IMG/VR virus record: IMGVR_UViG_3300042343_001539
Coordinates: 1 to 64,000 of that record
Length of the DNA stretch: 64,000 bases
DNA from: a virus
Reading direction: 5' to 3' (one strand)
The translations under genes and the position numbers were made by a program. This document shows, piece after piece, positions 1 through 64,000 of this stretch. How positions within the stretch are numbered: position 1 is the stretch's first letter; every line of letters starts with the position of its first letter. A model generated the notes under the pieces. The model was given only the letters and a program-made list of their open reading frames with translations. It made no database searches and was not told where the DNA came from.

Positions 1-1724
1 ATACGAATTATGGTCAGCCATTACAACAAAATTTAATTGATTTATTAACTAATTTTTATACCCAAACCGATCCTAAAACGAAAGCGGTTCCTGGTCAATT
101 AATATATGAAGGTGGTAGTACATTAACATTATGTACAAAAAGAAATGGGCTAGGTGTTTTAGAATTTAAAGAAATTCCATTAGTTGCTGCAAATAGACCG
201 GCAACTGGATCACCAATTATTCAAGGAACTCCGAAAATTGGTTTAACGGTAACTGTAGATACAACTCCTATCCAAGATCAAGACGGATTAGGAACATTTT
301 CATATCAATGGTATTCTGGTGGTGCAATTATAAATGGAGAAACATCGAATTCATTAATTTTAAATCCGGTTACTTTTAGTGCTGGTGATATGATTAGTGT
401 CCAAGTTAGTTTTTATGATGGCGGGAATACCTACGAACATATTTTAAGTAATTCAGTAGCGGTAATAGCTGCAGATCCAGTAGTTGCTGGAGTTCCGGTT
501 ACTCCACTTCCAGTTAAGTATTCTGCACCGCCGACAACAGATGTAGATTATTATGAATATACTGTTCCTGCCGGTATATCGAAAATAAATGTTGAAATTA
601 TTGGTGGTGGTGGCGGTGGTGGTGGAGCCGATCGTAAAATTGGTGGTAACGGCGGAGATGGTGCTAAAATCAATACGACCTTATTAGTCGGTAATGGTGA
701 TATTAATTCGGGTGATGTATTACGTATTTACGTTGGTTGTGGTGGAGCTGGTGGTGAGACCGGTATAACTAATAAATACGGACGGGATAGATTACCATTA
801 TATGGTGCCGCCGGTAAATTACCATCATTAGTCAATTTAACGACGTTATTGGCGGCTACTTTAGTTTCGGGCCCACCTATGGTAAAATATACGTATATGA
901 CAAAGCGCGGATTATTTTTACAAAATTATAGTTTTTGGGATGTAAATAAATCAGCTCCGCCGAATGGAACGACTAGAACTTGGGAATGGGATTTTACGGC
1001 CCCCCGACTTGGTAATTATGTAGCAACACTTGCCGGTGATGATTATTGTTATCTATACATAGATGGACTTTTACTTATCGCTAATGAAGCAGCTTTAAAT
1101 GTATCAGCCCAAGTTAATTTAACGAAAGGAACTCATAGATTAAAAGTAGTCGGTAAAAATGTTGGTGGTGGTGCAGCCTGCGTCGCGGTTGATATTAGTG
1201 AATTCAGTACTGGTTTTGCGTATGGTGGGACTGGCGGTCAAAGTGCCGCATCTGGCGTTGGTAATGCCGGAGCTGGGGGTGGCGCTTCTGCTATAGTAAA
1301 AACAACGGGAGCTGAAGTTTTAGTTGTTGCTGCTGGTGGTGGCGGTGGCGGCGGTGGTGATTATAATGGAGTTGGCGGTAATGCAACTAATTTAACGACA
1401 GCTGGAAGTTATGCGATCGACCCATCGGGTATTGTTAATATTAATCGTGCCGGCGGTGGGGGCGGTGGCGGTGGTTATGATTTAGTTTCCGGTACTAATT
1501 CAGGAAATGGTAAAGGTGGTGCCGCTAGTGGTCGTAATGTTGCTGGTCGTGGCGATATGCCTGGCGGAATCGGGGGTAATTCAGGTAAATCATTTGTTAA
1601 ATTATCTGCGGTTGAAGGTGGATCATTTACTAATATATTAGCTAGTAATAAAGGTTTAGCATCAACTGATTTAGTTCCTGGTGATGGTGGTTGTGGTTCA
1701 GTTCTTCTTACTCCGGTGGTCTAA
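1..1724 (+). CDS. Glycine-rich tail fibre/adhesin (5' end outside window)
   Basis: The reading frame is open from base 3 with no start, so the N-terminus lies upstream. The first visible residues (NYGQPLQQN...NFY...VPGQLIY) match the docking module at the N-termini of the fibres at 15225-17099 and 17118-18698. Next come an Ig-like domain (about 210-480) and a glycine-rich domain whose poly-Gly runs begin near 600 and recur near 1330 and 1460. A jelly-roll-like insert sits at about 880-1200. The same glycine-rich plus insert unit recurs in the giant fibre at 57340-58430. Poly-glycine adhesin tips that bind host surface receptors are known in T4-like phages (gp38 type); the receptor role here is inference. 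The internal ATG at 390 has no ribosome site and is not the start. The stop overlaps the next ATG by one base. Confidence 0.75.
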   Translation, partial: TNYGQPLQQNLIDLLTNFYTQTDPKTKAVPGQLIYEGGSTLTLCTKRNGLGVLEFKEIPLVAANRPATGSPIIQGTPKIGLTVTVDTTPIQDQDGLGTFSYQWYSGGAIINGETSNSLILNPVTFSAGDMISVQVSFYDGGNTYEHILSNSVAVIAADPVVAGVPVTPLPVKYSAPPTTDVDYYEYTVPAGISKINVEIIGGGGGGGGADRKIGGNGGDGAKINTTLLVGNGDINSGDVLRIYVGCGGAGGETGITNKYGRDRLPLYGAAGKLPSLVNLTTLLAATLVSGPPMVKYTYMTKRGLFLQNYSFWDVNKSAPPNGTTRTWEWDFTAPRLGNYVATLAGDDYCYLYIDGLLLIANEAALNVSAQVNLTKGTHRLKVVGKNVGGGAACVAVDISEFSTGFAYGGTGGQSAASGVGNAGAGGGASAIVKTTGAEVLVVAAGGGGGGGGDYNGVGGNATNLTTAGSYAIDPSGIVNINRAGGGGGGGGYDLVSGTNSGNGKGGAASGRNVAGRGDMPGGIGGNSGKSFVKLSAVEGGSFTNILASNKGLASTDLVPGDGGCGSVLLTPVV

Positions 1725-2293
1725 TGAAATTACTCGAAATAGTAGGTCCGAATATTGATATACCTAAAATTAAACAACTTTGTGCTCCTTATATCGAAGT
1801 TTTAAAACAAATAGATGGTGTCCCGCTATTTCGAGGTTATAATAAATCATTTAAACAAATACAAGGTTTTAACGTTGTCGTTCCTAGACCAAATAGAACA
1901 CCAACTGATACTCCTTTATTTTTACATAATGCATTAAATCAACAGTTTATTAAACACTTTAACTATCCATTCCGCAATGGTGTTTTTGCTTGCGGTAGTT
2001 ACGACGATGCTCATTATTACGGAACCGTTTACGCTGTATTTCCAGTTGGAAAATTAAATTATGTCTGGAGCCCGGAAATCATTGATTTATTTAAATATTT
2101 AGATCGATCTTATCATTTTGATACGATTGAAAATGATCAAGTTGCTATTGAACAAGCAGCAGAAGAAGTTATCGGTAAGTATATTGATAATGACTTAGAT
2201 AAAGCAATTCGAATGGGCCATGAAGTAATGTTAGCTAATAAATGTATTATGATTAAAGATTATGGGTTATATAAGGATGATATTTTATCATGA
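1724..2293 (+). CDS. ADP-ribosyltransferase-like protein, paralogue 1
   Basis: The protein has 189 residues. I chose the ATG at 1724 (overlapping the upstream stop as TAATG) over an upstream in-frame TTG at 1691, because it gives the N-terminus MKLLEIV shared with its neighbours. It is the first of three tandem paralogues sharing CAPYIEVLK, (L/I)(F/Y)RG, a central FRNG(V/I)F...A..YG block and a late HE(V/I)M block. The order R (R37 in PLFRG), aromatic/Ser-type strand, then Glu (E167 in HEVMLA) resembles the R-S-E layout of ADP-ribosyltransferases. That fold assignment is inference from motif order only. The N-terminus resembles a T4 capsid-targeting peptide, which suggests a packaged protein. 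Function unproven. Confidence 0.55.
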   Translation: MKLLEIVGPNIDIPKIKQLCAPYIEVLKQIDGVPLFRGYNKSFKQIQGFNVVVPRPNRTPTDTPLFLHNALNQQFIKHFNYPFRNGVFACGSYDDAHYYGTVYAVFPVGKLNYVWSPEIIDLFKYLDRSYHFDTIENDQVAIEQAAEEVIGKYIDNDLDKAIRMGHEVMLANKCIMIKDYGLYKDDILS

Positions 2294-2889
2294 GATTATA
2301 TGAAATATTAAATAGTGATGATTATTCGCATATTAGATCAATCCTTAAACAAGATTGTGCTCCTTATATTGAAGTTTTAAAACAAACTCGAGGTCATCCG
2401 TTATTTAGAGGTAGTGATAGTGGTAGACCACCTAAAGGCGAATTAACGAAAATTAGTCCTAAATTAGAACGGAAACCTAAAGATACGCCGATAGATATTC
2501 ATAACTTTATGAATAAACGATTCATTACGAAATTTGGATATCCGTTCCGCAATGGTATATTCGCATCGGGTGAACAACGAACCGCCGCTCATTACGGTTT
2601 GGTTAATATTTTATTTCCTATTGGTAAATTAAATTACATCTGGAGTGGTCAAGTTGATGATTTAGTTTATGTAATCGATCGAATTTATACTAAAGATGAG
2701 TTTGATGACGAGGATACAGTAAATCAAAATCCACAATTAGCTCAAGAATTTGAGAATTTAATCGATACTTATAAATCAGTTGATTTAGATCGATGTATTC
2801 TATCGAATCATGAAGTTATATTTGCAAATGATTGTTATCTGGTTTCATTATCTGATTATGAATATATTATAAAAGGATTGTTAACATGA
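2290..2889 (+). CDS. ADP-ribosyltransferase-like protein, paralogue 2
   Basis: The protein has 199 residues and overlaps the previous stop by four bases (ATGA), so the two genes are probably translationally coupled. It starts MRLYEIL. It carries the same blocks as its neighbours: PLFRG with R40, a KPKDT...H segment, FRNGIFASGE...AHYG, FPIGKLNYIWS, and SNHEVIFAND near residues 170-185. It is closest to the 1724 gene (CAPYIEVLKQ is identical) but is diverged throughout, so this is an old duplication. ADP-ribosyltransferase fold is suggested by R...aromatic/Ser...E order only. Membership in the tandem family is certain from sequence; enzymatic activity and target are unknown. Confidence 0.55.
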   Translation: MRLYEILNSDDYSHIRSILKQDCAPYIEVLKQTRGHPLFRGSDSGRPPKGELTKISPKLERKPKDTPIDIHNFMNKRFITKFGYPFRNGIFASGEQRTAAHYGLVNILFPIGKLNYIWSGQVDDLVYVIDRIYTKDEFDDEDTVNQNPQLAQEFENLIDTYKSVDLDRCILSNHEVIFANDCYLVSLSDYEYIIKGLLT

Positions 2890-3446
2890 GATTAGTCGAA
2901 TTATTAACCGATGATTCAAACCCAGCATCGTTAATTAAACGAGATTGTGGGCCATTTCTTAAAGCGTTTATAAATCTTAATGGAACTCCGATTTATAGAG
3001 GCGTTAACCAAGAGTTAACTAAAGAAATCGTTAAAATATCACCAAGAACTAATAATAGACGACCATCAGATACGATTATACAAATTCATCAATATTTAAA
3101 TGATAAATTTATGGAGAAATTTGGATTTCCGTTTCGTAATGGTATTTTTGTCTGTGGTAATAAACTCGCAACTGAAGTTTATGGTACTCCGGTTGTTGTT
3201 TTTCCTATCGGAGATTTAAAATTTGCTTGGTCGAAAGAATGGTTTGATTTATTTGAATTATTAGTTGATCATCATGATATGAATAATGCTGATACTAAGC
3301 GTATAATAGATGATGCGTTTGATACATATAGAACTGATAAAATACAAATTGCTATACGTTCCGGCCATGAAATAATGTTCGCAAATGATTGTTACTTAAT
3401 TAGCGAAAAAACTTATAATCGAATTAAAACCGAGCTGCAATCATGA
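2886..3446 (+). CDS. ADP-ribosyltransferase-like protein, paralogue 3
   Basis: The protein has 186 residues and again overlaps the upstream stop by ATGA. It starts MRLVELL, identical over seven residues to the kinase that follows. Conserved blocks: PIYRG (R38), RRPSDT...H, FRNGIFVCG...VYG, FPIGDLKFAWS, and SGHEIMFAND near residue 165. The YRG form of the first block is the commoner version in bacterial ADP-ribosyltransferases. It forms a four-gene run (1724-4150) with 4-base overlaps. No separate promoter is visible, so expression probably follows the late fibre gene upstream. The paralogue relation is seen directly; the fold call is inference. Confidence 0.55.
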   Translation: MRLVELLTDDSNPASLIKRDCGPFLKAFINLNGTPIYRGVNQELTKEIVKISPRTNNRRPSDTIIQIHQYLNDKFMEKFGFPFRNGIFVCGNKLATEVYGTPVVVFPIGDLKFAWSKEWFDLFELLVDHHDMNNADTKRIIDDAFDTYRTDKIQIAIRSGHEIMFANDCYLISEKTYNRIKTELQS

Positions 3447-4150
3447 GATTAGTTGAATTATTAAATGAAGGTATTAATGATAAAGGTATTTTTAAAGCTT
3501 TATTTCTAGGTGGGATTCCAGCTAGCGGTAAAAGTACGATCGTTAATCAAATTAGACGAGTTACCGGCGTAATGCCTAAAGTTCTTAACTACGATCAATT
3601 TTATGAATATCTTAGTAAAAAACATGATATACCAATATCAACTAAAGAACAAATAGATCAACCGGAAGCTAAAGGTATTAGAAGAAGAGCAAAGCATTTA
3701 ACCACCGCTCAATTAAAATTATATTTAGCTGGTATGTTACCAATTATCGTAGATACTACAGCATCAGATGTCGCTCAATTAGTCGAACGCATGTCAGTAA
3801 TGAGAGAACACGGTTATGACTTAATGATGATCTATAAAAAAATAGATTTAGAACAATCATTAGAAAGAGCTAAAACCCGAGATCGATATGTAAGTGATGA
3901 CCATATCCGCAAAATGCATCATCATGAGGATTACCGCCTTTATGAAATTGGTAAGTATATGAGAATTAAAAAACATCAATTTATTTTATTAAAATCAGAT
4001 AGTGCACTGGACGATCATTTATCTAGAATTGATAATTTTTTTAATAGTCCGGTGCAGAATCCAATCGGTAAACAATTGATGAATGATTTATTAGATAGTG
4101 GCGAAAAAACAATTCAACCATTACCTAATAAAGTTGATAAATGGTATTAA
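3443..4150 (+). CDS. P-loop kinase of the zeta-toxin/AAA_33 type with capsid-type N-terminus
   Basis: The protein has 235 residues. After the leader MRLVELLNEG there is a Walker A motif GGIPASGKST (residues 23-32), then a DxT-type element in IIVDTTASD and an arginine-rich lid segment near residues 150-170 (RAKTRDRYVSDDHIRKM). This layout fits small P-loop kinases of the zeta-toxin/polynucleotide-kinase class; the substrate cannot be told. It starts inside the stop of the third ART-like gene (ATGA). The first seven residues equal those of that gene, supporting a common sorting signal rather than common ancestry of the enzymes. The end meets the convergent gene at 4147. Confidence 0.6.
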   Translation: MRLVELLNEGINDKGIFKALFLGGIPASGKSTIVNQIRRVTGVMPKVLNYDQFYEYLSKKHDIPISTKEQIDQPEAKGIRRRAKHLTTAQLKLYLAGMLPIIVDTTASDVAQLVERMSVMREHGYDLMMIYKKIDLEQSLERAKTRDRYVSDDHIRKMHHHEDYRLYEIGKYMRIKKHQFILLKSDSALDDHLSRIDNFFNSPVQNPIGKQLMNDLLDSGEKTIQPLPNKVDKWY

Positions 4151-4404
4151 TGTAATTTACCAAATTGGTATTCAAATGATTGTTCACCATATACTACTAT
4201 TTGCGTTACTTCTTTAGTTGTCGGCCATACTGCAACGTATGCTCCATGCTCAGCATGATCTCCATCCACAATCAACAATGCATTATCAGCATCATATTCT
4301 AAAAAATTTTGTAATTTATAATTTGATGCTAATTTATGTATTTCTATAAAATTGGATCCGTCCCATTTAACTGCATCCACTGAATGTCTAAACGAATATC
4401 GCAT
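4147..4404 (-). CDS. Small phage protein with DAVKWDGSN motif
   Basis: The protein has 85 residues. The ATG at 4404 is chosen because GGAG lies eight bases upstream; an in-frame TTG at 4410 would add two residues. The N-terminal RHSVDAVKWDGSN and the C-terminal FEYQFGK resemble a widespread family of small phage proteins of the form ..P..EAVQWTGDN, whose function is unknown. It is driven by its own minus-strand early promoter (4439-4467), divergent from the HD-Pnk promoter. It is therefore an early gene sharing a control region with the RNA-repair cassette. The last four bases overlap the convergent kinase gene. Confidence 0.55.
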   Translation of the reverse strand: MRYSFRHSVDAVKWDGSNFIEIHKLASNYKLQNFLEYDADNALLIVDGDHAEHGAYVAVWPTTKEVTQIVVYGEQSFEYQFGKLH

Positions 4405-4438
4405 ATACAAAACTCCATTTTAAAAAAGTATATTATAT

Positions 4439-4467
4439 AGTATAATATATTTAACGCATCAGATCAA
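4439..4467 (-). promoter_or_regulatory. Early sigma-70-like promoter for the 4147-4404 gene
   Basis: Read on the minus strand: -35 TTGATC (4462-4467), 17-bp spacer, -10 TATACT (4439-4444). It lies 35 bases upstream of the ATG. Confidence 0.7.
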
Positions 4468-4490
4468 TTGCGGACATTTTTAATTATATG

Positions 4491-4519
4491 TTGATTTATA
4501 TCTATTAAAGTATTATAAT
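4491..4519 (+). promoter_or_regulatory. Early sigma-70-like promoter for HD-Pnk
   Basis: -35 TTGATT (4491-4496), 17-bp spacer, -10 TATAAT (4514-4519). It lies 25 bases upstream of the HD-Pnk start and back to back with the promoter at 4439-4467. Confidence 0.75.
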
Positions 4520-4544
4520 ATGACTTTATTTGAGGAGTCGTATA

Positions 4545-5672
4545 ATGAATATGCACGAAAAAGTTTTATGGTTACAAACTGAATTTCCTGAACTATGGCA
4601 AGCAATGGATGACGCTAATCATAACTTTAGTATCCATGACCTGAACCCATATCATTTAGAAGGTAGAGTTAGTACGCATACATTAATGGTTGCGAAAATA
4701 GCTGAAATTTACAATGAAAATGAAATTATTCAATGGGCTGCATTATTACACGACTTAGGTAAACCATTAGCTAGAATAGAAATTCCTGAAAAACGTAGAG
4801 CTCGATTCGTTAATCATGAAGGTATCAGTATGTTCTTAGCTATTGATATCTTAAATAAAACTGATCTATCAACTGATGATAAAATTCAAGTCTTAAAAGT
4901 AATTGCTGGTCATAGTTTATTATTTGACTTATTAATTATTAAAGATGAAAATACGATAGATATTAATGATGATGTTTATAAATTATTTAAAGGTCAGAAA
5001 ACATTTTTAGATTTAGTTAGTAGAATTACTCGATGTGATACATTAGGTCGCTTTGCTAAAGGAGCTGATGCTCGAACTCATTTAGGTGATTCTATTGTTC
5101 CAGCTATTCAAAATATTTTACCTAAATTTATTGATCAAGATAGTTTAGATTATAACGAAAAAGATAAAGCTTTAATTTTATTATGTGGATTACCTGGTAG
5201 TGGTAAATCATCATACGTTAATTTATTAAACGATGATTACTTTATTATTTCTCGCGATTCGATTTTAGAAGCAATGGCAACTAAAATGGGTATTACCTAT
5301 AATGATGTATTTGCGTTACATTTAGTTGATCATAAAATTAAAGAAGAAATTGACATCAATCTAAATATGATGATAAATGATTCTAAAAAAAGTGGTAAAC
5401 ATATTGTTATTGATATGACTAACTTAAGTAAAAAAGCAAGACGTCGATGGACTAATCGATATGATAAAAGTTATAAAAAAGAATGTATTGTTTTTTTAAC
5501 TGGTCAAGCAGATTTGATTGATCGGGATAATAATAGAAGTAAAACCGGAAAAACTATTGGAGCCGATGTTTACTTAAGCATGATGAAATCATTTTCATTA
5601 CCGATGTTTAGTGATGGATTTGATAACATCGATTATATTTTACATGAAGGAACTTATAATAAAAATGGATAA
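4545..5672 (+). CDS. HD-Pnk: HD phosphoesterase fused to 5'-OH polynucleotide kinase
   Basis: The protein has 375 residues. The ATG at 4545 follows GAGGAG by seven bases; an upstream TTG in frame is less likely. Residues about 30-190 are an HD phosphohydrolase domain (H in VSTHTLM, the HDLGKP pair near residue 70, then NHEG and AGHS histidines). Residues about 210-375 are a T4 Pnkp-type kinase: Walker A GLPGSGKSS, SRD, DMTN, and a lid DRDNNRSKTGK that matches the arginine segment of T4 Pnkp. This is the HD-Pnk architecture known from Runella, where the HD domain removes 2',3'-phosphates and the kinase phosphorylates the 5'-OH end. T4 instead uses a kinase with a HAD phosphatase. It prepares broken RNA ends for the ligase at 6020. 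Confidence 0.82.
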   Translation: MNMHEKVLWLQTEFPELWQAMDDANHNFSIHDLNPYHLEGRVSTHTLMVAKIAEIYNENEIIQWAALLHDLGKPLARIEIPEKRRARFVNHEGISMFLAIDILNKTDLSTDDKIQVLKVIAGHSLLFDLLIIKDENTIDINDDVYKLFKGQKTFLDLVSRITRCDTLGRFAKGADARTHLGDSIVPAIQNILPKFIDQDSLDYNEKDKALILLCGLPGSGKSSYVNLLNDDYFIISRDSILEAMATKMGITYNDVFALHLVDHKIKEEIDINLNMMINDSKKSGKHIVIDMTNLSKKARRRWTNRYDKSYKKECIVFLTGQADLIDRDNNRSKTGKTIGADVYLSMMKSFSLPMFSDGFDNIDYILHEGTYNKNG

Positions 5673-5949
5673 AATTCAATTACCTCGAGATGAACTCATT
5701 AGTTTTATTGATAATTTAACTGATTTATATAGCGATGAATTAAAAGGTAGGGCTAAGCAATGGGTTGATCGATACCCGGATGCTATAGTTCATGAAGTTA
5801 ACAAGACTGGTGACGGCTGTATTTGTATCGAGTATAAATTAGATGGATTAGATAATCAATTTGTTGTTTTTGAAACAAAACGAATTATTTTATGGAATTT
5901 AGTCGATAATGTTCGTAAAAATTATCGCCGCGTTAAATATCTAACTTAA
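5665..5949 (+). CDS. Small protein embedded in the RNA-repair cassette
   Basis: The protein has 94 residues. The ATG at 5665 lies inside the last codons of HD-Pnk (8-base overlap), so the two are probably translated together. Family not recognised. The sequence is hydrophilic and mixed alpha/beta in look (helix-like LPRDELISFIDNLTDLYSDE, then CICIEYKLDG and FVVFETKRI strands). No catalytic motif is evident. Its position between the end-healing enzyme and the ligase suggests a role in the same process, such as an adaptor or specificity factor; that is inference from position only. Confidence 0.6.
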   Translation: MDKIQLPRDELISFIDNLTDLYSDELKGRAKQWVDRYPDAIVHEVNKTGDGCICIEYKLDGLDNQFVVFETKRIILWNLVDNVRKNYRRVKYLT

Positions 5950-5952
5950 TAG

Positions 5953-5981
5953 TAGACATCACCACCCCATTGTAGTATAAT
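5953..5981 (+). promoter_or_regulatory. Early sigma-70-like promoter for RNA ligase
   Basis: -35 TAGACA (5953-5958), 17-bp spacer, -10 TATAAT (5976-5981) followed by ATTATTTTTT. The -10 and downstream segment match those at 9892, 10877 and 44147. Confidence 0.7.
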
Positions 5982-6019
5982 ATTATTTTTTAGCAATCAA
6001 TTACATTAAAAGGTGCATT

Positions 6020-7144
6020 ATGAGTATTTTTAAAACTATTAATCATATAGATGATCTATTACCATACATTAAAGATAAACCAGAAATTAATGTTGTAACT
6101 CATGCCAATGGCTGTAAAGTTATTAGTTATATGTTTCAAGATAGTAAAACATTCGCTGGTGATTATGAAATGTGGTTACGCGAATGTCGAGGTATTACTT
6201 TCTTGCCTGATGGTTCGGTTGGTGCTAGACCATTTCATAAGTTTTTTAATGTAAATGAAAAAGTTAATACAAAAGAAGAAAATATCGACTGGAGTTCTAT
6301 CATTAATATCGCAGATAAACGTGATGGGTCTATGATTACTCCAGTTTGGTTTCCTGAGACTAATACTTTAGTTTATAAAACTAAAAAATCATTTGATAAT
6401 GATATTAGCCAAACGGTTAATGCATTATTTGGTGAAAATACGGTTGAATACGAGTTATGTATTTTTTTAACATCATTAAATTGCACTCCTATATTTGAAT
6501 ATACCGCTCCATCAAATCGTATCGTTTTAAAATATAATCAACCTAGTTTGACGTTATTAGCTATTCGACATAATAATTCCGGTGTTTATTGGACTTATGA
6601 AACAATGCAGGCTTTATTATCGACTCAATATCCAGAAGCTAAATTAGTTGATTCCTTCGCAACTGAGTTATCTAATAATGATTGGTTATCTAAATTAAAA
6701 GAAAAGTTAACGGTTGATCAGTTATTTGAAGGCTATGTATTTGAATCAATTAATGGCGAACGATATAAATGGAAATCAGTTTGGTATGAATTATTGCATC
6801 GCAATGTAACATTTCCGACATATCAAAGTATTGCGGAAATGGTTATCGATGAAAAAGTTGATGACTTTAAAGCGTATTGTGTTAGTATCGAAGATAATGA
6901 GTTATACGATAAAATCGAAGTTATCGAAAGTCAAGTATTTGAAATATTAAAACGAATTTCTCAAACGGTTGAGTTAAATGTAAGCGAAAATAAAGAATTA
7001 GAAGTTAAAGATTTTTGTTTAAAATTTAAAGATGATCCGTTATTTCATTTAATGATTGCGTTTTATAAAAATAAAGAAGTTAATTATATCGATTATTTTA
7101 GAAAATATGTATTAGAAGAACAATTTTCCCGCGATTCAGTTTAA
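6020..7144 (+). CDS. rnlA: T4 RNA ligase 1 family (Rnl1)
   Basis: The protein has 374 residues, the same length as T4 Rnl1. The nucleotidyltransferase motifs are in order: motif I KRDGS with the adenylated lysine K100; ECRGI upstream; motif IIIa region FEYTAPSNRIV; motif IV EGYVFE; motif V KWKS. The C-terminal part (about 250-374) corresponds to the Rnl1-specific helical domain that contacts tRNA. It seals 5'-phosphate to 3'-OH RNA ends using ATP. In T4 this repairs tRNA cut by host anticodon nucleases such as PrrC. AAAAGGTGC precedes the ATG, and it has its own early promoter. It lies between HD-Pnk and an RlaP-type gene, a repair context. Confidence 0.92.
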   Translation: MSIFKTINHIDDLLPYIKDKPEINVVTHANGCKVISYMFQDSKTFAGDYEMWLRECRGITFLPDGSVGARPFHKFFNVNEKVNTKEENIDWSSIINIADKRDGSMITPVWFPETNTLVYKTKKSFDNDISQTVNALFGENTVEYELCIFLTSLNCTPIFEYTAPSNRIVLKYNQPSLTLLAIRHNNSGVYWTYETMQALLSTQYPEAKLVDSFATELSNNDWLSKLKEKLTVDQLFEGYVFESINGERYKWKSVWYELLHRNVTFPTYQSIAEMVIDEKVDDFKAYCVSIEDNELYDKIEVIESQVFEILKRISQTVELNVSENKELEVKDFCLKFKDDPLFHLMIAFYKNKEVNYIDYFRKYVLEEQFSRDSV

Positions 7145-7158
7145 TAACGAGATTTAAT

Positions 7159-8088
7159 ATGAATATTGTAGTTGAAACTTTATTTGGTAGCCATTTATAC
7201 GGGCTAGATACGCCTAATTCCGATAAAGATTATAAAGGTATAGTATTACCAACCTCTACCCAAATTCTCTTAGGAAAGTCGAATTTTCACGTCGATAAGA
7301 GTACCAGTACTGGTCATGGTAAAAATACAAAAGATGATATTGATAGGACTTTTTATTCGTTAAGTTATTTTATCGATCTGGCTAGTAAAGGTGAAACTGT
7401 CGCATTAGATATGTTGCATGGTAGTCCAGATAAACTAATTCAATCTAGTCCGATTTGGGACTTTTTAGTTGCTAATCGTCATAAATTTTATACTAAATCG
7501 ATGAAGTCTTATATTGGCTATGTTCGCAAACAAGCAGCCAAGTATGGAATTAAAGGTACTCGTATTAGCGAACTCGAAAAGGTTATTGCATTTTTAGAGA
7601 CATTTCCAAGTGATGTTCCAATTGGTACATTAAACTTTCCGGATAATGAATTTGGCAAATGGGTCGAATATAAAAGCAATAACTATTATGAATTCGCTGG
7701 GAGTAAATTTCAAGATAATTTAAAGATTCATTATATGTTAGATACTCTTAAAAAAATCTATGCTAATTATGGCGAACGATCTAAATTAGCAAAAGAAAAC
7801 TTAGGAGTTGATTGGAAAGCTGTTTCTCATTGTTTACGAGCCGGTTATCAAGCAAGAGATATTTTTACCAAAGGTTATTTTGAATATCCATTAGATGAAA
7901 CTAAATTTTTAATGGATGTTAAATCGGGTAAATTAGATTTCGTATCTGAAGTTGAACCAGAAATCGATAAAATTACAAAAGAAGCATTAGCATTATCTGA
8001 TGCCTCGACATTACCGGATGAAGTTGATAGAGAGTTTTGGAATAATTATATCGAATCGATTCATAAAGATATCGTAATAAACGAATAA
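7159..8088 (+). CDS. RlaP-type (RNA-ligase-associated) nucleotidyltransferase
   Basis: The protein has 309 residues. The N-terminus has the polymerase-beta-type motif GSHLYGLDTPNSDKDYKG (about residues 10-27), with the G-S and paired acidic residues of minimal nucleotidyltransferases. The next conserved part, around DDIDRTFYSLSYFIDLASKG, and the long helical C-terminus fit the RlaP family (predicted nucleotidyltransferases found next to RNA ligases). The likely role is adding or modifying nucleotides at damaged RNA ends before sealing; this is family-level inference. It starts 14 bases after the ligase stop in the same transcription unit and ends before a strong terminator. Confidence 0.8.
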   Translation: MNIVVETLFGSHLYGLDTPNSDKDYKGIVLPTSTQILLGKSNFHVDKSTSTGHGKNTKDDIDRTFYSLSYFIDLASKGETVALDMLHGSPDKLIQSSPIWDFLVANRHKFYTKSMKSYIGYVRKQAAKYGIKGTRISELEKVIAFLETFPSDVPIGTLNFPDNEFGKWVEYKSNNYYEFAGSKFQDNLKIHYMLDTLKKIYANYGERSKLAKENLGVDWKAVSHCLRAGYQARDIFTKGYFEYPLDETKFLMDVKSGKLDFVSEVEPEIDKITKEALALSDASTLPDEVDREFWNNYIESIHKDIVINE

Positions 8089-8106
8089 TTAATTTTATAT
8101 TAGAAG

Positions 8107-8133
8107 AAAGGGCGTTTAAAACGCCCTTTTTAT
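8107..8133. terminator. Rho-independent terminator, bidirectional
   Basis: AAAGGGCGTTT pairs with AAACGCCCTTT, followed by a T-tract. It lies between the convergent genes ending at 8088 and 8133. Confidence 0.9.
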
Positions 8134-9146
8134 TATTTTGATTTAAATAGTTCTATATTATGTTTTAATACGTCATCATTCCATTTAAATTTAATCATAT
8201 GTTTTCCATAATCAACTAATGCTTCTGATGTTCCAGTTAAAATAGTATTTTTATAATCTAATAATTGAGTATTTAATTTTCTAAAATCGACAACTCCATT
8301 TAACCATATTAATAATAATAATTTAATATCTGATTCGCTTCTTCCATCTAAATAATTAAATAATTTATTTTGATCAGCTTTTGTTTCTAAATGTTGTTGA
8401 ATTTGTTCGTGCATATCGCCATCTGAGGCTAATAAAACGCTACGAACTTTAGTTGATTTATTATCTAATTCTCTAATTACATCACCAATAGAATTAATAT
8501 CTGCAGTTTTAGTTTTTAATTTTTTATAATCTTTATTCTTAATCGTATCTAATAATAAAATACTTTCTGGCTTTAATAAAAATACTTGAGCCGCATCACC
8601 TTTATGAGCAGTTCCAGTTTTATCTTTAAACCCATTCATGTTTAAGGCTCTTAATATTTTAGTCCAATGTGGTTTATAATTATTTGGGCTTAATTCATTT
8701 GCTATATGTTTTGTTAATCGCCATAATTGTTCAAATGGTTTTTTATAACTTAAACGTTCTAATTCTTGATCTAAATTAACTAAATGAGAATATCTACTTT
8801 TTAATACGTGAGCATCACGGTCAATATTTTTATAAGAATCAATTATTGTAATTGGAAATGAATATTTAAATACGTGAATATAAGGTCTTTTATTTGCGTA
8901 AGGATAATTATCAAAATTTTTAGTTTTTTCTACGTTAAAATCTGCCCATGTTTGTTTTAATGGATATGCATATAAACCTACCGGTACATCATCATTCGAT
9001 TTCTGCACTTTACCAAATCTAGATGATTTAGAAAATTTAATGTAAACATCTGGGTCATTTTTATAAGGTAATAACTGGTCATATGCCGATGCATTCTGAT
9101 CCAATTCCGGGTTTTGTACTTCATCGAGTAATTGTTGTAATCTCAT
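8133..9146 (-). CDS. Virion-associated-type protein with GLYAYPL motif
   Basis: The protein has 337 residues and starts MRLQQLLDEVQ, the capsid-type N-terminus seen on several proteins here. A recognisable block VYIKFSKSS...VPVGLYAYPL...PYIHVFKYS (residues 34-95) recurs in uncharacterised T4-like phage proteins. A GTAHKGDAAQVFLL segment lies near residue 190. No enzyme family can be assigned; an ART-like or papain-like fold is only a guess. The late promoter at 9172-9181 lies just upstream, so it is expressed with virion genes although surrounded by early genes. It is transcribed against its neighbours. Confidence 0.6.
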   Translation of the reverse strand: MRLQQLLDEVQNPELDQNASAYDQLLPYKNDPDVYIKFSKSSRFGKVQKSNDDVPVGLYAYPLKQTWADFNVEKTKNFDNYPYANKRPYIHVFKYSFPITIIDSYKNIDRDAHVLKSRYSHLVNLDQELERLSYKKPFEQLWRLTKHIANELSPNNYKPHWTKILRALNMNGFKDKTGTAHKGDAAQVFLLKPESILLLDTIKNKDYKKLKTKTADINSIGDVIRELDNKSTKVRSVLLASDGDMHEQIQQHLETKADQNKLFNYLDGRSESDIKLLLLIWLNGVVDFRKLNTQLLDYKNTILTGTSEALVDYGKHMIKFKWNDDVLKHNIELFKSK

Positions 9147-9171
9147 CGTAGTTATATGGTCAGGTAAATTG

Positions 9172-9181
9172 AATATTTATC
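9172..9181 (-). promoter_or_regulatory. Late promoter box for the 8133-9146 gene
   Basis: GATAAATATT on the minus strand, about 25 bases before the ATG; T4-type late -10 box. Confidence 0.65.
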
Positions 9182-9182
9182 G

Positions 9183-9211
9183 TTGATTAGGCCACTATAA
9201 TATAGTATAAT
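9183..9211 (+). promoter_or_regulatory. Early sigma-70-like promoter
   Basis: -35 TTGATT (9183-9188), 17-bp spacer, -10 TATAAT (9206-9211). It sits back to back with the minus-strand late box. Confidence 0.75.
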
Positions 9212-9241
9212 CATAATTTTAACCGCACATAATGGAGGACT

Positions 9242-9367
9242 ATGACTTATTTAGTTTTAAATGAAAACGGATATCGCGAAACCATCACTACAAACGTAGA
9301 AGATTTAGAGCAGTATATTGCAAATGATAATTATGAAATTATTGAAATGGGAAGTTTAGATGAGTAA
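9242..9367 (+). CDS. Small early protein, 41 residues
   Basis: ATG at 9242 with GGAGGAC a few bases upstream, a strong ribosome site. The product begins MTYLVLNENGYRET and is acidic (ending EIIEMGSLDE), with a predicted helix VEDLEQYIAND. It directly follows an early promoter and overlaps the next gene by eight bases. No family recognised. The strong ribosome site plus coupling makes it a credible gene despite its size. Confidence 0.65.
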   Translation: MTYLVLNENGYRETITTNVEDLEQYIANDNYEIIEMGSLDE

Positions 9368-9872
9368 TGAAGAAGAAACAGCATTTAGATCACAAATTAG
9401 AAACGAAGTTAAAAATATTTTAAATATTGGATCTTCTCAATATAAACGGATTGATAGTTATAAGCAAGGTGATGGTTGGATAATTACTTATTATGATTAC
9501 GCTCCCATTAATATAAACTTATTAAAAAATGATTTATTAAATAGTCATTTAGCCGAATTTTGGGATTTTGATGTTCGATTTGTTTTATCTGGTTCTAAAA
9601 CTATAATTAAACTAATACCTCATCAATTTAATAGATTAATCGATCATCATATATTTACTGGTCAAGAAAATTTTAAAATATCAATAATCGAACAATTTTT
9701 CGCATATAAATTAAAGCATAATGTTGATACTGACTTTATATGCGAAAAATTAAATTTATCTAAACAAGATTTTATTCAATTATTAGATTTAACCGATACT
9801 AATATTACGGTCGATCTATTAGCAAAACTCGCCGATTTAAATCATAAAAAATTAATTATACAATTTGCTTGA
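9360..9872 (+). CDS. Early paralogue family: one repeat domain plus XRE-like tail
   Basis: The protein has 170 residues. Residues about 8-50 (RNEVKNILNIGSSQY...GDGWIITYYDY) are one copy of a domain repeated in the next two genes. The C-terminal 55 residues read as an XRE/Cro-type helix-turn-helix: DFICEKLNLSKQDFIQLLDLTDTNITVDLLAKLADLNHKKLIIQF follows the usual pattern of recognition helix then tLxkLAxxLgkxlxIxf. This suggests DNA binding, or an antitoxin-like fold, in early infection. It overlaps the 41-residue gene. The stop codon TGA is part of the -35 box of the next promoter. Function unknown; domain assignment moderate. Confidence 0.6.
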   Translation: MSNEEETAFRSQIRNEVKNILNIGSSQYKRIDSYKQGDGWIITYYDYAPININLLKNDLLNSHLAEFWDFDVRFVLSGSKTIIKLIPHQFNRLIDHHIFTGQENFKISIIEQFFAYKLKHNVDTDFICEKLNLSKQDFIQLLDLTDTNITVDLLAKLADLNHKKLIIQFA

Positions 9873-9897
9873 CTTTAAAGTATTATAGTAGTATAAT
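9869..9897 (+). promoter_or_regulatory. Early sigma-70-like promoter with consensus elements
   Basis: -35 TTGACT (9869-9874), 17-bp spacer, -10 TATAAT (9892-9897), then ATTATTTTTTT. The upstream gene's TGA stop (9870-9872) is embedded in the -35 hexamer. Confidence 0.85.
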
Positions 9898-9929
9898 ATT
9901 ATTTTTTTAACAATTACGAGGAAAGTAAA

Positions 9930-10802
9930 ATGAATCAAAGAACGAGTGAAACACGAGTTGAAATGTACAAACGTTTTAAACATGCAATCGATATTCCGTC
10001 TAGTCGTTATAGTAGATTAGCTGTAAATCTGGTTGATTACGGATTTGGTTGTTCGGTAAAGTTACATGAATCTAAAGATGCTCAACTAGTTTCTAAAAAT
10101 ATTGAAAAATCACAATTGATTAAAGAATTCAATATCGTTACTAAAATGAATCCGGATAATAGTTTATTATTTCAATTGCATCGTAAGCCAGTCGTTATGT
10201 TAAATCCAGTCGAAAATAAAACTATTGAAAAATATGATCCCGAGGCTAAAAAACGAGAACGCAATGAGTCGCGTAGATATTTTAGAAGTTTAGTTAATAA
10301 TATCTTACAGCTTAATACTAGCGAATATTCAATTTGTGATGTTTATCCGAGTTATGATAATTGGATTGTCGTTTATTATCGTTATACATCAAATAATTTT
10401 GATCAGATTCATAATAAAATTAATAATAGTGTTTTATCCGGGTCCGTTACTGTTACTACAGTTGATGATAAATTACAGTTAAGCATTCCTAATAGTTTCT
10501 ATCAGCAATTACAAAAACAACCGAACTTTACTAAAACTGAAGTTAAAACTATAGTTAAACCAACGATCCAACATGCACTTAAATCGACTGGTGTTCCTAA
10601 AGTAAAAGAATCTATTCAGATTGATACTTCTAATTTTATCGAGTTATTAACTAAATCGATGGCATCGGGTCAAATCGATTCTAATAAATTTATGGCATCG
10701 TCGACTGAAATCTTTAACGTTTTAAATAATTGCGCATCAATCGATGATACTATTAAATTAGCGCAATTAATGGGTAAAAAAGTTCAAATTGAATTAGTTT
10801 AA
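9930..10802 (+). CDS. Early paralogue family: two repeat domains plus XRE-like remnant
   Basis: The protein has 290 residues, with GAGGAAAG before the ATG. Two tandem copies of the family domain are visible. The first (residues ~12-80) has IDIPSSRYSRL...YGFGCSVKL; the second (~110-190) has RRYFRSLVNNILQLNTSEY...YDNWIVVYYRY. The C-terminus ends DDTIKLAQLMGKKVQIELV, the same close as its paralogues, but the helix-turn-helix part is more diverged. It is expressed from its own consensus early promoter. No family name is known to me; a nucleic-acid-binding early regulator is inference. Confidence 0.6.
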   Translation: MNQRTSETRVEMYKRFKHAIDIPSSRYSRLAVNLVDYGFGCSVKLHESKDAQLVSKNIEKSQLIKEFNIVTKMNPDNSLLFQLHRKPVVMLNPVENKTIEKYDPEAKKRERNESRRYFRSLVNNILQLNTSEYSICDVYPSYDNWIVVYYRYTSNNFDQIHNKINNSVLSGSVTVTTVDDKLQLSIPNSFYQQLQKQPNFTKTEVKTIVKPTIQHALKSTGVPKVKESIQIDTSNFIELLTKSMASGQIDSNKFMASSTEIFNVLNNCASIDDTIKLAQLMGKKVQIELV

Positions 10803-10810
10803 ATTATTTA

Positions 10811-10844
10811 AAACTAGATCGGCCAATTAAGTCCGATCTAGTTT
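10811..10844 (+). terminator. Perfect hairpin between early paralogues
   Basis: AAACTAGATCGG pairs perfectly with CCGATCTAGTTT (12 bp) around a 10-base loop. The tail is TCTC rather than a pure T-tract, so termination is likely but partial, or it may be a processing site. Confidence 0.6.
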
Positions 10845-10853
10845 CTCTAAGTG

Positions 10854-10882
10854 TTGACTTTTAAGTATTAAAGTAGTATAAT
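10854..10882 (+). promoter_or_regulatory. Early sigma-70-like promoter, near-copy of 9869-9897
   Basis: -35 TTGACT (10854-10859), 17-bp spacer, -10 TATAAT (10877-10882), then ATTATTTTT. The spacer differs little from that at 9875-9891. Confidence 0.85.
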
Positions 10883-10915
10883 ATTATTTTTAATTTAACA
10901 AAAAGGAATAACTTC

Positions 10916-11710
10916 ATGGCCAATATTAATAAACAAGATTTAAATAAATTATTAACCATTATCTCAGGTGTTCATCCAAGTTCGTATCAACAGTTATATA
11001 CAAATGAAACGTCATTCGGATTTAGTAGTACATTTAATAAAGTTCGCGGTTCTGTTTCAGCTGATGAAATAGTTAAATCAATTTCTCGTAATCATCGATT
11101 ATCTGATTTCGAAATCGAAGGATATCAACGAGATAATAATATTATTCTCCGATTTTATAAATCAGAAGAGGATAAAAATAATGCAAAAGGTATCCCTCAA
11201 GTTCCATTATCAAATTTAAGAACTTATTATCGTAAAAAAATAACTAATATTGTTCAAATACCTAGATATGATTATACAACTAGTGATGCGTATCCTTCTA
11301 AAAATGATTGGGTTATTGTTTTTTATGGGGCGGAAAAATGGTTACCGATAGTTAAACAAAATATTTCAAATAGTGAATATAATACGACCTCCGAAGTTTA
11401 TACTAATAATGGTAATGTTTATGTTAAAATATTAAATGTTGGAATTAACCCAGATAAGATTAATGTATCTAGTCGTTATTCGGATGGAATTAAATCAGAT
11501 AAAGTCGAACCAATTAATCAAACTTTTGATTCAGTTAAATTCGTAAATGATGTTCTACTGGAAGTTGCTAATAAATCTTTAAGTATTGATGATCTATCTA
11601 ATTGTTTAACTTGGTGTGCAGAGTTAACTAAAAAAGAAACTATTGATATCGAATTACTTTCGAAATTAGCTAAATTAGTCGGTAAGCAATTATCTATTAA
11701 GTTAATTTAA
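10916..11710 (+). CDS. Early paralogue family: two repeat domains plus XRE-like tail
   Basis: The protein has 264 residues, with AAAAGGAAT upstream of the ATG. The first domain (residues ~8-85) contains SGVHPSSYQQLY...FGFSSTF. The second (~95-165) contains LRTYYRKKITNIVQIPRYDY...KNDWVIVFYG. The C-terminus ELTKKETIDIELLSKLAKLVGKQLSIKLI matches the tail of the other two members. The two-domain plus tail layout is the same as in the 9930 gene, and the promoters of the two are near-identical. The unit was therefore duplicated together with its control region. Function unknown. Confidence 0.6.
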   Translation: MANINKQDLNKLLTIISGVHPSSYQQLYTNETSFGFSSTFNKVRGSVSADEIVKSISRNHRLSDFEIEGYQRDNNIILRFYKSEEDKNNAKGIPQVPLSNLRTYYRKKITNIVQIPRYDYTTSDAYPSKNDWVIVFYGAEKWLPIVKQNISNSEYNTTSEVYTNNGNVYVKILNVGINPDKINVSSRYSDGIKSDKVEPINQTFDSVKFVNDVLLEVANKSLSIDDLSNCLTWCAELTKKETIDIELLSKLAKLVGKQLSIKLI

Positions 11711-11718
11711 TTAAATAT

Positions 11719-11750
11719 AGAGATGTAGTTTTAATTAAAACTACATCTCT
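11719..11750 (+). terminator. 32-bp perfect palindrome, likely terminator
   Basis: AGAGATGTAGTTTTAA followed by its exact complement, then TTCTCT. It lies 8 bases after the stop at 11710 and before the ribosome site AAAAAAGGA of the next gene. It could also modulate read-through. Confidence 0.7.
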
Positions 11751-11774
11751 TTCTCTAGATAAAAAAGGATAATT

Positions 11775-11987
11775 ATGGATTATGTTAATGTTCAATTTAC
11801 TTCAGATGAATTTAATGATTTTATTTTAAGTATGTTTGCGGCTCATATGTTAAAAGAAATTGATGTTCAAGCTGCGGTTAATAGATTGTTAGAATATATC
11901 GACGATCGTAGTGATATCGAAGCAGAAGAAGCTAATCAAGTAGTACTTAATTGTGTAAAACAATTTGAATTAAGAACCGGTGTTTAA
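11775..11987 (+). CDS. Small acidic helical protein
   Basis: The protein has 70 residues, with AAAAAAGGA upstream of the ATG. It is predicted mostly helical and acidic (FTSDEFNDFILSMFAAHML, VQAAVNRLLEYIDDRSDIEAEEANQVV). No family recognised. It is followed after one base by the next gene and is probably transcribed by read-through of the hairpin at 11719-11750. Confidence 0.55.
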   Translation: MDYVNVQFTSDEFNDFILSMFAAHMLKEIDVQAAVNRLLEYIDDRSDIEAEEANQVVLNCVKQFELRTGV

Positions 11988-11988
11988 T

Positions 11989-12606
11989 ATGCGAAAATTA
12001 AAAATTCATAGTGGCTCAGGCGCTAATTTTGAAAATGATTATGACTTAGAGGGGCGGTTAATTGGATATCGAACAATCGTTGATGGTGATATTATTTTAG
12101 AAGAAAAATATCCGATCGATATGTCGGATAGTGCTAGATCAAGATTATTTTGGAGTAATATTGACAGTCAAGGTGAATTTTTTCGTGCGTTTATTTACGA
12201 AGATGAACAAGGCGAACGAAACCCAATGGGGGCGACTAAAAAATTAGATGGTCATGAATGTATGTCGGATTATGACCTTAGTGGTAATTTAGTTAGTTAT
12301 TCGGATTCGTTAGGAAATTACTTATTCCAAGAGTTCGATGCATTAAATCGATTAATTTATATTGATGATAATGAAGGTGAAGTTATTTGGTATGAGTATA
12401 GTAGCGAAGATCTAAATGAACCCAGTAATGTTTCTATTCGCAATACAACTAATGATATATTAGAATACGATAAAGATGGTAATTGTATCTATATAAAATT
12501 AGCTACTGGTTACGAAATACATAAAACATATGACGATCAAGGGAATATATTATCATATCGAAATTCAGACGGAATTGAATTCTTTAATGAATATATAGAT
12601 ATTTAA
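11989..12606 (+). CDS. YD-repeat-like (RHS-type) small phage protein
   Basis: The protein has 205 residues. The ATG at 11989 is preferred over an in-frame GTG at 11980. It holds about four YD-type repeats: YDLEGRLIGYR, YDLSGNLVSYSDSLGNYLFQEFDALNRLIYIDD, YDKDGNCIYIKLATG and YDDQGNILSYRNSDG, each a beta-hairpin of the RHS/teneurin style. In large RHS toxins such repeats form a shell; here there is no toxin domain, so this is a stand-alone repeat protein. Role unknown, and it is unusual among early phage genes. Confidence 0.6.
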   Translation: MRKLKIHSGSGANFENDYDLEGRLIGYRTIVDGDIILEEKYPIDMSDSARSRLFWSNIDSQGEFFRAFIYEDEQGERNPMGATKKLDGHECMSDYDLSGNLVSYSDSLGNYLFQEFDALNRLIYIDDNEGEVIWYEYSSEDLNEPSNVSIRNTTNDILEYDKDGNCIYIKLATGYEIHKTYDDQGNILSYRNSDGIEFFNEYIDI

Positions 12607-12633
12607 AATATGGGGAGCTTAGCTCCCCATATT
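12607..12633. terminator. Hairpin terminator between convergent genes
   Basis: AATATGGGGAGCT pairs with AGCTCCCCATATT around one base. On the minus strand it is followed by a T-rich segment, so it best terminates the 12636-13405 unit. Confidence 0.75.
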
Positions 12634-12635
12634 AA

Positions 12636-12932
12636 TTACGGCAATTCTCTTAATTCTTTCCAAGTCGGCCCAGCCGGATCAGTACAAATCTTTATATGAT
12701 CTGCAGTTTTATCAAACCATAATTGACCTTTTACTACATTCGCCGGGGCGGATGATTTACAAAAATGTTCCATTATATGTAGGAAATTAGAGTTTATCAT
12801 TTCGCCGTAAACGTCGGTGTCGGGACCGATTAATCCAATACTAACTTTCGCGGTATCGATACCGGGAGTTGATAATGTCGCTATTGGAGTAGTAATCGTA
12901 TTATCGAAATGTCTTATATTATACGTACCCAT
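12636..12932 (-). CDS. Stand-alone fibre-docking module protein
   Basis: The protein has 98 residues. The core DVYGEMINSNFLHIMEHF...VVKGQLWFDK...WKEL is the same module as the protein at 21964-22245 and the N-termini of the fibres at 15225, 17118 and 1. The pattern YGe..n.N..h.LenF..p...GqlWyd is common at the start of tail-fibre and baseplate proteins in T4-like environmental phages. Here the module stands alone, suggesting a small baseplate or fibre cap. It follows the lysozyme by 11 bases in one late unit, with AAGGA before the ATG. Confidence 0.65.
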   Translation of the reverse strand: MGTYNIRHFDNTITTPIATLSTPGIDTAKVSIGLIGPDTDVYGEMINSNFLHIMEHFCKSSAPANVVKGQLWFDKTADHIKICTDPAGPTWKELRELP

Positions 12933-12943
12933 TATTTAAATCC

Positions 12944-13405
12944 TTATTTTAAAAATAACTCAGCTTCTTTTGCTCGACGGACTACCAATCCTTTTAAAAC
13001 GGTACCGTTAGATTTATTCCATTTTGCAAATTCTTGAGATGCGCCTATAAAATCACCAGCATTTACTTTTTTTAATAAAGTTGATGATTTTAAATTACCA
13101 ACTCCGCAATTATACGCAAAACTAGTTAATGCACCTAATTGATTTTCATTTAATTGAACAGTAACTAAAGCTTTAACTTTAGCTTCGAATTCATTTAATA
13201 AATTTTCAAATAATTCGTCGGCTTGTTCTTGAGTTATATGATCATGTTCACCAACTGGTTTTTTATCAGCATAAAACGTTGAACCCCAACCTATAGTCCA
13301 GAATTTTTTATCTCTAGGCAATGATTTTGAGGTTGCGCATTCGTATGCTGCTAATTTACATCCTTCAAAGTGTTCTACTAATTGTATCGTTTCTTTATTA
13401 GCCAT
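12944..13405 (-). CDS. GH24 lysozyme (endolysin)
   Basis: The protein has 153 residues. The phage lysozyme family 24 layout is visible: catalytic E14 in VEHFEGCKLAAY, the FWTIGWGSTF segment, ITQEQADELF, and the C-terminal helices ending RRAKEAELF. It cleaves the N-acetylmuramic acid to N-acetylglucosamine bond of peptidoglycan. There is no signal peptide, so it would need a holin (no holin is evident here) or act from the virion. The GAGGG ribosome site and a late box (13431-13440) point to late expression. Because gp5 at 22718 lacks the T4 lysozyme domain, this may be the only muramidase of the window. Confidence 0.9.
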   Translation of the reverse strand: MANKETIQLVEHFEGCKLAAYECATSKSLPRDKKFWTIGWGSTFYADKKPVGEHDHITQEQADELFENLLNEFEAKVKALVTVQLNENQLGALTSFAYNCGVGNLKSSTLLKKVNAGDFIGASQEFAKWNKSNGTVLKGLVVRRAKEAELFLK

Positions 13406-13430
13406 GACAAACCCTCTAATTACAAATATG

Positions 13431-13440
13431 ATATTTATCT
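13431..13440 (-). promoter_or_regulatory. Late promoter box for lysozyme
   Basis: AGATAAATAT on the minus strand, 26 bases before the lysozyme ATG. It abuts the plus-strand early promoter. Confidence 0.65.
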
Positions 13441-13468
13441 TGATTTTTACCCCAAAATCCGTTATAAT
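13440..13468 (+). promoter_or_regulatory. Early sigma-70-like promoter for the gp44 operon
   Basis: -35 TTGATT (13440-13445), 17-bp spacer, -10 TATAAT (13463-13468). Confidence 0.75.
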
Positions 13469-13501
13469 TATTTGTAATTTAATAATTTGGTGTATTTAAA
13501 T

Positions 13502-13573
13502 ATGATTTGGGTTGTAATAACGTTAATGGTGATAATTATGAGTTTTTATATAACATATAATAGGGAAGATTAA
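13502..13573 (+). CDS. Tiny membrane peptide, 23 residues
   Basis: An ATG at 13502 gives MIWVVITLMVIIMSFYITYN plus RED: one hydrophobic helix with a charged end. It is the first open frame after the early promoter, and its stop overlaps the next ATG (TAATG). Its ribosome site is weak (GGTG). It may be a real membrane peptide or only a coupling leader. Confidence 0.4.
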   Translation: MIWVVITLMVIIMSFYITYNRED

Positions 13574-13785
13574 TGCCTACGGCTTACGTTAAAAAAATGG
13601 CTAAGAAACATAATATCTCAGTTGAAAAATCCGAAGAGCATTGGGCTAATGCTAAAAAAGCTGCTAAAAATAAAGGCGGTGAAGAAAATTGGGGTTTGGT
13701 AACTGCGATTTATAAACAAATGATAGGGGAAAGTACTTTTAGTTCTTTCGTTGATGATATTAATTCAAATGGAGATAATGAATAA
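13573..13785 (+). CDS. Conserved small phage protein (MPxAYVKKMAKK)
   Basis: The protein has 70 residues, with AGGGAAG upstream of the ATG. The sequence MPTAYVKKMAKKHNISVEKSEEHWANAKKAAKNKGGEENWGLVTAIYKQM... follows a pattern I recall from small uncharacterised proteins of T4-like and other phages: a basic helical N-half with W..AK..A.K and a conserved K-M-(I/x)-G end. No function is known. It is one-base coupled to genes on both sides. Confidence 0.55.
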   Translation: MPTAYVKKMAKKHNISVEKSEEHWANAKKAAKNKGGEENWGLVTAIYKQMIGESTFSSFVDDINSNGDNE

Positions 13786-13982
13786 TGCCGCAAGCTGGAT
13801 CTAGAAACGGTCATAGAAAACGCAATTACGTAGCAACTGAAAAATTAGGTTATATAGATGAGATGTGCCGGGTAACTACGTTAGCTGCTTGTATGCCTGT
13901 ATTAACTGAACGTAAGTTTTGGTTTGATGTTATGCGAGGTCATCCTAGACAAAAACAATATTTAATTGAGAAAAAGAAATGA
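13785..13982 (+). CDS. Small basic protein upstream of gp44
   Basis: The protein has 65 residues and overlaps the previous stop by one base and the next start by four. It is basic at both ends (GSRNGHRKRN..., RGHPRQKQYLIEKKK), with a short hydrophobic middle containing two cysteines. No family recognised. Its tight coupling to gp44 suggests a replication-linked or nucleic-acid-binding role, by context only. Confidence 0.5.
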   Translation: MPQAGSRNGHRKRNYVATEKLGYIDEMCRVTTLAACMPVLTERKFWFDVMRGHPRQKQYLIEKKK

Positions 13983-14872
13983 TTAAAATGCCTTGGGAAT
14001 TAAAACATACTCCTAATACATTAGATGAGTATATATTTAGTGATCAGGAAATGCAAGAGTATTTCCTTAGATTATCTGCAGTTCCTGATCTTTTATTAAC
14101 TGGTTCTCCAGGTACTGGTAAAACATCATTAGCTAAATTATTAGTTAAGCATTTTAATATAGATGATGAAAATGTTTTGTTTATTGATGCTAGTCATGAA
14201 AATAGTGTCGATAATATTAGAACTAGAGTTAGATCTTTTGTTTCAACTAATTCCTTTTCTGGGGGATATAAGGTTGTTATTTTAGATGAAGCCGATTACT
14301 TATCTAGAGATGCGAAAGAGGTATTAAGGGGGTTAATGGTCGAATATACGATGGTTGCTAAGTTTATCCTAACTGGTAATTATCATCATATGTTTACCGA
14401 AGCTATTAAATCTAGATGTAATATCTTTAAAGTTAAACCAATTGACGTAAATGATATTAGTATGTTCGCTGCTAATATATTACTTAAAGAAAAAGTTAAA
14501 TTTGATTTAGATATTTTGGATGAACACGTTGATGCCGCTTACCCAGATATTCGTAAATTAATTAAAAATTTAGAAAGATTTAGTATTGATGGTAAATTAA
14601 CTAGTCCGAAAAAAGATTCGTTTGATATTATCAAATATATCGAAAATGATGATTGGAGACAATTAAGATTAGATATTATTAATATGCGAGATGTTGATTA
14701 TGATGGGTTATATACATCATTATATGATAATTTACATAGATCTAAGAAGTTTAATGATATGGATTCATATGAAAATGGTATTTTAATTATAGCGGATTAT
14801 TTAAGTGAAACGGCTAATCCGATGATTAGTTTTGCCGCATGTATTATTGCATTAAGTCAATTTGGAAAATAA
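13979..14872 (+). CDS. 44: Sliding-clamp loader large subunit gp44
   Basis: The protein has 297 residues (T4 gp44 has 319). It is an AAA+ ATPase: Walker A GSPGTGKTS (about residues 42-50), Walker B VVILDEAD (a DEAD variant of the clamp-loader DExx), sensor 1 region ILTGN, and the SRC motif (about residue 141) that supplies the arginine finger to the neighbouring subunit. The C-terminal collar domain follows. Four copies plus gp62 load the gp45 clamp for the replicative polymerase and for late transcription. ATGA overlap with the gene upstream. The partner gp62 is not adjacent here, as it is in T4, but lies at 42441. Confidence 0.88.
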   Translation: MIKMPWELKHTPNTLDEYIFSDQEMQEYFLRLSAVPDLLLTGSPGTGKTSLAKLLVKHFNIDDENVLFIDASHENSVDNIRTRVRSFVSTNSFSGGYKVVILDEADYLSRDAKEVLRGLMVEYTMVAKFILTGNYHHMFTEAIKSRCNIFKVKPIDVNDISMFAANILLKEKVKFDLDILDEHVDAAYPDIRKLIKNLERFSIDGKLTSPKKDSFDIIKYIENDDWRQLRLDIINMRDVDYDGLYTSLYDNLHRSKKFNDMDSYENGILIIADYLSETANPMISFAACIIALSQFGK

Positions 14873-14882
14873 AGGAAAGATT

Positions 14883-15161
14883 ATGGTATCGAATGTAAAG
14901 CAAGTTTCAAATGTTGCTAATCAAAGTGATAAAAATGCATGGAATCGCAAATTTGATAATATGCAAAAATTAATTGAGCAAGTTAATGCATTAGCTGATC
15001 AAATTATGGATTTAGAAGAACAAAAGATGCCATTAATTGATGAAATTAATCAATTAAGAACTATTATGGTGCAAGAATGTATTCATCCAAAAGATATGAT
15101 CATCGAGTATGATGATCATATCCATTGTAAATTTTGCGATAAAAAGTTTACAGTTAATTAA
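14883..15161 (+). CDS. Coiled-coil protein with C-terminal zinc site
   Basis: The protein has 92 residues. The ATG at 14883 has AAGGAAAG six bases upstream and is preferred over an in-frame start at 14862. Residues ~20-65 form a coiled coil (NRKFDNMQKLIEQVNALADQ...). The last 25 residues carry ECIHPKD...IHCKFCDKKF, that is Cys-x2-His(Pro) and Cys-x2-Cys, a probable zinc ribbon. Small zinc-ribbon coiled-coil proteins of this build occur in T4-like genomes without known function. It is last in the gp44 early unit; the minus-strand fibre operon ends 63 bases away with no clear terminator between them. Confidence 0.6.
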   Translation: MVSNVKQVSNVANQSDKNAWNRKFDNMQKLIEQVNALADQIMDLEEQKMPLIDEINQLRTIMVQECIHPKDMIIEYDDHIHCKFCDKKFTVN

Positions 15162-15224
15162 CTTTAGATTATAGTTATTGAATTTGAGAAAATTGAACTA
15201 CAGTTACCCGAATTCGAACATAAA

Positions 15225-17099
15225 TTACTGTGGTGATGTGCGATGAATATCATACCCTTGACTTGCTCTAGTAGCCGTAGTAAATGTTACATAGCATGAA
15301 TATGACGTATTTGGTAATCTATCTGGATGTGCATATGATTTGGAAGCAGTATGCGGATCGGCTAGACTAGATAGTAATGTAGTTTCTGTTACTCCAGTAC
15401 TAAGTCCCCCTTCGTACCAATACCAAGTAATATCAGATGTAATAACATCGGTCGAATTTATAGTTAACGTTGAATTATCAAAATGGGGTGTTCCAGCTAC
15501 TACATTATTAAAAGTCCAATCAAATGTTGGAATATTTGTCGCTGGTGGTGTGGGTGGAGTTGGAGCTACTACGTTAGGCCCAGGAACGTCGGCGACACCG
15601 GCAGTAGCACTATCAGCATTAGTAAGTGCGGCGCAGTTATCTGGTCTAGTATTACCGCCAGTAGCAAATATAAGCTCAGTTCCGGTTGATGAACAGAATG
15701 CACTTTTACCGCCTCGCCATGGAACTTCAGTTACGCCATACGGTGGGGCGCCCCCCGCACTCGGGCCCCTTGGGGCCCCCTGCAAACCACCTTGACCTCC
15801 AGCCCCGACTTTAATAGTATAAACCGTTCCTGGAATTACCGCGTAACCAGTATATAATGTAGCACCACCACCTCCACCGCCAGCATTAACACAAGGTCCA
15901 ATAGCGCCGCCACCGCCGCCGCCGATAACACCAATATCTATTTTAGTTACTCCGGCCGGAACCGTAAATTGACCAATTAATGCATGATCATACGGATCTA
16001 CGGCAGTTTTTAGACCAGAACTATTATCCCATTCAATTGCTTTATCGCCAGTAATTATTCTAGTTCCAGAAAATGTGGTTAAATCTGCAGGTGTAAATGA
16101 ATATGATCCAGCGTTTATGGTAATTCTTATCAATCCACCAGTTCCATTACCGCCCCGAACTTGAGTTAACGTTTGATTCATATTATCAGTTTCTATACCA
16201 CCCCCACCATTACCAATACCAGTTGCATTAATAGCAACCGCATCATATCCAGGTAATAAACCAGTACCGGCAACGCCTGCCCAGCTATATCCACCCCCAC
16301 TACCCCCAGTTCCATACGTCCCATCACTTCCAGTAGCGGATAACCAATTACCCCCATTACCCCCTACTGGACTTGCGGATCCGCCCCCGCCATTACCATT
16401 ATGACCGCCGGCTGCACTATATCCGCCGGTATAATTTGCAGTTCCGCCGTACCCAGCACCACCCCACGCCGCATTCGATGCTGGGATACCGCCTGGTATT
16501 ACCGGTGGTCCAACAACTGCAGCTTCTACGGTAATTGCAGAACTAGTTACTGATTCGGCAGTCCCTTTATCGTCCGTATAACTTACTTTACAGGTTATTG
16601 ATTGCCCAACATCGCCAGCCACTGTTGCATAATGGTCCTGAGTTTCACCAGTAATTAAGGTCGATCCGCGATACCATGCGTAAGTATAAACTGCTTGTAA
16701 TAAACCATCTAAATCAACTAATGCGGATTTATTTAAGGTTAATGTATTACCGACATGAGTATCTCCAGTTAATGTTAAAACTCCAGTTGGGGCGATATTA
16801 ATTGATTTTAAATCTAATTCGACTATACTTGAATTTTTCTTTAGCCATAATTTAAAACCATCATATAAAACCTGACCGGGGATCATTTTAGTTTTAATTT
16901 CAGTAATTTCATTCGTCGATTTATTAACACATAATGTATAAAAATTAGTCGATAGATTTAATACATTTTGTTGTAAAACATCACCGTATTTAAAATAATT
17001 AAAACCAATTAAATTTAAATTAGTTTCGTTATTTAAATCTTCAACATAAACATTGTACGTTAATGAATCGTCGGATTTTTTTACACTATAATCTGTCAT
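15225..17099 (-). CDS. Glycine-rich tail fibre with docking module
   Basis: The protein has 624 residues. Residues 1-100 are a docking module (FNYFKYGDVLQQN...NFY...MIPGQVLYDG) about 60 percent identical by eye to that of the 17118 fibre. Residues ~106-195 are an Ig-like domain (DLDGL...YTYAWYRG...CKVSYTDDKGTAESVTS). Residues ~205-345 are a first glycine-rich region and ~380-500 a second with GVIGGGGGGA, like the genes at 1 and 54595. A C-terminal Ig-like domain follows. It is a fibre or adhesin whose N-terminus attaches to the baseplate and whose Gly-rich part probably meets the host. It is the last gene of the gp6 fibre unit. A strikingly GC-rich patch lies at 15739-15785. Confidence 0.7.
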   Translation of the reverse strand: MTDYSVKKSDDSLTYNVYVEDLNNETNLNLIGFNYFKYGDVLQQNVLNLSTNFYTLCVNKSTNEITEIKTKMIPGQVLYDGFKLWLKKNSSIVELDLKSINIAPTGVLTLTGDTHVGNTLTLNKSALVDLDGLLQAVYTYAWYRGSTLITGETQDHYATVAGDVGQSITCKVSYTDDKGTAESVTSSAITVEAAVVGPPVIPGGIPASNAAWGGAGYGGTANYTGGYSAAGGHNGNGGGGSASPVGGNGGNWLSATGSDGTYGTGGSGGGYSWAGVAGTGLLPGYDAVAINATGIGNGGGGIETDNMNQTLTQVRGGNGTGGLIRITINAGSYSFTPADLTTFSGTRIITGDKAIEWDNSSGLKTAVDPYDHALIGQFTVPAGVTKIDIGVIGGGGGGAIGPCVNAGGGGGGATLYTGYAVIPGTVYTIKVGAGGQGGLQGAPRGPSAGGAPPYGVTEVPWRGGKSAFCSSTGTELIFATGGNTRPDNCAALTNADSATAGVADVPGPNVVAPTPPTPPATNIPTFDWTFNNVVAGTPHFDNSTLTINSTDVITSDITWYWYEGGLSTGVTETTLLSSLADPHTASKSYAHPDRLPNTSYSCYVTFTTATRASQGYDIHRTSPQ

Positions 17100-17117
17100 A
17101 TAAAATTACTCTTAAAA

Positions 17118-18698
17118 TTAAACCGGAGTTGTGGCTTTTTTTGGTTTCATATATAATTTTCCATTATCATAGGAAACAAAAATATCCCATTTGGATTGAT
17201 CACTCGCCCCGACATCAACAATTAATTCCGAATCTACGAGTAACGGTGTGCTCACTGGAGCTTGAATTGGATTAGCGCCAGATGTTCCAGAAACAAAAAA
17301 ACTATTGGGTATAGCGGTAACACCACTAACATAGTTAGGTATATTACTACCAGTTCCAGTATGATCGACCATAACACCATCAACTAACAATATTAATGGA
17401 TCCGGTGCACTATACATGTTATATGCAATTGAAATTGGAGCAGCGGTCGTTGATAAGGTAGCAATGACGAATTTAAATTGAGCATCACCCCATGCTGATG
17501 GTTGAAGTGGTGGATCGCCTGCATTTAAGACTAAAAATTCTTCGAATGTGTATTTGATTGAATAGGTACTAGCGGAATTATTAGCATCAGTAACAGTTAT
17601 GGTCAATTCAGATGCTGTAGTTGGCGGATTCATATTTGGGTTCGCACCTGGTAACGATCCTTGTGACGTATAATGCAATGTTCCGTCAGGATCGATAGAA
17701 AACGTTCCTGCTTGAATATTACTAGTCGGTGTTATAGTGTAATTGTAAACCCCAGATCCACCACTAACATCAAATGGTTTAAAGGTTAAATTAATATTTG
17801 CGAATGTCTGTGTAGCGGCTGCAGACATAGTCGCGGAGAATGGATCATTCGTTATAACCGTCGGAGTACTAGTTAATGATTCAGCGGTTCCATGTAAATC
17901 AGTATATGATAATTTAACAACTAATGATTTACCTAAATCACCGAAAACTGGTGTATAACTATCAGTCGTCGAAACGACAGTACCGTCTAATTTCCATTCG
18001 TATGTATAGGTAGCTGGCGCCGGTAACCCATCAGCATCAACTAAATTAATAATAGATTTAGTTAACGCTACGCCAACTTTACTACCCTGAATAATAATTG
18101 ATCCAGTCGGTAAAGTATTAACTGCGGTTATGGTTACTTCGGGACTAGTAACTGTTTCGGTAGAACCGCCTAAATCAGTATATGTAACAGTAATAGATAA
18201 TTTTTTCCCACCATCCGCAAAAACCGGAGTAAATTTATCAGACGTCGCTCCACTAACAGCAACGCCATCAAGTTTCCATTGATATGTAAATGTGCTTGGT
18301 AAACCATCTGCGTCAATTAATGCTGTAAGATTTACTGTATCTTCACTATCTGCATTATGTGGGCCTGATATAGAAATATTACCAGTAGGTAATGTATTTA
18401 ATGAGTGCAAATCTAATTTAACTATACTTGAATTTTTTTTAAGCCATAAGTAAACTCCGTCGTATAAAATCTGACCTGGAATCATTTTAGCTTTTAATGC
18501 ATTAATTTCAGTTTGAGATTTTCCAGCACATAATGAATAAAAATTAGTACCTAAATGTAATTCATTTTGCTGCAAAACATCACCATATTTAAAATAATTA
18601 TGGCCAATAAACTCTAATAGAGTGTCATTGTTTAATGATGTTTCTAAAACAGAATAGGTAGATGAGGTATCTGATTTAGTTAATGTATAATCAGTCAT
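17118..18698 (-). CDS. Ig-domain tail fibre with docking module
   Basis: The protein has 526 residues. Docking module 1-100 (HNYFKYGDVLQQNELHLGTNFY...MIPGQILYDG). There are two tandem Ig-like repeats (~106-195, ~196-285), each with DADGLP...TY.W.LDG...DLG/DGGKSL...YTDL.G..E..TS. A cadherin/He_PIG-like region (~290-390) and a C-terminal domain that differs from its neighbour follow. Its first 100 residues and first Ig domain are clearly duplicated from, or to, the 15225 fibre; the C-terminal parts are unrelated. That is the usual sign of receptor-binding swaps. It is nine bases downstream of gp6, hence translated with the baseplate. Confidence 0.7.
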   Translation of the reverse strand: MTDYTLTKSDTSSTYSVLETSLNNDTLLEFIGHNYFKYGDVLQQNELHLGTNFYSLCAGKSQTEINALKAKMIPGQILYDGVYLWLKKNSSIVKLDLHSLNTLPTGNISISGPHNADSEDTVNLTALIDADGLPSTFTYQWKLDGVAVSGATSDKFTPVFADGGKKLSITVTYTDLGGSTETVTSPEVTITAVNTLPTGSIIIQGSKVGVALTKSIINLVDADGLPAPATYTYEWKLDGTVVSTTDSYTPVFGDLGKSLVVKLSYTDLHGTAESLTSTPTVITNDPFSATMSAAATQTFANINLTFKPFDVSGGSGVYNYTITPTSNIQAGTFSIDPDGTLHYTSQGSLPGANPNMNPPTTASELTITVTDANNSASTYSIKYTFEEFLVLNAGDPPLQPSAWGDAQFKFVIATLSTTAAPISIAYNMYSAPDPLILLVDGVMVDHTGTGSNIPNYVSGVTAIPNSFFVSGTSGANPIQAPVSTPLLVDSELIVDVGASDQSKWDIFVSYDNGKLYMKPKKATTPV

Positions 18699-18707
18699 TT
18701 AATTCGC

Positions 18708-21700
18708 CTATAATATATTTGTTGATGTTAAATATTGAACCATCTCTATATCTTCCATGTCGATTGACGGTACTAAAATCTCATGCTCCATAGTAAATAT
18801 CTGAAATAAATTACCAAAATGATTAAATTCGCTTTTTGGTTTTATAACAAATGAACTTATATTACCATTTAATGAATTATGAACGTAGGTCGATAATTCA
18901 GTAAAATTGAAAGTATTACCAAAATCCCAATCTCTAATATTAAAAAATTCATATATTAATGTTACAATACTGGATTTAATTTGATTATCCGTAAATGTAG
19001 CGAATGGTGATTTCACAACTAAAAATTTAGCCTGTAATTCCTGTGCCGCATATTTACCGAATATTACTTTCAACTCACCGGATTTAATAATCATTTCATC
19101 AGATATCATCTTATTAGTAATTAATTTATTATAAGATGCTCTTAATTCATGCGGTAATGGTTTGGCTGGTTTACTACCGATACCATTAATCCAATTCATG
19201 GTACTTTGATAATATCCTCTAGTTATAATAAAACAATCTATTATATTAGAACATGATGGGTTAATTTTCATATTATCAGTTGGTGTATGTTGCCATAAGA
19301 AATTTAATCCTGAGCGTCCTTGTTTGCGTGTATATAATGCTTTTGATGAATCGAGTAATGCAAAAGCTTCCGCAAACCAATTAATTTTTTTAGAATCATC
19401 TATTATAGAATATGGAGTATCGATATCTGGTCTATAAAAATAAACATAGTCTTTAATTTTAACAGTAATTGTATTATTACTACCGTTATCTATTATAGTA
19501 ATCTTATTAGTATATTGTAATTTATTAATATCTCGTTCTTTCCAAACTATAGTATTATTTTCACCTAGATTCGAATTAGATGAACCTGAAACATCCCCAA
19601 TAAATTCAACATCAGCTTTACCAGTTACTGGATCTACTATAGTAAATACATCATACGGTAATTCAATAGTTGGAGTTTCGACATTAAATGAATCAAATGG
19701 CATATCAAAAACTCGATCAAATAATTGATAATAAGCTTTATCTTCGAAAAATTTATCAGTATCTGGATTAATAGTTATTGTATTAGTAGTTAACTGCAAA
19801 ACTTCTGCTATATCAGGAACACCATCGTTATTATTATCACTTATTGAAACATTCAATGTATTATAATCCATTTGACCAATATATTGTGTTGGTTCTCTAA
19901 ATGTATTAATATTCAAAATCGATAACGAAACTTCATTAGTTAAAAATTTAGTATTATTTAATGTTCTATAGTCGGCGGCGTTCGATTTTAATATGGTTAT
20001 ATTATCTTGATTTGCGGCATAATTCCAGAACTTAGTCGATGGGCTATTTGCTAATATTCTAGCTATTTTATATTTAATAACCCAATTATTGCCGATAACG
20101 TCAATATGAAATAACCAATCATCGCCAGTAATTGCCTGAGGATAATATTTAGTATTATAATATATACCGAATGGTAATGTTGCCGGCGGAGCATTCATAT
20201 CAGATAATGAATAAACTTCGCCCATGAAATTAAATACTATATCGTGTTGTTCGCTAGTTGCCGAACCACCAGTAAAATAACGTCTAGGTGATATATTATT
20301 AAATGCTCTATAATATAATGTATCATTATTCGATAATAATGGTTGAATATGATTAATTAAAACCGATAATGCTGAAATTTTATTCGAGACAGTTATAGTA
20401 CCAATATCATATTCTGTATAAATTGATAAATCAGTCCCAAAATGATTAATATTTTGGTAAGTATCACTCGGATCATTAAATCCGGTATATTTACTTTCGC
20501 CAGCATAGGTTCTATTAATAGACGCTAATTTTAAAATAGTATTATCTTGTAATAATAATGAATTATAATCGCGAGCATTAACCATTCGATTTTGAGTATA
20601 ATAAACCGATGGTGCATTTATTTTAATATGTTCTATATCTTCACTTGGTGCAGCATTTTGTATTGGTTGAACTAATGAAAATGTAAATATAGCATTTTGA
20701 ACATTACCTTTACCATCTAAATATGCAAAATTAGATGAGACTTCACTGATCGCATTCATTGGGATAGGAATTGGATCCGGATCTGAAGTTCGATACCAAA
20801 TATCGAATATACCATTAGGTATATTAGCAAAATCACCATCACCAAATAAAATCGATATTTGGTCATTATCTAAAGTATTAATTTCGTATTTGTTTTTATT
20901 TGGATTATTACTAAAAATAATATTTTGTTCATTGATCGTATCGACTGCTTCCCAAGCGATTGAATCGGTCGAAGTAATTTGATTAACCCAAACATCAGTA
21001 TTATTAATATTTTTTACATTTATATTAAATGATTGATGTGGGGTTATACCGTCAAATGAATCGGTTCTAGTTCTTTTTAATATACCTTGTTTAGTTAACA
21101 TAAAAAAGCCGGTATAATTAGATGAATTACCTAATCCATCAGAACCATATAATATATTAAAATTTTGATTATTATTTGTCGTTATGATTTTTGGTCTTTG
21201 TTCGATTGGACCATCCGTTGTTAATTCAACTGATGTTAATTCCATATCAATTGATTTATTTTGAACTTGTGTTTTATATTGTATTACACTATTTTCAAAC
21301 GGCATATTATTAATTGAATATAGTTCAAATATTTGATCAAATACTTGGACTCGATCGCTAGGTAAAACATCACCAAACGAACGTAATAATGTAGCGTTAA
21401 TTACGGCAAAGAATTGTGATTGCCAATTAACATTATTAGAATCATTCCATATAATTTTACTATTTGCTAAATTATTACCATTTAAATCATAAACCCGTTC
21501 TGATGTAGAAATTGATGTTATTTTTACTAAACCAGAACCTGGAATATTTCTCGACGGATTATATGAAATAAATTTAGCTAATTTAAGAACCGAATCTTTA
21601 CGCTGTGCAGTTGATAACAAATTTTCATTCGCTACCATATCTAATCGATAAGCACTTAATTCGCAGACGTAGGCAAATGCCTCTAAAATCATTACAAATT

Positions 21701-21860
21701 CGTCGGTTTCAATCCAGTTATTAAATTCAGGATGTGTTAGACGAAAGTAATCTATAAGTGATTGTTTTACGGTTGCATAATCAAAGCCGGTAAAATTTAT
21801 AAATTTACTTGCCTGATATATTGTATCCCAAGATTCCGCTTTAGATAACTGAATTGCCAT
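18708..21860 (-). CDS. 6: Baseplate wedge subunit gp6
   Basis: The protein has 1050 residues (T4 gp6 has 660). The N-terminus is typical of gp6: NFTGFDYATVKQSLIDYF, then ...FVMILEAFAYVCELSAYRLDMVANENLLSTA and KLAKFISYNPS, the helical region that builds the wedge. The middle is a long beta-rich part. The C-terminus (KVIFGKYAAQELQAKFLVVKS...EFFNIRDWDFGNTFNFTELSTYVH) corresponds to the gp6/J-like ring domain. Dimers of gp6 form the inner baseplate ring around the hub. The extra ~390 residues must be insertions in the middle. It is first in a late unit with two fibres; late box at 21901-21910. Confidence 0.85.
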   Translation of the reverse strand: MAIQLSKAESWDTIYQASKFINFTGFDYATVKQSLIDYFRLTHPEFNNWIETDEFVMILEAFAYVCELSAYRLDMVANENLLSTAQRKDSVLKLAKFISYNPSRNIPGSGLVKITSISTSERVYDLNGNNLANSKIIWNDSNNVNWQSQFFAVINATLLRSFGDVLPSDRVQVFDQIFELYSINNMPFENSVIQYKTQVQNKSIDMELTSVELTTDGPIEQRPKIITTNNNQNFNILYGSDGLGNSSNYTGFFMLTKQGILKRTRTDSFDGITPHQSFNINVKNINNTDVWVNQITSTDSIAWEAVDTINEQNIIFSNNPNKNKYEINTLDNDQISILFGDGDFANIPNGIFDIWYRTSDPDPIPIPMNAISEVSSNFAYLDGKGNVQNAIFTFSLVQPIQNAAPSEDIEHIKINAPSVYYTQNRMVNARDYNSLLLQDNTILKLASINRTYAGESKYTGFNDPSDTYQNINHFGTDLSIYTEYDIGTITVSNKISALSVLINHIQPLLSNNDTLYYRAFNNISPRRYFTGGSATSEQHDIVFNFMGEVYSLSDMNAPPATLPFGIYYNTKYYPQAITGDDWLFHIDVIGNNWVIKYKIARILANSPSTKFWNYAANQDNITILKSNAADYRTLNNTKFLTNEVSLSILNINTFREPTQYIGQMDYNTLNVSISDNNNDGVPDIAEVLQLTTNTITINPDTDKFFEDKAYYQLFDRVFDMPFDSFNVETPTIELPYDVFTIVDPVTGKADVEFIGDVSGSSNSNLGENNTIVWKERDINKLQYTNKITIIDNGSNNTITVKIKDYVYFYRPDIDTPYSIIDDSKKINWFAEAFALLDSSKALYTRKQGRSGLNFLWQHTPTDNMKINPSCSNIIDCFIITRGYYQSTMNWINGIGSKPAKPLPHELRASYNKLITNKMISDEMIIKSGELKVIFGKYAAQELQAKFLVVKSPFATFTDNQIKSSIVTLIYEFFNIRDWDFGNTFNFTELSTYVHNSLNGNISSFVIKPKSEFNHFGNLFQIFTMEHEILVPSIDMEDIEMVQYLTSTNIL

Positions 21861-21900
21861 ATATGTCTTTTCTGAAATAAGGGTAAGTTTATAATAAGAG

Positions 21901-21910
21901 ATATTTATGG
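21901..21910 (-). promoter_or_regulatory. Late promoter box for the gp6 unit
   Basis: CCATAAATAT on the minus strand, 40 bases before the gp6 ATG. Confidence 0.6.
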
Positions 21911-21924
21911 GAGTTTGTTATCCT

Positions 21925-21934
21925 CAATAAATAC
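21925..21934 (+). promoter_or_regulatory. Late promoter box for the 21964 gene
   Basis: CAATAAATAC, 30 bases before the ATG; divergent from the gp6 late box. Confidence 0.6.
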
Positions 21935-21963
21935 AACTATTACATTTCTCGGTAATTAAACTT

Positions 21964-22245
21964 ATGGCTTATACACTTAAAATCGATGCGGCCGGTAATT
22001 CGTTTACTGTTGATGCTGCCAATAACACTACTAGTACACCATTTACTTTATATCCACAAGGAAATGGAGTTGAGTATGGCGAAGGGTTTCAAAATAATTT
22101 AGTTCATGTATTAGAGAACTTTGCCGGTCCAACAGAACCAGCTATTAAAATCCCAGGATTGATGTGGTATAATACTGCTATTACACCACCTAGATTACAA
22201 TTGTGGACTACCGGCAATGAATGGAAAATGGTTACTCTTATATAA
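21964..22245 (+). CDS. Stand-alone fibre-docking module protein
   Basis: The protein has 93 residues. The core VEYGEGFQNNLVHVLENFAGPTEP...IPGLMWYN...EWKMV is the full docking module of the fibres, with nothing after it. It is a single plus-strand gene wedged between minus-strand gp6 and gp25, with its own late box. Compare the protein at 12636-12932. It is probably a small baseplate-attached structural protein. It is convergent with gp25 with only two bases between stops and no terminator visible. Confidence 0.65.
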   Translation: MAYTLKIDAAGNSFTVDAANNTTSTPFTLYPQGNGVEYGEGFQNNLVHVLENFAGPTEPAIKIPGLMWYNTAITPPRLQLWTTGNEWKMVTLI

Positions 22246-22247
22246 TA

Positions 22248-22715
22248 TTAACTTACGAATTCAATATTAAAATTCATATTTTTTGTAACATTGAGTTCTA
22301 TATAAAATAAACTCAATGTTACAGTTAATGCATTATGATCGTAATCCGCGTTAACATCAATAGAATTTAGTGATACTCTGGGGTCGTAAGCAACAACAGC
22401 TTCTAATTCGCTTCTGCATTGGTCTATAGTTTCTTGATCTAATGGCTCGAAAACTAAATACGGAATATTAGTTCCAAATTTAGGCATCATTATTCGCTCG
22501 CCTTTTCTCGTAAAAATATGATTTAATATATTACGTTCAACTAATTTAATATCAGTTAAAACAAAGGTATTATTACCGTCGTTTTCTTTAGCCATAAACG
22601 TATCAATAATCGGAGCTATTTTTTTAGTTCCATCTAATTGTTTAGCGGCGAATGAACCAGTAGTTTTAAAGCCTAATTTATAATCAATAGACGAAAATCC
22701 TTTATATAACGCCAT
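22248..22715 (-). CDS. 25: Baseplate wedge subunit gp25
   Basis: The protein has 155 residues. The ATG at 22715 (MALYKGF) follows GGAG by nine bases; an in-frame TTG 15 bases upstream is the alternative. The gp25/lysozyme-fold signature is clear: KLVERNILNHIFTRKGERIMMPKFGTNIPYLVFEPLD near residues 60-95. It joins gp6 and gp53 at the inner baseplate and nucleates sheath polymerisation. It starts two bases after the gp5 stop, so hub spike and wedge are translated together. Confidence 0.9.
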   Translation of the reverse strand: MALYKGFSSIDYKLGFKTTGSFAAKQLDGTKKIAPIIDTFMAKENDGNNTFVLTDIKLVERNILNHIFTRKGERIMMPKFGTNIPYLVFEPLDQETIDQCRSELEAVVAYDPRVSLNSIDVNADYDHNALTVTLSLFYIELNVTKNMNFNIEFVS

Positions 22716-22717
22716 CT

Positions 22718-25700
22718 TTATCTTCTCCAATATTTACTGCGAGGTGAATTATCTTTTCCTATTTGTGGATCATCGTATTTATATTTTTGAGTTTTATCAG
22801 TATCACTCATATTATCAGATCTAGCCCAAGGTTCATGCTTCGGTATTCTAGTTGGAAATGCGGCTATTTTAGCAGTCTTTGGAGTCGGTTTAGCATCCAT
22901 CGTATTTGCATTTGCCATATCTGAAATTTTTTCTGGAGCCATACATGATAATGCAGTATTCGCCATTTCCGGTGACATATTCGACATAATATTACCCATT
23001 TCCAATCCGGGAATATTATTTAATGCATCGCCTAAACCAGGTAATGGAACATTAGAAAGCATGTCAGTTACATTATTTAATGGTAATTTTGATAATAATC
23101 CACTCATATCATTAATTGGTAATTTTGACATTAAATTACCGAAATCCGCACCATTTAATTTAGATAAAATACCATTAACATCAGGAATACCGTCTAATAC
23201 TTTACTAATATCACCACCGGGTAAATTATTAAACATATTACCTAAACTACCACCACTAATATCAGATAAGAATTTTTCTGTATTTGGGAATTGATCTAAC
23301 ATATGTGTTAAATCGCCGCCGGGTAATTTTCCTAATAAATCACCGACATGATGATCGGCTAAACCATCAAATAAGGTATGTGCATCTGGTATAGCTTTGA
23401 GTAATTGACCGGATTGCAATCCTGGTATATTAGTTAATATATCTCCGCATATATGTTTAGGTGCATCTAATAATACATTCGCTGCATGAACACCTGGAAT
23501 ATTATTTAAAACATGACCTAAATCCGCACCAGACATAAAATCATGTATTGGAGCATTAGTTATTTTAGATAATTGAGATGATATACTACTAATATCAACT
23601 CTGGGAATTGTACTTTTAATATCGGATACTTTAGCATTTGGAAAATCTGGTAATGTATCTAATATATGAGTTGATAACCCGGACATCGCATTTGGAATAA
23701 CGCCGGATGGTAATTGATGCATTACGTTATTAATTTGCTTAATTGGTAAGGTCGATAACATACTACCAATATGAGTATCTGGCATTTGCGATAATACGTG
23801 GCTAATATTATCAATTGGTAGTCGATTTAAACAATCCCCGACGACATTATGTGATAAATTAGTTAAAGTTCCGTTAATATTAGGTAAGCTATTTAAAACC
23901 TCAGGTAATAAATTATTAGAAACTTTACCTAAAACATTACCTAAATTACCACTAGCTAATGCATGAATAGTAGTTCCCATATTAGGTAGTTTATTTAATA
24001 TAGTATCCATATGCAAATTAGATATATTATTCATAACGCCACCTAAATCTAAGCTAGGTAGCTTATTCATAATACCACCTAAATCAATATTAGGTAGTTT
24101 ATTTAATAGATTACCGACGTCTGGTAATTTCGATAATAATCCACCTACATCTGGCATTTTATTTAATATACCACCAATATCAGGTAACCCACCCATAATA
24201 TTACTAATATCCGGAATATCTGGTAACATATGAGCTATATCGGGTAAAACATTACCTAAATCTGGCATATTAGCTAAAACATCACCAATATTATCAGATA
24301 TGCTATTCATAATTCCACTCATATCTGGTAATTGATGCATTACGGTATCCATAATATTCGGCATTGAATTCATAACGCTATTTAATTGACCCATCGCGGC
24401 TGTAAATTCAGTTGATAATGCGCCACCAACTTCGCCGGCTAATGAACTTAATTCGCCCGTTACATCATTAATAGCGGTCCCTAGTTCGCCCATTACATCA
24501 CCTAAGGCTCCACTAACTTCACCCATTACTCCACCGATAGTATCAGTAACTGCACCCATTGCATCGCCTAATGCACCCATAGCCTCGCCTAATGCCCCAC
24601 CGATTTCTCCAGCTACTTCTCCTACGGCAGATCCGACTTCACCTAATGCACCACTAATTGCTGCACCTACACCACTTAATGCCCCACCTACCGGGTTTGG
24701 TTCAACGCCCGTTAATATAGCTGGTGATGCGACGGTTACTAAAGCGCCAGTTACATTAGTCATTTTACCGGCTAAGTTTAATGCGCTTTTACTAGATACG
24801 CTAGCGGTTCCACCTGACATACTTAACATACCCATACCAGATACACTAGTCATAGCGCCAGACATACTCATCATGCCTTTACCACTAACACTAGTCATCA
24901 AACTAGAAACACTTGCAGTTCGATCACCGGATACACTAGTTGATTCGCCGGTAATACCCATAGATTTTTGAGCGCTAATACCGCAAGTTTTTGACCCGAC
25001 TGAATAATTATCCGAAGCTGATGATGTTATATTGGTTGCATTTTTATTAATATCTTTTGCTGCGGTTAAATTTAAATTATTTTCTGCATTTAAATGAATA
25101 TCTTTTGCGTTTAATCTAATTGAATTAGCTGCATGCAAATTAATATCTTTATCCGAATTAATTGATATAGTTTGCGTTCCGAATATATCTATTGTTCCGT
25201 CTTGATCTAATTCTATCCAACTATTACCTTCCGCAGTATTAATATAAATTCGTTCATTAGTATCATCGAATATAACTTGATGACCACTACTAGTTCTTAA
25301 TCTAACGCGACAATTATCTTGACTATCGTCAAATGATAATGCATGAAATCCTGGAGTCGTCAATGAATATATTTGACTATCATAATTAGCATCGGTCGCA
25401 CTATTTTTTAAATTAGGTTGCAATCTAGATTTTTTATAACCGGAAGTTGAATCTTTTTGTTTTGATGGAGTTGTTTGATTATCTATATGATCCTGAGTTA
25501 AACCAGTTACACTAACGTCAGCAGCTCGAGATTTAAACTCATGTTTGCCTTTATCATCACCAAACGCCTTTTTAAGATTATCATATAATGGTTGAATTGG
25601 TTGTTCTTCTGATGAATAGGGCCCATCATTACCATCTTCGCCGATAAATCTACCGTGGGGCATAGTATGTTCTGCATTAACTGGAGGCATACACCCAATA

Positions 25701-26017
25701 TAAACGCGTCGGGTTGGATCACCACCTAAACACATTACCGCAACTATGGCGCCTACTTTAGGAGTAGCCCAAAATCCATAAGCGACACCACCTTTCGTTT
25801 TATGATCTCCAGAACCTCTAGTCATTTCATCTGAGTTAACTAAACCACCAAATGGACTAATATATCGACACCAAGGTAAATTTTCATAATCAGTACTCGG
25901 TAAATCGCCGTAATCTTGGCAATATACTTTTATACGGCCTCTATTTTGTGGATCATTGGTATCAACTACAGAACCTTCTACAATCGTGGTATATGGGTTA
26001 GATGCGCCTGAATACAT
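22718..26017 (-). CDS. 5: Baseplate hub/spike gp5 with giant Leu-Pro repeat region
   Basis: The protein has 1099 residues. Residues 1-150 are the gp5 OB-fold (GSVVDTNDPQNRGRIKVYCQDYGD, GGVAYGFWATPKVGAIV, RRVYIGCMPP). Residues ~230-430 are a beta-helical needle with short Asn/Ala repeats (INLHAANSIRLNAKDIHLN...). Residues ~440-545 are Gly/Ala-rich helical (GEVGSAVGEVAGEIGGAL). Residues ~550-1035 are some 35 repeats of about 11-13 residues, roughly LPD(I/V)GGLLNK. The end (TRIPKHEPW...PRSKYWRR) resembles the C-terminal tail of gp5 in environmental T4-like phages. The lysozyme domain of T4 gp5 is absent. AGGA precedes the ATG. Confidence 0.82.
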   Translation of the reverse strand: MYSGASNPYTTIVEGSVVDTNDPQNRGRIKVYCQDYGDLPSTDYENLPWCRYISPFGGLVNSDEMTRGSGDHKTKGGVAYGFWATPKVGAIVAVMCLGGDPTRRVYIGCMPPVNAEHTMPHGRFIGEDGNDGPYSSEEQPIQPLYDNLKKAFGDDKGKHEFKSRAADVSVTGLTQDHIDNQTTPSKQKDSTSGYKKSRLQPNLKNSATDANYDSQIYSLTTPGFHALSFDDSQDNCRVRLRTSSGHQVIFDDTNERIYINTAEGNSWIELDQDGTIDIFGTQTISINSDKDINLHAANSIRLNAKDIHLNAENNLNLTAAKDINKNATNITSSASDNYSVGSKTCGISAQKSMGITGESTSVSGDRTASVSSLMTSVSGKGMMSMSGAMTSVSGMGMLSMSGGTASVSSKSALNLAGKMTNVTGALVTVASPAILTGVEPNPVGGALSGVGAAISGALGEVGSAVGEVAGEIGGALGEAMGALGDAMGAVTDTIGGVMGEVSGALGDVMGELGTAINDVTGELSSLAGEVGGALSTEFTAAMGQLNSVMNSMPNIMDTVMHQLPDMSGIMNSISDNIGDVLANMPDLGNVLPDIAHMLPDIPDISNIMGGLPDIGGILNKMPDVGGLLSKLPDVGNLLNKLPNIDLGGIMNKLPSLDLGGVMNNISNLHMDTILNKLPNMGTTIHALASGNLGNVLGKVSNNLLPEVLNSLPNINGTLTNLSHNVVGDCLNRLPIDNISHVLSQMPDTHIGSMLSTLPIKQINNVMHQLPSGVIPNAMSGLSTHILDTLPDFPNAKVSDIKSTIPRVDISSISSQLSKITNAPIHDFMSGADLGHVLNNIPGVHAANVLLDAPKHICGDILTNIPGLQSGQLLKAIPDAHTLFDGLADHHVGDLLGKLPGGDLTHMLDQFPNTEKFLSDISGGSLGNMFNNLPGGDISKVLDGIPDVNGILSKLNGADFGNLMSKLPINDMSGLLSKLPLNNVTDMLSNVPLPGLGDALNNIPGLEMGNIMSNMSPEMANTALSCMAPEKISDMANANTMDAKPTPKTAKIAAFPTRIPKHEPWARSDNMSDTDKTQKYKYDDPQIGKDNSPRSKYWRR
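22900..24370 (-). repeat. Leu-Pro/Ile-Leu-Asn-Lys tandem repeat region of gp5
   Basis: The encoded protein repeats a unit near LPxxDIGxILNK about 35 times. The DNA repeats TAATAAACTACCTAATAT-like units with many synonymous changes, so the array is old and held by selection on the protein. Confidence 0.75.
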
Positions 26018-26027
26018 GTGGGTTATC

Positions 26028-26537
26028 CTAAAGTGTTAATTGTGTTGAATATTTTGTATAATCGAATATAAATGGAGTTTTACATACAAAATATAATTTT
26101 ATAAAATTAAGTTTACCTAATTTAATAGGGGTATGTTGATGTGCGAAATTAGGCGAGCTCGGAAATATTAATAAATTACCAATTCCTGGTTTAATTATTG
26201 TTTTATAATTCTTAAATATTAATTCACCACCATAAACTTCGGTTTCTAAATCAAATGGTGGTATATTATTATAATCATTTAATGTAATATAACAAGTAAA
26301 ATCATAATTATTTTTGCGAATCCATTTATATTGATAATAACTATTATCGCATATTATTTTATTACTGGGTGATAATATAATAGGTGGTATTATATTATCA
26401 ATAGTAACATTATAATAATCATTAATTATTGGAATTAATTGTTGAGCTTTTGATGTGACGAAATCTAAAACGGTTTCACTACTGCATTTTAATGGCGATA
26501 TAAATCCATCTATCGTTATAATAGGTGATTTTTGCAT
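26028..26537 (-). CDS. 2OG-Fe(II) oxygenase-like protein, iron site probably lost
   Basis: The protein has 169 residues, with AAGGAG upstream of the ATG. The second half follows the pattern of phage 2OG oxygenases: FTCYITLND...EVYGGELIFKNY...IKPGIGNLLIFPSS..FAHQHTPIKLGKLNFIKLYF. The distal His is present (FAHQH). The usual HxD at the first strand (expected near YYQYKWIRKN) and the Arg after the distal strand (G-K-L instead of G-x-R) are not. It may be a structural relic of the enzyme found beside baseplate genes in environmental T4-like phages. The start overlaps the aspartic protease gene by 22 bases. Confidence 0.55.
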   Translation of the reverse strand: MQKSPIITIDGFISPLKCSSETVLDFVTSKAQQLIPIINDYYNVTIDNIIPPIILSPSNKIICDNSYYQYKWIRKNNYDFTCYITLNDYNNIPPFDLETEVYGGELIFKNYKTIIKPGIGNLLIFPSSPNFAHQHTPIKLGKLNFIKLYFVCKTPFIFDYTKYSTQLTL

Positions 26538-27136
26538 TGGTCGATAAACTCCTTAAGATTAGGATCGATTTTGCAATTTAATTTATCAATTAAGTTCATT
26601 CCAATTAAAAATGGTTCTAAATTAGACCGATCATTTAAATTAACTTGGATATCAACTGTATCATTGTTAATTTTACACGTTAATTGAACAACTGGTCTTT
26701 CTTCAACTCCACCATCAGCTGTTTGAATTTGTTGTTTACTTACCATTTTTAATTTATATGATCTATTATTAAAAGCAAAGGTAACAAACTCATCATCGAT
26801 TTGAATATTTTTTGCATCTAAACTGCAGCATGCCGCCCCGGTATCAACTTTCCCATTAATTAATTTACCGTTATTAATACCGATAAGTTCAACATTAACA
26901 TATGATCCGATAGTTGATTCTAATACAAACGAATTACTAGATTGATATTTACCATCAATATAATCATGAGTAACACAATAAGTGATATTATCATGTTCAT
27001 ATATAGAAAAAACTGGAATATTATTATCAAAATCTTCTAATGTTGGGATGTAAGTATATAATAAGGTAGAGCCATCTTTAATATATTGTTCTTGTTCAGT
27101 TTTTGGTTGGTCTTGTTCTAATATTAAATTTGTCAT
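26516..27136 (-). CDS. Retropepsin-like aspartic protease (RimK-associated type)
   Basis: The protein has 206 residues. The ATG at 27136 is chosen because the late box lies 27 bases upstream and the sequence further upstream is unlike protein. The core is KVDTGAACCSL (catalytic D98-T-G-A), then a flap-like beta part, GVEERPVVQL, LNDRSNLEPFLIGMNLIDKL and KIDP. This is the single-domain DTGA protease pattern of the RimK-associated/PF05618 group, which would act as a homodimer. It lies between gp5 and a structural gene, suggesting virion protein processing, by inference. It overlaps the 2OG-like gene. Confidence 0.72.
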   Translation of the reverse strand: MTNLILEQDQPKTEQEQYIKDGSTLLYTYIPTLEDFDNNIPVFSIYEHDNITYCVTHDYIDGKYQSSNSFVLESTIGSYVNVELIGINNGKLINGKVDTGAACCSLDAKNIQIDDEFVTFAFNNRSYKLKMVSKQQIQTADGGVEERPVVQLTCKINNDTVDIQVNLNDRSNLEPFLIGMNLIDKLNCKIDPNLKEFIDQCKNHLL

Positions 27137-27152
27137 AGGTATTGTAATAGGC

Positions 27153-27162
27153 CAATAAATAG
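27153..27162 (+). promoter_or_regulatory. Late promoter box for the 27214 gene
   Basis: CAATAAATAG, about 52 bases before the ATG. Confidence 0.55.
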
Positions 27163-27174
27163 TATATTTATATG
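27163..27174 (-). promoter_or_regulatory. Late promoter box for the gp5/protease unit
   Basis: CATATAAATATA on the minus strand with an exact TATAAATA, 27 bases before the protease ATG; divergent from 27153-27162. Confidence 0.7.
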
Positions 27175-27213
27175 CATTTTTGCGGGTATTCCAAAAAACA
27201 TTAAGGTGATAGG

Positions 27214-28341
27214 ATGATTTTTTCAGAATTTTTAAGAGAAGATGGGGAGGCGGGTTGTGTATCAGCTGGTAATGTTGCTGGAACCCGAGGTTCGCTATTC
27301 GGTATGATAACTCGAGATGGTAGTGCCGCCAAAAAGGGCAAAAAAAGAAGATTAAAAACATTTTTTGAATCAGTTGTTAAATCTGATGAGTTCAGTGCTG
27401 AAGATGTATTATCAAAATTAAATGGCGCGGAAAAAGAAAATAAATTAAAAGATAACTCTATTGCTTATGGTATCGAAGACGCCGAAGGTAATATTACTAA
27501 AGTTTATATCGATAAAGAACAAGACGAAGCTTTTAAAAGAGCATTAGGTGAGTATTTAGATGATGATCAAACTTTAGATGTTGCTGAAATTTTATTTAAT
27601 TTACGCAATTCATTTAATATCTTATTCGTCGAATGGCCTAAATTACCAGAAGATGAAGAAGTTGATAATAAATTAGATAACCCAGAAGGTGCACCAGAAG
27701 GTGACGAAGGTGAAATGCCTCCCGAGGGTGAACCTGGAACAGAAGGTGATATTAAACCAGATGATAATACTCCTCAAGAAATTGGTCAACCAGAAGATAG
27801 CTCAAGTTTATTATTAAAAGTTATTGATATGTTAAAAGCAGACGCTGATGCTAAAACGGCGGAGTCTAATGCGAAAGCTAAAGAAGCGGAAGCTGAGCAA
27901 GCGAAATTATCTATTCAAATGTCTAATATTAAAGTTAAGAATGAAGAAGATATGTTGCGGGCAGAAGAACATTTTAAAAAACAAAACGATGATAAAAAAG
28001 AACAAGAACGTGTTGCTAAATTAGCAAAATACAGAAGTGAAATAAACAATAATGCTACTTACGAGGGAGCCATGTCAATTTTAGATTTTATGCATTCTGA
28101 TTTAAAAGATATTAATGAAGATATTAATGATGATGAATTACGTATTCAAACTCAAATCGCAGATTTAAATGTTCGTAAAAATCGTGCTATGAAAGTTTAT
28201 GATGATCAAGTTAAAAGATTACAAAATCAACTTTTAAATATTAATAAGCAACAACAATCAGCTGGCGGAAGACCACAAGGTAATCCACAACAACAGCAAG
28301 GTCAACCACAACAACAACCGCAGGGACAACCACCCCGTTAA
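27214..28341 (+). CDS. Structural protein with packaged-type N-terminus and Gln-rich tail
   Basis: The protein has 375 residues, with AAGGTG before the ATG. It begins MIFSEFLRED, then GCVSAGNVAGTRGSLFGMITRDG, a block I recall near the start of structural proteins in T4-like environmental phages. Then come a globular part (~45-130), a Pro/Glu/Gly-rich acidic linker (~145-195), a long coiled coil (~200-350) and a Gln/Pro-rich tail (QQQQGQPQQQPQGQ). It is probably a virion protein; the exact position is unknown. The N-terminal F-S-E-F-L resembles T4 internal-protein leaders. It is convergent with the tape-measure-like gene, overlapping by four bases. Confidence 0.6.
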   Translation: MIFSEFLREDGEAGCVSAGNVAGTRGSLFGMITRDGSAAKKGKKRRLKTFFESVVKSDEFSAEDVLSKLNGAEKENKLKDNSIAYGIEDAEGNITKVYIDKEQDEAFKRALGEYLDDDQTLDVAEILFNLRNSFNILFVEWPKLPEDEEVDNKLDNPEGAPEGDEGEMPPEGEPGTEGDIKPDDNTPQEIGQPEDSSSLLLKVIDMLKADADAKTAESNAKAKEAEAEQAKLSIQMSNIKVKNEEDMLRAEEHFKKQNDDKKEQERVAKLAKYRSEINNNATYEGAMSILDFMHSDLKDINEDINDDELRIQTQIADLNVRKNRAMKVYDDQVKRLQNQLLNINKQQQSAGGRPQGNPQQQQGQPQQQPQGQPPR

Positions 28342-31300
28342 TTTGTTTTAGCTGCCGGTGGTTGTCTATTATCAGTTGGTTTAATAGGTGGGGTGAGTTC
28401 AGCTTGTTTCTCGTCCCACCAAGTTTTTATAATCTTCGCCACTTCATCAAATGAGTTATTGAATTTTTTAATAGCCATATTCGCATCATTTTGTTTAATA
28501 TCACCCAATAATTCAATCATTTTAGCTATTTGATCATCTCCAGCATTTGCTATTACCTCACTAGGTATAACCGCATTTTGCCGTCCAGTTTCAGTTGGTA
28601 TTGTTTCAGTGGTACCACTATTATATGGTTTATATCCAGAACCGCCAGTCGCATGTCGTTGTGTTTTGGTTGGTGATTCTGCATCACCCCCGGGTAATGA
28701 CATACTCTTAGAACCTTTACCCTCAGATAAGTATTCGGATGCTAAATATCCACCACCGACTAAAATAGCGGCAATCGCTGCAACCACACCACCAACAGCT
28801 AACGCACCAACTACACCTTCAGCAACAGCAGCCCCACCTGCGCCCATCATCATTCTAGTTAATAATGCAGTCCCACCAATATTTAATGCAGTATTCGCTG
28901 CACTAGAAACCGTACTACCACCTAATGTATCAGTCCATGCTTTTAATGTTGCATTCGCACTAGCAATACGCTCTATAAAAGTTTGTTGATTCTGCAAACT
29001 CATATCAGTTAATAATGGTATTAATTTTTTTTGTTCTTCCGGTATATTCATACCCGGCGAAGCAATTGGTGATTTTTTTGCAGTCGATAATGTACCACCG
29101 ATTGCTTCACCTGCTATTTGAAATGCTTCTGGTAATTTAGATTTAAATTCATCCATTAATCTATTTAAATTACCAATTTGTTTAGCATCGACTCCAGACA
29201 CATATCCTGATGAATCTCGTTTTGATTGAGTATACTCTGCTTTAGCTAATTCAATTTTTCGAATTAACTCGCGCATAAAATTCATTTCGTCTTCGGTTGC
29301 TAATTCTGGACCTTTTCCTGCAATTTCTGCCGCGCGGCGTTTATCAGCTGATGTTATGTCTTGTAATTCGCCGGCATGTTGTAATATACCGATTAAATTC
29401 ATCATGCCGCCGGTAGCTTCTGCGCTTTGTTGGGGCGTCATTATTTTAGAACCGATAGCCATCGCTTCAGCGAATTGCTGAGCAGCTTCATCAGACATTT
29501 TTAAACTTTTTGCGTATGCGAAATGTGATGCTATTTCTTCAACTTTCTTTTTAGCTAATTTATCATCTAATCCAGCTAACATCCGTTGTGCATTAGTCGT
29601 TTTAACAATAGCTGATGTAGCGGCTTGTTGGGCTTTTGGATCAGCACCAAACATATAATTATTCGCTTGAATACTTCTTTGATAATTTCTTATATCTTGC
29701 TCATTCATTGCACCGCCGATGGCTTGATTAATCTGCTCCATCTGCAATGATGCTTCTAATATATCTTTCGGTAGTGGTCCTAATATTTGTTCCCAAACGT
29801 CTCGTTGGCTAGCTAATTTAGCTTTAAATGCTTCATTTCCACCAGCTGCTAATGCAGTTGATCTGTTTTCTTGCATTAGTTTAAAGTAATCGGGTTCACC
29901 AATTTGCATATCACTCATAAAACCGCGATCAACTCCACCAACAAATCGACTTTGACCGACGGCTCTACCTTGAATATATGATATATTTTCTTCAAAGAAT
30001 TTTTTAATCGCTGGTATTAAATTCGCGGCTATTTGGCCTTTAAATCCGGCTATTACATCACCTCGATCTCTACCGTCAGAAGTGGTACCAGTTCGGCGAA
30101 CATCTGCCATATCCGCAATAAAATTACTAAATATACCACCTTGTTCTCTTAAATTTCTAGATAAAATAGAACTAAATGTTTTATTATGCTTCGCAAATGC
30201 ATCCGATGTTTTAATTAAACCATGTTGTATTTGATTACTAACTTCTTCTAATCGCTCTAATACTCCATTACTAATGGGGCCTGCCGAACCATCACTATTA
30301 AATTGATGCAATTTTTCACATAATTCTTCGATTTCCGGCGTAATTAATTTCATACTAGCAGCAAACGCTACATAATTTTCTAATTTAACCGCATTTGCTT
30401 CGTTAATATATCCGCCACTAAGGATTAATTCTTTCATAGTAGCTTCGTGCAAATCACCGTATCGTCTTAATTTTACAATACCCTCATCTAAACCATTAAA
30501 TGATAAACCAAGACTTTGCATGTGTTTAGTAAATTCAGATGAAAATTCAGAATTCATCTTATCCCAGTTATAAAATACCCCTTTAGCAGTATCAGTTAAT
30601 TCATCTAATATTTTAGTTAATGATTTATTTGATAATTCGGCTTGATCTATTAATCGTTTACTTATTTCTAATTGAGTAGTTCCTAATAGATTAGCTAAAG
30701 TATTACGCATTTCAACCATTGATTGAGTAATTTGCCGCTCTAATTCTTGTATAACCGTTTGATCTACTCTATTACCGGTATTTAAAAAGTTAGTCATCGG
30801 ATTAGCTGAAACATCATTGATTGTTCCGGCTGTTTGGCCTGCAGCTAAGTATTTTTCAGCGGCTTCTTTTGTTACGTTATTTAAAACGCCGGCATTATCT
30901 TTTAATGCGTCTATTAAGTTAGCAATCGATTGATCAAAAATAACAAATCGCTGATCGCTGTTTAATTTAGCTATCGCATCATTAGAATCCATCCCAGCAT
31001 CATTTAATTGGCGTAATGATCGTTTGTAACTATTATAAAAATCAGTTATATTTTTATATTGACTAGATAATGATTGAGTTAAATCAACATTATGTAAATC
31101 TTTTGCCATTTTTTCTAATGCATTAGTTGCATCATCGAAAACTTTATTATATTTGGTTTGATTTTCTTTTGCATCTCTTAATAAAATTGATGCCGCTTGT
31201 CTAGTTGCAAAATCTGCTGCTGATATACTACCAAGTATGGATGCATTTGCTTCCATTGTGGCTTTAGTCGTATTATTAAATTGTGTTTCGATATCTTTAA

Positions 31301-31835
31301 ATGCAGTCGACATAATATTCGCTGATTTACCCATATCGACAAAACGTTTAACTATATTATAATTTTCGTTAGTTATTAAACCGGCACTAGCATTTAAAGA
31401 TTTAACTAATGTTGCTTGAGCATCAGTAAACTTTTTTAATGTTATAATATTTTCTAATGGGTTTAATGATTTTTTAAAATAAGCACTTGATGATGCAGCT
31501 GCTTTTTGAAATTCTTCTGATGCAGCTCTTAATGATCTAATAGCATTAAGTGAATATTGTGTAAATTTAGATGAATTTTTATCTAATGATTTTGATAATG
31601 TATCTGTACTTCTCGCCGCAATTTGTTGCTGTTTATTAACTTCTTTTATCTGAGCTTTAAGATTATCTAATGCAGAAAATGTTTCTTTGGCGCTTTTACT
31701 AGCTCCTCTCATGCGAGTATTAAACTCGGCAACTTCTGCCACTGCATCTGCAGTAATTGATGCTACTGAACTTTGTTGTCTAGCGGCTTCATATAAAAAT
31801 TGCGTAAATAGGGAGGTTGCGTCTTGAGCTGCCAT
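28338..31835 (-). CDS. Putative tail tape-measure protein
   Basis: The protein has 1165 residues. It is rich in Ala, Lys, Gln and Ser, and helical/coiled-coil for most of its length. One strongly hydrophobic Gly/Ala stretch lies near residues 985-1037 (MMMGAGGAAVAEGVVGALAV...). That combination of great length, coiled coil and a membrane-inserting segment is characteristic of tape-measure proteins, and the gene lies beside baseplate and hub genes. T4 gp29 is shorter (590), so the tail may be longer or this may be a different long internal protein. The late box at 31867-31876 is upstream. The T4 gp29 family is not recognised by motif, hence the moderate confidence. Confidence 0.5.
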   Translation of the reverse strand: MAAQDATSLFTQFLYEAARQQSSVASITADAVAEVAEFNTRMRGASKSAKETFSALDNLKAQIKEVNKQQQIAARSTDTLSKSLDKNSSKFTQYSLNAIRSLRAASEEFQKAAASSSAYFKKSLNPLENIITLKKFTDAQATLVKSLNASAGLITNENYNIVKRFVDMGKSANIMSTAFKDIETQFNNTTKATMEANASILGSISAADFATRQAASILLRDAKENQTKYNKVFDDATNALEKMAKDLHNVDLTQSLSSQYKNITDFYNSYKRSLRQLNDAGMDSNDAIAKLNSDQRFVIFDQSIANLIDALKDNAGVLNNVTKEAAEKYLAAGQTAGTINDVSANPMTNFLNTGNRVDQTVIQELERQITQSMVEMRNTLANLLGTTQLEISKRLIDQAELSNKSLTKILDELTDTAKGVFYNWDKMNSEFSSEFTKHMQSLGLSFNGLDEGIVKLRRYGDLHEATMKELILSGGYINEANAVKLENYVAFAASMKLITPEIEELCEKLHQFNSDGSAGPISNGVLERLEEVSNQIQHGLIKTSDAFAKHNKTFSSILSRNLREQGGIFSNFIADMADVRRTGTTSDGRDRGDVIAGFKGQIAANLIPAIKKFFEENISYIQGRAVGQSRFVGGVDRGFMSDMQIGEPDYFKLMQENRSTALAAGGNEAFKAKLASQRDVWEQILGPLPKDILEASLQMEQINQAIGGAMNEQDIRNYQRSIQANNYMFGADPKAQQAATSAIVKTTNAQRMLAGLDDKLAKKKVEEIASHFAYAKSLKMSDEAAQQFAEAMAIGSKIMTPQQSAEATGGMMNLIGILQHAGELQDITSADKRRAAEIAGKGPELATEDEMNFMRELIRKIELAKAEYTQSKRDSSGYVSGVDAKQIGNLNRLMDEFKSKLPEAFQIAGEAIGGTLSTAKKSPIASPGMNIPEEQKKLIPLLTDMSLQNQQTFIERIASANATLKAWTDTLGGSTVSSAANTALNIGGTALLTRMMMGAGGAAVAEGVVGALAVGGVVAAIAAILVGGGYLASEYLSEGKGSKSMSLPGGDAESPTKTQRHATGGSGYKPYNSGTTETIPTETGRQNAVIPSEVIANAGDDQIAKMIELLGDIKQNDANMAIKKFNNSFDEVAKIIKTWWDEKQAELTPPIKPTDNRQPPAAKTN

Positions 31836-31866
31836 TAAATATCACCTAATCAAAATTAACTTATTA

Positions 31867-31876
31867 CATATTTATT
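31867..31876 (-). promoter_or_regulatory. Late promoter box for the tape-measure-like gene
   Basis: AATAAATATG on the minus strand, 32 bases before the ATG. Confidence 0.55.
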
Positions 31877-31906
31877 TGGCTAAATATATCTATTCCATAA
31901 TGGGTA

Positions 31907-31916
31907 AGATAAATAT
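31907..31916 (+). promoter_or_regulatory. Late promoter box for gp67
   Basis: AGATAAATAT, about 50 bases before the ATG; divergent from 31867-31876. Confidence 0.6.
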
Positions 31917-31964
31917 ATAATTATATTTTTTACCCTACTATAATACCAATTAGGAGTTAACCAA

Positions 31965-32300
31965 ATGACTGAAAAATTAGCTGAAATGCTTGATGCAGTA
32001 TTAAAAAAAGATGATGCATTAGCTGAAAGTGCATTCCATGATTATTTGACTGGTAAATTCAAACAAATCATCGAAGAAGATGAAGACGAAGACGAAGACA
32101 AATATTCAGATGAAGAAGGCGAATCATCAGAAGAAGATGATGAAGATGCTGAATATTCAGATGAAGATGAAGATAAAGAAGAAGATGAAGATGACGATGA
32201 GAATTATGAAGATCGTGAATATTCAGATGAAGATGATTTTGATGCAGACAACGAAGACGACGATTCAATCGAAGACGAAGACGAAGAATGCATGAGATAA
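31965..32300 (+). CDS. 67: Prohead core protein gp67, acidic
   Basis: The protein has 111 residues. A short helical head (MTEKLAEMLDAVLKKDDALAESAFHDYL) is followed by an almost purely Asp/Glu tail, the same build as T4 gp67 (80 residues, acidic tail). Three copies of (K/E)YSDE(E/D) punctuate the tail and reflect a repeated DNA unit AATATTCAGATGAAG near 32102, 32151 and 32218. gp67 is part of the scaffold and is cut to small peptides by gp21. TAGGAG precedes the ATG. It shares the region with gp21, as in T4, where 67, 68 and 21 are neighbours. No gp68 was recognised. Confidence 0.8.
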   Translation: MTEKLAEMLDAVLKKDDALAESAFHDYLTGKFKQIIEEDEDEDEDKYSDEEGESSEEDDEDAEYSDEDEDKEEDEDDDENYEDREYSDEDDFDADNEDDDSIEDEDEECMR

Positions 32301-32326
32301 TAACTAAATATTTAAATATTTAGTTA
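32301..32326. repeat. 26-bp perfect palindrome after gp67
   Basis: TAACTAAATATTT followed by its complement, directly at the gp67 stop and four bases before the terminator hairpin. It may be a protein-binding site or add to termination; unknown. Confidence 0.5.
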
Positions 32327-32330
32327 GATA

Positions 32331-32362
32331 AAAAGCCGATTTTTAATCGGCTTTTTCTTTTT
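32331..32362 (+). terminator. Rho-independent terminator after gp67
   Basis: AAAAGCCGATT pairs with AATCGGCTTTTT, followed by TCTTTTT. Confidence 0.9.
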
Positions 32363-32367
32363 ACGGG

Positions 32368-32375
32368 AATAAATA
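32368..32375 (+). promoter_or_regulatory. Late promoter box for PhoH
   Basis: AATAAATA, 40 bases before the ATG. Confidence 0.5.
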
Positions 32376-32414
32376 ATTCGATATTGTTGCGGTACTAACT
32401 GAGGGATCAAAATA

Positions 32415-33098
32415 ATGTCGAAAACTACGAAACGCGTTAAACGAGATCAACAACCAAATGAATTGTTGGAATTAGAACCAAAGGAAATTGTAACATTAAC
32501 AAATACTCAACATCGGTATTTGAATTCAATTAAACACAACATTTTAACCTTTGGGGTTGGTGTTGCTGGTACTGGTAAATCTTATGTCGCATTATCTTAT
32601 GCGGCCGAGCAGTTAAAAGCAAAACGTATTTCGAAAATTATTATTACTCGACCTATAGTAGAAGCGGGTGAAAAATTAGGGCATCTTCCTGGCGAATTAG
32701 AGGAAAAAATTGCACCGTATTTTGATCCGATTATATCGATATTAAATAAACGATTAGGCCAATCATTTACCGAATATCTTATTAAGCGCAAAATCATCGA
32801 AGCTAAACCATTGGCTTATCTTCGTGGTTCTACATTTGAAGATGCTATTGTTATATTAGATGAAGCACAAAATACAACTCCAGCTCAAATGAAAATGTTT
32901 TTGACTCGCATTGGGGAAAATTGCAAAGTAATTATTGATGGTGATGTTGTTCAATCTGATATAAAAGGTGAATCGGGCTTAGCTGACGCATTAACTAGAT
33001 TAAAATCAGTTAATAACGTCGGATGGGTTAATTTTACAATCGACGATGTTGTTCGTTCTGGTATTTGTAAAGATATCTTAATCGCTTATTCTCAGTAA
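32415..33098 (+). CDS. phoH: PhoH-like ATPase
   Basis: The protein has 227 residues. It is a single P-loop domain of PhoH type: Walker A GVAGTGKSYVAL (about residues 49-60), IIITRPIVEAGEKLGHLPGELEEKI, a PLAYLRGSTF block and Walker B AIVILDEAQN, then VIIDGDVVQSDIKG. It binds and hydrolyses ATP and may act on RNA. In phages its role is not settled, though it is common in marine T4-like phages and often called a phosphate-starvation gene. It lies between gp67 and gp21 and has a late-type box, so here it is linked to the head genes rather than to replication. Confidence 0.92.
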   Translation: MSKTTKRVKRDQQPNELLELEPKEIVTLTNTQHRYLNSIKHNILTFGVGVAGTGKSYVALSYAAEQLKAKRISKIIITRPIVEAGEKLGHLPGELEEKIAPYFDPIISILNKRLGQSFTEYLIKRKIIEAKPLAYLRGSTFEDAIVILDEAQNTTPAQMKMFLTRIGENCKVIIDGDVVQSDIKGESGLADALTRLKSVNNVGWVNFTIDDVVRSGICKDILIAYSQ

Positions 33099-33103
33099 CA
33101 ATA

Positions 33104-33128
33104 ATGGGGGCTTTTAGCCCCCATTTTT
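33104..33128. terminator. Rho-independent terminator, bidirectional
   Basis: ATGGGGGCT pairs with AGCCCCCAT, then TTTTT; between convergent phoH and gp21. Confidence 0.9.
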
Positions 33129-33132
33129 CTGC

Positions 33133-33777
33133 TTATTTTTTTACAAATAAACTACTATCCAACCATTTTTTAATTTCAGTCACTAAATATTTTTGAGCTG
33201 ATTGATCTTCTTGTACTGATTCAGCTAGTGTTAAAATACGACGACCTTTAACTGATTCATCTAATGATTCATAAATTGATGTTGGATATGCGCTTGCGCA
33301 GCTTGGTGTTCCAACTATATCAACCGTAATTAAATTAAATCCACTTACTATACCTTGCTCGTTTACTTCTCCTGCACCACGGCTACTTACGCCAGGTTTA
33401 ACACCACTTTCAGTAATTAAAACTTTAGCGATTTGGCCCATTGGAGTATTTAGAATTTTAGCTTTACCATAAACATTATTACCTTCAACTCGTAATTCTT
33501 GTATTACATGGCTTACTCGATCGCTAGCTACTTGTAATGATGGTGGGTGATCTAATTCACCCCAAACACCGCCGGTTTGTTTAATTTGTTCAGTTAATCT
33601 AGCAACGGCATTTTGCATTTCAGTAATTGGATAAATTCTACCGTTTCTGTTTTTTGTTTCTGCTTGCATAAAGCAACCAGATAAGTATAAATTTTTACCT
33701 TCGGTATCTACGACTGATTCTTGGATCAAATTACCCTGATCGTAGGTCAAAGTCTCAACTAAAAATTGTGTTTTCAT
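33133..33777 (-). CDS. 21: Prohead core protease gp21
   Basis: The protein has 214 residues with the ATG at 33777; a second ATG 12 bases upstream (33789) is possible. MKTQFLVET aligns with the MNEPQLLIET start of T4 gp21. The catalytic pattern of the assemblin-like serine protease is visible: His in GELDHPP (near residue 77) and Ser in PGVSSRG (near residue 130), plus FMQAETKNRNGRIYP. It cuts scaffold and capsid proteins after (L/I)xE during head maturation. Matching sites are seen in gp23 (MLTE, residues 38-41) and in several leaders in this window. The late box at 33813-33821 is upstream. Confidence 0.9.
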   Translation of the reverse strand: MKTQFLVETLTYDQGNLIQESVVDTEGKNLYLSGCFMQAETKNRNGRIYPITEMQNAVARLTEQIKQTGGVWGELDHPPSLQVASDRVSHVIQELRVEGNNVYGKAKILNTPMGQIAKVLITESGVKPGVSSRGAGEVNEQGIVSGFNLITVDIVGTPSCASAYPTSIYESLDESVKGRRILTLAESVQEDQSAQKYLVTEIKKWLDSSLFVKK

Positions 33778-33812
33778 TTTGTACGTCATCCGTTAAATAT
33801 TAGAATATCCAA

Positions 33813-33821
33813 ATATTTATC
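33813..33821 (-). promoter_or_regulatory. Late promoter box for gp21
   Basis: GATAAATAT on the minus strand, about 36 bases before the chosen ATG. Confidence 0.6.
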
Positions 33822-33833
33822 AACGAATCTACT

Positions 33834-33841
33834 GATAAATA
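33834..33841 (+). promoter_or_regulatory. Late promoter box for the 33875 gene
   Basis: GATAAATA, about 33 bases before the ATG; divergent from the gp21 box. Confidence 0.6.
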
Positions 33842-33874
33842 TCATAATTCATATATTTTAATAGGTATCACGCA

Positions 33875-35119
33875 ATGGAATTAGATCGCATTTTACAATT
33901 GGCTGGATTACTATCCGAAAGTCAATTGTTACTCGAAGCAAAAGAAGATGATATTAATAATGATAAAAGTATCAGCTTACCAGTTTGGCAAAAATACCAA
34001 TCTGAAGCTAAACGTTTACCCGAAGGATTAGGTGCAGAAAATTTACAAACTTCATTAGAAGTTATTAAATGGATTGGTTTGCATATGGTTACTCCGGCAA
34101 CTAAAGCAAAATACTTAAAACGTATTTGCCAATGGTATGCTCAGCCTAATAGCTTCTCATTAAATCAATTTAAAGCAGTTAAAGAGGAATTAGCTTATTT
34201 TGAAACTCATTCAGCTAATTTACCGCAAAATGATATTAATAACCCAGCATATAATGATTTTCATGAGTTTACTCACATATTAGATCAATTTGCTAAAACT
34301 TCAACCGCAAAATCATCATTAACTCGTATAGTTAATAAAGGTGGGTTTGGCGCTTACGGTCAAGTTATTATTAATGATCCACATCACGAAGGCTTTTATG
34401 CCGTTAAATTAGGTAGTAAACAACAATCGATTCAATTCGGCCAAACATTCTTACGTCCTTTTGATTCTGAAGGTAAAGTAAAATGGTGTACTGCGGTCGA
34501 TAGTAGTGATAATTTGTTTGATAGTTATAATTCAGGTGGTGAGAATGACGTTATCGTTATTTGGGCCGGTAAAAGTGCCAGTTCGAATCCAACTAGTACA
34601 TCAGTTCGTAAATTTTGTATCATTGTTGCTAAAAACGAATTCCAAAACGAAAAGAATGAAAATATTATTAAAGTCCCCGGCGATATTACATACTTAAGTC
34701 AATTTGAAGGTTATAAAGATCTTTTAAATATATTAATTAAAAAGCATTATCATGTTGACGGCGAAGAAGGTGTTCGTGAATCATTCGGCGAATTTTCTTT
34801 CTTATCAACACTCGATGATTCAATTACATCAACTGTAATTATTAATGAATCATCTGATTTATCATACGAAGAAAAACTTAAATTAGTTGCAGAACGTATT
34901 ATGAATGAAGCTTGTATGGGGAAATCAAAATCTAAAGCTAAATCGAAAGCTAAAAAAGCAAGCAAAGACTATGACGGCGATGGTAAAATTGAATCAGGAA
35001 CTGATGAATATAAAGGTTCAGTTGATAAAGCGATCAAAAAAGCCAAAAAAGAAAAATGGGTTCCTAAATGGCAGGAAGATTTAAATAAAGAAAAAGCCAA
35101 AAAAAAATCTAAAAAATAA
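33875..35119 (+). CDS. Capsid-associated candidate with WCTA and EF-hand-like motifs
   Basis: The protein has 414 residues, divergent from gp21. The leader MELDRILQLAGLLSESQLLLEA contains several LxE sites and matches the extreme C-terminus of scaffold gp22 (ILRLAGL). The middle (about 150-290) has the block EGKVKWCTAVDSSDNLFDSYN, found in uncharacterised phage and bacterial proteins, some with extra domains. The C-terminus is very basic and includes DYDGDGKIESGTDEYKGS, a calcium-loop-like DxDxDG element also seen at the end of environmental T4-like virion proteins. It is probably an internal head protein processed by gp21. Activity of the WCTA domain is unknown. Confidence 0.6.
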   Translation: MELDRILQLAGLLSESQLLLEAKEDDINNDKSISLPVWQKYQSEAKRLPEGLGAENLQTSLEVIKWIGLHMVTPATKAKYLKRICQWYAQPNSFSLNQFKAVKEELAYFETHSANLPQNDINNPAYNDFHEFTHILDQFAKTSTAKSSLTRIVNKGGFGAYGQVIINDPHHEGFYAVKLGSKQQSIQFGQTFLRPFDSEGKVKWCTAVDSSDNLFDSYNSGGENDVIVIWAGKSASSNPTSTSVRKFCIIVAKNEFQNEKNENIIKVPGDITYLSQFEGYKDLLNILIKKHYHVDGEEGVRESFGEFSFLSTLDDSITSTVIINESSDLSYEEKLKLVAERIMNEACMGKSKSKAKSKAKKASKDYDGDGKIESGTDEYKGSVDKAIKKAKKEKWVPKWQEDLNKEKAKKKSKK

Positions 35120-35123
35120 AAAC

Positions 35124-35150
35124 AAAAGGGGCTTAAAAAGCCCCTTTTTT
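35124..35150. terminator. Rho-independent terminator
   Basis: AAAAGGGGCTT pairs with AAGCCCCTTTT, then T-tract; between the genes ending at 35119 and 35149. Confidence 0.9.
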
Positions 35151-35505
35151 ATATTCTGCGTTTATTTAATGTCGATATTTCATCGTCAGTTAATGGATGG
35201 ATCAAACTAAGTAAATCATCAAGTTCTGATTTTGTCATGTCAGCCCCAAAATAATGATAAGATAATATATTTTTAGTTTGGGTTATTACCCACATCGTAA
35301 ATTTATCTAATAATTCCCAATCAATAGGATATGAATTGCAAGCATACCGATAATCTCTAGGTGACATAGTAATATAAACATCGGGTTCGTTTTTATCTGG
35401 TATATATTTAATCGGTAATCCATTACAATCTTTAGTATAAATCGTTATAATTCCGGGAAGTCCGGTTTTGGTGGCGGTTAAACAAAGTTTATTATCTATA
35501 CTCAT
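35149..35505 (-). CDS. Hypothetical protein downstream of topoisomerase genes
   Basis: The protein has 118 residues, with AAGGAT upstream of the ATG. No family recognised. It is mixed alpha/beta with a conserved-looking C-terminal helical part MTKSELDDLLSLIHPLTDDE. It follows gp52 by 72 bases on the same strand and ends at a strong terminator, so it is probably the last gene of the topoisomerase unit. Confidence 0.5.
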   Translation of the reverse strand: MSIDNKLCLTATKTGLPGIITIYTKDCNGLPIKYIPDKNEPDVYITMSPRDYRYACNSYPIDWELLDKFTMWVITQTKNILSYHYFGADMTKSELDDLLSLIHPLTDDEISTLNKRRI

Positions 35506-35577
35506 TATCTATCCTTAAATAACATTAATAATAAAAAAAACCTCAACTAACACATATATTTAACTTAACTAATCATT

Positions 35578-36882
35578 TTATATTTCTAGCTCGGCTAGTT
35601 CTTTTTTATACATTTTAATACAATTAGTTTTTTCTAATGCTTGTATATCTTTTTCAATTCTTTCTATATTTTTATCTAGCTTAAATATATCATCTTTCGT
35701 TAAATGATACAAGCGTATATCTAACAAATCATTAATATGATTAAAATTATTTTCAGTTAATAATTGTTCTAATTCTTTTTTACTTTTACTTGAAAATAAC
35801 TTACTATTTTCAATATACCAATTAATAAATCTACGCTTTTCCGATAACCAAACTAATTCTTCGTTTAGTATTTCTAATAATTTAATTCTACGTTCTTCGT
35901 ATTTCTCTAATCTAAATGCGACAAAATAATCAATAATATCCTGAACTTGTTTAAAAACTTTAATAAAGCCATCTTCCGTCCACGCAGTTAAATTTTGGGT
36001 ATCCTTACCTATTAATTTAAATTTAGTTAATATTGCGTCATGCGGTAATTGAGTCGTTGTTCTAGGAACATTAAAAATATAATCGAATGATGATTCAGTT
36101 GACCTATCATCTACGTCTTTAATAAGACCTTGTTCCTGTAATTTAATACAGTGGGCTTTATAATCATCTTGATAAATGCCGATAGGTAATTCAGTAACTC
36201 TAATGGTCGTTGAATTTACTATTTCATAAACGCCTATATTTAAAACTTGATCACCATTCATACTAATGGTTCCTTTAAAACCATTATACCAAGGCATTAA
36301 TTGCTGCGGTTCTTTGCCCGATAACAAAGCTAATATATTTTCTTTTAATTCTATTGGATTATATTTTAATATATGAGTCGCATAACCAGTTCCCATACCT
36401 CGCGCCCCATTTATTAATATATTTGGTAATATAGGTAAATAATAATCGGGTTCGATTGATTGCCCATCAGAATCTAAATGATTTAAAATAATATCATCTT
36501 CTTTTTTAAATATTTTTCTAAAATTATCAGTAAATTCAGTAAAAATATAACGAGGAGCCGATGACTCACTAGATAACCGGCTTCCGAATTGGCCATTTGG
36601 TTTAAAATAATTAATATTATTACTACCAGTATAATTCTGCGCTAAACCTACTATAGTCTCGTTTAAACTGGCTTCGCCGTGATGGTAATCACTTACTTGG
36701 GATATATACCCAGAAACCTGAGCTACCTTAATTTCGCCCGCATTTTCACCACGTTTAATCATTCCGAAGATACATTTTCGTTGCGATGGTTTAAATCCAT
36801 CAACGACTGAGGGAATAGAACGTATACAATCAGCAATAGAAAATTGCTTGAATTCATTATCAAAAAAATCTTTAACTTTCAT
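35578..36882 (-). CDS. 52: DNA topoisomerase II medium subunit gp52
   Basis: The protein has 434 residues (T4 gp52 has 442). The GyrA/ParC-type breakage-reunion domain is clear: QRKCIFGMIKRGE, YISQVSDYHHGEASLNETI, PNGQFGSRL, and the active-site region SSAPRYIFTEF with the catalytic tyrosine. Later, GYATHILKYNP and a C-terminal coiled-coil end. Together with gp39 it relaxes supercoils and helps start phage replication. The start overlaps the small 85-residue gene by 11 bases. Confidence 0.92.
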   Translation of the reverse strand: MKVKDFFDNEFKQFSIADCIRSIPSVVDGFKPSQRKCIFGMIKRGENAGEIKVAQVSGYISQVSDYHHGEASLNETIVGLAQNYTGSNNINYFKPNGQFGSRLSSESSAPRYIFTEFTDNFRKIFKKEDDIILNHLDSDGQSIEPDYYLPILPNILINGARGMGTGYATHILKYNPIELKENILALLSGKEPQQLMPWYNGFKGTISMNGDQVLNIGVYEIVNSTTIRVTELPIGIYQDDYKAHCIKLQEQGLIKDVDDRSTESSFDYIFNVPRTTTQLPHDAILTKFKLIGKDTQNLTAWTEDGFIKVFKQVQDIIDYFVAFRLEKYEERRIKLLEILNEELVWLSEKRRFINWYIENSKLFSSKSKKELEQLLTENNFNHINDLLDIRLYHLTKDDIFKLDKNIERIEKDIQALEKTNCIKMYKKELAELEI

Positions 36883-37129
36883 CCGCTCTTTTTTCCTCTA
36901 TTTGCTGTAAAAATTCGAGCAATTTATTATAATCGTCTTGTTCAAAATATGACATATCTCTAGCAACGTCATTTAAACACCCTAAAACATTATAACGCAT
37001 AATTGCGCCAGATGTAAAGGTTAATGATATAGTCCCATTATCATTAACCGAATACGATCTAATATTATTAGTCCTAAATAAAACCGGATTCATTAATAAT
37101 GAATACCGCTTCGATGTAAAATGATTCAT
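36872..37129 (-). CDS. Small protein inside the topoisomerase operon
   Basis: The protein has 85 residues. The ATG at 37129 has GGAGATAAG just upstream. The longer frame to 37270 is rejected, because its upstream part is the lipoprotein gene read in another frame. It contains a KTFY-like strand set (SYSVNDNGTISLTFTSGAIMRYNVLG) and an acidic helical end. It resembles the small KTSC-type fold in the pattern TFxSGxxYxY, but only loosely. It overlaps the gp52 start and is coupled to the lipoprotein stop. Confidence 0.55.
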   Translation of the reverse strand: MNHFTSKRYSLLMNPVLFRTNNIRSYSVNDNGTISLTFTSGAIMRYNVLGCLNDVARDMSYFEQDDYNKLLEFLQQIEEKRADES

Positions 37130-37130
37130 C

Positions 37131-37304
37131 TTATCTCCAACGATTACCGTAATATTGATAATGATGTTCATGTCTATGTATCGGGGTTGGTATATAATAA
37201 TTATGATGATATTCAGTATAATTATTATAACCAGTATAACCCGGATGTGGATAATATGTCGCACAACCACTTAATAAACCACACAATAATATAATTTTTT
37301 TCAT
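37131..37304 (-). CDS. Tiny His/Tyr-rich lipoprotein in the topoisomerase operon
   Basis: The protein has 57 residues: MKKIILLCGLLSGC is a classic lipoprotein signal with lipobox LLSGC (cleavage before Cys14). The mature part of 44 residues is packed with Tyr and His (TYYPHPGYTGYNN..., HRHEHHYQYYGNR). The start lies eight bases after the gp39 stop with AGGT upstream. Its stop lies within the ribosome site of the next gene. It may act at the host envelope, for example in superinfection exclusion or metal binding; this is inference. It does not overlap another convincing frame. Confidence 0.65.
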   Translation of the reverse strand: MKKIILLCGLLSGCATYYPHPGYTGYNNYTEYHHNYYIPTPIHRHEHHYQYYGNRWR

Positions 37305-37312
37305 AATGTTAC

Positions 37313-39199
37313 CTATTCGTCAGTGCCTAAAATGTTTAACCAATTTTTACGTTCGCCAGTTTTACCATTATCTTTACTAAATGCTAATTTAATCGCGTCC
37401 GCATCCGTTACATCGTCAATCTCATACTTAATTAAATTCTTATCGAAATTAGCTAAGTAAGTTTTAAAATCCGCTGCTGTACTAGTACCTAACCCCTTAA
37501 AATATTTCGATGTATATTTTTTAGTAGTTTTATTTTTCCATTTAATAAAATCTTGTTCTTCATAAAATTCAATTAACTCCTTACCGCAAGTTACTTTAAT
37601 TAACGGCGTTTTAAATCTATGGATAACACCTAAATCAAATAACTCAGGCCAAAATGTATGGATCATATTAATTAATAAACCGTTAATATGCAATCCATCT
37701 AAATCTTGATCGGTTAAAAAACATATTTTACCGTAACGCAATTGCTTTACATCAGTTATCTTTTCTCCGATTTTTAATCCAGTTATTGTTAATATATTCT
37801 GAAATTCTTCATTATCCATTAAATTTCTAGGTTTAACGGTACTTACATTAACTGGCTTACCTTTTAATGGAAAAATACCGTGCAATTGTGGGTCTCTAGC
37901 ACTACTAACAGCCTTGGCTGCAGAATCTCCCTCAGTTAAAAATAAAATACATTTAGATCTATCTTTCTTTTCTAATGCATCATTTAATTTAATAATCTTA
38001 CTAGGATCAACTTTATCCGTATTTTTATTTAATTTTCGCATTTCTGCTAATAAATTAGCATTTGCTTTCGCTTCGGCCCAATCTAATATACTTTGAACAA
38101 TAGATGACTTAATAATATTTTTAATAAACTTATCAGAAACTTCAAATGATGTTCCGAAATTTTTAATTTCAGTTATCATATCTTCTTTAGTCTGACTTGA
38201 ATATCTAGGTTTAATAATATTACAATTAATAAACAAATTTAAATGATTTTTAATCTCACTCGGTTTTATCTGAATCTTATGCTTCTTTTCAATAAACTCA
38301 CGCAACTTAACTATAATTTGATCCGCTATATAACTAACATGTAACCCACCGATAGTAGTTTCTGTACTATTTACAAATGAAACATGAGAAAATCCACCAT
38401 CTGATTTGCTAATACCTACTTTCCAATTATCATTTTGATCGTAGATATATTCATCTACGTACATCTTAATATAATCTTCGAAATTTTTAATATCTATTTT
38501 TTTATCATTAAAATAAATCTTTAATTGAGGATTACATCCAGCAACATCATAAACCCGTTTTTCTATTTTACGAAAATCGCCGTCGGATAAATTTTCTAAA
38601 TTTAATTTAGGATAATCTGGAATAAAAGTAATTTTAGTATAATGCTCTTTACTTTTCTTTATAATCGGAGTAGTCTTATCCCGACTATTATTTGTATGAG
38701 TCTGTAAAAATTTATTCTTACCATCAGCCGTATCGACTATAAATGAGGTCGAGAAAATAGAGGTTAATGCAGCACCTTCACCATTTTGACCAGTTAAAGT
38801 CGAATCCTCATCATCATTAAAATTACTACCAGCTCGCAATTCAAAAATCATCTCCGGAATATATTGATCATGCTCCGGATGTTTAACTACGACAATACCG
38901 CCATTATCATAAACCGATATAGCTCCGGTTGTTTTATCAACATTAACTTTAATCGTATCTAAATGAGTCCCTGAATCAGTTTTTGAATAATCAACACTAT
39001 TACTAATAATCTCATCGAATATTTTTAATAATGCTGGGCACCAAGTAAGTTCATCTGATATCATCTTATGTTTATCATCGGCTATAGTATAAGATACAGC
39101 CGTATGCGGATTGATACTACCAATATATCTACCCGGTCTTAATAAGACGTGAGATATCTCATCTAACTTTTTAAATTTTTGACTAATATGTGCTGTCAT
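37313..39199 (-). CDS. 39: DNA topoisomerase II large subunit gp39 (gp39-gp60 type)
   Basis: The protein has 628 residues. GHKL ATPase: EIISNSVDYSKT (Asn and Asp of the Bergerat fold), VYDNGGI, GQNGEGAA. Transducer domain, then TOPRIM: CILFLTEGDSAAKAV and FLTDQDLDGLHINGLLINMI with the acidic triad. In T4 the same protein is split into gp39 and gp60; here it is one chain, as in most T4 relatives. It is first in the minus-strand operon with the lipoprotein, the 85-residue gene and gp52. A weak sigma-70-like promoter lies at 39245-39273. Confidence 0.93.
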   Translation of the reverse strand: MTAHISQKFKKLDEISHVLLRPGRYIGSINPHTAVSYTIADDKHKMISDELTWCPALLKIFDEIISNSVDYSKTDSGTHLDTIKVNVDKTTGAISVYDNGGIVVVKHPEHDQYIPEMIFELRAGSNFNDDEDSTLTGQNGEGAALTSIFSTSFIVDTADGKNKFLQTHTNNSRDKTTPIIKKSKEHYTKITFIPDYPKLNLENLSDGDFRKIEKRVYDVAGCNPQLKIYFNDKKIDIKNFEDYIKMYVDEYIYDQNDNWKVGISKSDGGFSHVSFVNSTETTIGGLHVSYIADQIIVKLREFIEKKHKIQIKPSEIKNHLNLFINCNIIKPRYSSQTKEDMITEIKNFGTSFEVSDKFIKNIIKSSIVQSILDWAEAKANANLLAEMRKLNKNTDKVDPSKIIKLNDALEKKDRSKCILFLTEGDSAAKAVSSARDPQLHGIFPLKGKPVNVSTVKPRNLMDNEEFQNILTITGLKIGEKITDVKQLRYGKICFLTDQDLDGLHINGLLINMIHTFWPELFDLGVIHRFKTPLIKVTCGKELIEFYEEQDFIKWKNKTTKKYTSKYFKGLGTSTAADFKTYLANFDKNLIKYEIDDVTDADAIKLAFSKDNGKTGERKNWLNILGTDE

Positions 39200-39244
39200 A
39201 CGATATTTTTATAATTCCAAGTTATTTCATAATTAGTTGTATAT

Positions 39245-39273
39245 ATGATATAGCAATTTTGTAGTAAAAACAA
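39245..39273 (-). promoter_or_regulatory. Possible sigma-70-like promoter for the topoisomerase operon
   Basis: On the minus strand: -35 TTGTTT (39268-39273), 17-bp spacer, -10 TATCAT (39245-39250). Weaker than the other early promoters but with the same spacing. Confidence 0.4.
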
Positions 39274-39428
39274 GCATTAATTGTATTATGGTATTATTTT
39301 ATAAAATTTCGGGAGAAAGCCAAGCATCAAGCCTATATATTATATTATAGTAATGGTCTGGTTTATTTTGGGTTAACCTATTGTTTTATATAAAATTCAA
39401 TTTATTTTTAAGGATATTCCGATGTTGG

Positions 39429-39436
39429 TATAAATA
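39429..39436 (+). promoter_or_regulatory. Late promoter box for the 39463 unit
   Basis: Exact TATAAATA, 26 bases before the ATG. The 39200-39462 gap otherwise shows only the minus-strand promoter. Confidence 0.75.
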
Positions 39437-39462
39437 TTTAAATTTGTAGGGTGTAGGTCGGT

Positions 39463-40110
39463 ATGAAACTTAATGAATTATTATTTGAAAACCCGCAATT
39501 GATTGACCCCATTGATTCGAAAAAATTTGTTAATGATCACGACCATAATCATAAATTATACGATACTTTGATTATGCAATCGCATCAATTAATTAAGCAG
39601 ATCAATGATCATATTATATTAGTTCGAATCGATGCGAAACGAGGTAAAGATTTTAACTTCCAATATGTTGGATTAGATAATAAAAACGAACAAGTCTGTT
39701 TTTTATCTAGATGTGTGGTTAAAACCGATAAAATTTTAGGTAGATATGTTTTCCAAAATTTTTTATGGGTTAGCCCACAACATAAAAAAGAATTCCATGG
39801 TTGGCCTAGTAAATTAGTATTCGAGCAGTTATTACCTAAATACGGAACTATTACCACTGATGAATTTCATACACCGAAGGGTATGAATTATTGGGCGAAA
39901 TTAGTTAAACAAACTCATACCGAACATGATGGTGCATTTTATGTTTATCATTTTAATAAAAAACAAGAACAAATTCATTTGGTAAAAACAGTTCATCATT
40001 TAATTGAATTACAAAAAGAACATAAGATTTGGGATCACGGTCCAAGCGGAGCTCATCAATTAGTAGTTATATCTACTAAAAAATTACATCAGAAAAAACA
40101 CAGTGGTTAA
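39463..40110 (+). CDS. GNAT-like protein with capsid-type N-terminus
   Basis: The protein has 215 residues and starts MKLNELLFEN. The middle FLWVSPQHKKEFHGWPSKLVFEQLLPKYGTITTDEFHTPKGMNYWAKLVKQ follows the order of GNAT acetyltransferase motifs as seen in phage proteins (post-beta4 loop, helix, beta5, then T-x-x-G-x-x-x-W-x-x-L), but the classical acetyl-CoA Q/RxxGxG/A loop is weak. The C-terminal 50 residues are His/Lys rich. It has its own exact late box. With the N-terminal motif this suggests a packaged protein. Acetyltransferase activity is inference. Confidence 0.5.
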   Translation: MKLNELLFENPQLIDPIDSKKFVNDHDHNHKLYDTLIMQSHQLIKQINDHIILVRIDAKRGKDFNFQYVGLDNKNEQVCFLSRCVVKTDKILGRYVFQNFLWVSPQHKKEFHGWPSKLVFEQLLPKYGTITTDEFHTPKGMNYWAKLVKQTHTEHDGAFYVYHFNKKQEQIHLVKTVHHLIELQKEHKIWDHGPSGAHQLVVISTKKLHQKKHSG

Positions 40111-40136
40111 CACTAATTTATAAGCGAGATTTTAAT

Positions 40137-42002
40137 ATGTTATTAAGTGAAGTTGTAACTAAAATGAGTAAGATCGGCGAAACGCCTGAAGGTGATGGTG
40201 TTTATAAGCATGAACCGATTATGCATGATATGGAAGATAATGGTAAGTTTGTAGCTGGTAGTAATTCCGATTTATCAACTATGGGATGTGAAAAACTAGA
40301 AGTTAATTATACAAAAGAAGAACGCGATTTCTTTAAGAATTTAGAGGATAATTTAAGAAAGCAACGTCAATCATTAGAAGCTGATGGTAAATTCGACGAA
40401 GCTAAAAAAATTAATTATAAAATGAAATCACCGCAACAAATAATTAAAGTATTTCATGCTTATCAATTATTTAAAAATCCATTAACTAGAGAAGAAATGT
40501 TAAAAACTCACGGGTTTATGTCTGCAGTAAAAGAACGCGATCCGAGACATTTAATGGATAAGAAAGATATTCAATCTATCGTTGATCATAGCGTGACTAG
40601 ATTAATTAATGCTATGAAAGAACCACCAGTTTTAAAAGGATTCGATAGAGCAGATTTTAGTAAGGCGTATACCGATTTTATCCAACCATTTATGGAAACG
40701 GGCAAACAAGCAGATAAAAAAAGAAATAATATCATTATTGTCCCATTATCATCTAGTTCTAAATTAGTTAGTTCGTTCGCCCATACGCTTAGTGAAAGGT
40801 TAGGTGGAGCTCAAATTGAATCAGGTGCATTATTAAAAAATTCATGGCCCCGATTATCCAAATGGACAACAACTATCAAACATGGGGATTTACTTAGATT
40901 ACCATCTAATTTCCATATTAAAATGGTTGATGAGATGGATAATCATACTTATTCGCCAAATATTACTAAATTATTGCGTCAAATTAAAGATTTAATGAGA
41001 ATTTTAGGTGATGCGGCGAGAAATGTTGCGGATGATGGTGAAGAAGTTGTTAATGCGGCGACACCAACCGATAAATTAAAAGAATTGTTAATCGCGTTGC
41101 GTCATGCAATAACTGATGAATATATTGATTTAAAAGATCAAATTAATGCGAAGTTAAATGAATTAGCGACTTATAATAGAACTCATAAGTTAGATAGCGA
41201 TTTAGCTATTAAACAACATAGACATACACCACAATATACAAAGATTATTAAAGATATTGACGTTTTACGTAAAAAACGAGATTCACTACCTAAAGCGGAT
41301 ATTGCTATAACTAGACCATCAGGTAAAGAAACTATCCAATATCAAAAACAAGTTCATATCGTTAATATTCAAAGATTTGCTAAACATTATGATAGTTTAC
41401 AACAAGCATATGAATATGCATTAATTAATTGGGAAGATGATCCGGATAATGCAGCTAAATTAAAAGCAGCTGAGGATTTAGAAGCTCAACTTAAATCATT
41501 ATCGAATGAATATAATAAATCATTGGAAACATTATACGATGCGGTATTATCAAACCCATTTAAAATTCATAATGCGTATGCTAGATCTGGTGGGGATCGT
41601 GGTAAAGGATATTATAGATTTCAAATATTACATGAAGATTATGCAGATAAATTAAACGGAAAAAGTATTATATTAGTTGATGATAATGTTGATACTGGTA
41701 AATCTATTATTGATGCAGTTAAATCTATGGCAGCGGTTGGAGTTATACCAGAACGTATTATAGCAATGACGCCTCATAAATTTAATACTTCAGCTGAAAA
41801 TACTAAGAAAACTGCGGCTTTACCTGCAGCTAGACGTGAAGAATTAGCTAATATACGTAGTCAATTAGCTTCTAATGCGAGACAGTATAAAAACGAGAAA
41901 TTACAAGCGAAAAAAACAGCACCTGATTATAATGAAAAGAAAGAAACATTCGGTCAGCATGTGGCAAGAACTGGTAAATTACCAGGACATGGTCTGTATT
42001 AA
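40137..42002 (+). CDS. Phosphoribosyltransferase-like protein with large insertion
   Basis: The protein has 621 residues and starts MLLSEVVTKM. The type I phosphoribosyltransferase PRPP loop is clear at KSIILVDDNVDTGKSIIDAV (about residues 515-534). The first half of the same fold appears far upstream as NNIIIVPLSSSSKLVSSFAHTLSERLGGAQIES (about 200-232). The ~280 residues between them are charged coiled coil, so the enzyme fold seems split by an insertion. The N-terminal 190 residues are unrecognised. The leader resembles the capsid-type N-terminus. Substrate unknown. It lies in the same late unit as the GNAT-like gene, 26 bases downstream. Confidence 0.6.
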   Translation: MLLSEVVTKMSKIGETPEGDGVYKHEPIMHDMEDNGKFVAGSNSDLSTMGCEKLEVNYTKEERDFFKNLEDNLRKQRQSLEADGKFDEAKKINYKMKSPQQIIKVFHAYQLFKNPLTREEMLKTHGFMSAVKERDPRHLMDKKDIQSIVDHSVTRLINAMKEPPVLKGFDRADFSKAYTDFIQPFMETGKQADKKRNNIIIVPLSSSSKLVSSFAHTLSERLGGAQIESGALLKNSWPRLSKWTTTIKHGDLLRLPSNFHIKMVDEMDNHTYSPNITKLLRQIKDLMRILGDAARNVADDGEEVVNAATPTDKLKELLIALRHAITDEYIDLKDQINAKLNELATYNRTHKLDSDLAIKQHRHTPQYTKIIKDIDVLRKKRDSLPKADIAITRPSGKETIQYQKQVHIVNIQRFAKHYDSLQQAYEYALINWEDDPDNAAKLKAAEDLEAQLKSLSNEYNKSLETLYDAVLSNPFKIHNAYARSGGDRGKGYYRFQILHEDYADKLNGKSIILVDDNVDTGKSIIDAVKSMAAVGVIPERIIAMTPHKFNTSAENTKKTAALPAARREELANIRSQLASNARQYKNEKLQAKKTAPDYNEKKETFGQHVARTGKLPGHGLY

Positions 42003-42012
42003 TAAAAAATAG

Positions 42013-42041
42013 TTGATTTTTAAGTTAAGAAGTGTTATACT
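42013..42041 (+). promoter_or_regulatory. Early sigma-70-like promoter
   Basis: -35 TTGATT (42013-42018), 17-bp spacer, -10 TATACT (42036-42041). Confidence 0.7.
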
Positions 42042-42074
42042 TTAATACTTCTTAACTTTATTGTTTTATAAATT

Positions 42075-42392
42075 ATGATACTTAACAATTATAAGTATTT
42101 TATAGCGCCGATCGAATCAATCGATTTAACATATCCCGAAGCTCTTATGTATTGCGCCTTTCTTAATATAGATGATTATTTTGATTGGTATATTCCGTCA
42201 TTAAAAGAATGGCAGTTTATTTTACAAGAAAATAAAAATATATTATCGCAAGATAGTTCATATTGGTCCGGATCTAATGCAGTTAGTCAAAAACGAATTT
42301 GGACAATATCTGAAAATTCTAAAAATATTAAAGTTAGACATATATTAGATAAATGCAAAGTAAGAGCAATTCGGAAAGAATTATTATCTTGA
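42075..42392 (+). CDS. DUF1566/Lcl-like small protein
   Basis: The protein has 105 residues. The pattern TYPEALMYCAFL...FDWYIPSLKEWQFIL...SYWSGSN...KVRAIRKE fits the Lcl/DUF1566 domain (dW.lPt..EL...YWssS...VR.VR), found in bacterial lipoproteins and phage proteins, with unknown or carbohydrate-binding roles. Early promoter directly upstream; the ribosome site is weak. The TGA stop is embedded in the -35 box of the next promoter. Confidence 0.6.
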   Translation: MILNNYKYFIAPIESIDLTYPEALMYCAFLNIDDYFDWYIPSLKEWQFILQENKNILSQDSSYWSGSNAVSQKRIWTISENSKNIKVRHILDKCKVRAIRKELLS

Positions 42393-42417
42393 TTTTATTA
42401 TACTAATATAGTATACT
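42389..42417 (+). promoter_or_regulatory. Early sigma-70-like promoter for gp62
   Basis: -35 TTGATT (42389-42394), 17-bp spacer, -10 TATACT (42412-42417). It overlaps the upstream stop codon. Confidence 0.75.
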
Positions 42418-42440
42418 ATATCTTTTAACGAGAATATATT

Positions 42441-42881
42441 ATGGCAACTGAACGATTAGATATATTTGAAGTTCTTCGAAATATTAATAAAAAGAATTAT
42501 AATTACGTCCAAGATTTGGAAGATGACCAGAGAAAACAATTTTCTCCGTTCGTCGTAAATCAATGGTTGTGTTGTTCAAATAGCCCATTACAAATAGTAT
42601 TAATGGACAAGTTAGTAAATCGACGATTCTTTAAATTATCAAGACATCCAAATTTAATTTATAAATTATTCTGTATTACGGCAGTTGATAAAAATGCTAG
42701 ATATAATTGGCTATTTAAAAAAGCCGAGAAAAGTGATGCGATAGATATTATTGCAAAATATCTAAATTGTTCTAGACGCGACGCTAGTAGATATAAAGAT
42801 TCTTTTAGTCAGGATGATATAAAAGAAATGATTAAGATATTAGGATATCAACCATCTGAAATTAAGAAATTAAAGGTTTAA
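42441..42881 (+). CDS. 62: Sliding-clamp loader small subunit gp62
   Basis: The protein has 146 residues. It matches the gp62 pattern of T4-like phages: FEVLRNINKKNYNYVQ, QFSPFVVNQWLCC, then NARYNWLFKKAE, DIIAKYLNCSRRDASRY and DIKEMIKILG. T4 gp62 is longer (187) but has the same order (K-DYSKFMVENALSQFP, GKRYGKWAK, IKLLAKRYQVN). It is the single odd subunit of the gp44/62 clamp loader. In T4 gene 62 sits next to 44; here it is 27.5 kb away with its own early promoter. ACGAG before the ATG. Confidence 0.78.
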   Translation: MATERLDIFEVLRNINKKNYNYVQDLEDDQRKQFSPFVVNQWLCCSNSPLQIVLMDKLVNRRFFKLSRHPNLIYKLFCITAVDKNARYNWLFKKAEKSDAIDIIAKYLNCSRRDASRYKDSFSQDDIKEMIKILGYQPSEIKKLKV

Positions 42882-42883
42882 AA

Positions 42884-43075
42884 ATGAAAACATATTTTAA
42901 AATATTAGGTATTACGTTATTATTTAGTTTGCAGTATATTTTTGTATTGCCGTATTATTTTTCATCTGATAATTGGTGGGAATTTTTATTAGGTTGGTTT
43001 ATTTTATTAGTTATAGACCCAATTATTATTTGGAAATTAACGGAAAATTATCGGATTAAAAAGGAGGTTGAGTGA
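42884..43075 (+). CDS. Small membrane protein with two helices
   Basis: The protein has 63 residues: two hydrophobic segments (ILGITLLFSLQYIFVLPYYF and WEFLLGWFILLVIDPIIIW) and a basic C-terminus, so both ends are likely cytoplasmic. It follows gp62 by two bases. AAGGAGG near its end serves the next gene. No family recognised. Confidence 0.6.
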   Translation: MKTYFKILGITLLFSLQYIFVLPYYFSSDNWWEFLLGWFILLVIDPIIIWKLTENYRIKKEVE

Positions 43076-43215
43076 TTTATGTCGTTAGTTTATTGATTGC
43101 ATTGGGTATCGCCTCGTTTATTGTTGTAGTTATTGCGGTTAGTATATTAACTTGTTTTGCATTTATTATATTCATTTGCAAATTGTTTAATATGGTAATT
43201 GATTGGGATGAGTAG
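43072..43215 (+). CDS. Small membrane protein with GTG start
   Basis: The protein has 47 residues. The GTG at 43072 follows AGGAGG with a 4-base gap and overlaps the upstream TGA stop (GTGA). The product is nearly all hydrophobic (VVSLLIALGIASFIVVVIAV...FIIFICKLF) with a short acidic end IDWDE, so one long or two short membrane helices. The strong ribosome site makes it credible. An internal ATG at 43080 is out of this frame and gives only five codons. Confidence 0.6.
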   Translation: MIYVVSLLIALGIASFIVVVIAVSILTCFAFIIFICKLFNMVIDWDE

Positions 43216-43247
43216 TTTTAATTAAAATTATATTGGAAAAATATTTT

Positions 43248-44099
43248 ATGAAAAAGGTATTATTAGTATCGGCTATTTTATTAGTTTTAACTGGGTGTTC
43301 GAATGTTAATGTCGGGGAAGTCGGCATTAAAGTTCATTTATTGGGTGGTGATAAAGGTGTTGATTCGGAACAATTAGGACCCGGTAGATATTGGATTGGT
43401 GTGAATGAACAATTATATACTTTCCCAACCTTTATGCAGAATTATACCTGGACTAAATCTAGAAGTGAAGGACGAGATGAAGATGAATCAATTACATTTC
43501 AGACAAAAGAAGGTTTATCAGTAAATGCGGATATTGGTATTACTTATACCTTACAACCTGATAAAATTCCAGTTCTATTTCAAAAATATCGTAAAGGTAT
43601 TGATGAAATTACGCATATCTACTTACGTAATTTAGTTCGTGATGCTATTAATACGGAATCATCAACTAAACCAATTGAATCAGTTTACGGCGAAGGTAAA
43701 GCAGAATTAATTAAAGCTGCCGAAGGTCGTGTTCGAGTTGAGATTGAACCCTACGGTATTCATTTAGATCATTTATCTTGGGTTGGTAATATTAGATTGC
43801 CAGAAACAGTTACTGATGCAATTGATGCGAAAATTTCAGCATCACAAATTGCAATAACAAGACAAAATGAAATCGAAACTGCTAAAGCCGAAGCTCAAAA
43901 AGCAATTGCCGTTGCAGAAGGCGAAGCTAATGCTAGATTATTAGTTGCTGAAGCTGAAGCAAAAGCTATTCGATTAAAAGGTGAAGCGGTTCGTAATAAT
44001 CCAGGTGTTGCAGAATTAAATGCTATCGAAAAATGGAATGGTGTTTTGCCGGTAACTATGTTACCAAATTCAACTTTACCATTGATTGGCGTTAAGTAA
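43248..44099 (+). CDS. SPFH/prohibitin-domain lipoprotein
   Basis: The protein has 283 residues. The ATG at 43248 gives signal MKKVLLVSAILLVLTGC with a lipobox (cleavage before Cys17); an upstream TTG is rejected. Band-7/SPFH domain about 25-215: GEVGIKVHLLG, VNADIGITYTL, FLKxY-like region, LRNLVRDAI, LDHLSWVGNI. Then an Ala/Glu-rich coiled coil (KAEAQKAIAVAEGEANARLLVAEAEAKAI). SPFH proteins form large membrane-bound rings that control proteases or membrane domains. As a lipoprotein it would face the periplasm. It follows two small membrane proteins, so a membrane-modifying early module is likely. Confidence 0.82.
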   Translation: MKKVLLVSAILLVLTGCSNVNVGEVGIKVHLLGGDKGVDSEQLGPGRYWIGVNEQLYTFPTFMQNYTWTKSRSEGRDEDESITFQTKEGLSVNADIGITYTLQPDKIPVLFQKYRKGIDEITHIYLRNLVRDAINTESSTKPIESVYGEGKAELIKAAEGRVRVEIEPYGIHLDHLSWVGNIRLPETVTDAIDAKISASQIAITRQNEIETAKAEAQKAIAVAEGEANARLLVAEAEAKAIRLKGEAVRNNPGVAELNAIEKWNGVLPVTMLPNSTLPLIGVK

Positions 44100-44123
44100 T
44101 ATTAAATTAGTAGTACCAAAGTA

Positions 44124-44152
44124 TTGATTTTTTGATACTTTGGTACTATAAT
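44124..44152 (+). promoter_or_regulatory. Early sigma-70-like promoter
   Basis: -35 TTGATT (44124-44129), 17-bp spacer, -10 TATAAT (44147-44152), then ATTATTTTT as at 5976, 9892 and 10877. Confidence 0.8.
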
Positions 44153-44171
44153 ATTATTTTTAGGGGGAATT

Positions 44172-44336
44172 ATGACGTATTATGTTTTAGCTACAATTAT
44201 TCATGGGTTTTTAACTATATCTGAACCGATGACTTTTAGTGAGTGTATGCATAAAAAAATGATTTTTTTAGATCAAGAACATTCATTACCGATAAGCGAA
44301 CAAATGCATAGATCAGTGGAATGCCGTAAACTATGA
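44172..44336 (+). CDS. Small early protein, 54 residues
   Basis: AGGGGGAAT precedes the ATG, a strong ribosome site. The product begins MTYYVLATIIHGFLTISEPM and contains two cysteines (SECMHK, VECRKL). It may begin with a weak signal or membrane helix. The first two residue blocks recall the 41-residue early protein at 9242 (MTYLVL). The stop overlaps the next ATG by four bases. Confidence 0.6.
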   Translation: MTYYVLATIIHGFLTISEPMTFSECMHKKMIFLDQEHSLPISEQMHRSVECRKL

Positions 44337-45004
44337 TGTTTTTACAATGTCGATTTTGTGGAAAAGGATTTAAACGCGAATCTGCTTTCGTTTCTCATTA
44401 TTGCAATGAACGTAAGAAGCATGAAGATTTATCATCAATTAATGGACAAATTGCATTTTCATTATATGAAAAATGGGTTCATATAAGACATACACGAAAA
44501 GTTGATTTTGAAGATTTTAAAGCATCTAGATTTTTTAATGCGTTTATTAAATTTGCTAATTATTATAAAAAGATAAAAGGTTTATCTGATGTTGATGAAT
44601 TTCTTAGAATAATGATTGGTAAAAATATACAACCAAGTAATTGGTTAAATGAAAAAGTTTTAAGTTTTTATTTAGATTTTATAGATCAAAATCCACCGTA
44701 TAAAAAAATTCAAGTTACTTGTGATTATATTATTAAAATTTGTGACGGTTATGATTGCGAAACATCGGAATTTTTTGATCATTTAGAATTTCATGTTTTA
44801 ATTGATTTTATTAAATTACATAAATTATCACCTTGGGTTTTATTAAATAGTAAAAAATTTATTAAATGGGTTCGTCATTTATCGGACGAAGAGCAAGATA
44901 TTATCGATTTAATTATAGATAGTCCAACTTGGTTAAATACGTTTAATAAAGATGCAAAGAATTTAAAATTAGCGAGATTGTGTTGTGGGGAGTTAGGATT
45001 ATGA
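44333..45004 (+). CDS. Zinc-finger protein conserved in T4-like phages
   Basis: The protein has 223 residues. The N-terminus CRFCGKGFKRESAFVSHYC is a C2H2/C2HC-like finger. The rest is helical, with FFNAFIKFANYYKKIKG, NIQPSNWLNEKVLSFYLDF and SPWVLLNSKKFIKW blocks. I recall the same order (finger, then F..S.yf.aF..F, W, then G-rich end) in an uncharacterised protein common to marine T4-like phages. Nucleic-acid binding is likely; role unknown. It is coupled to both neighbours by 4-base overlaps. Confidence 0.6.
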   Translation: MMFLQCRFCGKGFKRESAFVSHYCNERKKHEDLSSINGQIAFSLYEKWVHIRHTRKVDFEDFKASRFFNAFIKFANYYKKIKGLSDVDEFLRIMIGKNIQPSNWLNEKVLSFYLDFIDQNPPYKKIQVTCDYIIKICDGYDCETSEFFDHLEFHVLIDFIKLHKLSPWVLLNSKKFIKWVRHLSDEEQDIIDLIIDSPTWLNTFNKDAKNLKLARLCCGELGL

Positions 45005-45252
45005 GTTTAGATACCTCAATTATACCAAAAGGAATGTATTGTTATACATCATTAGGTGATTTTGTTGATGGGAAAATGCCGATTAAACTTTGCCCGTATT
45101 GGAGTAGAGATGAAACGAAATCTGAACAAGAAAGCGGGTATTGTGAGTTTTTAAAAAAAGGTGATTGGATGGAAAATGGAACTTGGTTATTATGGGATCA
45201 AGTTAAAGCATGCGATATAAACGCGGAGTGGGAAGATGAATTTGAAATATAG
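45001..45252 (+). CDS. Cys-rich small phage protein (CPYW motif)
   Basis: The protein has 83 residues. The ATG at 45001 overlaps the previous stop (ATGA). The pattern IPKGMYCYTS...LCPYWS...SGYCEFLKKGDW...LLWDQVKACDIN occurs in small phage proteins with four conserved cysteines, likely a zinc site. No function is known. It is followed by a gene overlapping by 17 bases. Confidence 0.6.
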   Translation: MSLDTSIIPKGMYCYTSLGDFVDGKMPIKLCPYWSRDETKSEQESGYCEFLKKGDWMENGTWLLWDQVKACDINAEWEDEFEI

Positions 45253-45418
45253 AAATTATGTTGCTCAGAATCCATTACTTAGAAAAAGTCATGTTCATAC
45301 TGAGAAACAAGAAGATGTTAAACGATGGATTGATGATGAAATTCGAAAATGGGATTTTGATACGCCAGAAGGTCGATTGATGTATGTTCAATCGTTTAAT
45401 AGAGATAATGGGGTTTAA
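45236..45418 (+). CDS. Small basic early protein
   Basis: The protein has 60 residues and starts inside the Cys-rich gene; GGAG lies about ten bases upstream. The start RNYVAQNPLLRKSHVHTEKQ resembles the NP..R...H head of many tiny phage proteins; the rest is helical. Function unknown. Confidence 0.5.
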   Translation: MNLKYRNYVAQNPLLRKSHVHTEKQEDVKRWIDDEIRKWDFDTPEGRLMYVQSFNRDNGV

Positions 45419-45420
45419 TT

Positions 45421-45489
45421 ATGAAATTATATCATTTACTTATTATTTTAATAGGTAAATTATATACTTTTAATGGAGACTTACTTTGA
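45421..45489 (+). CDS. Possible 22-residue leader peptide before the sirtuin
   Basis: An ATG at 45421 gives MKLYHLLIILIGKLYTFNGD plus LL; its stop TGA overlaps the TTG start of the sirtuin (TTGA). No clear ribosome site of its own. It may couple translation to the sirtuin or be chance. Confidence 0.3.
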   Translation: MKLYHLLIILIGKLYTFNGDLL

Positions 45490-46151
45490 AAATTGTTGTT
45501 TTAACTGGAGCTGGTATTAGTGCGGAATCTGGAATTTCTACATTTCGTGATTCGAATGGATTATGGGAAAATCATAATATTGAAGAAATCGCAACTCCTT
45601 GGGGTTGGGAAATGAATCCAGATTTAGTCTTAGAGTTTTATAATCAAAGACGAAGACAATTACATGAAGTAACTCCTAATTTAGCGCATTATGCATTAGC
45701 AGAATTAGAAAAACATCATGATGTCGTTGTTATAACTCAGAATGTTGATGATTTGCATGAACGTGCTGGTTCGACTAATATTATTCATTTGCACGGCGAA
45801 TTATTAAAAGCTAGAGATGAAGTAACTGATGATGTTTATGATAATCCGGGTGATATTAATTTAGGTGATTTTAGTCCGAATGGTCATCAATTAAGACCCC
45901 ATATCGTTTGGTTTTATGAGCCGGTTCCGTTATTAGATAAAGCAGTTGACGAAGTTCGTAATGCAGATCATTTAGTTGTTATTGGAACTAGTTTGGTTGT
46001 TTACCCGGCGGCGAGTCTTTTATTTTTTACACCTCCCGATTGTAAGATTACTATTATTGATAAATCAATACCTGAAACAGCAATTAAAGTTGATTCATTA
46101 GAAGGATCGGCTTGCGAAAAAGTACCTCAGTTTGTAAATAGTATTATCTAA
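45486..46151 (+). CDS. Sirtuin (SIR2 family NAD-dependent deacylase)
   Basis: The protein has 221 residues. The start is TTG at 45486 with TGGAGA six bases upstream; no in-frame ATG fits the N-terminal beta strand KIVVLTGAGIS. Sirtuin motifs: GAGISAESGISTFRD (residues 8-22), TQNVDDLH, catalytic His in IHLHGEL, and VIGTSLVVYPAA. The segment FYNQRRRQL has the Tyr and Arg of CobB/SIRT5-type enzymes that remove succinyl or malonyl groups. The four zinc cysteines are missing (ARDEVTDDVYDN instead). It could alter host acylation or NAD levels; neither is proven. Last in the early unit, before a terminator. Confidence 0.9.
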   Translation: MKIVVLTGAGISAESGISTFRDSNGLWENHNIEEIATPWGWEMNPDLVLEFYNQRRRQLHEVTPNLAHYALAELEKHHDVVVITQNVDDLHERAGSTNIIHLHGELLKARDEVTDDVYDNPGDINLGDFSPNGHQLRPHIVWFYEPVPLLDKAVDEVRNADHLVVIGTSLVVYPAASLLFFTPPDCKITIIDKSIPETAIKVDSLEGSACEKVPQFVNSII

Positions 46152-46170
46152 ATTTAAATCATAATACAAC

Positions 46171-46206
46171 AAAAAGGCAAAGATTTTATTAATCTTTGCC
46201 TTTTTT
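46171..46206. terminator. Rho-independent terminator, bidirectional
   Basis: AAAAAGGCAAAGATT pairs with AATCTTTGCCTTTTT. The minus-strand gene at 46189 ends inside it. Confidence 0.9.
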
Positions 46207-46383
46207 CTTTTTTTTCTTCTTTTGTTTTTTATCTATCTGCTGATAAGCTTGTAATTTTTGAGCTAATTCAGCTATCGTCGTCTGCATACAATTAATCGTT
46301 TTATTACATCTACTAAGCTCTAATTCATGTTGGGCAATTAACGTCTGCTTCTCGAAATCATCCTCTAATTTAGTGTTATCCAT
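46189..46383 (-). CDS. Coiled-coil protein with poly-lysine tail
   Basis: The protein has 64 residues: a helical coiled coil (EDDFEKQTLIAQHELELSRCNKTI...AELAQKLQAYQQ) and a C-terminal run of lysines. The lysine codons are the T-tract and stem of the bidirectional terminator read from the other strand. Part of the tail may thus be forced by the RNA hairpin. A minus-strand late box at 46477-46486 fits late expression. No family recognised. Confidence 0.5.
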   Translation of the reverse strand: MDNTKLEDDFEKQTLIAQHELELSRCNKTINCMQTTIAELAQKLQAYQQIDKKQKKKKKKKGKD

Positions 46384-46476
46384 AGCTTCTTATCCAAATC
46401 CATTACTTTGATAAAAATTTAGGTTTAGATCGGTTTAATTAGTAAAAAACCATATGATTTCCCCCATTTAATACAA

Positions 46477-46486
46477 ATATTTATTT
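46477..46486 (-). promoter_or_regulatory. Late promoter box for the 46189 gene
   Basis: AATAAATATT on the minus strand, about 94 bases before its ATG; divergent from the gp22 box. Confidence 0.45.
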
Positions 46487-46494
46487 TCCATTAG

Positions 46495-46502
46495 TATAAA
46501 TA
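46495..46502 (+). promoter_or_regulatory. Late promoter box for gp22
   Basis: Exact TATAAATA, 121 bases upstream of the gp22 start, leaving a long leader. A second weaker box CATAAATA lies at 46568-46575. Confidence 0.7.
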
Positions 46503-46622
46503 TTTAAATTACAATTTTTAAAGACATATTTGTAAACAATTGAAAATTCCTGCATCAGGTTATAGCTCATAAATAAACCAAATATGGCAACATCTAAATT
46601 ATATTCCCGGGAGATTTTTTAT

Positions 46623-47558
46623 ATGAATGAAATTCTTAAAAAATTACTTGCAGAATCAGGTATCCTGACAGATGAAAGTAAACAAGAATTAGAAGAAGCA
46701 TTTTCTGCTTCATTAACTGCTGCGGTCGACGCTGCAGTAGCAGAAGCTAAAGCTGAAACTATTGCTCAAACAAAAATCGAATTGCATGAACAATATACAA
46801 CTCAACGTGAGATGTTAATTGAAGCAATTGATAGTAAAGTTAATGATTTCTTATTGGCGGAAATGAAAGTGTTGCGCAATGACATTAAAGCATTTCGCGA
46901 TCTAGAAGCAGAAAAAATTGTTGAAATTGCTAAAGAAAAGAAAGCATTAGGCAAACAATTGAAAGAAGAAATGGTTCAGTTAGTAAAACAGCTTGACATT
47001 TTCTTAGAAACTCGTTTACATGAAGAATTTAAATCATTAAAAGCTGATATTCATGAAGCGAAAAAATTAGACTTCGGTCGTAAAGTATTTGAAGCTTTTG
47101 CTCACGAATACAATAAACATTATGTTAATCCAAGCGAAACTGAAGCTCAATTAGTTGAAGCTAAAACAAAATTGGATAAATTGTTTAAAAATTATAAAAA
47201 CGTTAAGAAAGAAAAAGAAGAATTGTATCGTAAAGTTAAATTAGAATCAGTTCTTGCTCCTCTTTCTGGCTATCAAAAAGATTTGATGGAATCTATTCTT
47301 TCTAGTGTAGCCACTGATAAATTAGAAGAAGCATATAAATTATATGTTAAAAAAGTAATTAAAGAATCCATTGATCAATCGACTGGGTCAAAATCGGCTC
47401 AACTTGACGAATCAGCTGCTCCAGTAGATGTAACAACTACTGAAACTATTATTATTGATGGTGATACGCAAGGCCAAGAACAACCTGCTGCAACTACTGT
47501 TGTAAGCGAAGCCGTCGATATTAAAGCACAAATTCTTAGATTAGCCGGACTCGGTTGA
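46623..47558 (+). CDS. 22: Prohead scaffold (core) protein gp22
   Basis: The protein has 311 residues. The ATG at 46623 follows GGGAG by nine bases; an in-frame ATG at 46584 has no ribosome site. It is almost wholly helical and coiled coil, Glu/Lys/Ala rich, directly upstream of gp23, as in T4 gp22. The head is MNEILKKLLAESGIL with LxE-type sites; the end is DIKAQILRLAGLG. gp22 forms the inner scaffold of the prohead and is degraded by gp21. The C-terminal ILRLAGL recurs at the start of the 33875 protein, a candidate docking motif. It is followed by the gp23 late box. Confidence 0.85.
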   Translation: MNEILKKLLAESGILTDESKQELEEAFSASLTAAVDAAVAEAKAETIAQTKIELHEQYTTQREMLIEAIDSKVNDFLLAEMKVLRNDIKAFRDLEAEKIVEIAKEKKALGKQLKEEMVQLVKQLDIFLETRLHEEFKSLKADIHEAKKLDFGRKVFEAFAHEYNKHYVNPSETEAQLVEAKTKLDKLFKNYKNVKKEKEELYRKVKLESVLAPLSGYQKDLMESILSSVATDKLEEAYKLYVKKVIKESIDQSTGSKSAQLDESAAPVDVTTTETIIIDGDTQGQEQPAATTVVSEAVDIKAQILRLAGLG

Positions 47559-47572
47559 TTTTAGTACGATTC

Positions 47573-47580
47573 AATAAATA
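47573..47580 (+). promoter_or_regulatory. Late promoter box for gp23
   Basis: AATAAATA, 38 bases before the gp23 ATG. Confidence 0.65.
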
Positions 47581-47617
47581 TATTTAATTTTTTAAAGAAA
47601 CTAGGAGTATTTACACA

Positions 47618-49018
47618 ATGATTACAGAATTAAACGAAAACTGGGGTGATCTTAAAAGCAAATTGCTTGAAGGTTTACCAGAAAACAAACGCAAAATGGT
47701 TGCACCTTTATTAGAAAACCAAAAACAAATGCTGACGGAAACAGCTGCTGATGGTTCTACAAGTGCTTCTGCAATTGCAGGCTTACGTAAAATTATGATT
47801 CCAATGATTCGCCGGGTTATTCCTAATGCGATTGCAACTGAGTTAGTTGGTGTTCAACCAATGACCGGTCCAGTTGGATTAGTTTATTCTATGCGTTTAA
47901 AATATCAAGATTCAATTGCGGCACCTAGTGCATTTAGTGATATCGATGGTGGTATTGGTGCAATTGATACAGCAACTGACTCAGAAGCGTTCGGTAACGT
48001 TAATTTGATCCGTCGTTTTTATTCTGGTCAAATTGGCGGTGCTCAAACTGCTGGTACTGGTGGTTTTGGTGGTGGTACTTTCTCAAGCGCTACTGCACCA
48101 TCTGGTACAGGTTGGGGTTCAGCTTTAGATGCAACTGCCGGTGCTACTATCACTGGTTTAGGCGCAACTGGTCCGTTATACGGCGGTGGTGGTACTTACT
48201 TAGAAGGTTCAGGTGGTCGTCGTTTTGGTATGGAAATCGTATCACAAGCGGTTGAAGCTAACTCACGTAAATTACAAGCTAGCTGGACTGTTGAAGCAAT
48301 GCAAGATTTGTCTTCGCAACACGGTTTAGATATCGAAAACGAAATGACACAAGCTATGTCAGCTGAAATCGTTCAAGAGATTGATAATGAAATCATCACT
48401 GACTTATTGTCATTAGCTGGTACTATTTCAACATTTGATGGTTCAGTTCCTGCAGCAGCTGGTTACTACAAACCAACATTCGTCGGTGATCGTTTAGCTA
48501 ACTTAGGCGTTCAAATCAACTATGTAGCGAATGAGATTGGTCGTAGAACACGTCGTAATTCAGCAAACTGGATCGTTGTTTCTCCAATGATCGTTTCTGT
48601 ATTGCAAACAGCTTCTAAATCAGTTTTTGCACCTGCAGTTGAAGGTTCATTCCAAGGTCCAAACAATACAAAATTGGTTGGTACTTTAAATGGTCAAATC
48701 AAAGTTTACAGCTACTTGTGGAACAACGTTCGTTCAACTGATGCATTAGCATCTGGTTTATATTCACAAGGTACAGGCGATGATGCTATCTTAGTTGGTT
48801 ATAAAGGTGGTAATGGCGAAACTGATACAGGTTATTTCTACTGTCCATATATTCCATTGATGTCTTCTGGTATCATTATGAATCCATCAACAACTCAACC
48901 AATGATTTCATTGATGACACGTTATGGTAAAGCATCATTTACTGATCGTCGTAGTTCATTAGCTAACAGCTCTGACTACTATGGTAAATTGACTGTTACT
49001 AACTTAAGCTTACAATAA
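47618..49018 (+). CDS. 23: Major capsid protein gp23
   Basis: The protein has 466 residues. The HK97-fold capsid protein of T4 type: MIRRVIPNAIATELVGVQPMTGPVGLVYSMR is the signature block. Residues 1-41 are a propeptide rich in Leu/Glu/Lys. The expected gp21 cut is after MLTE (E41), leaving TAADG... as the new N-terminus, like T4 LTE/A. A Gly-rich insertion at about 140-190 (TAGTGGFGGGTF...YGGGGTYLEG) matches the region of insertion differences in this family. AGGAG precedes the ATG by ten bases. C-ending codons (AAC, TTC) and CGT are more common than in neighbours, as in highly expressed genes. Confidence 0.97.
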   Translation: MITELNENWGDLKSKLLEGLPENKRKMVAPLLENQKQMLTETAADGSTSASAIAGLRKIMIPMIRRVIPNAIATELVGVQPMTGPVGLVYSMRLKYQDSIAAPSAFSDIDGGIGAIDTATDSEAFGNVNLIRRFYSGQIGGAQTAGTGGFGGGTFSSATAPSGTGWGSALDATAGATITGLGATGPLYGGGGTYLEGSGGRRFGMEIVSQAVEANSRKLQASWTVEAMQDLSSQHGLDIENEMTQAMSAEIVQEIDNEIITDLLSLAGTISTFDGSVPAAAGYYKPTFVGDRLANLGVQINYVANEIGRRTRRNSANWIVVSPMIVSVLQTASKSVFAPAVEGSFQGPNNTKLVGTLNGQIKVYSYLWNNVRSTDALASGLYSQGTGDDAILVGYKGGNGETDTGYFYCPYIPLMSSGIIMNPSTTQPMISLMTRYGKASFTDRRSSLANSSDYYGKLTVTNLSLQ

Positions 49019-49046
49019 AATCTAATTTTATAAATTAGCTTAATCA

Positions 49047-49079
49047 AAACCCGCTTGATGAAAATCAAGCGGGTTTTTT
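49047..49079 (+). terminator. Rho-independent terminator after gp23
   Basis: AAAACCCGCTTGA pairs with TCAAGCGGGTTTT, then T-tract. Confidence 0.95.
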
Positions 49080-49112
49080 ATTGCCTAATTAGTTGGTTAA
49101 TTTATAACGGGT

Positions 49113-49120
49113 AATAAATA
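49113..49120 (+). promoter_or_regulatory. Late promoter box for the fibre unit at 49140
   Basis: AATAAATA, 20 bases before the ATG; the implied leader is very short and shows no ribosome site. Confidence 0.6.
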
Positions 49121-49139
49121 TAACTTATATTAAGTAATA

Positions 49140-49862
49140 ATGGATAATAACACTCATATGATTATCGATAAATTAAATACATTAATGGGTACTAGTACAT
49201 CCCATATAATTCAAAATACTACTAATGCTTTATATGCCACCGCAACGTTTACTGATGGGTTAATTTTACTAACCGATAATCCATATAAGTTATATAAAAA
49301 AACTGGCGGAACTAAAACTGCAGTAGCTGAACCAACTAATACTGACGTAGTTAATGCAACCGTTAATATGATGCAGCCTGATGGTTATATAGGCGTAACT
49401 ATCGATGATATAATAGATCCTACGTGGCCACCGAAAATCCCAAATAGTAGAACGTATGTTTGTAATTCATTTACAACATTATTTGGATTAACTGGTATTA
49501 AAAAAGGTGAAATTGCCATAATCGGTGATTATACGTATTTGTTAATAACGTTTAATTATCGAAATACTGCAGATTGGATCCAATTAAAATCCAGAATAAC
49601 TGATTTTACTTTAATTTCAGGATTCACTAAAGATAATGTTGGTTTGCCAAACGCAGATAATACTTCAGATTTGAATAAACCTATTAGCACGGCGACCCAA
49701 ACGGCTTTAGGGTTAAAAGCAGATCAAACAGCAATGGCGACTGCTTTAGGATTAAAATCAGATAAATCAACAACATATACAAAAACCGAAGTCGATTCAT
49801 TATTGGCAGCAAAACAAACACAAATAACGGCATTGCAAACAGCGGTAGCTGCATTGCAATAA
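49140..49862 (+). CDS. Short tail-fibre protein with trimerisation motif
   Basis: The protein has 240 residues. Residues ~155-185 read TKDNVGLPNADNTSDLNKPISTATQTALGLKAD, the well-known phage-fibre collar motif (VGL.nvdNTSD..KP.S..t). It is followed by repeated LGLKxD segments and a C-terminal coiled coil (SLLAAKQTQITALQTAVAALQ) that would trimerise. The N-terminal part is unrecognised but has a possible docking role. It lies 57 bases before the long fibre gene, so it may be the proximal part or a connector of that fibre. Confidence 0.65.
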   Translation: MDNNTHMIIDKLNTLMGTSTSHIIQNTTNALYATATFTDGLILLTDNPYKLYKKTGGTKTAVAEPTNTDVVNATVNMMQPDGYIGVTIDDIIDPTWPPKIPNSRTYVCNSFTTLFGLTGIKKGEIAIIGDYTYLLITFNYRNTADWIQLKSRITDFTLISGFTKDNVGLPNADNTSDLNKPISTATQTALGLKADQTAMATALGLKSDKSTTYTKTEVDSLLAAKQTQITALQTAVAALQ

Positions 49863-49919
49863 TAAAATTTTAGCAATTAATACTCGTTTGGGTATTTAAC
49901 ATACAAGGATATAATTAAT

Positions 49920-52900
49920 ATGTTAGTAGATGGGTTTAAATTCATTGATGGTTCCACTTCGGTTAATTTTGTATTACCGGTAATGTCTAAACTCGACCGT
50001 TTAGCTATGACCTCGTTAGATATGGGTGAAATTGTTTACCAATATGATGGTGATGCTACTGCTGAAAGTGGGTTATACTTATGGTCTACCACTGCAGGTT
50101 GGGAACGATTTGGTTCAGGAACTTTAGATATATCTAAAATGCAAACCGGTAGATTGCTACCTAGCTTTAATTCACCAATTTCTGGTGATATGGAATCTTC
50201 GGTAGATGGAACTAATTTAAAATTAGAGTTAAAATCGCATACTATCCCAGATGGTGATTTACAAGCGGATGGCTTAGCTGAATATAATTTCGTTAAAGTA
50301 AATACTAAAGGTTTAGTTGTTAGTGGTGCAAAATATACGGATATTAGACGAACTGGTATTACGAATGTTTACACTGCAGATGAAATTAATACTAAACTTG
50401 CCGGTTACTTATCAACAAGCCAAAAAAATGTTGATGGTGGTTATGTAGCTTGCGTTAATGGTAAAATTGATCCAACCATGTTACCAGTTTATTCATCTGG
50501 TGGTGATATTATTTCAGTCGGTGGAACTTTACGATTAATTTCTAGAGGTATTGATGCATCTAAAAAATACGATCGTGTTATTTTAAATGATGCTGGGGTC
50601 GTAGTTAGCGCAGAACAATATCACTCTATTTCTGAAGTTGCACCAGATGCAGTTACTGCGGCTGAGTTTAATGTTTTATCTAATAGTGCAATTAAAACGA
50701 CACAAAAAAATCAACCAAATGGTTACGTTTCATTAGAGCCAAATGGTAAAATTAATGCATCATTTTTACCGAGTATTACGACTAATAATATTCAAGTTAT
50801 TGCATTAGACGCGGATCTTATTAATGTAGTAAGTCAGGTTGGTGATGTTGTTCTTACTTTAGATCAACGTAAAACTTATATTAGACGACATGTTTCATCT
50901 CCAGTTGCGATAGGTGATTGGGTTGAATTATTGCAACCGGTTAGCCAAGTTAGCTCAATTAATAATAAAGCCGGAACTATATCGCGTTTAGATTATGATG
51001 ATATCAATAATTTAGCAGAATCAGCTCGAGTTGATACAACAAATGCTAGTTTAATTTCTAAAGGAACGTTATCTGTTGGTAGATTACCTCTATTTTGGGG
51101 TGATGTTGAATCAGTCGCCGGTAGTAATGAATTGACATTAAAACAAAAAAGTTTACTTCCAGGCTGGTATAATTCAGTTCATGTCGATAATAAAGGTTTA
51201 GTTTATGAAGGTGAACTTAAATCAACTATCGCCGATCTTGGTATTAAAGACGTTTATAATAAAACCGAAATTGACTCACAATCATTAGCATTCGAACGTT
51301 TATATAATAAAAATAGAGCAAATGGTTATGCTGGGTTAAATGCAGACGGCTTAATTAATACAAATCAATTACCACCTTTATCAATTACTAATGTTCATTT
51401 AATTGATGTTAAATTAGATGCAGTTAATTTAACTAATGCTAAAAAAGGTGATGTTGCTATTGCAAATACTGATAAAAAATCATATATTTTGATTGATAGT
51501 GATTATGCAAATCAATATAATTGGCAACCATTATTAACCCCAGAAACTGGAGTTATTTCAATTAATGGTAAAAAAGGTAGTTTGCGCTATTTGGAAGCTG
51601 CTGATATTAATGGTTTATCTCGATCAGCAATAGTTGATACGACAAATGCATCTAATATTACATCTGGAAAATTAATTCCTGCAGTGTTACCTGATTTTAC
51701 TGGCGATGTTATTTCATCTAACGGTACCGTTTTAAAATTAACTGATAAATTTTTAGTTGATCCAGCTGTTAAATTTAATTGGGTTCGAGTCGGTAAAGAT
51801 GGTCGTGTTTATGACGGCGGTGCGTACAATACTATTAGTGAAGCTTGTGCTGATGCCGTATCAACAACCGAATTATCAAATCAATTGCAAAATTATGTTT
51901 TAGCAAAAGATTATAATTTACCAGGAACTTACGCTCGATTAGGCAATGACGGTAAAATTGATATTCATTTATTACCTGATTTAGCATTAACTGATACTTT
52001 TGTTATTAGTGATGATATTTCAACTTATGATGGATATGTCGTCGGTAATACAGCAAGCGATCTTAGTTTACAATCAGTTCTAAAAAAATTAAATGGCTTT
52101 TCACCATCTAATTTAACTGGTCATAATTACGGAACTACCATTCCAAATAAAGGTGACGTTGTTATTGCTCAAGCCGCATCAAGAACTTTCATCTTAGCTG
52201 ATAATTCATTATATGACGGCGCTTGGAAAGAAATGTTATCTCCTATGGATGGGGTATTTACTATTGGGGCTGGGGCTGATTTACAAAAAGGTTATATTAA
52301 TAAAATTAAAGTTGCTAATATTGATGGTTTAGCTCCATCTGCTACTATTAATACAACAAACGCTACTAATATCACAACTGGAACTTTAGCATTTGAAAGA
52401 TTACCAGTTTTTGATAGCGAAACTGTCGCATTTAATAGAAATAATGTAGCAATGTCGCCTGATTTCGTTCATAGCGATGTTTCATCTTATTCTAGTAAAT
52501 ATCCAAATTTATTAATATTAAATGATGTTTCTTCATTGAATAATATAGACGCATCAAAAACGTATACTAAAGTTAAATTTAATAAAAAAGGTTTAATCGT
52601 CGATGCATCAAACCCAACAACATTAAATGGTTATGATATTACCGATGCTATTTGGCAATCACAAATTCATAATACAACCATTAAACGTAATATTGCTGGT
52701 AATCCATTAGATGTGAATAATGTTATTATTCCAACTGATGCAAATGGTAAAATAGCAACTGGTGATTTGCATAAAGCGGTTATATTAACTAATGGATCAA
52801 CTCCATTAAAAGGTATTGCGGAATTAGATGCAAATAACTACATTATGTTAGATCAAATTCCATTCTCAGTTGGTGCTCATGTTGTTTGGAGTGATATTCC

Positions 52901-54455
52901 AGATCGCCCTCGCGGAACTTCGGTTGATTATAATGTCGGTTCACAATCATCATCTAAAGGCGTATTTGCATTAGACGGAACTACCATCGATCCAGTTACT
53001 AATTTAGCTATTAAACCAGAAGTTGTTTTAGGTAATGATTATCGTTTAACTGACGATCGTTATCCAACCGCACATAAACATGCATGGGATGATATTAATA
53101 ATGGTATAGTAAATACTGATGCTGCATATAGAACTTTACCTGAATTAATGGATGGTAAATTAATTAATGGTGTTTTAACTGGCGGTAAAGCAGATAAGTC
53201 AGAATTGCGAGATGCTATTGAAAATATTACTGGTGTCTATACCTATATAGATGAAAATGCAGCAGACGGTTCAACTTCAACAGTTCCAGCTTTGGGTAAT
53301 TATGATACTTTAGCTAGATTGTACGGTTGGATTATGGGTAAAGTAAAAGAAGTTGTTATTGATAATAATAGCGATATTTTAACTACTCAACTTGATTTAT
53401 CAGTAAAAGCACCATTTACATTATTCGTCAAACATGATGATAATGATCCAGATCAAAACAATTGGGCGTTATATAGAGTTTTTAAAATTAAAACCGTCGG
53501 CTCTATTAGTACTATCGAAAGTTTAAATGATATAACTAAAGTAACTGATAATAGTTTATATACCGCATTATCAGATCAAACATTTAAAGAAAAATATAAT
53601 ACTTTAACAGGTTGGAATACTGATAGTAATCATAAACGTATCGAAGTAACTGCAATGGCCGGTGATGCGAATATTGCGATTACAGATGGTGAATATTATA
53701 AATGGTATATTAGTACATTATCAGCCAAAAAACGTCCAGTATTTGAAGATTGGGCTAAAGCACCTTATTTTGAATCAACTACAACCGTTGCTGGTGAAGC
53801 ACCACTTAAAGTTGCATCTAAAGTAAAAGTCGATAATTTTAATACTGATTTAATTAACGGTGTTCAAGTCGGACCAACCCCAACTGCTGAAAATTTAGTG
53901 TTAGTAACTAAAGCTCCAGTTGCTGGTCAAACTATTACTTCAGAATGGAAAGCTCATATTAATGGCGGTGAGAATTTTACATCAGGAACAGTAAATCATG
54001 TTCCTTATGTTAGTGCTGCATATACTATGAATTCTATGACTGGCGTTACATATAATTCAACTGATGATGTATTAACTATCGCAAAATCAGAATTGACTTA
54101 TACTAAGTTTAAAGGTTATAGTGAAACTGTTATTAAAACCGCGGCTAATACTTTAACAATTGATTTAACTGCAGCTACGGTATTTAAATTAAATGCGAAT
54201 TCCGATAATATTACTATCGCATTCCATTCTAATTTTACAATGACAATGGCGGCCGGTAGATCATTTACTATTATTCTTAAATATGGTAACTATCCAAACG
54301 GTAATACAATAACTTGGCCATCTCAAGTTATTTGGACTGAAAATAATACCAGACCAACACCGTCTGGCGCTAACGCAACTGATATTTTTAATTTTATTTG
54401 TGATGGTGATTATGTTTACGGTAGTATTTCAGGTCAGTTGTATAATGCAAACTAA
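49920..54455 (+). CDS. Long tail fibre with tandem ~200-residue repeats
   Basis: The protein has 1511 residues, with AAGGATAT upstream of the ATG. From about residue 60 to 900 a unit of roughly 190-220 residues recurs: NGYAxLxxNGKI...LP, then GDVxI...(T/S)YIL...W..L, then SINGKxGxxxxL...DI, then (L)P.F.GD(V/M)xSxxGT.L.L. These are the SxNGKxG beta-repeat modules of many phage fibres. The C-terminus (ETVIKTAANTLTIDLTAATV...DIFNFICDGDYVYGSISGQLYN) is the typical tip domain of T4-like environmental fibres. It should be a trimeric receptor-binding fibre. A terminator follows. Confidence 0.75.
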   Translation: MLVDGFKFIDGSTSVNFVLPVMSKLDRLAMTSLDMGEIVYQYDGDATAESGLYLWSTTAGWERFGSGTLDISKMQTGRLLPSFNSPISGDMESSVDGTNLKLELKSHTIPDGDLQADGLAEYNFVKVNTKGLVVSGAKYTDIRRTGITNVYTADEINTKLAGYLSTSQKNVDGGYVACVNGKIDPTMLPVYSSGGDIISVGGTLRLISRGIDASKKYDRVILNDAGVVVSAEQYHSISEVAPDAVTAAEFNVLSNSAIKTTQKNQPNGYVSLEPNGKINASFLPSITTNNIQVIALDADLINVVSQVGDVVLTLDQRKTYIRRHVSSPVAIGDWVELLQPVSQVSSINNKAGTISRLDYDDINNLAESARVDTTNASLISKGTLSVGRLPLFWGDVESVAGSNELTLKQKSLLPGWYNSVHVDNKGLVYEGELKSTIADLGIKDVYNKTEIDSQSLAFERLYNKNRANGYAGLNADGLINTNQLPPLSITNVHLIDVKLDAVNLTNAKKGDVAIANTDKKSYILIDSDYANQYNWQPLLTPETGVISINGKKGSLRYLEAADINGLSRSAIVDTTNASNITSGKLIPAVLPDFTGDVISSNGTVLKLTDKFLVDPAVKFNWVRVGKDGRVYDGGAYNTISEACADAVSTTELSNQLQNYVLAKDYNLPGTYARLGNDGKIDIHLLPDLALTDTFVISDDISTYDGYVVGNTASDLSLQSVLKKLNGFSPSNLTGHNYGTTIPNKGDVVIAQAASRTFILADNSLYDGAWKEMLSPMDGVFTIGAGADLQKGYINKIKVANIDGLAPSATINTTNATNITTGTLAFERLPVFDSETVAFNRNNVAMSPDFVHSDVSSYSSKYPNLLILNDVSSLNNIDASKTYTKVKFNKKGLIVDASNPTTLNGYDITDAIWQSQIHNTTIKRNIAGNPLDVNNVIIPTDANGKIATGDLHKAVILTNGSTPLKGIAELDANNYIMLDQIPFSVGAHVVWSDIPDRPRGTSVDYNVGSQSSSKGVFALDGTTIDPVTNLAIKPEVVLGNDYRLTDDRYPTAHKHAWDDINNGIVNTDAAYRTLPELMDGKLINGVLTGGKADKSELRDAIENITGVYTYIDENAADGSTSTVPALGNYDTLARLYGWIMGKVKEVVIDNNSDILTTQLDLSVKAPFTLFVKHDDNDPDQNNWALYRVFKIKTVGSISTIESLNDITKVTDNSLYTALSDQTFKEKYNTLTGWNTDSNHKRIEVTAMAGDANIAITDGEYYKWYISTLSAKKRPVFEDWAKAPYFESTTTVAGEAPLKVASKVKVDNFNTDLINGVQVGPTPTAENLVLVTKAPVAGQTITSEWKAHINGGENFTSGTVNHVPYVSAAYTMNSMTGVTYNSTDDVLTIAKSELTYTKFKGYSETVIKTAANTLTIDLTAATVFKLNANSDNITIAFHSNFTMTMAAGRSFTIILKYGNYPNGNTITWPSQVIWTENNTRPTPSGANATDIFNFICDGDYVYGSISGQLYNAN

Positions 54456-54477
54456 TTAATAGTTTCGTATTCTATTA

Positions 54478-54509
54478 AATGGGGTTAATTATATTAACCC
54501 CATTTTTTA
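54478..54509 (+). terminator. Rho-independent terminator after the long fibre gene
   Basis: AAATGGGGTTAA pairs with TTAACCCCATTTTTT. Confidence 0.92.
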
Positions 54510-54533
54510 TGCCCTCGATAAATCAATTTTACC

Positions 54534-54541
54534 CATAAATA
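54534..54541 (+). promoter_or_regulatory. Late promoter box for the giant adhesin
   Basis: CATAAATA, 54 bases before the ATG. Confidence 0.5.
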
Positions 54542-54594
54542 ACATATTATGACTAATTAGTACTTACCTTAAGTCCCATTCATTATGAGTAATT

Positions 54595-57500
54595 ATGTTT
54601 ATATCTAAACCCCTATTAAATACTAGATTATTTACTGCCGCCACTATATTATTACCATCAGATCCGTTACCGGCGGTTGTAGCTTCTGTTTTTTCGTATT
54701 CGCCTATAGATACATTAACGGTTAGAGGCGGAACTAAATATCGGGCAGATAATGGAATACATCCATATCGATATAAATTAGTTGGATCTAATGATGTTGG
54801 TATTACTATCGATGAGTTTACTGGTGCAATAACAGGAACTATATCTCGAATTAATGCTAAATTTTTAAATATAACATTAAGATTAGAAGTCGCGGATTTC
54901 CATAATATTCGAGCTAATTTTAATGATCCTATTGTTAATTTAGGAACAAAAAAATATTGCACTATCGATATTAAAGTTTCATGGCCTGCCATAGTCGTTA
55001 CTACACCAGCAAATAAAGCAACATTAAATAAAAATATGGATGATACTGTTAGTTTCAATCCATTTACTTATGCTGACGGTCATTATGATATAGTCGGTGG
55101 TGCAAGTGCGGGTGGGACTTTTGCTGATGCCGATTTTAAATATTATTTCGACTCGGAAAGTTTACAATTAGCGTTTCCCGAAGCAGTCCACGGTTCAGCT
55201 TTTTTTAATACTATAACCGAAACTTCGTTCGGTGATTTAATTTTAAATCCAGATACTGGTGAAATTACTGGGCGATTAAATCATTATTTTAATCCTATGT
55301 TTAATCATACAGCCGGAACGAAGAATATGACGTTACCGGTATTCGTTCGAGATAAATTTAGAAATAGCAGTAATGTTATTAACGTTCAATTTAATTTAAC
55401 TTTAGAGCCGATTGCGATTATACCTGCACCACCTATTGATATTCATGTTACGGATGGTAACCCAACTGATATATCTATACCGATAACTAATGGTAACGGT
55501 AATGGTGGTGTTGGGCCTTTTGATTATACATTTAATGATAATAGATTAACTGATGAAGGTTTTAGAATTGTAACCGGAGATGATGGTGTTACTCGATTAG
55601 TAAGAGATGATGCTAGTTCTGGAGGTACTGGCGGATCAGGAGGTACTGGTGGATCAGGAGGTACTGGTGGATCGGGAGGTACTGGTGGATCAGGAGGTAC
55701 TGGTGGATCAGGAGGTACTGGTGGATCAGGTGGATCAGGTGGTACTGGAGGAACTGGTGGATCAGGTGGATCAGGTGGTACTGGAGGAACTGGTGGATCT
55801 GGAGGAACTGGTGGATCAGGAGGTACTGGCGGAACTGGTGGAACTGGCGGAACTAGTTCGACTATAACTGTTACCGACGGAGCTGGTCAAACCACAACTA
55901 TAACGATTTGGGTTGAAGTCGTACCTGATATCGTATTAACAGCAACTAATCAAACTATTATATTAGTAGTAAATGATCCATTAAGTTATTATGATGATAA
56001 TTCTAAATCATATTATAACAAATATGTTTTAGATCCGTTTAATGGCACGACGGGTGGGTATCCAGTAAGTACCGCCGGCGGAGTTAGTGTTTATAAATCA
56101 TATACTAGTTCGAATGTTTCTGTCCCGATCGGTTTAACCACTGGTATAGTAACTAGAACATCATCGTTTGCAAATCCTAGCACCGATGGTTCGACTAAAA
56201 GTATTTTTACATTAACTGATAATTATGGGTTTACTAAAACTATCACCCATACATATTTAATTTATCCAGCATTAGCCGCTTCGGTCGTTACTAGTTTACC
56301 ATTAAAGGGTAATAATACGCAGTATAGAACTAAATCATTTTATAATGAATCATCATTAGCTATATTCGAACCAATTACAGTAACAGCCGGTTCTGGTTCA
56401 TATGTTTATCATATAAAAAGTACGACTGACGGTGCTATTATAAACGGAACTACAACCGATACAACCGACAAATATCAATTAGATATTAGAACTGGCGAAT
56501 TATCATCAATTACGCAAGTTACTGGCGTCGGTCAAAAATTAATTGAAATTGAAGTTACCGATACTATCACTAAACGGGTAGTTAATGGATTATTTGTTCA
56601 ACTATCCGTCGATTATAAACCATTTATTGTTGTTGATAACCCGGTCACGATACCGGCGACCGAAACTATTCGAGGAAGTGCGTCTACTTATACTCCGAAT
56701 ACTATAACTAGTGGTAATGGTTCTTATACTTGGACCGTATCGGTCGAATCAACGAATTCTCATAATACGACAGATTATGGTAATGTTTCTATCGATGCTA
56801 GTGGTATTGTTACTTATACTCCACCAATAACGTTACCGTCGGATATAAGAACTAATCCATCGGTTAATATAACAGTTACAGTTACTGATGTCGCATTAAG
56901 TGATTTACCGTCCGGAACACATACATATACATTTACCAGACCATTAGCATTACCGGCAAATACTCCAGGAACTATTATATTAACTGGAGCTATTTCGGGT
57001 GCATATTATTCAGATACTGCAATTACTGCATCACTATCTGATTTCGATGATGTTGTTGGTAATGTTATTTGGTCTTTAATTCCATCTAATAATGCGGCAC
57101 CGACTATAAATCAAACATTAGATAATGCATCAAGCGTTACTTACAATTCTAGTGTCGGGACTGACGTTACAGTAACCGCGACATATACCGATACCTTAGC
57201 TTCTAATCAAAGAGCTCAAACAACATTTAATATAAGACAAAGTTCAACCAAAATAACAGATTTACCGACTGACGGTCCGTTCATAGATTATCCAGTTCCG
57301 CCGGGTATTATATCGATTGATGTCATCGTAAATGGTGGCGGTGGTGGTGGCGGTGGCTGGGATTTATTAACCGGAGGTGATGGTTGCGATGGTGATTCTA
57401 TCACTGCCACTTTCGATGTTAATGTCGGTGAAAATCTACAAATTTATATTGGTGCTGGTGGTGCTGGCGGTACAGTTGTATACGACCAATTCCATTGGGA

Positions 57501-60057
57501 TCAAATCAATAGAATACCGAATGATAAATTACCAAATATTATAAATCCAGCTAAATTAGTTGCATTATCAACTCCAACCCAACCGCTAGTAAATGTATCA
57601 TCATTTGTAAATGGTGGTTGTAAATGGTATAATGATAATGCAATATGGGATAGCACTACTGATTGGGGTAGTACTCCGCGAGTTTGGACTAGAACTATTA
57701 ATTTCCCACGCGATTCAAATTACGTATTTACGTTCTGCGCAGATAATATCGGAACTGTATCAGTCGATTCAAATATTGTCGTTGATATATCAATTATGAC
57801 TTCGACTAATCCTAATTTTACTAATACCAATTGGGGCCATCAATATTTAACGAAAGGTGATCATGTTATAACTATTGAAGCTAAAAACGCCGGCGGTGAT
57901 GCTATTTCCGGCCACGCTGGATTTGCTTTAGATATAGTCGATTCTGGTTCTGGTTATACAGCTGGTGGTGTTGGTGGTAGAGCTGGGAAAGCTGGTGATT
58001 CTGGTTCTGGTGGTTGGGGTGGCGGTTCTTCAGCTATTTTACGAGCGGATGGAACAGTTATGGTTGTTGCGGCTGGTGGAGCCGGTGGTGGTGGTGGTGG
58101 TAATCAAGCCAAAGGTAAATCAGCAGATTGGAATGTGATTAATATCGGTGGGGCAATAGATGGCGGTAATAAAGGAACTGGTGATGGTGGCGGTGGCGGT
58201 GCTGGGGGTGGTGGAGCGCCAGCCGGGTACGGTAGTATTTTAATTGGTCATGGTACTGGTGGTTTAGTTAATACTGGCGATAAAGGTGGTGAGGCAGGTA
58301 GTAAAGGTAGATCTTATATTAACCCAATAATTGAAGATTGGGCTATAAACCCAGCTGGCAATAAAGGTTTACTTAGTACCAAAACTATTACCGGTGATGC
58401 CGGAAATGGGGGCGTATGGATTACTGCAATACCAAAACCACCAATGACAAAAATGCTTCCTGATGATGTTGCTAATCAAGCCGGAGCTAACTTCGGAACG
58501 GTTATTGCTTATAGTGGAGATGGTACCAGAGTTGTTATTGGATCACCATTAGCGGGACCGACGGATACTGGGGCTGTGTATATATTTGTGGGTAATGGTA
58601 ATACATGGACTCAAGAAGCTAAATTAGTTTCGTCTAATATAGTAGATGGTGATCATTTTGGTTCTGCTGTCGATATAACTTATAATGGCGATCGCATTAT
58701 AGTCGGAGCCCCTAATGCTAATGCATTGCCTTATAATCAAAATGATTCCGGTGGTGCTTATATATTCAAACGTAATGGAACCTCATGGACCGAAGAGTTT
58801 TATATTACTGGTGGTAATGGCGGAGCCAACGATTATTTTGGTAGTGCAGTTTCTATTAATAGTGATGGGTCTATTGTAATTATTGGTGCCAGTGGTGATG
58901 ATACTGGGGAATTAGCGCAAGTCGGTTATGTTTATGCGTATTATCGAGCCGGTAGTGTTTGGGCTAATTTAGATTGGAAAACTGATGCAGAAATAATACC
59001 AGCCCATGGTTCTGAAGCTGGAGCGATGCATGGTTCTGCAACGGCATGTAATTTAGCTGGCGATCGGGCTATTGAAGGTTCACCAACTGATAATAATAAC
59101 GTAAAAAATGTAACTAATTGCGGAACCGTAACTATTCATCATAAAAATAAAGGCATTCCTGGCTGGAAACATGTTAGTTATGGTAGTTGGGGTTCATTTA
59201 TGAATAAGTATGCGATCTGGTCCGGTCCATTTACTGCAAATAGAACGGTTACTATAACCACACCCATAACTTTTCCAGCTTTCGGCTTGTATTGGGTACA
59301 AATGGCTGCGGATAATAATGTAGAGTATTATATGCTCGATATGGGGTCAAATAATTATTCGGGATTTACGGGCTCGCAAACTTGGTTTATTAACATTCAT
59401 AATCAACTTACTCAAGATTTAACATTAACTATTCGTAATGGTAGTGGATCAGGTGGTAATCCGGCAGGTGTTGCAGTTAGAATTACGACATACGAAGATA
59501 ATAGTGAAGTATGGACTACCTTAAATTTAGTTGATTCTGAATGGACTAGAGAATTATGGATCGATGCCCCGTTCCCAATAAAAGATGGTCATTTTGGTGC
59601 TAGTGTCGATATGGATGGTAACGGTGATCGTGTTGTTATTGGGGCTCCGGATGAAACGCAATCTGGTTTAGTTAAAGCTGGCGCAGCTTATGTTTATAGA
59701 CGAGCCAATTCAACTTGGATTTATGAAGGTAAATTAACAGCATCGGATAAGGAAGCCAATACTAATTTTGGTTCGGCCGTTTCGATTAATGGGGCGGGTG
59801 ATGTTATCGCGGTAGGTGAAATGAAAGCAAATGCGATTGGATTAGTTGCTTGTGGTGCAGTTTATATTTACAAGCGAGTCGGTAAGGTATGGACTCAGTA
59901 TACTAAATTAATGGCGAATGATAAAGCGGCGGGAGATAATTTTGGATGTTCGGTTTCTTTAAATAATGCCGGAACACAAGTAGTAGTGGGAGCTAAAAAC
60001 AAAAATCGCCAAGCAATTGGAAATGCTGGCGCAGTTTATTATATACCAATAAATTAA
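54595..60057 (+). CDS. Giant multidomain adhesin with Gly-rich, jelly-roll and FG-GAP propeller domains
   Basis: The protein has 1820 residues. 1-270: N-terminal head shared with the next two genes (FISKPLLNTRLFTAAT, GGTKYRADN..PYRYKL). ~270-460: Ig/cadherin-like domain interrupted by a Gly-Thr/Ser minisatellite (340-423). ~460-900: He_PIG/cadherin-like repeats (SGNGSYTWTVS, YTPP). ~905-1280: poly-glycine domain with jelly-roll insert, as in the gene at 1. ~1285-1820: seven FG-GAP repeats (FG(S/T)AV...(V/I)IG(A/S)P...GAVYIF), the integrin-alpha-type propeller, with a jelly-roll insert after the fourth. It is probably a tail-fibre adhesin binding host surface. The ribosome site is only GAG; the same ATGAGTAATTATG-like context precedes the 61268 gene. 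Confidence 0.72.
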   Translation: MFISKPLLNTRLFTAATILLPSDPLPAVVASVFSYSPIDTLTVRGGTKYRADNGIHPYRYKLVGSNDVGITIDEFTGAITGTISRINAKFLNITLRLEVADFHNIRANFNDPIVNLGTKKYCTIDIKVSWPAIVVTTPANKATLNKNMDDTVSFNPFTYADGHYDIVGGASAGGTFADADFKYYFDSESLQLAFPEAVHGSAFFNTITETSFGDLILNPDTGEITGRLNHYFNPMFNHTAGTKNMTLPVFVRDKFRNSSNVINVQFNLTLEPIAIIPAPPIDIHVTDGNPTDISIPITNGNGNGGVGPFDYTFNDNRLTDEGFRIVTGDDGVTRLVRDDASSGGTGGSGGTGGSGGTGGSGGTGGSGGTGGSGGTGGSGGSGGTGGTGGSGGSGGTGGTGGSGGTGGSGGTGGTGGTGGTSSTITVTDGAGQTTTITIWVEVVPDIVLTATNQTIILVVNDPLSYYDDNSKSYYNKYVLDPFNGTTGGYPVSTAGGVSVYKSYTSSNVSVPIGLTTGIVTRTSSFANPSTDGSTKSIFTLTDNYGFTKTITHTYLIYPALAASVVTSLPLKGNNTQYRTKSFYNESSLAIFEPITVTAGSGSYVYHIKSTTDGAIINGTTTDTTDKYQLDIRTGELSSITQVTGVGQKLIEIEVTDTITKRVVNGLFVQLSVDYKPFIVVDNPVTIPATETIRGSASTYTPNTITSGNGSYTWTVSVESTNSHNTTDYGNVSIDASGIVTYTPPITLPSDIRTNPSVNITVTVTDVALSDLPSGTHTYTFTRPLALPANTPGTIILTGAISGAYYSDTAITASLSDFDDVVGNVIWSLIPSNNAAPTINQTLDNASSVTYNSSVGTDVTVTATYTDTLASNQRAQTTFNIRQSSTKITDLPTDGPFIDYPVPPGIISIDVIVNGGGGGGGGWDLLTGGDGCDGDSITATFDVNVGENLQIYIGAGGAGGTVVYDQFHWDQINRIPNDKLPNIINPAKLVALSTPTQPLVNVSSFVNGGCKWYNDNAIWDSTTDWGSTPRVWTRTINFPRDSNYVFTFCADNIGTVSVDSNIVVDISIMTSTNPNFTNTNWGHQYLTKGDHVITIEAKNAGGDAISGHAGFALDIVDSGSGYTAGGVGGRAGKAGDSGSGGWGGGSSAILRADGTVMVVAAGGAGGGGGGNQAKGKSADWNVINIGGAIDGGNKGTGDGGGGGAGGGGAPAGYGSILIGHGTGGLVNTGDKGGEAGSKGRSYINPIIEDWAINPAGNKGLLSTKTITGDAGNGGVWITAIPKPPMTKMLPDDVANQAGANFGTVIAYSGDGTRVVIGSPLAGPTDTGAVYIFVGNGNTWTQEAKLVSSNIVDGDHFGSAVDITYNGDRIIVGAPNANALPYNQNDSGGAYIFKRNGTSWTEEFYITGGNGGANDYFGSAVSINSDGSIVIIGASGDDTGELAQVGYVYAYYRAGSVWANLDWKTDAEIIPAHGSEAGAMHGSATACNLAGDRAIEGSPTDNNNVKNVTNCGTVTIHHKNKGIPGWKHVSYGSWGSFMNKYAIWSGPFTANRTVTITTPITFPAFGLYWVQMAADNNVEYYMLDMGSNNYSGFTGSQTWFINIHNQLTQDLTLTIRNGSGSGGNPAGVAVRITTYEDNSEVWTTLNLVDSEWTRELWIDAPFPIKDGHFGASVDMDGNGDRVVIGAPDETQSGLVKAGAAYVYRRANSTWIYEGKLTASDKEANTNFGSAVSINGAGDVIAVGEMKANAIGLVACGAVYIYKRVGKVWTQYTKLMANDKAAGDNFGCSVSLNNAGTQVVVGAKNKNRQAIGNAGAVYYIPIN
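55618..55858 (+). repeat. Gly-Thr/Ser coding minisatellite
   Basis: Units of 9 or 18 bases, GGTACTGGTGGATCAGGA with variants, run for about 240 bases and encode GGTGGS-type repeats. Units are nearly identical, so the array is young or kept uniform. Copy changes keep the frame. The paralogues at 60067 and 61268 lack it at the matching place. Confidence 0.9.
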
Positions 60058-60066
60058 TTTAGTAAT

Positions 60067-61182
60067 ATGCATATATCAAAACCAAATTCCGAAGATAGAA
60101 TTTTTGCAGCAACTAATATACTGATGCCCGAAAATGGTAAAGTTATTTTAGTTCGTGATACTATTATTTACTATCCAATCGATGCGTATACCGTACAAGG
60201 TGGAACTAGATTTAAAACTAATCCATGGACTAGTCCATATCGCTACAAGTTAGTCGGTCCTAATGCTCTTGGTTTAGTTATTAATTCTAAAAACGGTAAG
60301 ATATCCGGAACTGTAAATCCAATATCAACTAAAACAAAAATAGTTCCGGTAAAAATAGCGATATTTGATAGTATTAATAAAAAATGTAATTTTTCCGACC
60401 CGCTAAATAATTTCACTAGAATAAAATTTTGTACTATTTATTTTGACGTTAGATGGCCGCCTATTAGTGCAGCTATAACTAAAACATCATTAATTATTAA
60501 TATTAACGATACTATAGACTTTAATCCATTTGTTAATAATGGGGTTTCTGTTGTTACTGGCGGAACTGGTAAAAGTTTTAAATATGAATTCGATGTCGAC
60601 TATTTAAAATTATTATATCCGCATATTTCATTCGGACCTAATATTACAAAAAAAACATTCGGTAGTTTATCACTTAATAATAATACCGGAAAAATTACTG
60701 GGACTATATCAACAGAGTTCTTAGAATTTTTTAATAACAATAAATTCGGAACTAAAATAATTCCATTATATTTTATCATTAAAGATAGATTAAATAATAT
60801 TAGTGGTGTTGATAATGACGGTAAAATTTACAGTAGAATTAAGATTGATTTATCATTAACTGTAGATGAATTATATATTTTAACTCCTCCAAATCCAATT
60901 AATTTAACCTTAGCCAAAGCGGTTGATAATACTAACCAATCATTTACTGTTATATCTAAAATTGGCGGGGGATTAAAACCGTATACAGTTTCCTTCGAAT
61001 CTAAAACTTTCGATAAACATTTTCAATTGATAATTCAGTCAGATGATTCGGTTATTATCAAACCTAAAACGGTCAATTTGCCGGAAATACCCCGCATTAA
61101 CAATCAATCGTCGGCAAAAGTTAACGTTATTGATTCTATGGGGCAATTCGCCTATATTACTGCGTTTATAGAAGTTCATTAA
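60067..61182 (+). CDS. Short paralogue of the giant adhesin (N-terminal head only)
   Basis: The protein has 371 residues. It begins MHISKPNSEDRIFAATNIL and follows the N-terminal head of the 54595 and 61268 proteins almost domain for domain (GGTRFKTNPWTSPYRYKL, FNPF, TFGSLSLNNNTGKITG). It stops exactly at the end of the first cadherin-like domain (YITAFIEVH) where the others go on. It may be a cap, a docking competitor, or a truncated adhesin that survives. It lies nine bases after the giant gene; no ribosome site is evident. Confidence 0.65.
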   Translation: MHISKPNSEDRIFAATNILMPENGKVILVRDTIIYYPIDAYTVQGGTRFKTNPWTSPYRYKLVGPNALGLVINSKNGKISGTVNPISTKTKIVPVKIAIFDSINKKCNFSDPLNNFTRIKFCTIYFDVRWPPISAAITKTSLIININDTIDFNPFVNNGVSVVTGGTGKSFKYEFDVDYLKLLYPHISFGPNITKKTFGSLSLNNNTGKITGTISTEFLEFFNNNKFGTKIIPLYFIIKDRLNNISGVDNDGKIYSRIKIDLSLTVDELYILTPPNPINLTLAKAVDNTNQSFTVISKIGGGLKPYTVSFESKTFDKHFQLIIQSDDSVIIKPKTVNLPEIPRINNQSSAKVNVIDSMGQFAYITAFIEVH

Positions 61183-61215
61183 TATGATAGAACAGGTAAA
61201 ATTACCGTTGATAAA

Positions 61216-61223
61216 GATAAATA
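61216..61223 (+). promoter_or_regulatory. Late promoter box for the third adhesin
   Basis: GATAAATA, 45 bases before the ATG at 61268. Confidence 0.6.
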
Positions 61224-61267
61224 TCATATTATCCATTTATACCATTTTAACCATACCGTGAGTAATT

Positions 61268-64000
61268 ATGTTTATATCAAAACCATTATTAAATACTAGA
61301 TTATTTACTGCAGCTACTGCTAGTTTACCGGCGAATAATACAGTAGAAGTCGAAGTAAATTCATTAGTATCATTCTCACCAGTTAATTCTCTTACTATAA
61401 GAGGTGGTACTAAATATAGAGCAAATAACTACGCATTCCCGTATAGATATCAATTTATCGGAACTAATACATTAAATTTAACTATCAATAACCAAACCGG
61501 ATTAGTTAGTGGAACTATTCCAAGAATTAATGCAAAATCGATAACTTCAGATGCAATGAAAATAGAAGTTGTTGATTTTCAAAAATATCGAGCTAATTTT
61601 GCGGATAGATTAGATAATTTCAAAAAAAATCGATATTGTGAAGTTTTATTTAAAGTTGTTTGGCCGGCTATCGTCGTTTCAATACCCCAAAATAAATTAT
61701 CATTTGCTCAAAATATGGATGATACTGTTAGTTTTAATCCATTTATTGATGCGAATAATAATTATGTGGTTTCTGGTGGGGCAATGGCGGGCGGAACTTA
61801 TGCGGATGCCGGATTTAAATATGAATTTGATATTGATAAATTAAAAGAAGTTTATCCATCAGTTCCATTCCTTAATGATATATCGGCGACTACTTTTGGT
61901 GATCTATCTATTAATAACGATACTGGTTTAATAACTGGGAAATTAAATGATAAATTTTTAACATTTTTTTCAGATCATGTTCCTGCTACTAAAAATAAAG
62001 CATTATATTTTATAGTTAAAGATAAATTCGATAACAAATATGGTGTGGATAGAGATGGGAATATTAATAACCGAATTAGTATTAATTTAGCGTTAACTCT
62101 AACTGAATTAACGGTCGATGCGCCAGCAACCGCGGCTAATTTATTTTATTTAAAAAGTTGGTTTAATCCACAAAATCCATCTCCAATAAAATTAATTAAT
62201 AATGTAACATTAGGTATTAAACCATATACATATACTTTCGCATCAACAGTTTTTCCGGATAATGGTTTAGCATTAGCCCAACAAGCTGATGGGTCTGTTA
62301 ATTTAACCCGACCTTTAGGTGCAACAAATCAAATATTAGCTGCAAATAACGGAACAACTGCAGTTATTAATATAACAGATAAAGTAGGCCAACAAAAATC
62401 AATAACTGCATTTATTGAGATTCGAGATAATATTTGGTGGGATGATGGGAACACTGGTACTAGAAATTTTGATATTGCTGTCGGTGATGGATTATTGACG
62501 ATATATGACGATAATACAAAATCATATTATAATAAATTTGTAAAATCACCATTTCCTAACTTGACTGGCGGTTATCCGGTTTATGCATTTACTGCATCAA
62601 ATAATTCAACGACTATCAACGCAACTACCGGATTGGTAAATAATCAATCATTTGCTACGGTCGGATCATATACTAATGATTATACAGTCACTGATTCGAA
62701 ATCGTATACATGGTGGGTAAGACATAATTATAAAGTTTGGCCAAAATTAATTGCAGTTATTGATTCTACCTTACCGTTAGTAAATAATAAAAAAACAAAA
62801 ATATATTTTGCAGAAACTAATTTATCTAATTTTAAACCATTCGAAATAACGACTGCTGGTTCTGGAACTTATAAGTATGCGATAACTGCATCTAGCGGAA
62901 CATATGCTAGTCGTTATTCAATGAATGAGGATACTGGCGCCATATCAACTGCTACTATAGTAATGGATGACGCCGCAGTTACTAATTTTACAGTTATGAT
63001 AACGGATATAGTTACTCATGTCGTAATAACGGGCGAAGTTCAGATTAATACCAAACCAGCTAAAGTTTCAATCAATCCATTAACCTTTACTTATCCATTA
63101 AATGAAGTTAATGGATTTTCTCCATTTACTGATGTTTCTTCGAATAATACAATAACATCTAAATTATCTGGCGTTCCCGTATTTAAATATAGTTTTGTTA
63201 CGTCGGCGTCTGATACTGATTCTGGCGTCGCAACCAAAGATTATTATACCATCGACTCAACTGGTAAAATTACATATACTGGTAATGGTTTACCATTCGA
63301 TATGGCAAAAACAATTCTATATGTTAAAGTAGCTGATAATGATTCACCTACTGTAGTTAAACCAGCAATTGCAACGATTACCTTATTTGGATTAACTATT
63401 ACTTTTTCTGGTTTAGCTCCTCAAATTGGAAGTTCTCTTTCAGTCAGTGGATTACCGTCTGGCGCCTCAGGTATGACATATCAATGGTATACTGTTGATA
63501 ATGGTGTAGCGTCTATATTATCTGGATCTACTGGGACTACATTTACGCCTGCTGCAACCGAAACCCATAAAAGTATAGCAGTCGTAGTAAATTACGTATC
63601 CGACGGTTTTAAATATTCGGTTAGTTCATTAAACTCGGTTACTGTTTTAGCAGCAGATGAAACACCAATTTCATTCTCGTATCCAGTATTTGCATATAAA
63701 TGGAGTAAAACAAATGTAAATAATTTTGGTCAGGCTGATATGGATGGTTATTTTGCGGTTTATGGTCAAGGGACGATAACTAATGCGCCTAGAATTGGCG
63801 GCGGCGGTTTTAGCGCTCAAGGTGGGGCGAGTGTTTGTTACGTAACTAATATATCAGGTCATCCATCCGCGAATACTGCTGCGGATTTAACAGCAGCTAG
63901 TTATTCGTCTAGTGGGTATATCGACGTTCAAAAAACTAATATTTACGAAGCATTTAAATTCGAATTAAAAACTATATTAACAGACCCCACATTTAAAAAT
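61268..64000 (+). CDS. Third adhesin paralogue (3' end outside window)
   Basis: At least 911 residues. An ATG at 61268 opens a frame with no stop up to the window end. Head: FISKPLLNTRLFTAAT, GGTKYRANNYAFPYRYQF, NMDDTVSFNPF, nearly the 54595 head. Then come the cadherin-like domain without the minisatellite, DDNTKSYYNKFVKSPF...TGGYPVY (matching DDNSKSYYNKYVLDPF...TGGYPV), several He_PIG-like domains, an Ig-like domain near 63400-63650 (SGMTYQWYTVDNG) like that of the gene at 1, and the start of a glycine-rich domain (GGGGF near 63800). It is a paralogous adhesin with a diverging distal half. Confidence 0.7.
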   Translation, partial: MFISKPLLNTRLFTAATASLPANNTVEVEVNSLVSFSPVNSLTIRGGTKYRANNYAFPYRYQFIGTNTLNLTINNQTGLVSGTIPRINAKSITSDAMKIEVVDFQKYRANFADRLDNFKKNRYCEVLFKVVWPAIVVSIPQNKLSFAQNMDDTVSFNPFIDANNNYVVSGGAMAGGTYADAGFKYEFDIDKLKEVYPSVPFLNDISATTFGDLSINNDTGLITGKLNDKFLTFFSDHVPATKNKALYFIVKDKFDNKYGVDRDGNINNRISINLALTLTELTVDAPATAANLFYLKSWFNPQNPSPIKLINNVTLGIKPYTYTFASTVFPDNGLALAQQADGSVNLTRPLGATNQILAANNGTTAVINITDKVGQQKSITAFIEIRDNIWWDDGNTGTRNFDIAVGDGLLTIYDDNTKSYYNKFVKSPFPNLTGGYPVYAFTASNNSTTINATTGLVNNQSFATVGSYTNDYTVTDSKSYTWWVRHNYKVWPKLIAVIDSTLPLVNNKKTKIYFAETNLSNFKPFEITTAGSGTYKYAITASSGTYASRYSMNEDTGAISTATIVMDDAAVTNFTVMITDIVTHVVITGEVQINTKPAKVSINPLTFTYPLNEVNGFSPFTDVSSNNTITSKLSGVPVFKYSFVTSASDTDSGVATKDYYTIDSTGKITYTGNGLPFDMAKTILYVKVADNDSPTVVKPAIATITLFGLTITFSGLAPQIGSSLSVSGLPSGASGMTYQWYTVDNGVASILSGSTGTTFTPAATETHKSIAVVVNYVSDGFKYSVSSLNSVTVLAADETPISFSYPVFAYKWSKTNVNNFGQADMDGYFAVYGQGTITNAPRIGGGGFSAQGGASVCYVTNISGHPSANTAADLTAASYSSSGYIDVQKTNIYEAFKFELKTILTDPTFKN

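What the first reader, a model, noticed from the sequence alone, without database searches (positions are those of the whole stretch)
1724..4150. A shared M(R/K)LxELL N-terminus marks a set of unrelated enzymes, suggesting a packaged-and-injected effector set
The starts MKLLEIV, MRLYEIL, MRLVELL and MRLVELLNE (1724, 2290, 2886, 3443) recur at MRLQQLLDE (9146, minus), MKLNELLFE (39463), MLLSEVV (40137), MIFSEFL (27214) and MELDRIL (33875). Their bodies are unrelated: ART-like, kinase, GNAT-like, PRTase-like, WCTA domain. T4 internal head proteins use a short N-terminal capsid-targeting sequence (as I recall, Alt starts MELITELFDE and IPIII MKTYQEFIAEA) cut by gp21 after (L/I)xE. The motif here contains LxE, and several carriers have late promoters. 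The injected-effector reading is inference.
Basis: partly seen in the sequence, partly recalled or inferred. Interest (0 to 1): 0.85.

Follow-up and report, generated by a model that had tools for sequence, protein, structure and literature searches.

The report
Phage capsid-packaging tag on unrelated enzymes
Several unrelated proteins of this uncultured T4-like giant phage begin with the same short address label, a dialect of the tag that T4 uses to load proteins into its head, so the phage probably packs these enzymes beside its DNA and injects them at the start of infection.

Summary
The shared N-terminus is real. M[KR]Lx[EQD] plus two hydrophobic residues starts 6 of 77 proteins of this 107-kb record (0.09 expected; 0 of 455 internal Met). 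Best reading: a lineage-specific dialect of the T4 capsid-targeting sequence (CTS). Orthologs of the tagged kinase (3443) start MKTFKEFLNE|G or MISFKQFLKE|G before the same body; T4 internal proteins start MKTYQEFIAE|A (IPII/IPIII) and MKTFKEF (IPI). A profile trained only on relatives ranks, of 84 genes, 3443, 8133(-), the gp22-position scaffold, 27214, 39463 and the gp21 protease as the top six. Within a genome, the kinase tag resembles the tags of a non-homologous family more than those of kinases elsewhere. In Agrobacterium phage Atu_ph07, 19 of 755 N-termini carry the motif (0.07 expected); 12 lie in a gene cluster where published mass spectrometry found 29 virion proteins. Corrections: 1724, 2290 and 2886 are paralogs; their ART label is unproven and their tags lack the Glu of a gp21 site; 1724, 33875 and 40137 are not supported carriers; only 39463 has a consensus late promoter. 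Packaging is well supported by inference; cleavage and injection were not tested.

The parts
3443..4150 (+). Tagged P-loop kinase; tag MRLVELLNE (3443-3469), predicted gp21-type cut before G10 of GINDKGIFKA
   Evidence: AAA_33 E 1.3e-10, above Pfam cut-off; PSSM rank 1 of 84; 20+ orthologs whose prefix ends in E before [GS](I/V/L)(N/Y)D
2886..3446 (+). Effector-candidate paralog 3; tag MRLVELLTD, targeting half present, Asp at the P1 position
   Evidence: Targeting-half PSSM rank 6, full PSSM rank 12; AlphaFold pLDDT 92.9 with the first 10 residues at 54
2290..2889 (+). Effector-candidate paralog 2; tag MRLYEILNS, no Glu at P1
   Evidence: Targeting-half PSSM rank 2, full PSSM rank 7; 37-43% identical to the other two
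1724..2293 (+). Effector-candidate paralog 1; start MKLLEIV is degenerate as a tag
   Evidence: Same family; PSSM rank 64 and 62: tag not supported here
8133..9146 (-). Tagged 337-aa protein of unknown function; tag MRLQQLLDE (9120-9146)
   Evidence: PSSM rank 2; homolog in L107 starts MKPTFIEFLIEA
39463..40110 (+). Tagged 215-aa protein of unknown function (PHROG 1349); tag MKLNELLFE
   Evidence: PSSM rank 5; homologs start MLLSELLLE (L041) and, more weakly, MRLIDLLEH (Atu_ph07); phrog_1349 E 6e-12
39429..39436 (+). T4-type late promoter -10 TATAAATA for the 39463 carrier
   Evidence: 26 bp upstream of the ATG; the motif occurs 4 times in the window against 27 expected
27214..28341 (+). Tagged coiled-coil-like 375-aa protein; tag MIFSEFLRE
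   Evidence: PSSM rank 4, targeting half rank 3
33133..33777 (-). gp21 prohead protease (Peptidase_S77), the expected processing enzyme; its own N-terminus MKTQFLVE|T also fits
   Evidence: PF03420 E 6e-28; phrog_207 head maturation protease E 4e-59; PSSM rank 6
46623..47558 (+). gp22-position prohead scaffold, N-terminus MNEILKKLLAE|S
   Evidence: Lies directly upstream of the major capsid gene; PSSM rank 3; the gp22 name is inferred from position
47618..49018 (+). gp23 major capsid precursor; likely gp21 cut LTE|T
   Evidence: phrog_138 major head protein E 4e-90; up to 56% identical to Xanthomonas phage XacN1; cut site inferred by analogy to T4

Best explanation
The shared N-terminus is a capsid-targeting sequence of the T4 IPII/IPIII/Alt type in the dialect of this phage: M-[RK]-L-x-x-L-L-x-E. 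It should bind the growing prohead core (gp22-like scaffold) through hydrophobic residues equivalent to T4 IPIII residues 4 and 7. It would carry its cargo into the prohead. In 3443, 8133, 39463 and 27214 it would be cut off by the phage's own S77 protease after the LxE at residues 7-9. In 2290 and 2886 it would target without an IPIII-type cut. The cargo would leave the head with the DNA at infection. Shown here: the motif and its statistics, the presence of gp21, near-canonical T4 tags on orthologs, co-variation of tags within genomes, and conservation at the protein level. From published data: a homologous tagged cluster lies inside a virion-protein gene cluster of Atu_ph07, and one CBB protein with this type of N-terminus was detected in virions. 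Inferred: packaging, cleavage and injection in this phage.
For: Motif 6/77 vs 0.09 expected. Kinase orthologs: prefix ends in E immediately before the conserved body start in every case where the start could be read (L023 excluded), with dialects such as MKTFKEFLNE|GINDKGIFKA, matching T4 IPI MKTFKEF and IPII/IPIII MKTYQEFIAE|A. Held-out PSSM: top six of 84 genes are four carriers plus the gp22-position scaffold and gp21; T4 IPIII scores 12.8. Dialect test in 14 genomes: kinase vs non-homologous family, same genome 28.1, other genomes 18.8, permutation p 5e-5; kinase vs kinase across genomes 20.4. Atu_ph07: 19/755 vs 0.07 expected, 12 of them among CDS 43-63, inside CDS 31-76, where 29 proteins were identified in virions (PMC6102473). 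CBB: MRFSQITE|D = CBB_299, gp22-position CBB_256 and MNKLQKILTE = CBB_210 were mass-spectrometry detected (PMC5259590). Synonymous codons vary, so selection is on the peptide. First 10 residues of 2886 model at pLDDT 54 against 88-98 elsewhere. T4 review: CTS targeting depends on residues 4 and 7, processing on 8 and 10 (PMC9026906).
Against: No virion data exist for this phage. Individual Atu_ph07 detections (Supplementary Table S5) could not be read, so detection of the tagged proteins there is inferred from position. The three paralogs lack the P1 Glu. The enrichment in CBB as a whole is weak (7 hits against 3 expected for one pattern). The control comparison also shows a small same-genome excess (11.7 vs 10.2, p 0.002). 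Orthologs of 8133 and 39463 are few.
Confidence: 0.82

Rival explanations
1. The tag targets proteins to the prohead core, but the cargo serves head assembly only and is not injected as effectors.
For: The profile also picks up gp22-position and gp21, which are assembly proteins. 27214 looks like a coiled-coil rather than an enzyme. T4 IPIII affects head assembly.
Against: The kinase has a recognised enzymatic domain. In relatives, tags sit on cREC, NT5C, poly(A)-polymerase/CCA-type and GNAT domains, which are unlikely scaffolds. T4 Alt and IPI act in the host.
Confidence: 0.11
2. The N-termini are similar because the genes are paralogs or share an exchanged N-terminal domain with another role, such as a membrane or polymerase anchor.
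For: 1724, 2290 and 2886 are paralogs, and 2886 and 3443 share 20 of 21 opening nucleotides.
Against: Bodies of 3443, 8133, 27214 and 39463 are unrelated to them and to each other. Tag length is only 8-10 residues. In relatives, 52 of 2302 N-termini from other families exceed a 0.1% threshold (2.3 expected).
Confidence: 0.05
3. The similarity is a nucleotide-level translation-start or regulatory signal, not a peptide signal.
For: A-rich starts; TTA is frequent in this AT-rich genome.
Against: In Atu_ph07 the same residues are written with different codons: AGA/CGT, TTA/CTT/TTG, CAA/CAG, ACT/ACC/ACA. Non-synonymous dialect changes keep the chemistry.
Confidence: 0.02

Closest known systems
T4 internal proteins IPI, IPII, IPIII and their capsid-targeting sequence
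   Same: Short N-terminal peptide with hydrophobic targeting positions and a hydrophobic-x-E end; unrelated bodies behind one tag; S77 protease and T4-type capsid in the same phage
   Different: Dialect is one residue shorter (MR-LVELLNE vs MKTYQEFIAE); one cargo is a recognisable enzyme; processing and packaging not yet observed
T4 Alt (MELITELFDE)
   Same: Enzyme cargo with a tag that aligns with MRLVELLNE; also carries an LxE-type site near residues 4-6
   Different: No sequence or fold match of the window family to ADP-ribosyltransferases was obtained, so an Alt-like activity is unproven
Agrobacterium phage Atu_ph07 gp53-gp63
   Same: Homologous family plus kinase in tandem, all starting M[KR][WL]x[QD]LxE, inside a virion-protein gene cluster
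   Different: 11 tandem genes against 4, a Trp-containing dialect, and a kinase fused behind a family domain with an internal VTE|G junction
Polyvalent and MuF-fused packaged effectors of phages (Iyer, Burroughs, Aravind)
   Same: Same proposed outcome: enzymes delivered with the DNA (PMC9503650)
   Different: Those use fusion to head proteins or large multidomain proteins; here the address is an 8-10 residue cleavable tag
Head and inner-body proteins of phiKZ/SPN3US-type giant phages
   Same: Proteins processed by a prohead protease; some injected
   Different: Different phage lineage and protease; no comparison of their propeptides was made here

Membership tests
T4-type CTS-bearing internal head protein | N-terminal targeting peptide with hydrophobic residues at positions equivalent to IPIII 4 and 7 | tested here: met
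   Targeting-half profile: 8133, 2290, 27214, 3443, 2886, 39463 in the top 7 of 84; not met for 1724, 33875, 40137
T4-type CTS-bearing internal head protein | gp21-type site (L/I)xE at the end of the tag | tested here: met
   Met for 3443 (LNE), 8133 (LDE), 39463 (LFE), 27214 (LRE); not met at this position for 1724, 2290, 2886, 40137. In IPIII an Asp at position 10 blocks processing but not targeting
T4-type CTS-bearing internal head protein | Same phage encodes an S77 prohead protease and T4-type capsid | tested here: met
   PF03420 E 6e-28; major head protein E 4e-90
T4-type CTS-bearing internal head protein | Protein present in the mature virion | tested here: inconclusive
   No virion data for this phage; homologous cluster in Atu_ph07 lies within CDS 31-76 with 29 detected proteins; individual list not readable
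T4-type CTS-bearing internal head protein | Tag removed by gp21 during maturation | not testable with these tools
   Needs N-terminal peptide mapping
T4-type CTS-bearing internal head protein | Ejected into the host and active there | not testable with these tools
   Inference from T4 Alt and IPI
T4-type CTS-bearing internal head protein | Late expression | tested here: inconclusive
   TATAAATA directly upstream only for 39463
ADP-ribosyltransferase superfamily (for 1724, 2290, 2886) | Sequence or fold match to a known ART | tested here: not met
   No credible Pfam hit in 36 members, no PDB sequence match to an ART, no Foldseek PDB match above probability 0.02
ADP-ribosyltransferase superfamily (for 1724, 2290, 2886) | Conserved R...S...E catalytic order | tested here: inconclusive
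   R38-G39, R84, D121 and E162 are (nearly) invariant; the order resembles an ART but a Ser motif is not invariant
P-loop kinase AAA_33 (for 3443) | Family profile over curated cut-off and Walker A | tested here: met
   42.2 bits against cut-off 27; GGIPASGKST in the sequence

The most novel reading that the evidence does not exclude
T4-superfamily phages, including giant phages of the Rak2/Atu_ph07 branch, run an open cargo system: each phage has its own tag dialect, matched to its own scaffold, and any gene captured behind that tag is delivered into the next host. Tag exchange between unrelated genes would explain why a kinase tag resembles its genomic neighbours' tags more than its orthologs' tags. 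Relatives carry up to about a dozen tagged genes in a run, including RNA- and nucleotide-processing enzymes.
Probability: 0.5. Interest if true: 0.82.

Novelty: new variant of a known kind. Interest (0 to 1): 0.7.

Why it matters
T4 internal proteins are the textbook case of enzymes and inhibitors injected with phage DNA, but outside T4 and close relatives the injected set is mostly unknown. If the tag can be read from sequence, the injected cargo of uncultured and giant T4-like phages can be predicted gene by gene. The dialects give a testable prediction: a tag should work with its own scaffold better than with a foreign one. The cargo is a set of candidates for counter-defence against host systems that act before the first phage gene is expressed. 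It would also provide new addresses for loading proteins into phage heads in laboratory strains.

Tried and rejected
Chance: rejected by column shuffles and internal-Met controls. Nucleotide-level signal: rejected by codon variation. Carriers 33875 (MELDRIL) and 40137 (MLLSEVV): rejected on the held-out profile (ranks 66 and 70), although orthologs of 40137 keep an LxE near the start (MLLNE, ILSE), so an Alt-type site cannot be excluded. ART identity: three independent searches gave nothing; only homologs in other phages were found by fold. Late promoters for the 1724-3443 operon: no consensus found. Isolate relatives by DNA: none. More relatives of 39463 and 8133 in viral contigs: only near-identical copies. 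CBB as a whole-proteome test: too few hits for a strong test. The Sinorhizobium phage AP-J-162 paper gave no list that names the tagged proteins.
Full report
WHAT THE RECORD IS. The window is 1-64000 of a 107,037-bp IMG/VR virus record. It encodes a T4-type major capsid protein (phrog_138, E 4e-90; 56% identical at best to Xanthomonas phage XacN1, then 45% to Rak2/CBB/GAP32-type giant phages), an S77 prohead protease (PF03420, E 6e-28), and a scaffold-position gene directly upstream of the capsid gene. It is thus a fragment of a T4-superfamily phage, probably a giant one.

THE OBSERVATION. All nine N-termini are there. M[KR]L.[EQD][LIVF][LIVF] starts 6 of 77 distinct N-termini; shuffling columns among the proteins gives 0.09 on average and never more than 2 in 2000 trials; none of 455 internal methionines is followed by it. 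Two statements need correction. First, 1724, 2290 and 2886 are one paralogous family (34-43% identity). Second, the list mixes real and doubtful carriers, as shown next.

HELD-OUT TEST. A profile was trained on 57 N-termini of two families (the 3443 kinase and the 1724/2290/2886 family) taken only from other contigs, then applied to the 84 genes of this record. The top six were 3443 MRLVELLNE|G, 8133(-) MRLQQLLDE|V, the scaffold-position gene MNEILKKLLAE|S, 27214 MIFSEFLRE|D, 39463 MKLNELLFE|N and the protease MKTQFLVE|T. Two of the six are prohead-core proteins that nobody asked for, which is what a core-targeting signal predicts. T4 IPIII scores 12.8, above all of them. 1724, 33875 and 40137 rank 64, 66 and 70. 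2290 and 2886 score only when the cleavage residue is left out (ranks 2 and 6).

LINK TO T4. The T4 sequences, read from the T4 record, are IPII and IPIII MKTYQEFIAE|A, IPI MKTFKEF and Alt MELITELFDE. The kinase of 3443 has orthologs in more than 20 contigs; wherever the start could be read, a prefix ending in E stands immediately before the conserved body: MKTFKEFLNE|GINDKGIFKA (L011), MISFKQFLKE|GINDKGIFKA (L009), MITFKQFLDE|SINDKGIFKA (L025), MRLENYLNE|GINDKGIFKA (L024), MRLVELLNE|GINDKGIFKA here. The body stays; the tag changes from T4-like to the dialect of this phage. The tag of this phage aligns with IPIII with one residue missing: MKTYQEFIAE / MR-LVELLNE. A review of T4 reports that targeting rests on IPIII residues 4 and 7, processing on 8 and 10, and that Asp at position 10 blocks processing but not targeting (PMC9026906). 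The equivalents here are L3, L6, L7 and E9; 2886 has Asp at the last position. So 2886 may be packaged uncut; that is an inference.

TAGS CO-VARY WITHIN GENOMES. In 14 genomes that hold both the kinase and the other family, the kinase prefix scores 28.1 against that family's N-termini in the same genome and 18.8 against those of other genomes (permutation p 5e-5). Kinase prefixes of different genomes score 20.4 against each other. The control with all other genes gives 11.7 and 10.2. A tag therefore resembles unrelated proteins of its own phage more than orthologs elsewhere. This is expected if all tags of a phage fit one scaffold.

BREADTH. In relatives, 52 of 2302 N-termini from other families exceed a threshold at which 2.3 are expected. 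Tagged cargo there includes cREC (PF20274), NT5C-type nucleotidase, poly(A)-polymerase/CCA-type nucleotidyltransferase and GNAT domains. Contigs L014, L024 and L016 have 9 of 33, 9 of 34 and 6 of 18 genes above the threshold, many of them adjacent.

VIRION EVIDENCE FROM RELATIVES. Atu_ph07 carries the homologous cluster at 39.5-50.6 kb: 11 tandem genes that start MRWEQLTE, MKWNDLNE, MRWHQLNE and similar. In the whole genome 19 of 755 N-termini match M[KR][WLFY].[QEDN]L.E against 0.07 expected. Counting features from the start of the record gives gp53-gp63 for the cluster; the count agrees with published gp18 (tRNA nucleotidyltransferase) and gp70 (primase-helicase). Attai et al. found 131 virion proteins by ESI-MS/MS, 29 of them in CDS 31-76 (PMC6102473). 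The 12 tagged genes of CDS 43-63 lie inside that range. If 29 of 46 detections fell at random, missing all 11 of gp53-gp63 would have a probability near 1e-6 (hand calculation from C(17,11)/C(46,11)). This is an argument from position; the individual list is in a supplement that could not be read. In CBB, with a published table of 55 detected proteins (PMC5259590), the only two M[KR]-aromatic/aliphatic motif starts are CBB_299 (MRFSQITE, detected) and CBB_321 (MRYNQLQE, annotated structural, not in the table); CBB_210 (MNKLQKILTE) and the scaffold-position CBB_256 (MSKLDKFLNE) were also detected. Five other CBB starts that matched the looser pattern were not shown to be virion proteins, so CBB alone is weak support.

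NATURE OF THE SIGNAL. Codons differ between tags in Atu_ph07, so the peptide is conserved. In the AlphaFold model of 2886 (pLDDT 92.9) the first ten residues have pLDDT 54 and the rest 88-98: the tag is outside the fold.

CARGO FUNCTION. 3443 is a P-loop kinase (AAA_33; weaker PHROG match to polynucleotide kinase). The 2886 family has (nearly) invariant R38, G39, R58, R84, P107, D121 and E162 and an order of motifs that resembles an ART, but no library supports this; fold matches are only to uncharacterised phage proteins, among them Atu_ph07. 8133, 27214 and 39463 remain unknown. Function is therefore proposed only as early host take-over or counter-defence, by analogy to Alt and IPI.

EXPRESSION. 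TATAAATA occurs 4 times in the window against 27 expected; three of the four lie upstream of late-type genes, including 39463 and the scaffold gene.

VERDICT. The packaging-tag reading is well supported (0.82). Cleavage is likely for four carriers and doubtful for the three paralogs. Injection and function are inferences from T4. The principle is known from T4, and the T4 review itself suggests that the CTS lets T4-like phages take up various proteins. What is added here is the dialect, its co-variation within genomes, its spread to giant phages and to enzyme cargo, and a readable cargo list.

Noticed in passing
4545-8088 (+): Directly downstream of the tagged operon stand untagged RNA-repair-like genes: an HD plus kinase protein (phrog_6931), an RNA ligase (phrog_562) and a nucleotidyltransferase (phrog_388).
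   Followed up: no
L115:14485-16821 (Atu_ph07 gp53): A 778-aa protein joins a 2886-family domain and the kinase with VTE|GVNDKHIFKA at the junction, as if a prohead protease could separate them; NLTELFDT and NLNELFDT recur further on.
   Followed up: partly
33875-35119 and 47500-47558: The start of 33875 (ILQLAGLLSE) resembles the C-terminus of the scaffold-position protein (ILRLAGLG); orthologs of 33875 keep QLAG[LM]LTE. Possibly a second core-binding motif.
   Followed up: no
31965-32300 (+): A very acidic 111-aa protein that looks like T4 gp67 by composition and an N-terminal LAE; no PHROG match.
   Followed up: no
whole window: TATAAATA is depleted (4 against 27 expected) and placed upstream of late genes, as for a T4-type late promoter.
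   Followed up: partly
66615-83807 of the record (L002:2615-19807): A single 5730-aa open frame of tail-fibre-like repeats.
   Followed up: no
L009, L014, L024, L026: Runs of short neighbouring genes that all start MKTYKEFL or MRLxxYLxE, most without any known domain.
   Followed up: partly
45486-46151 (+): A Sir2-family gene (phrog_2162, E 1e-43) in the late region, without a tag.
   Followed up: no
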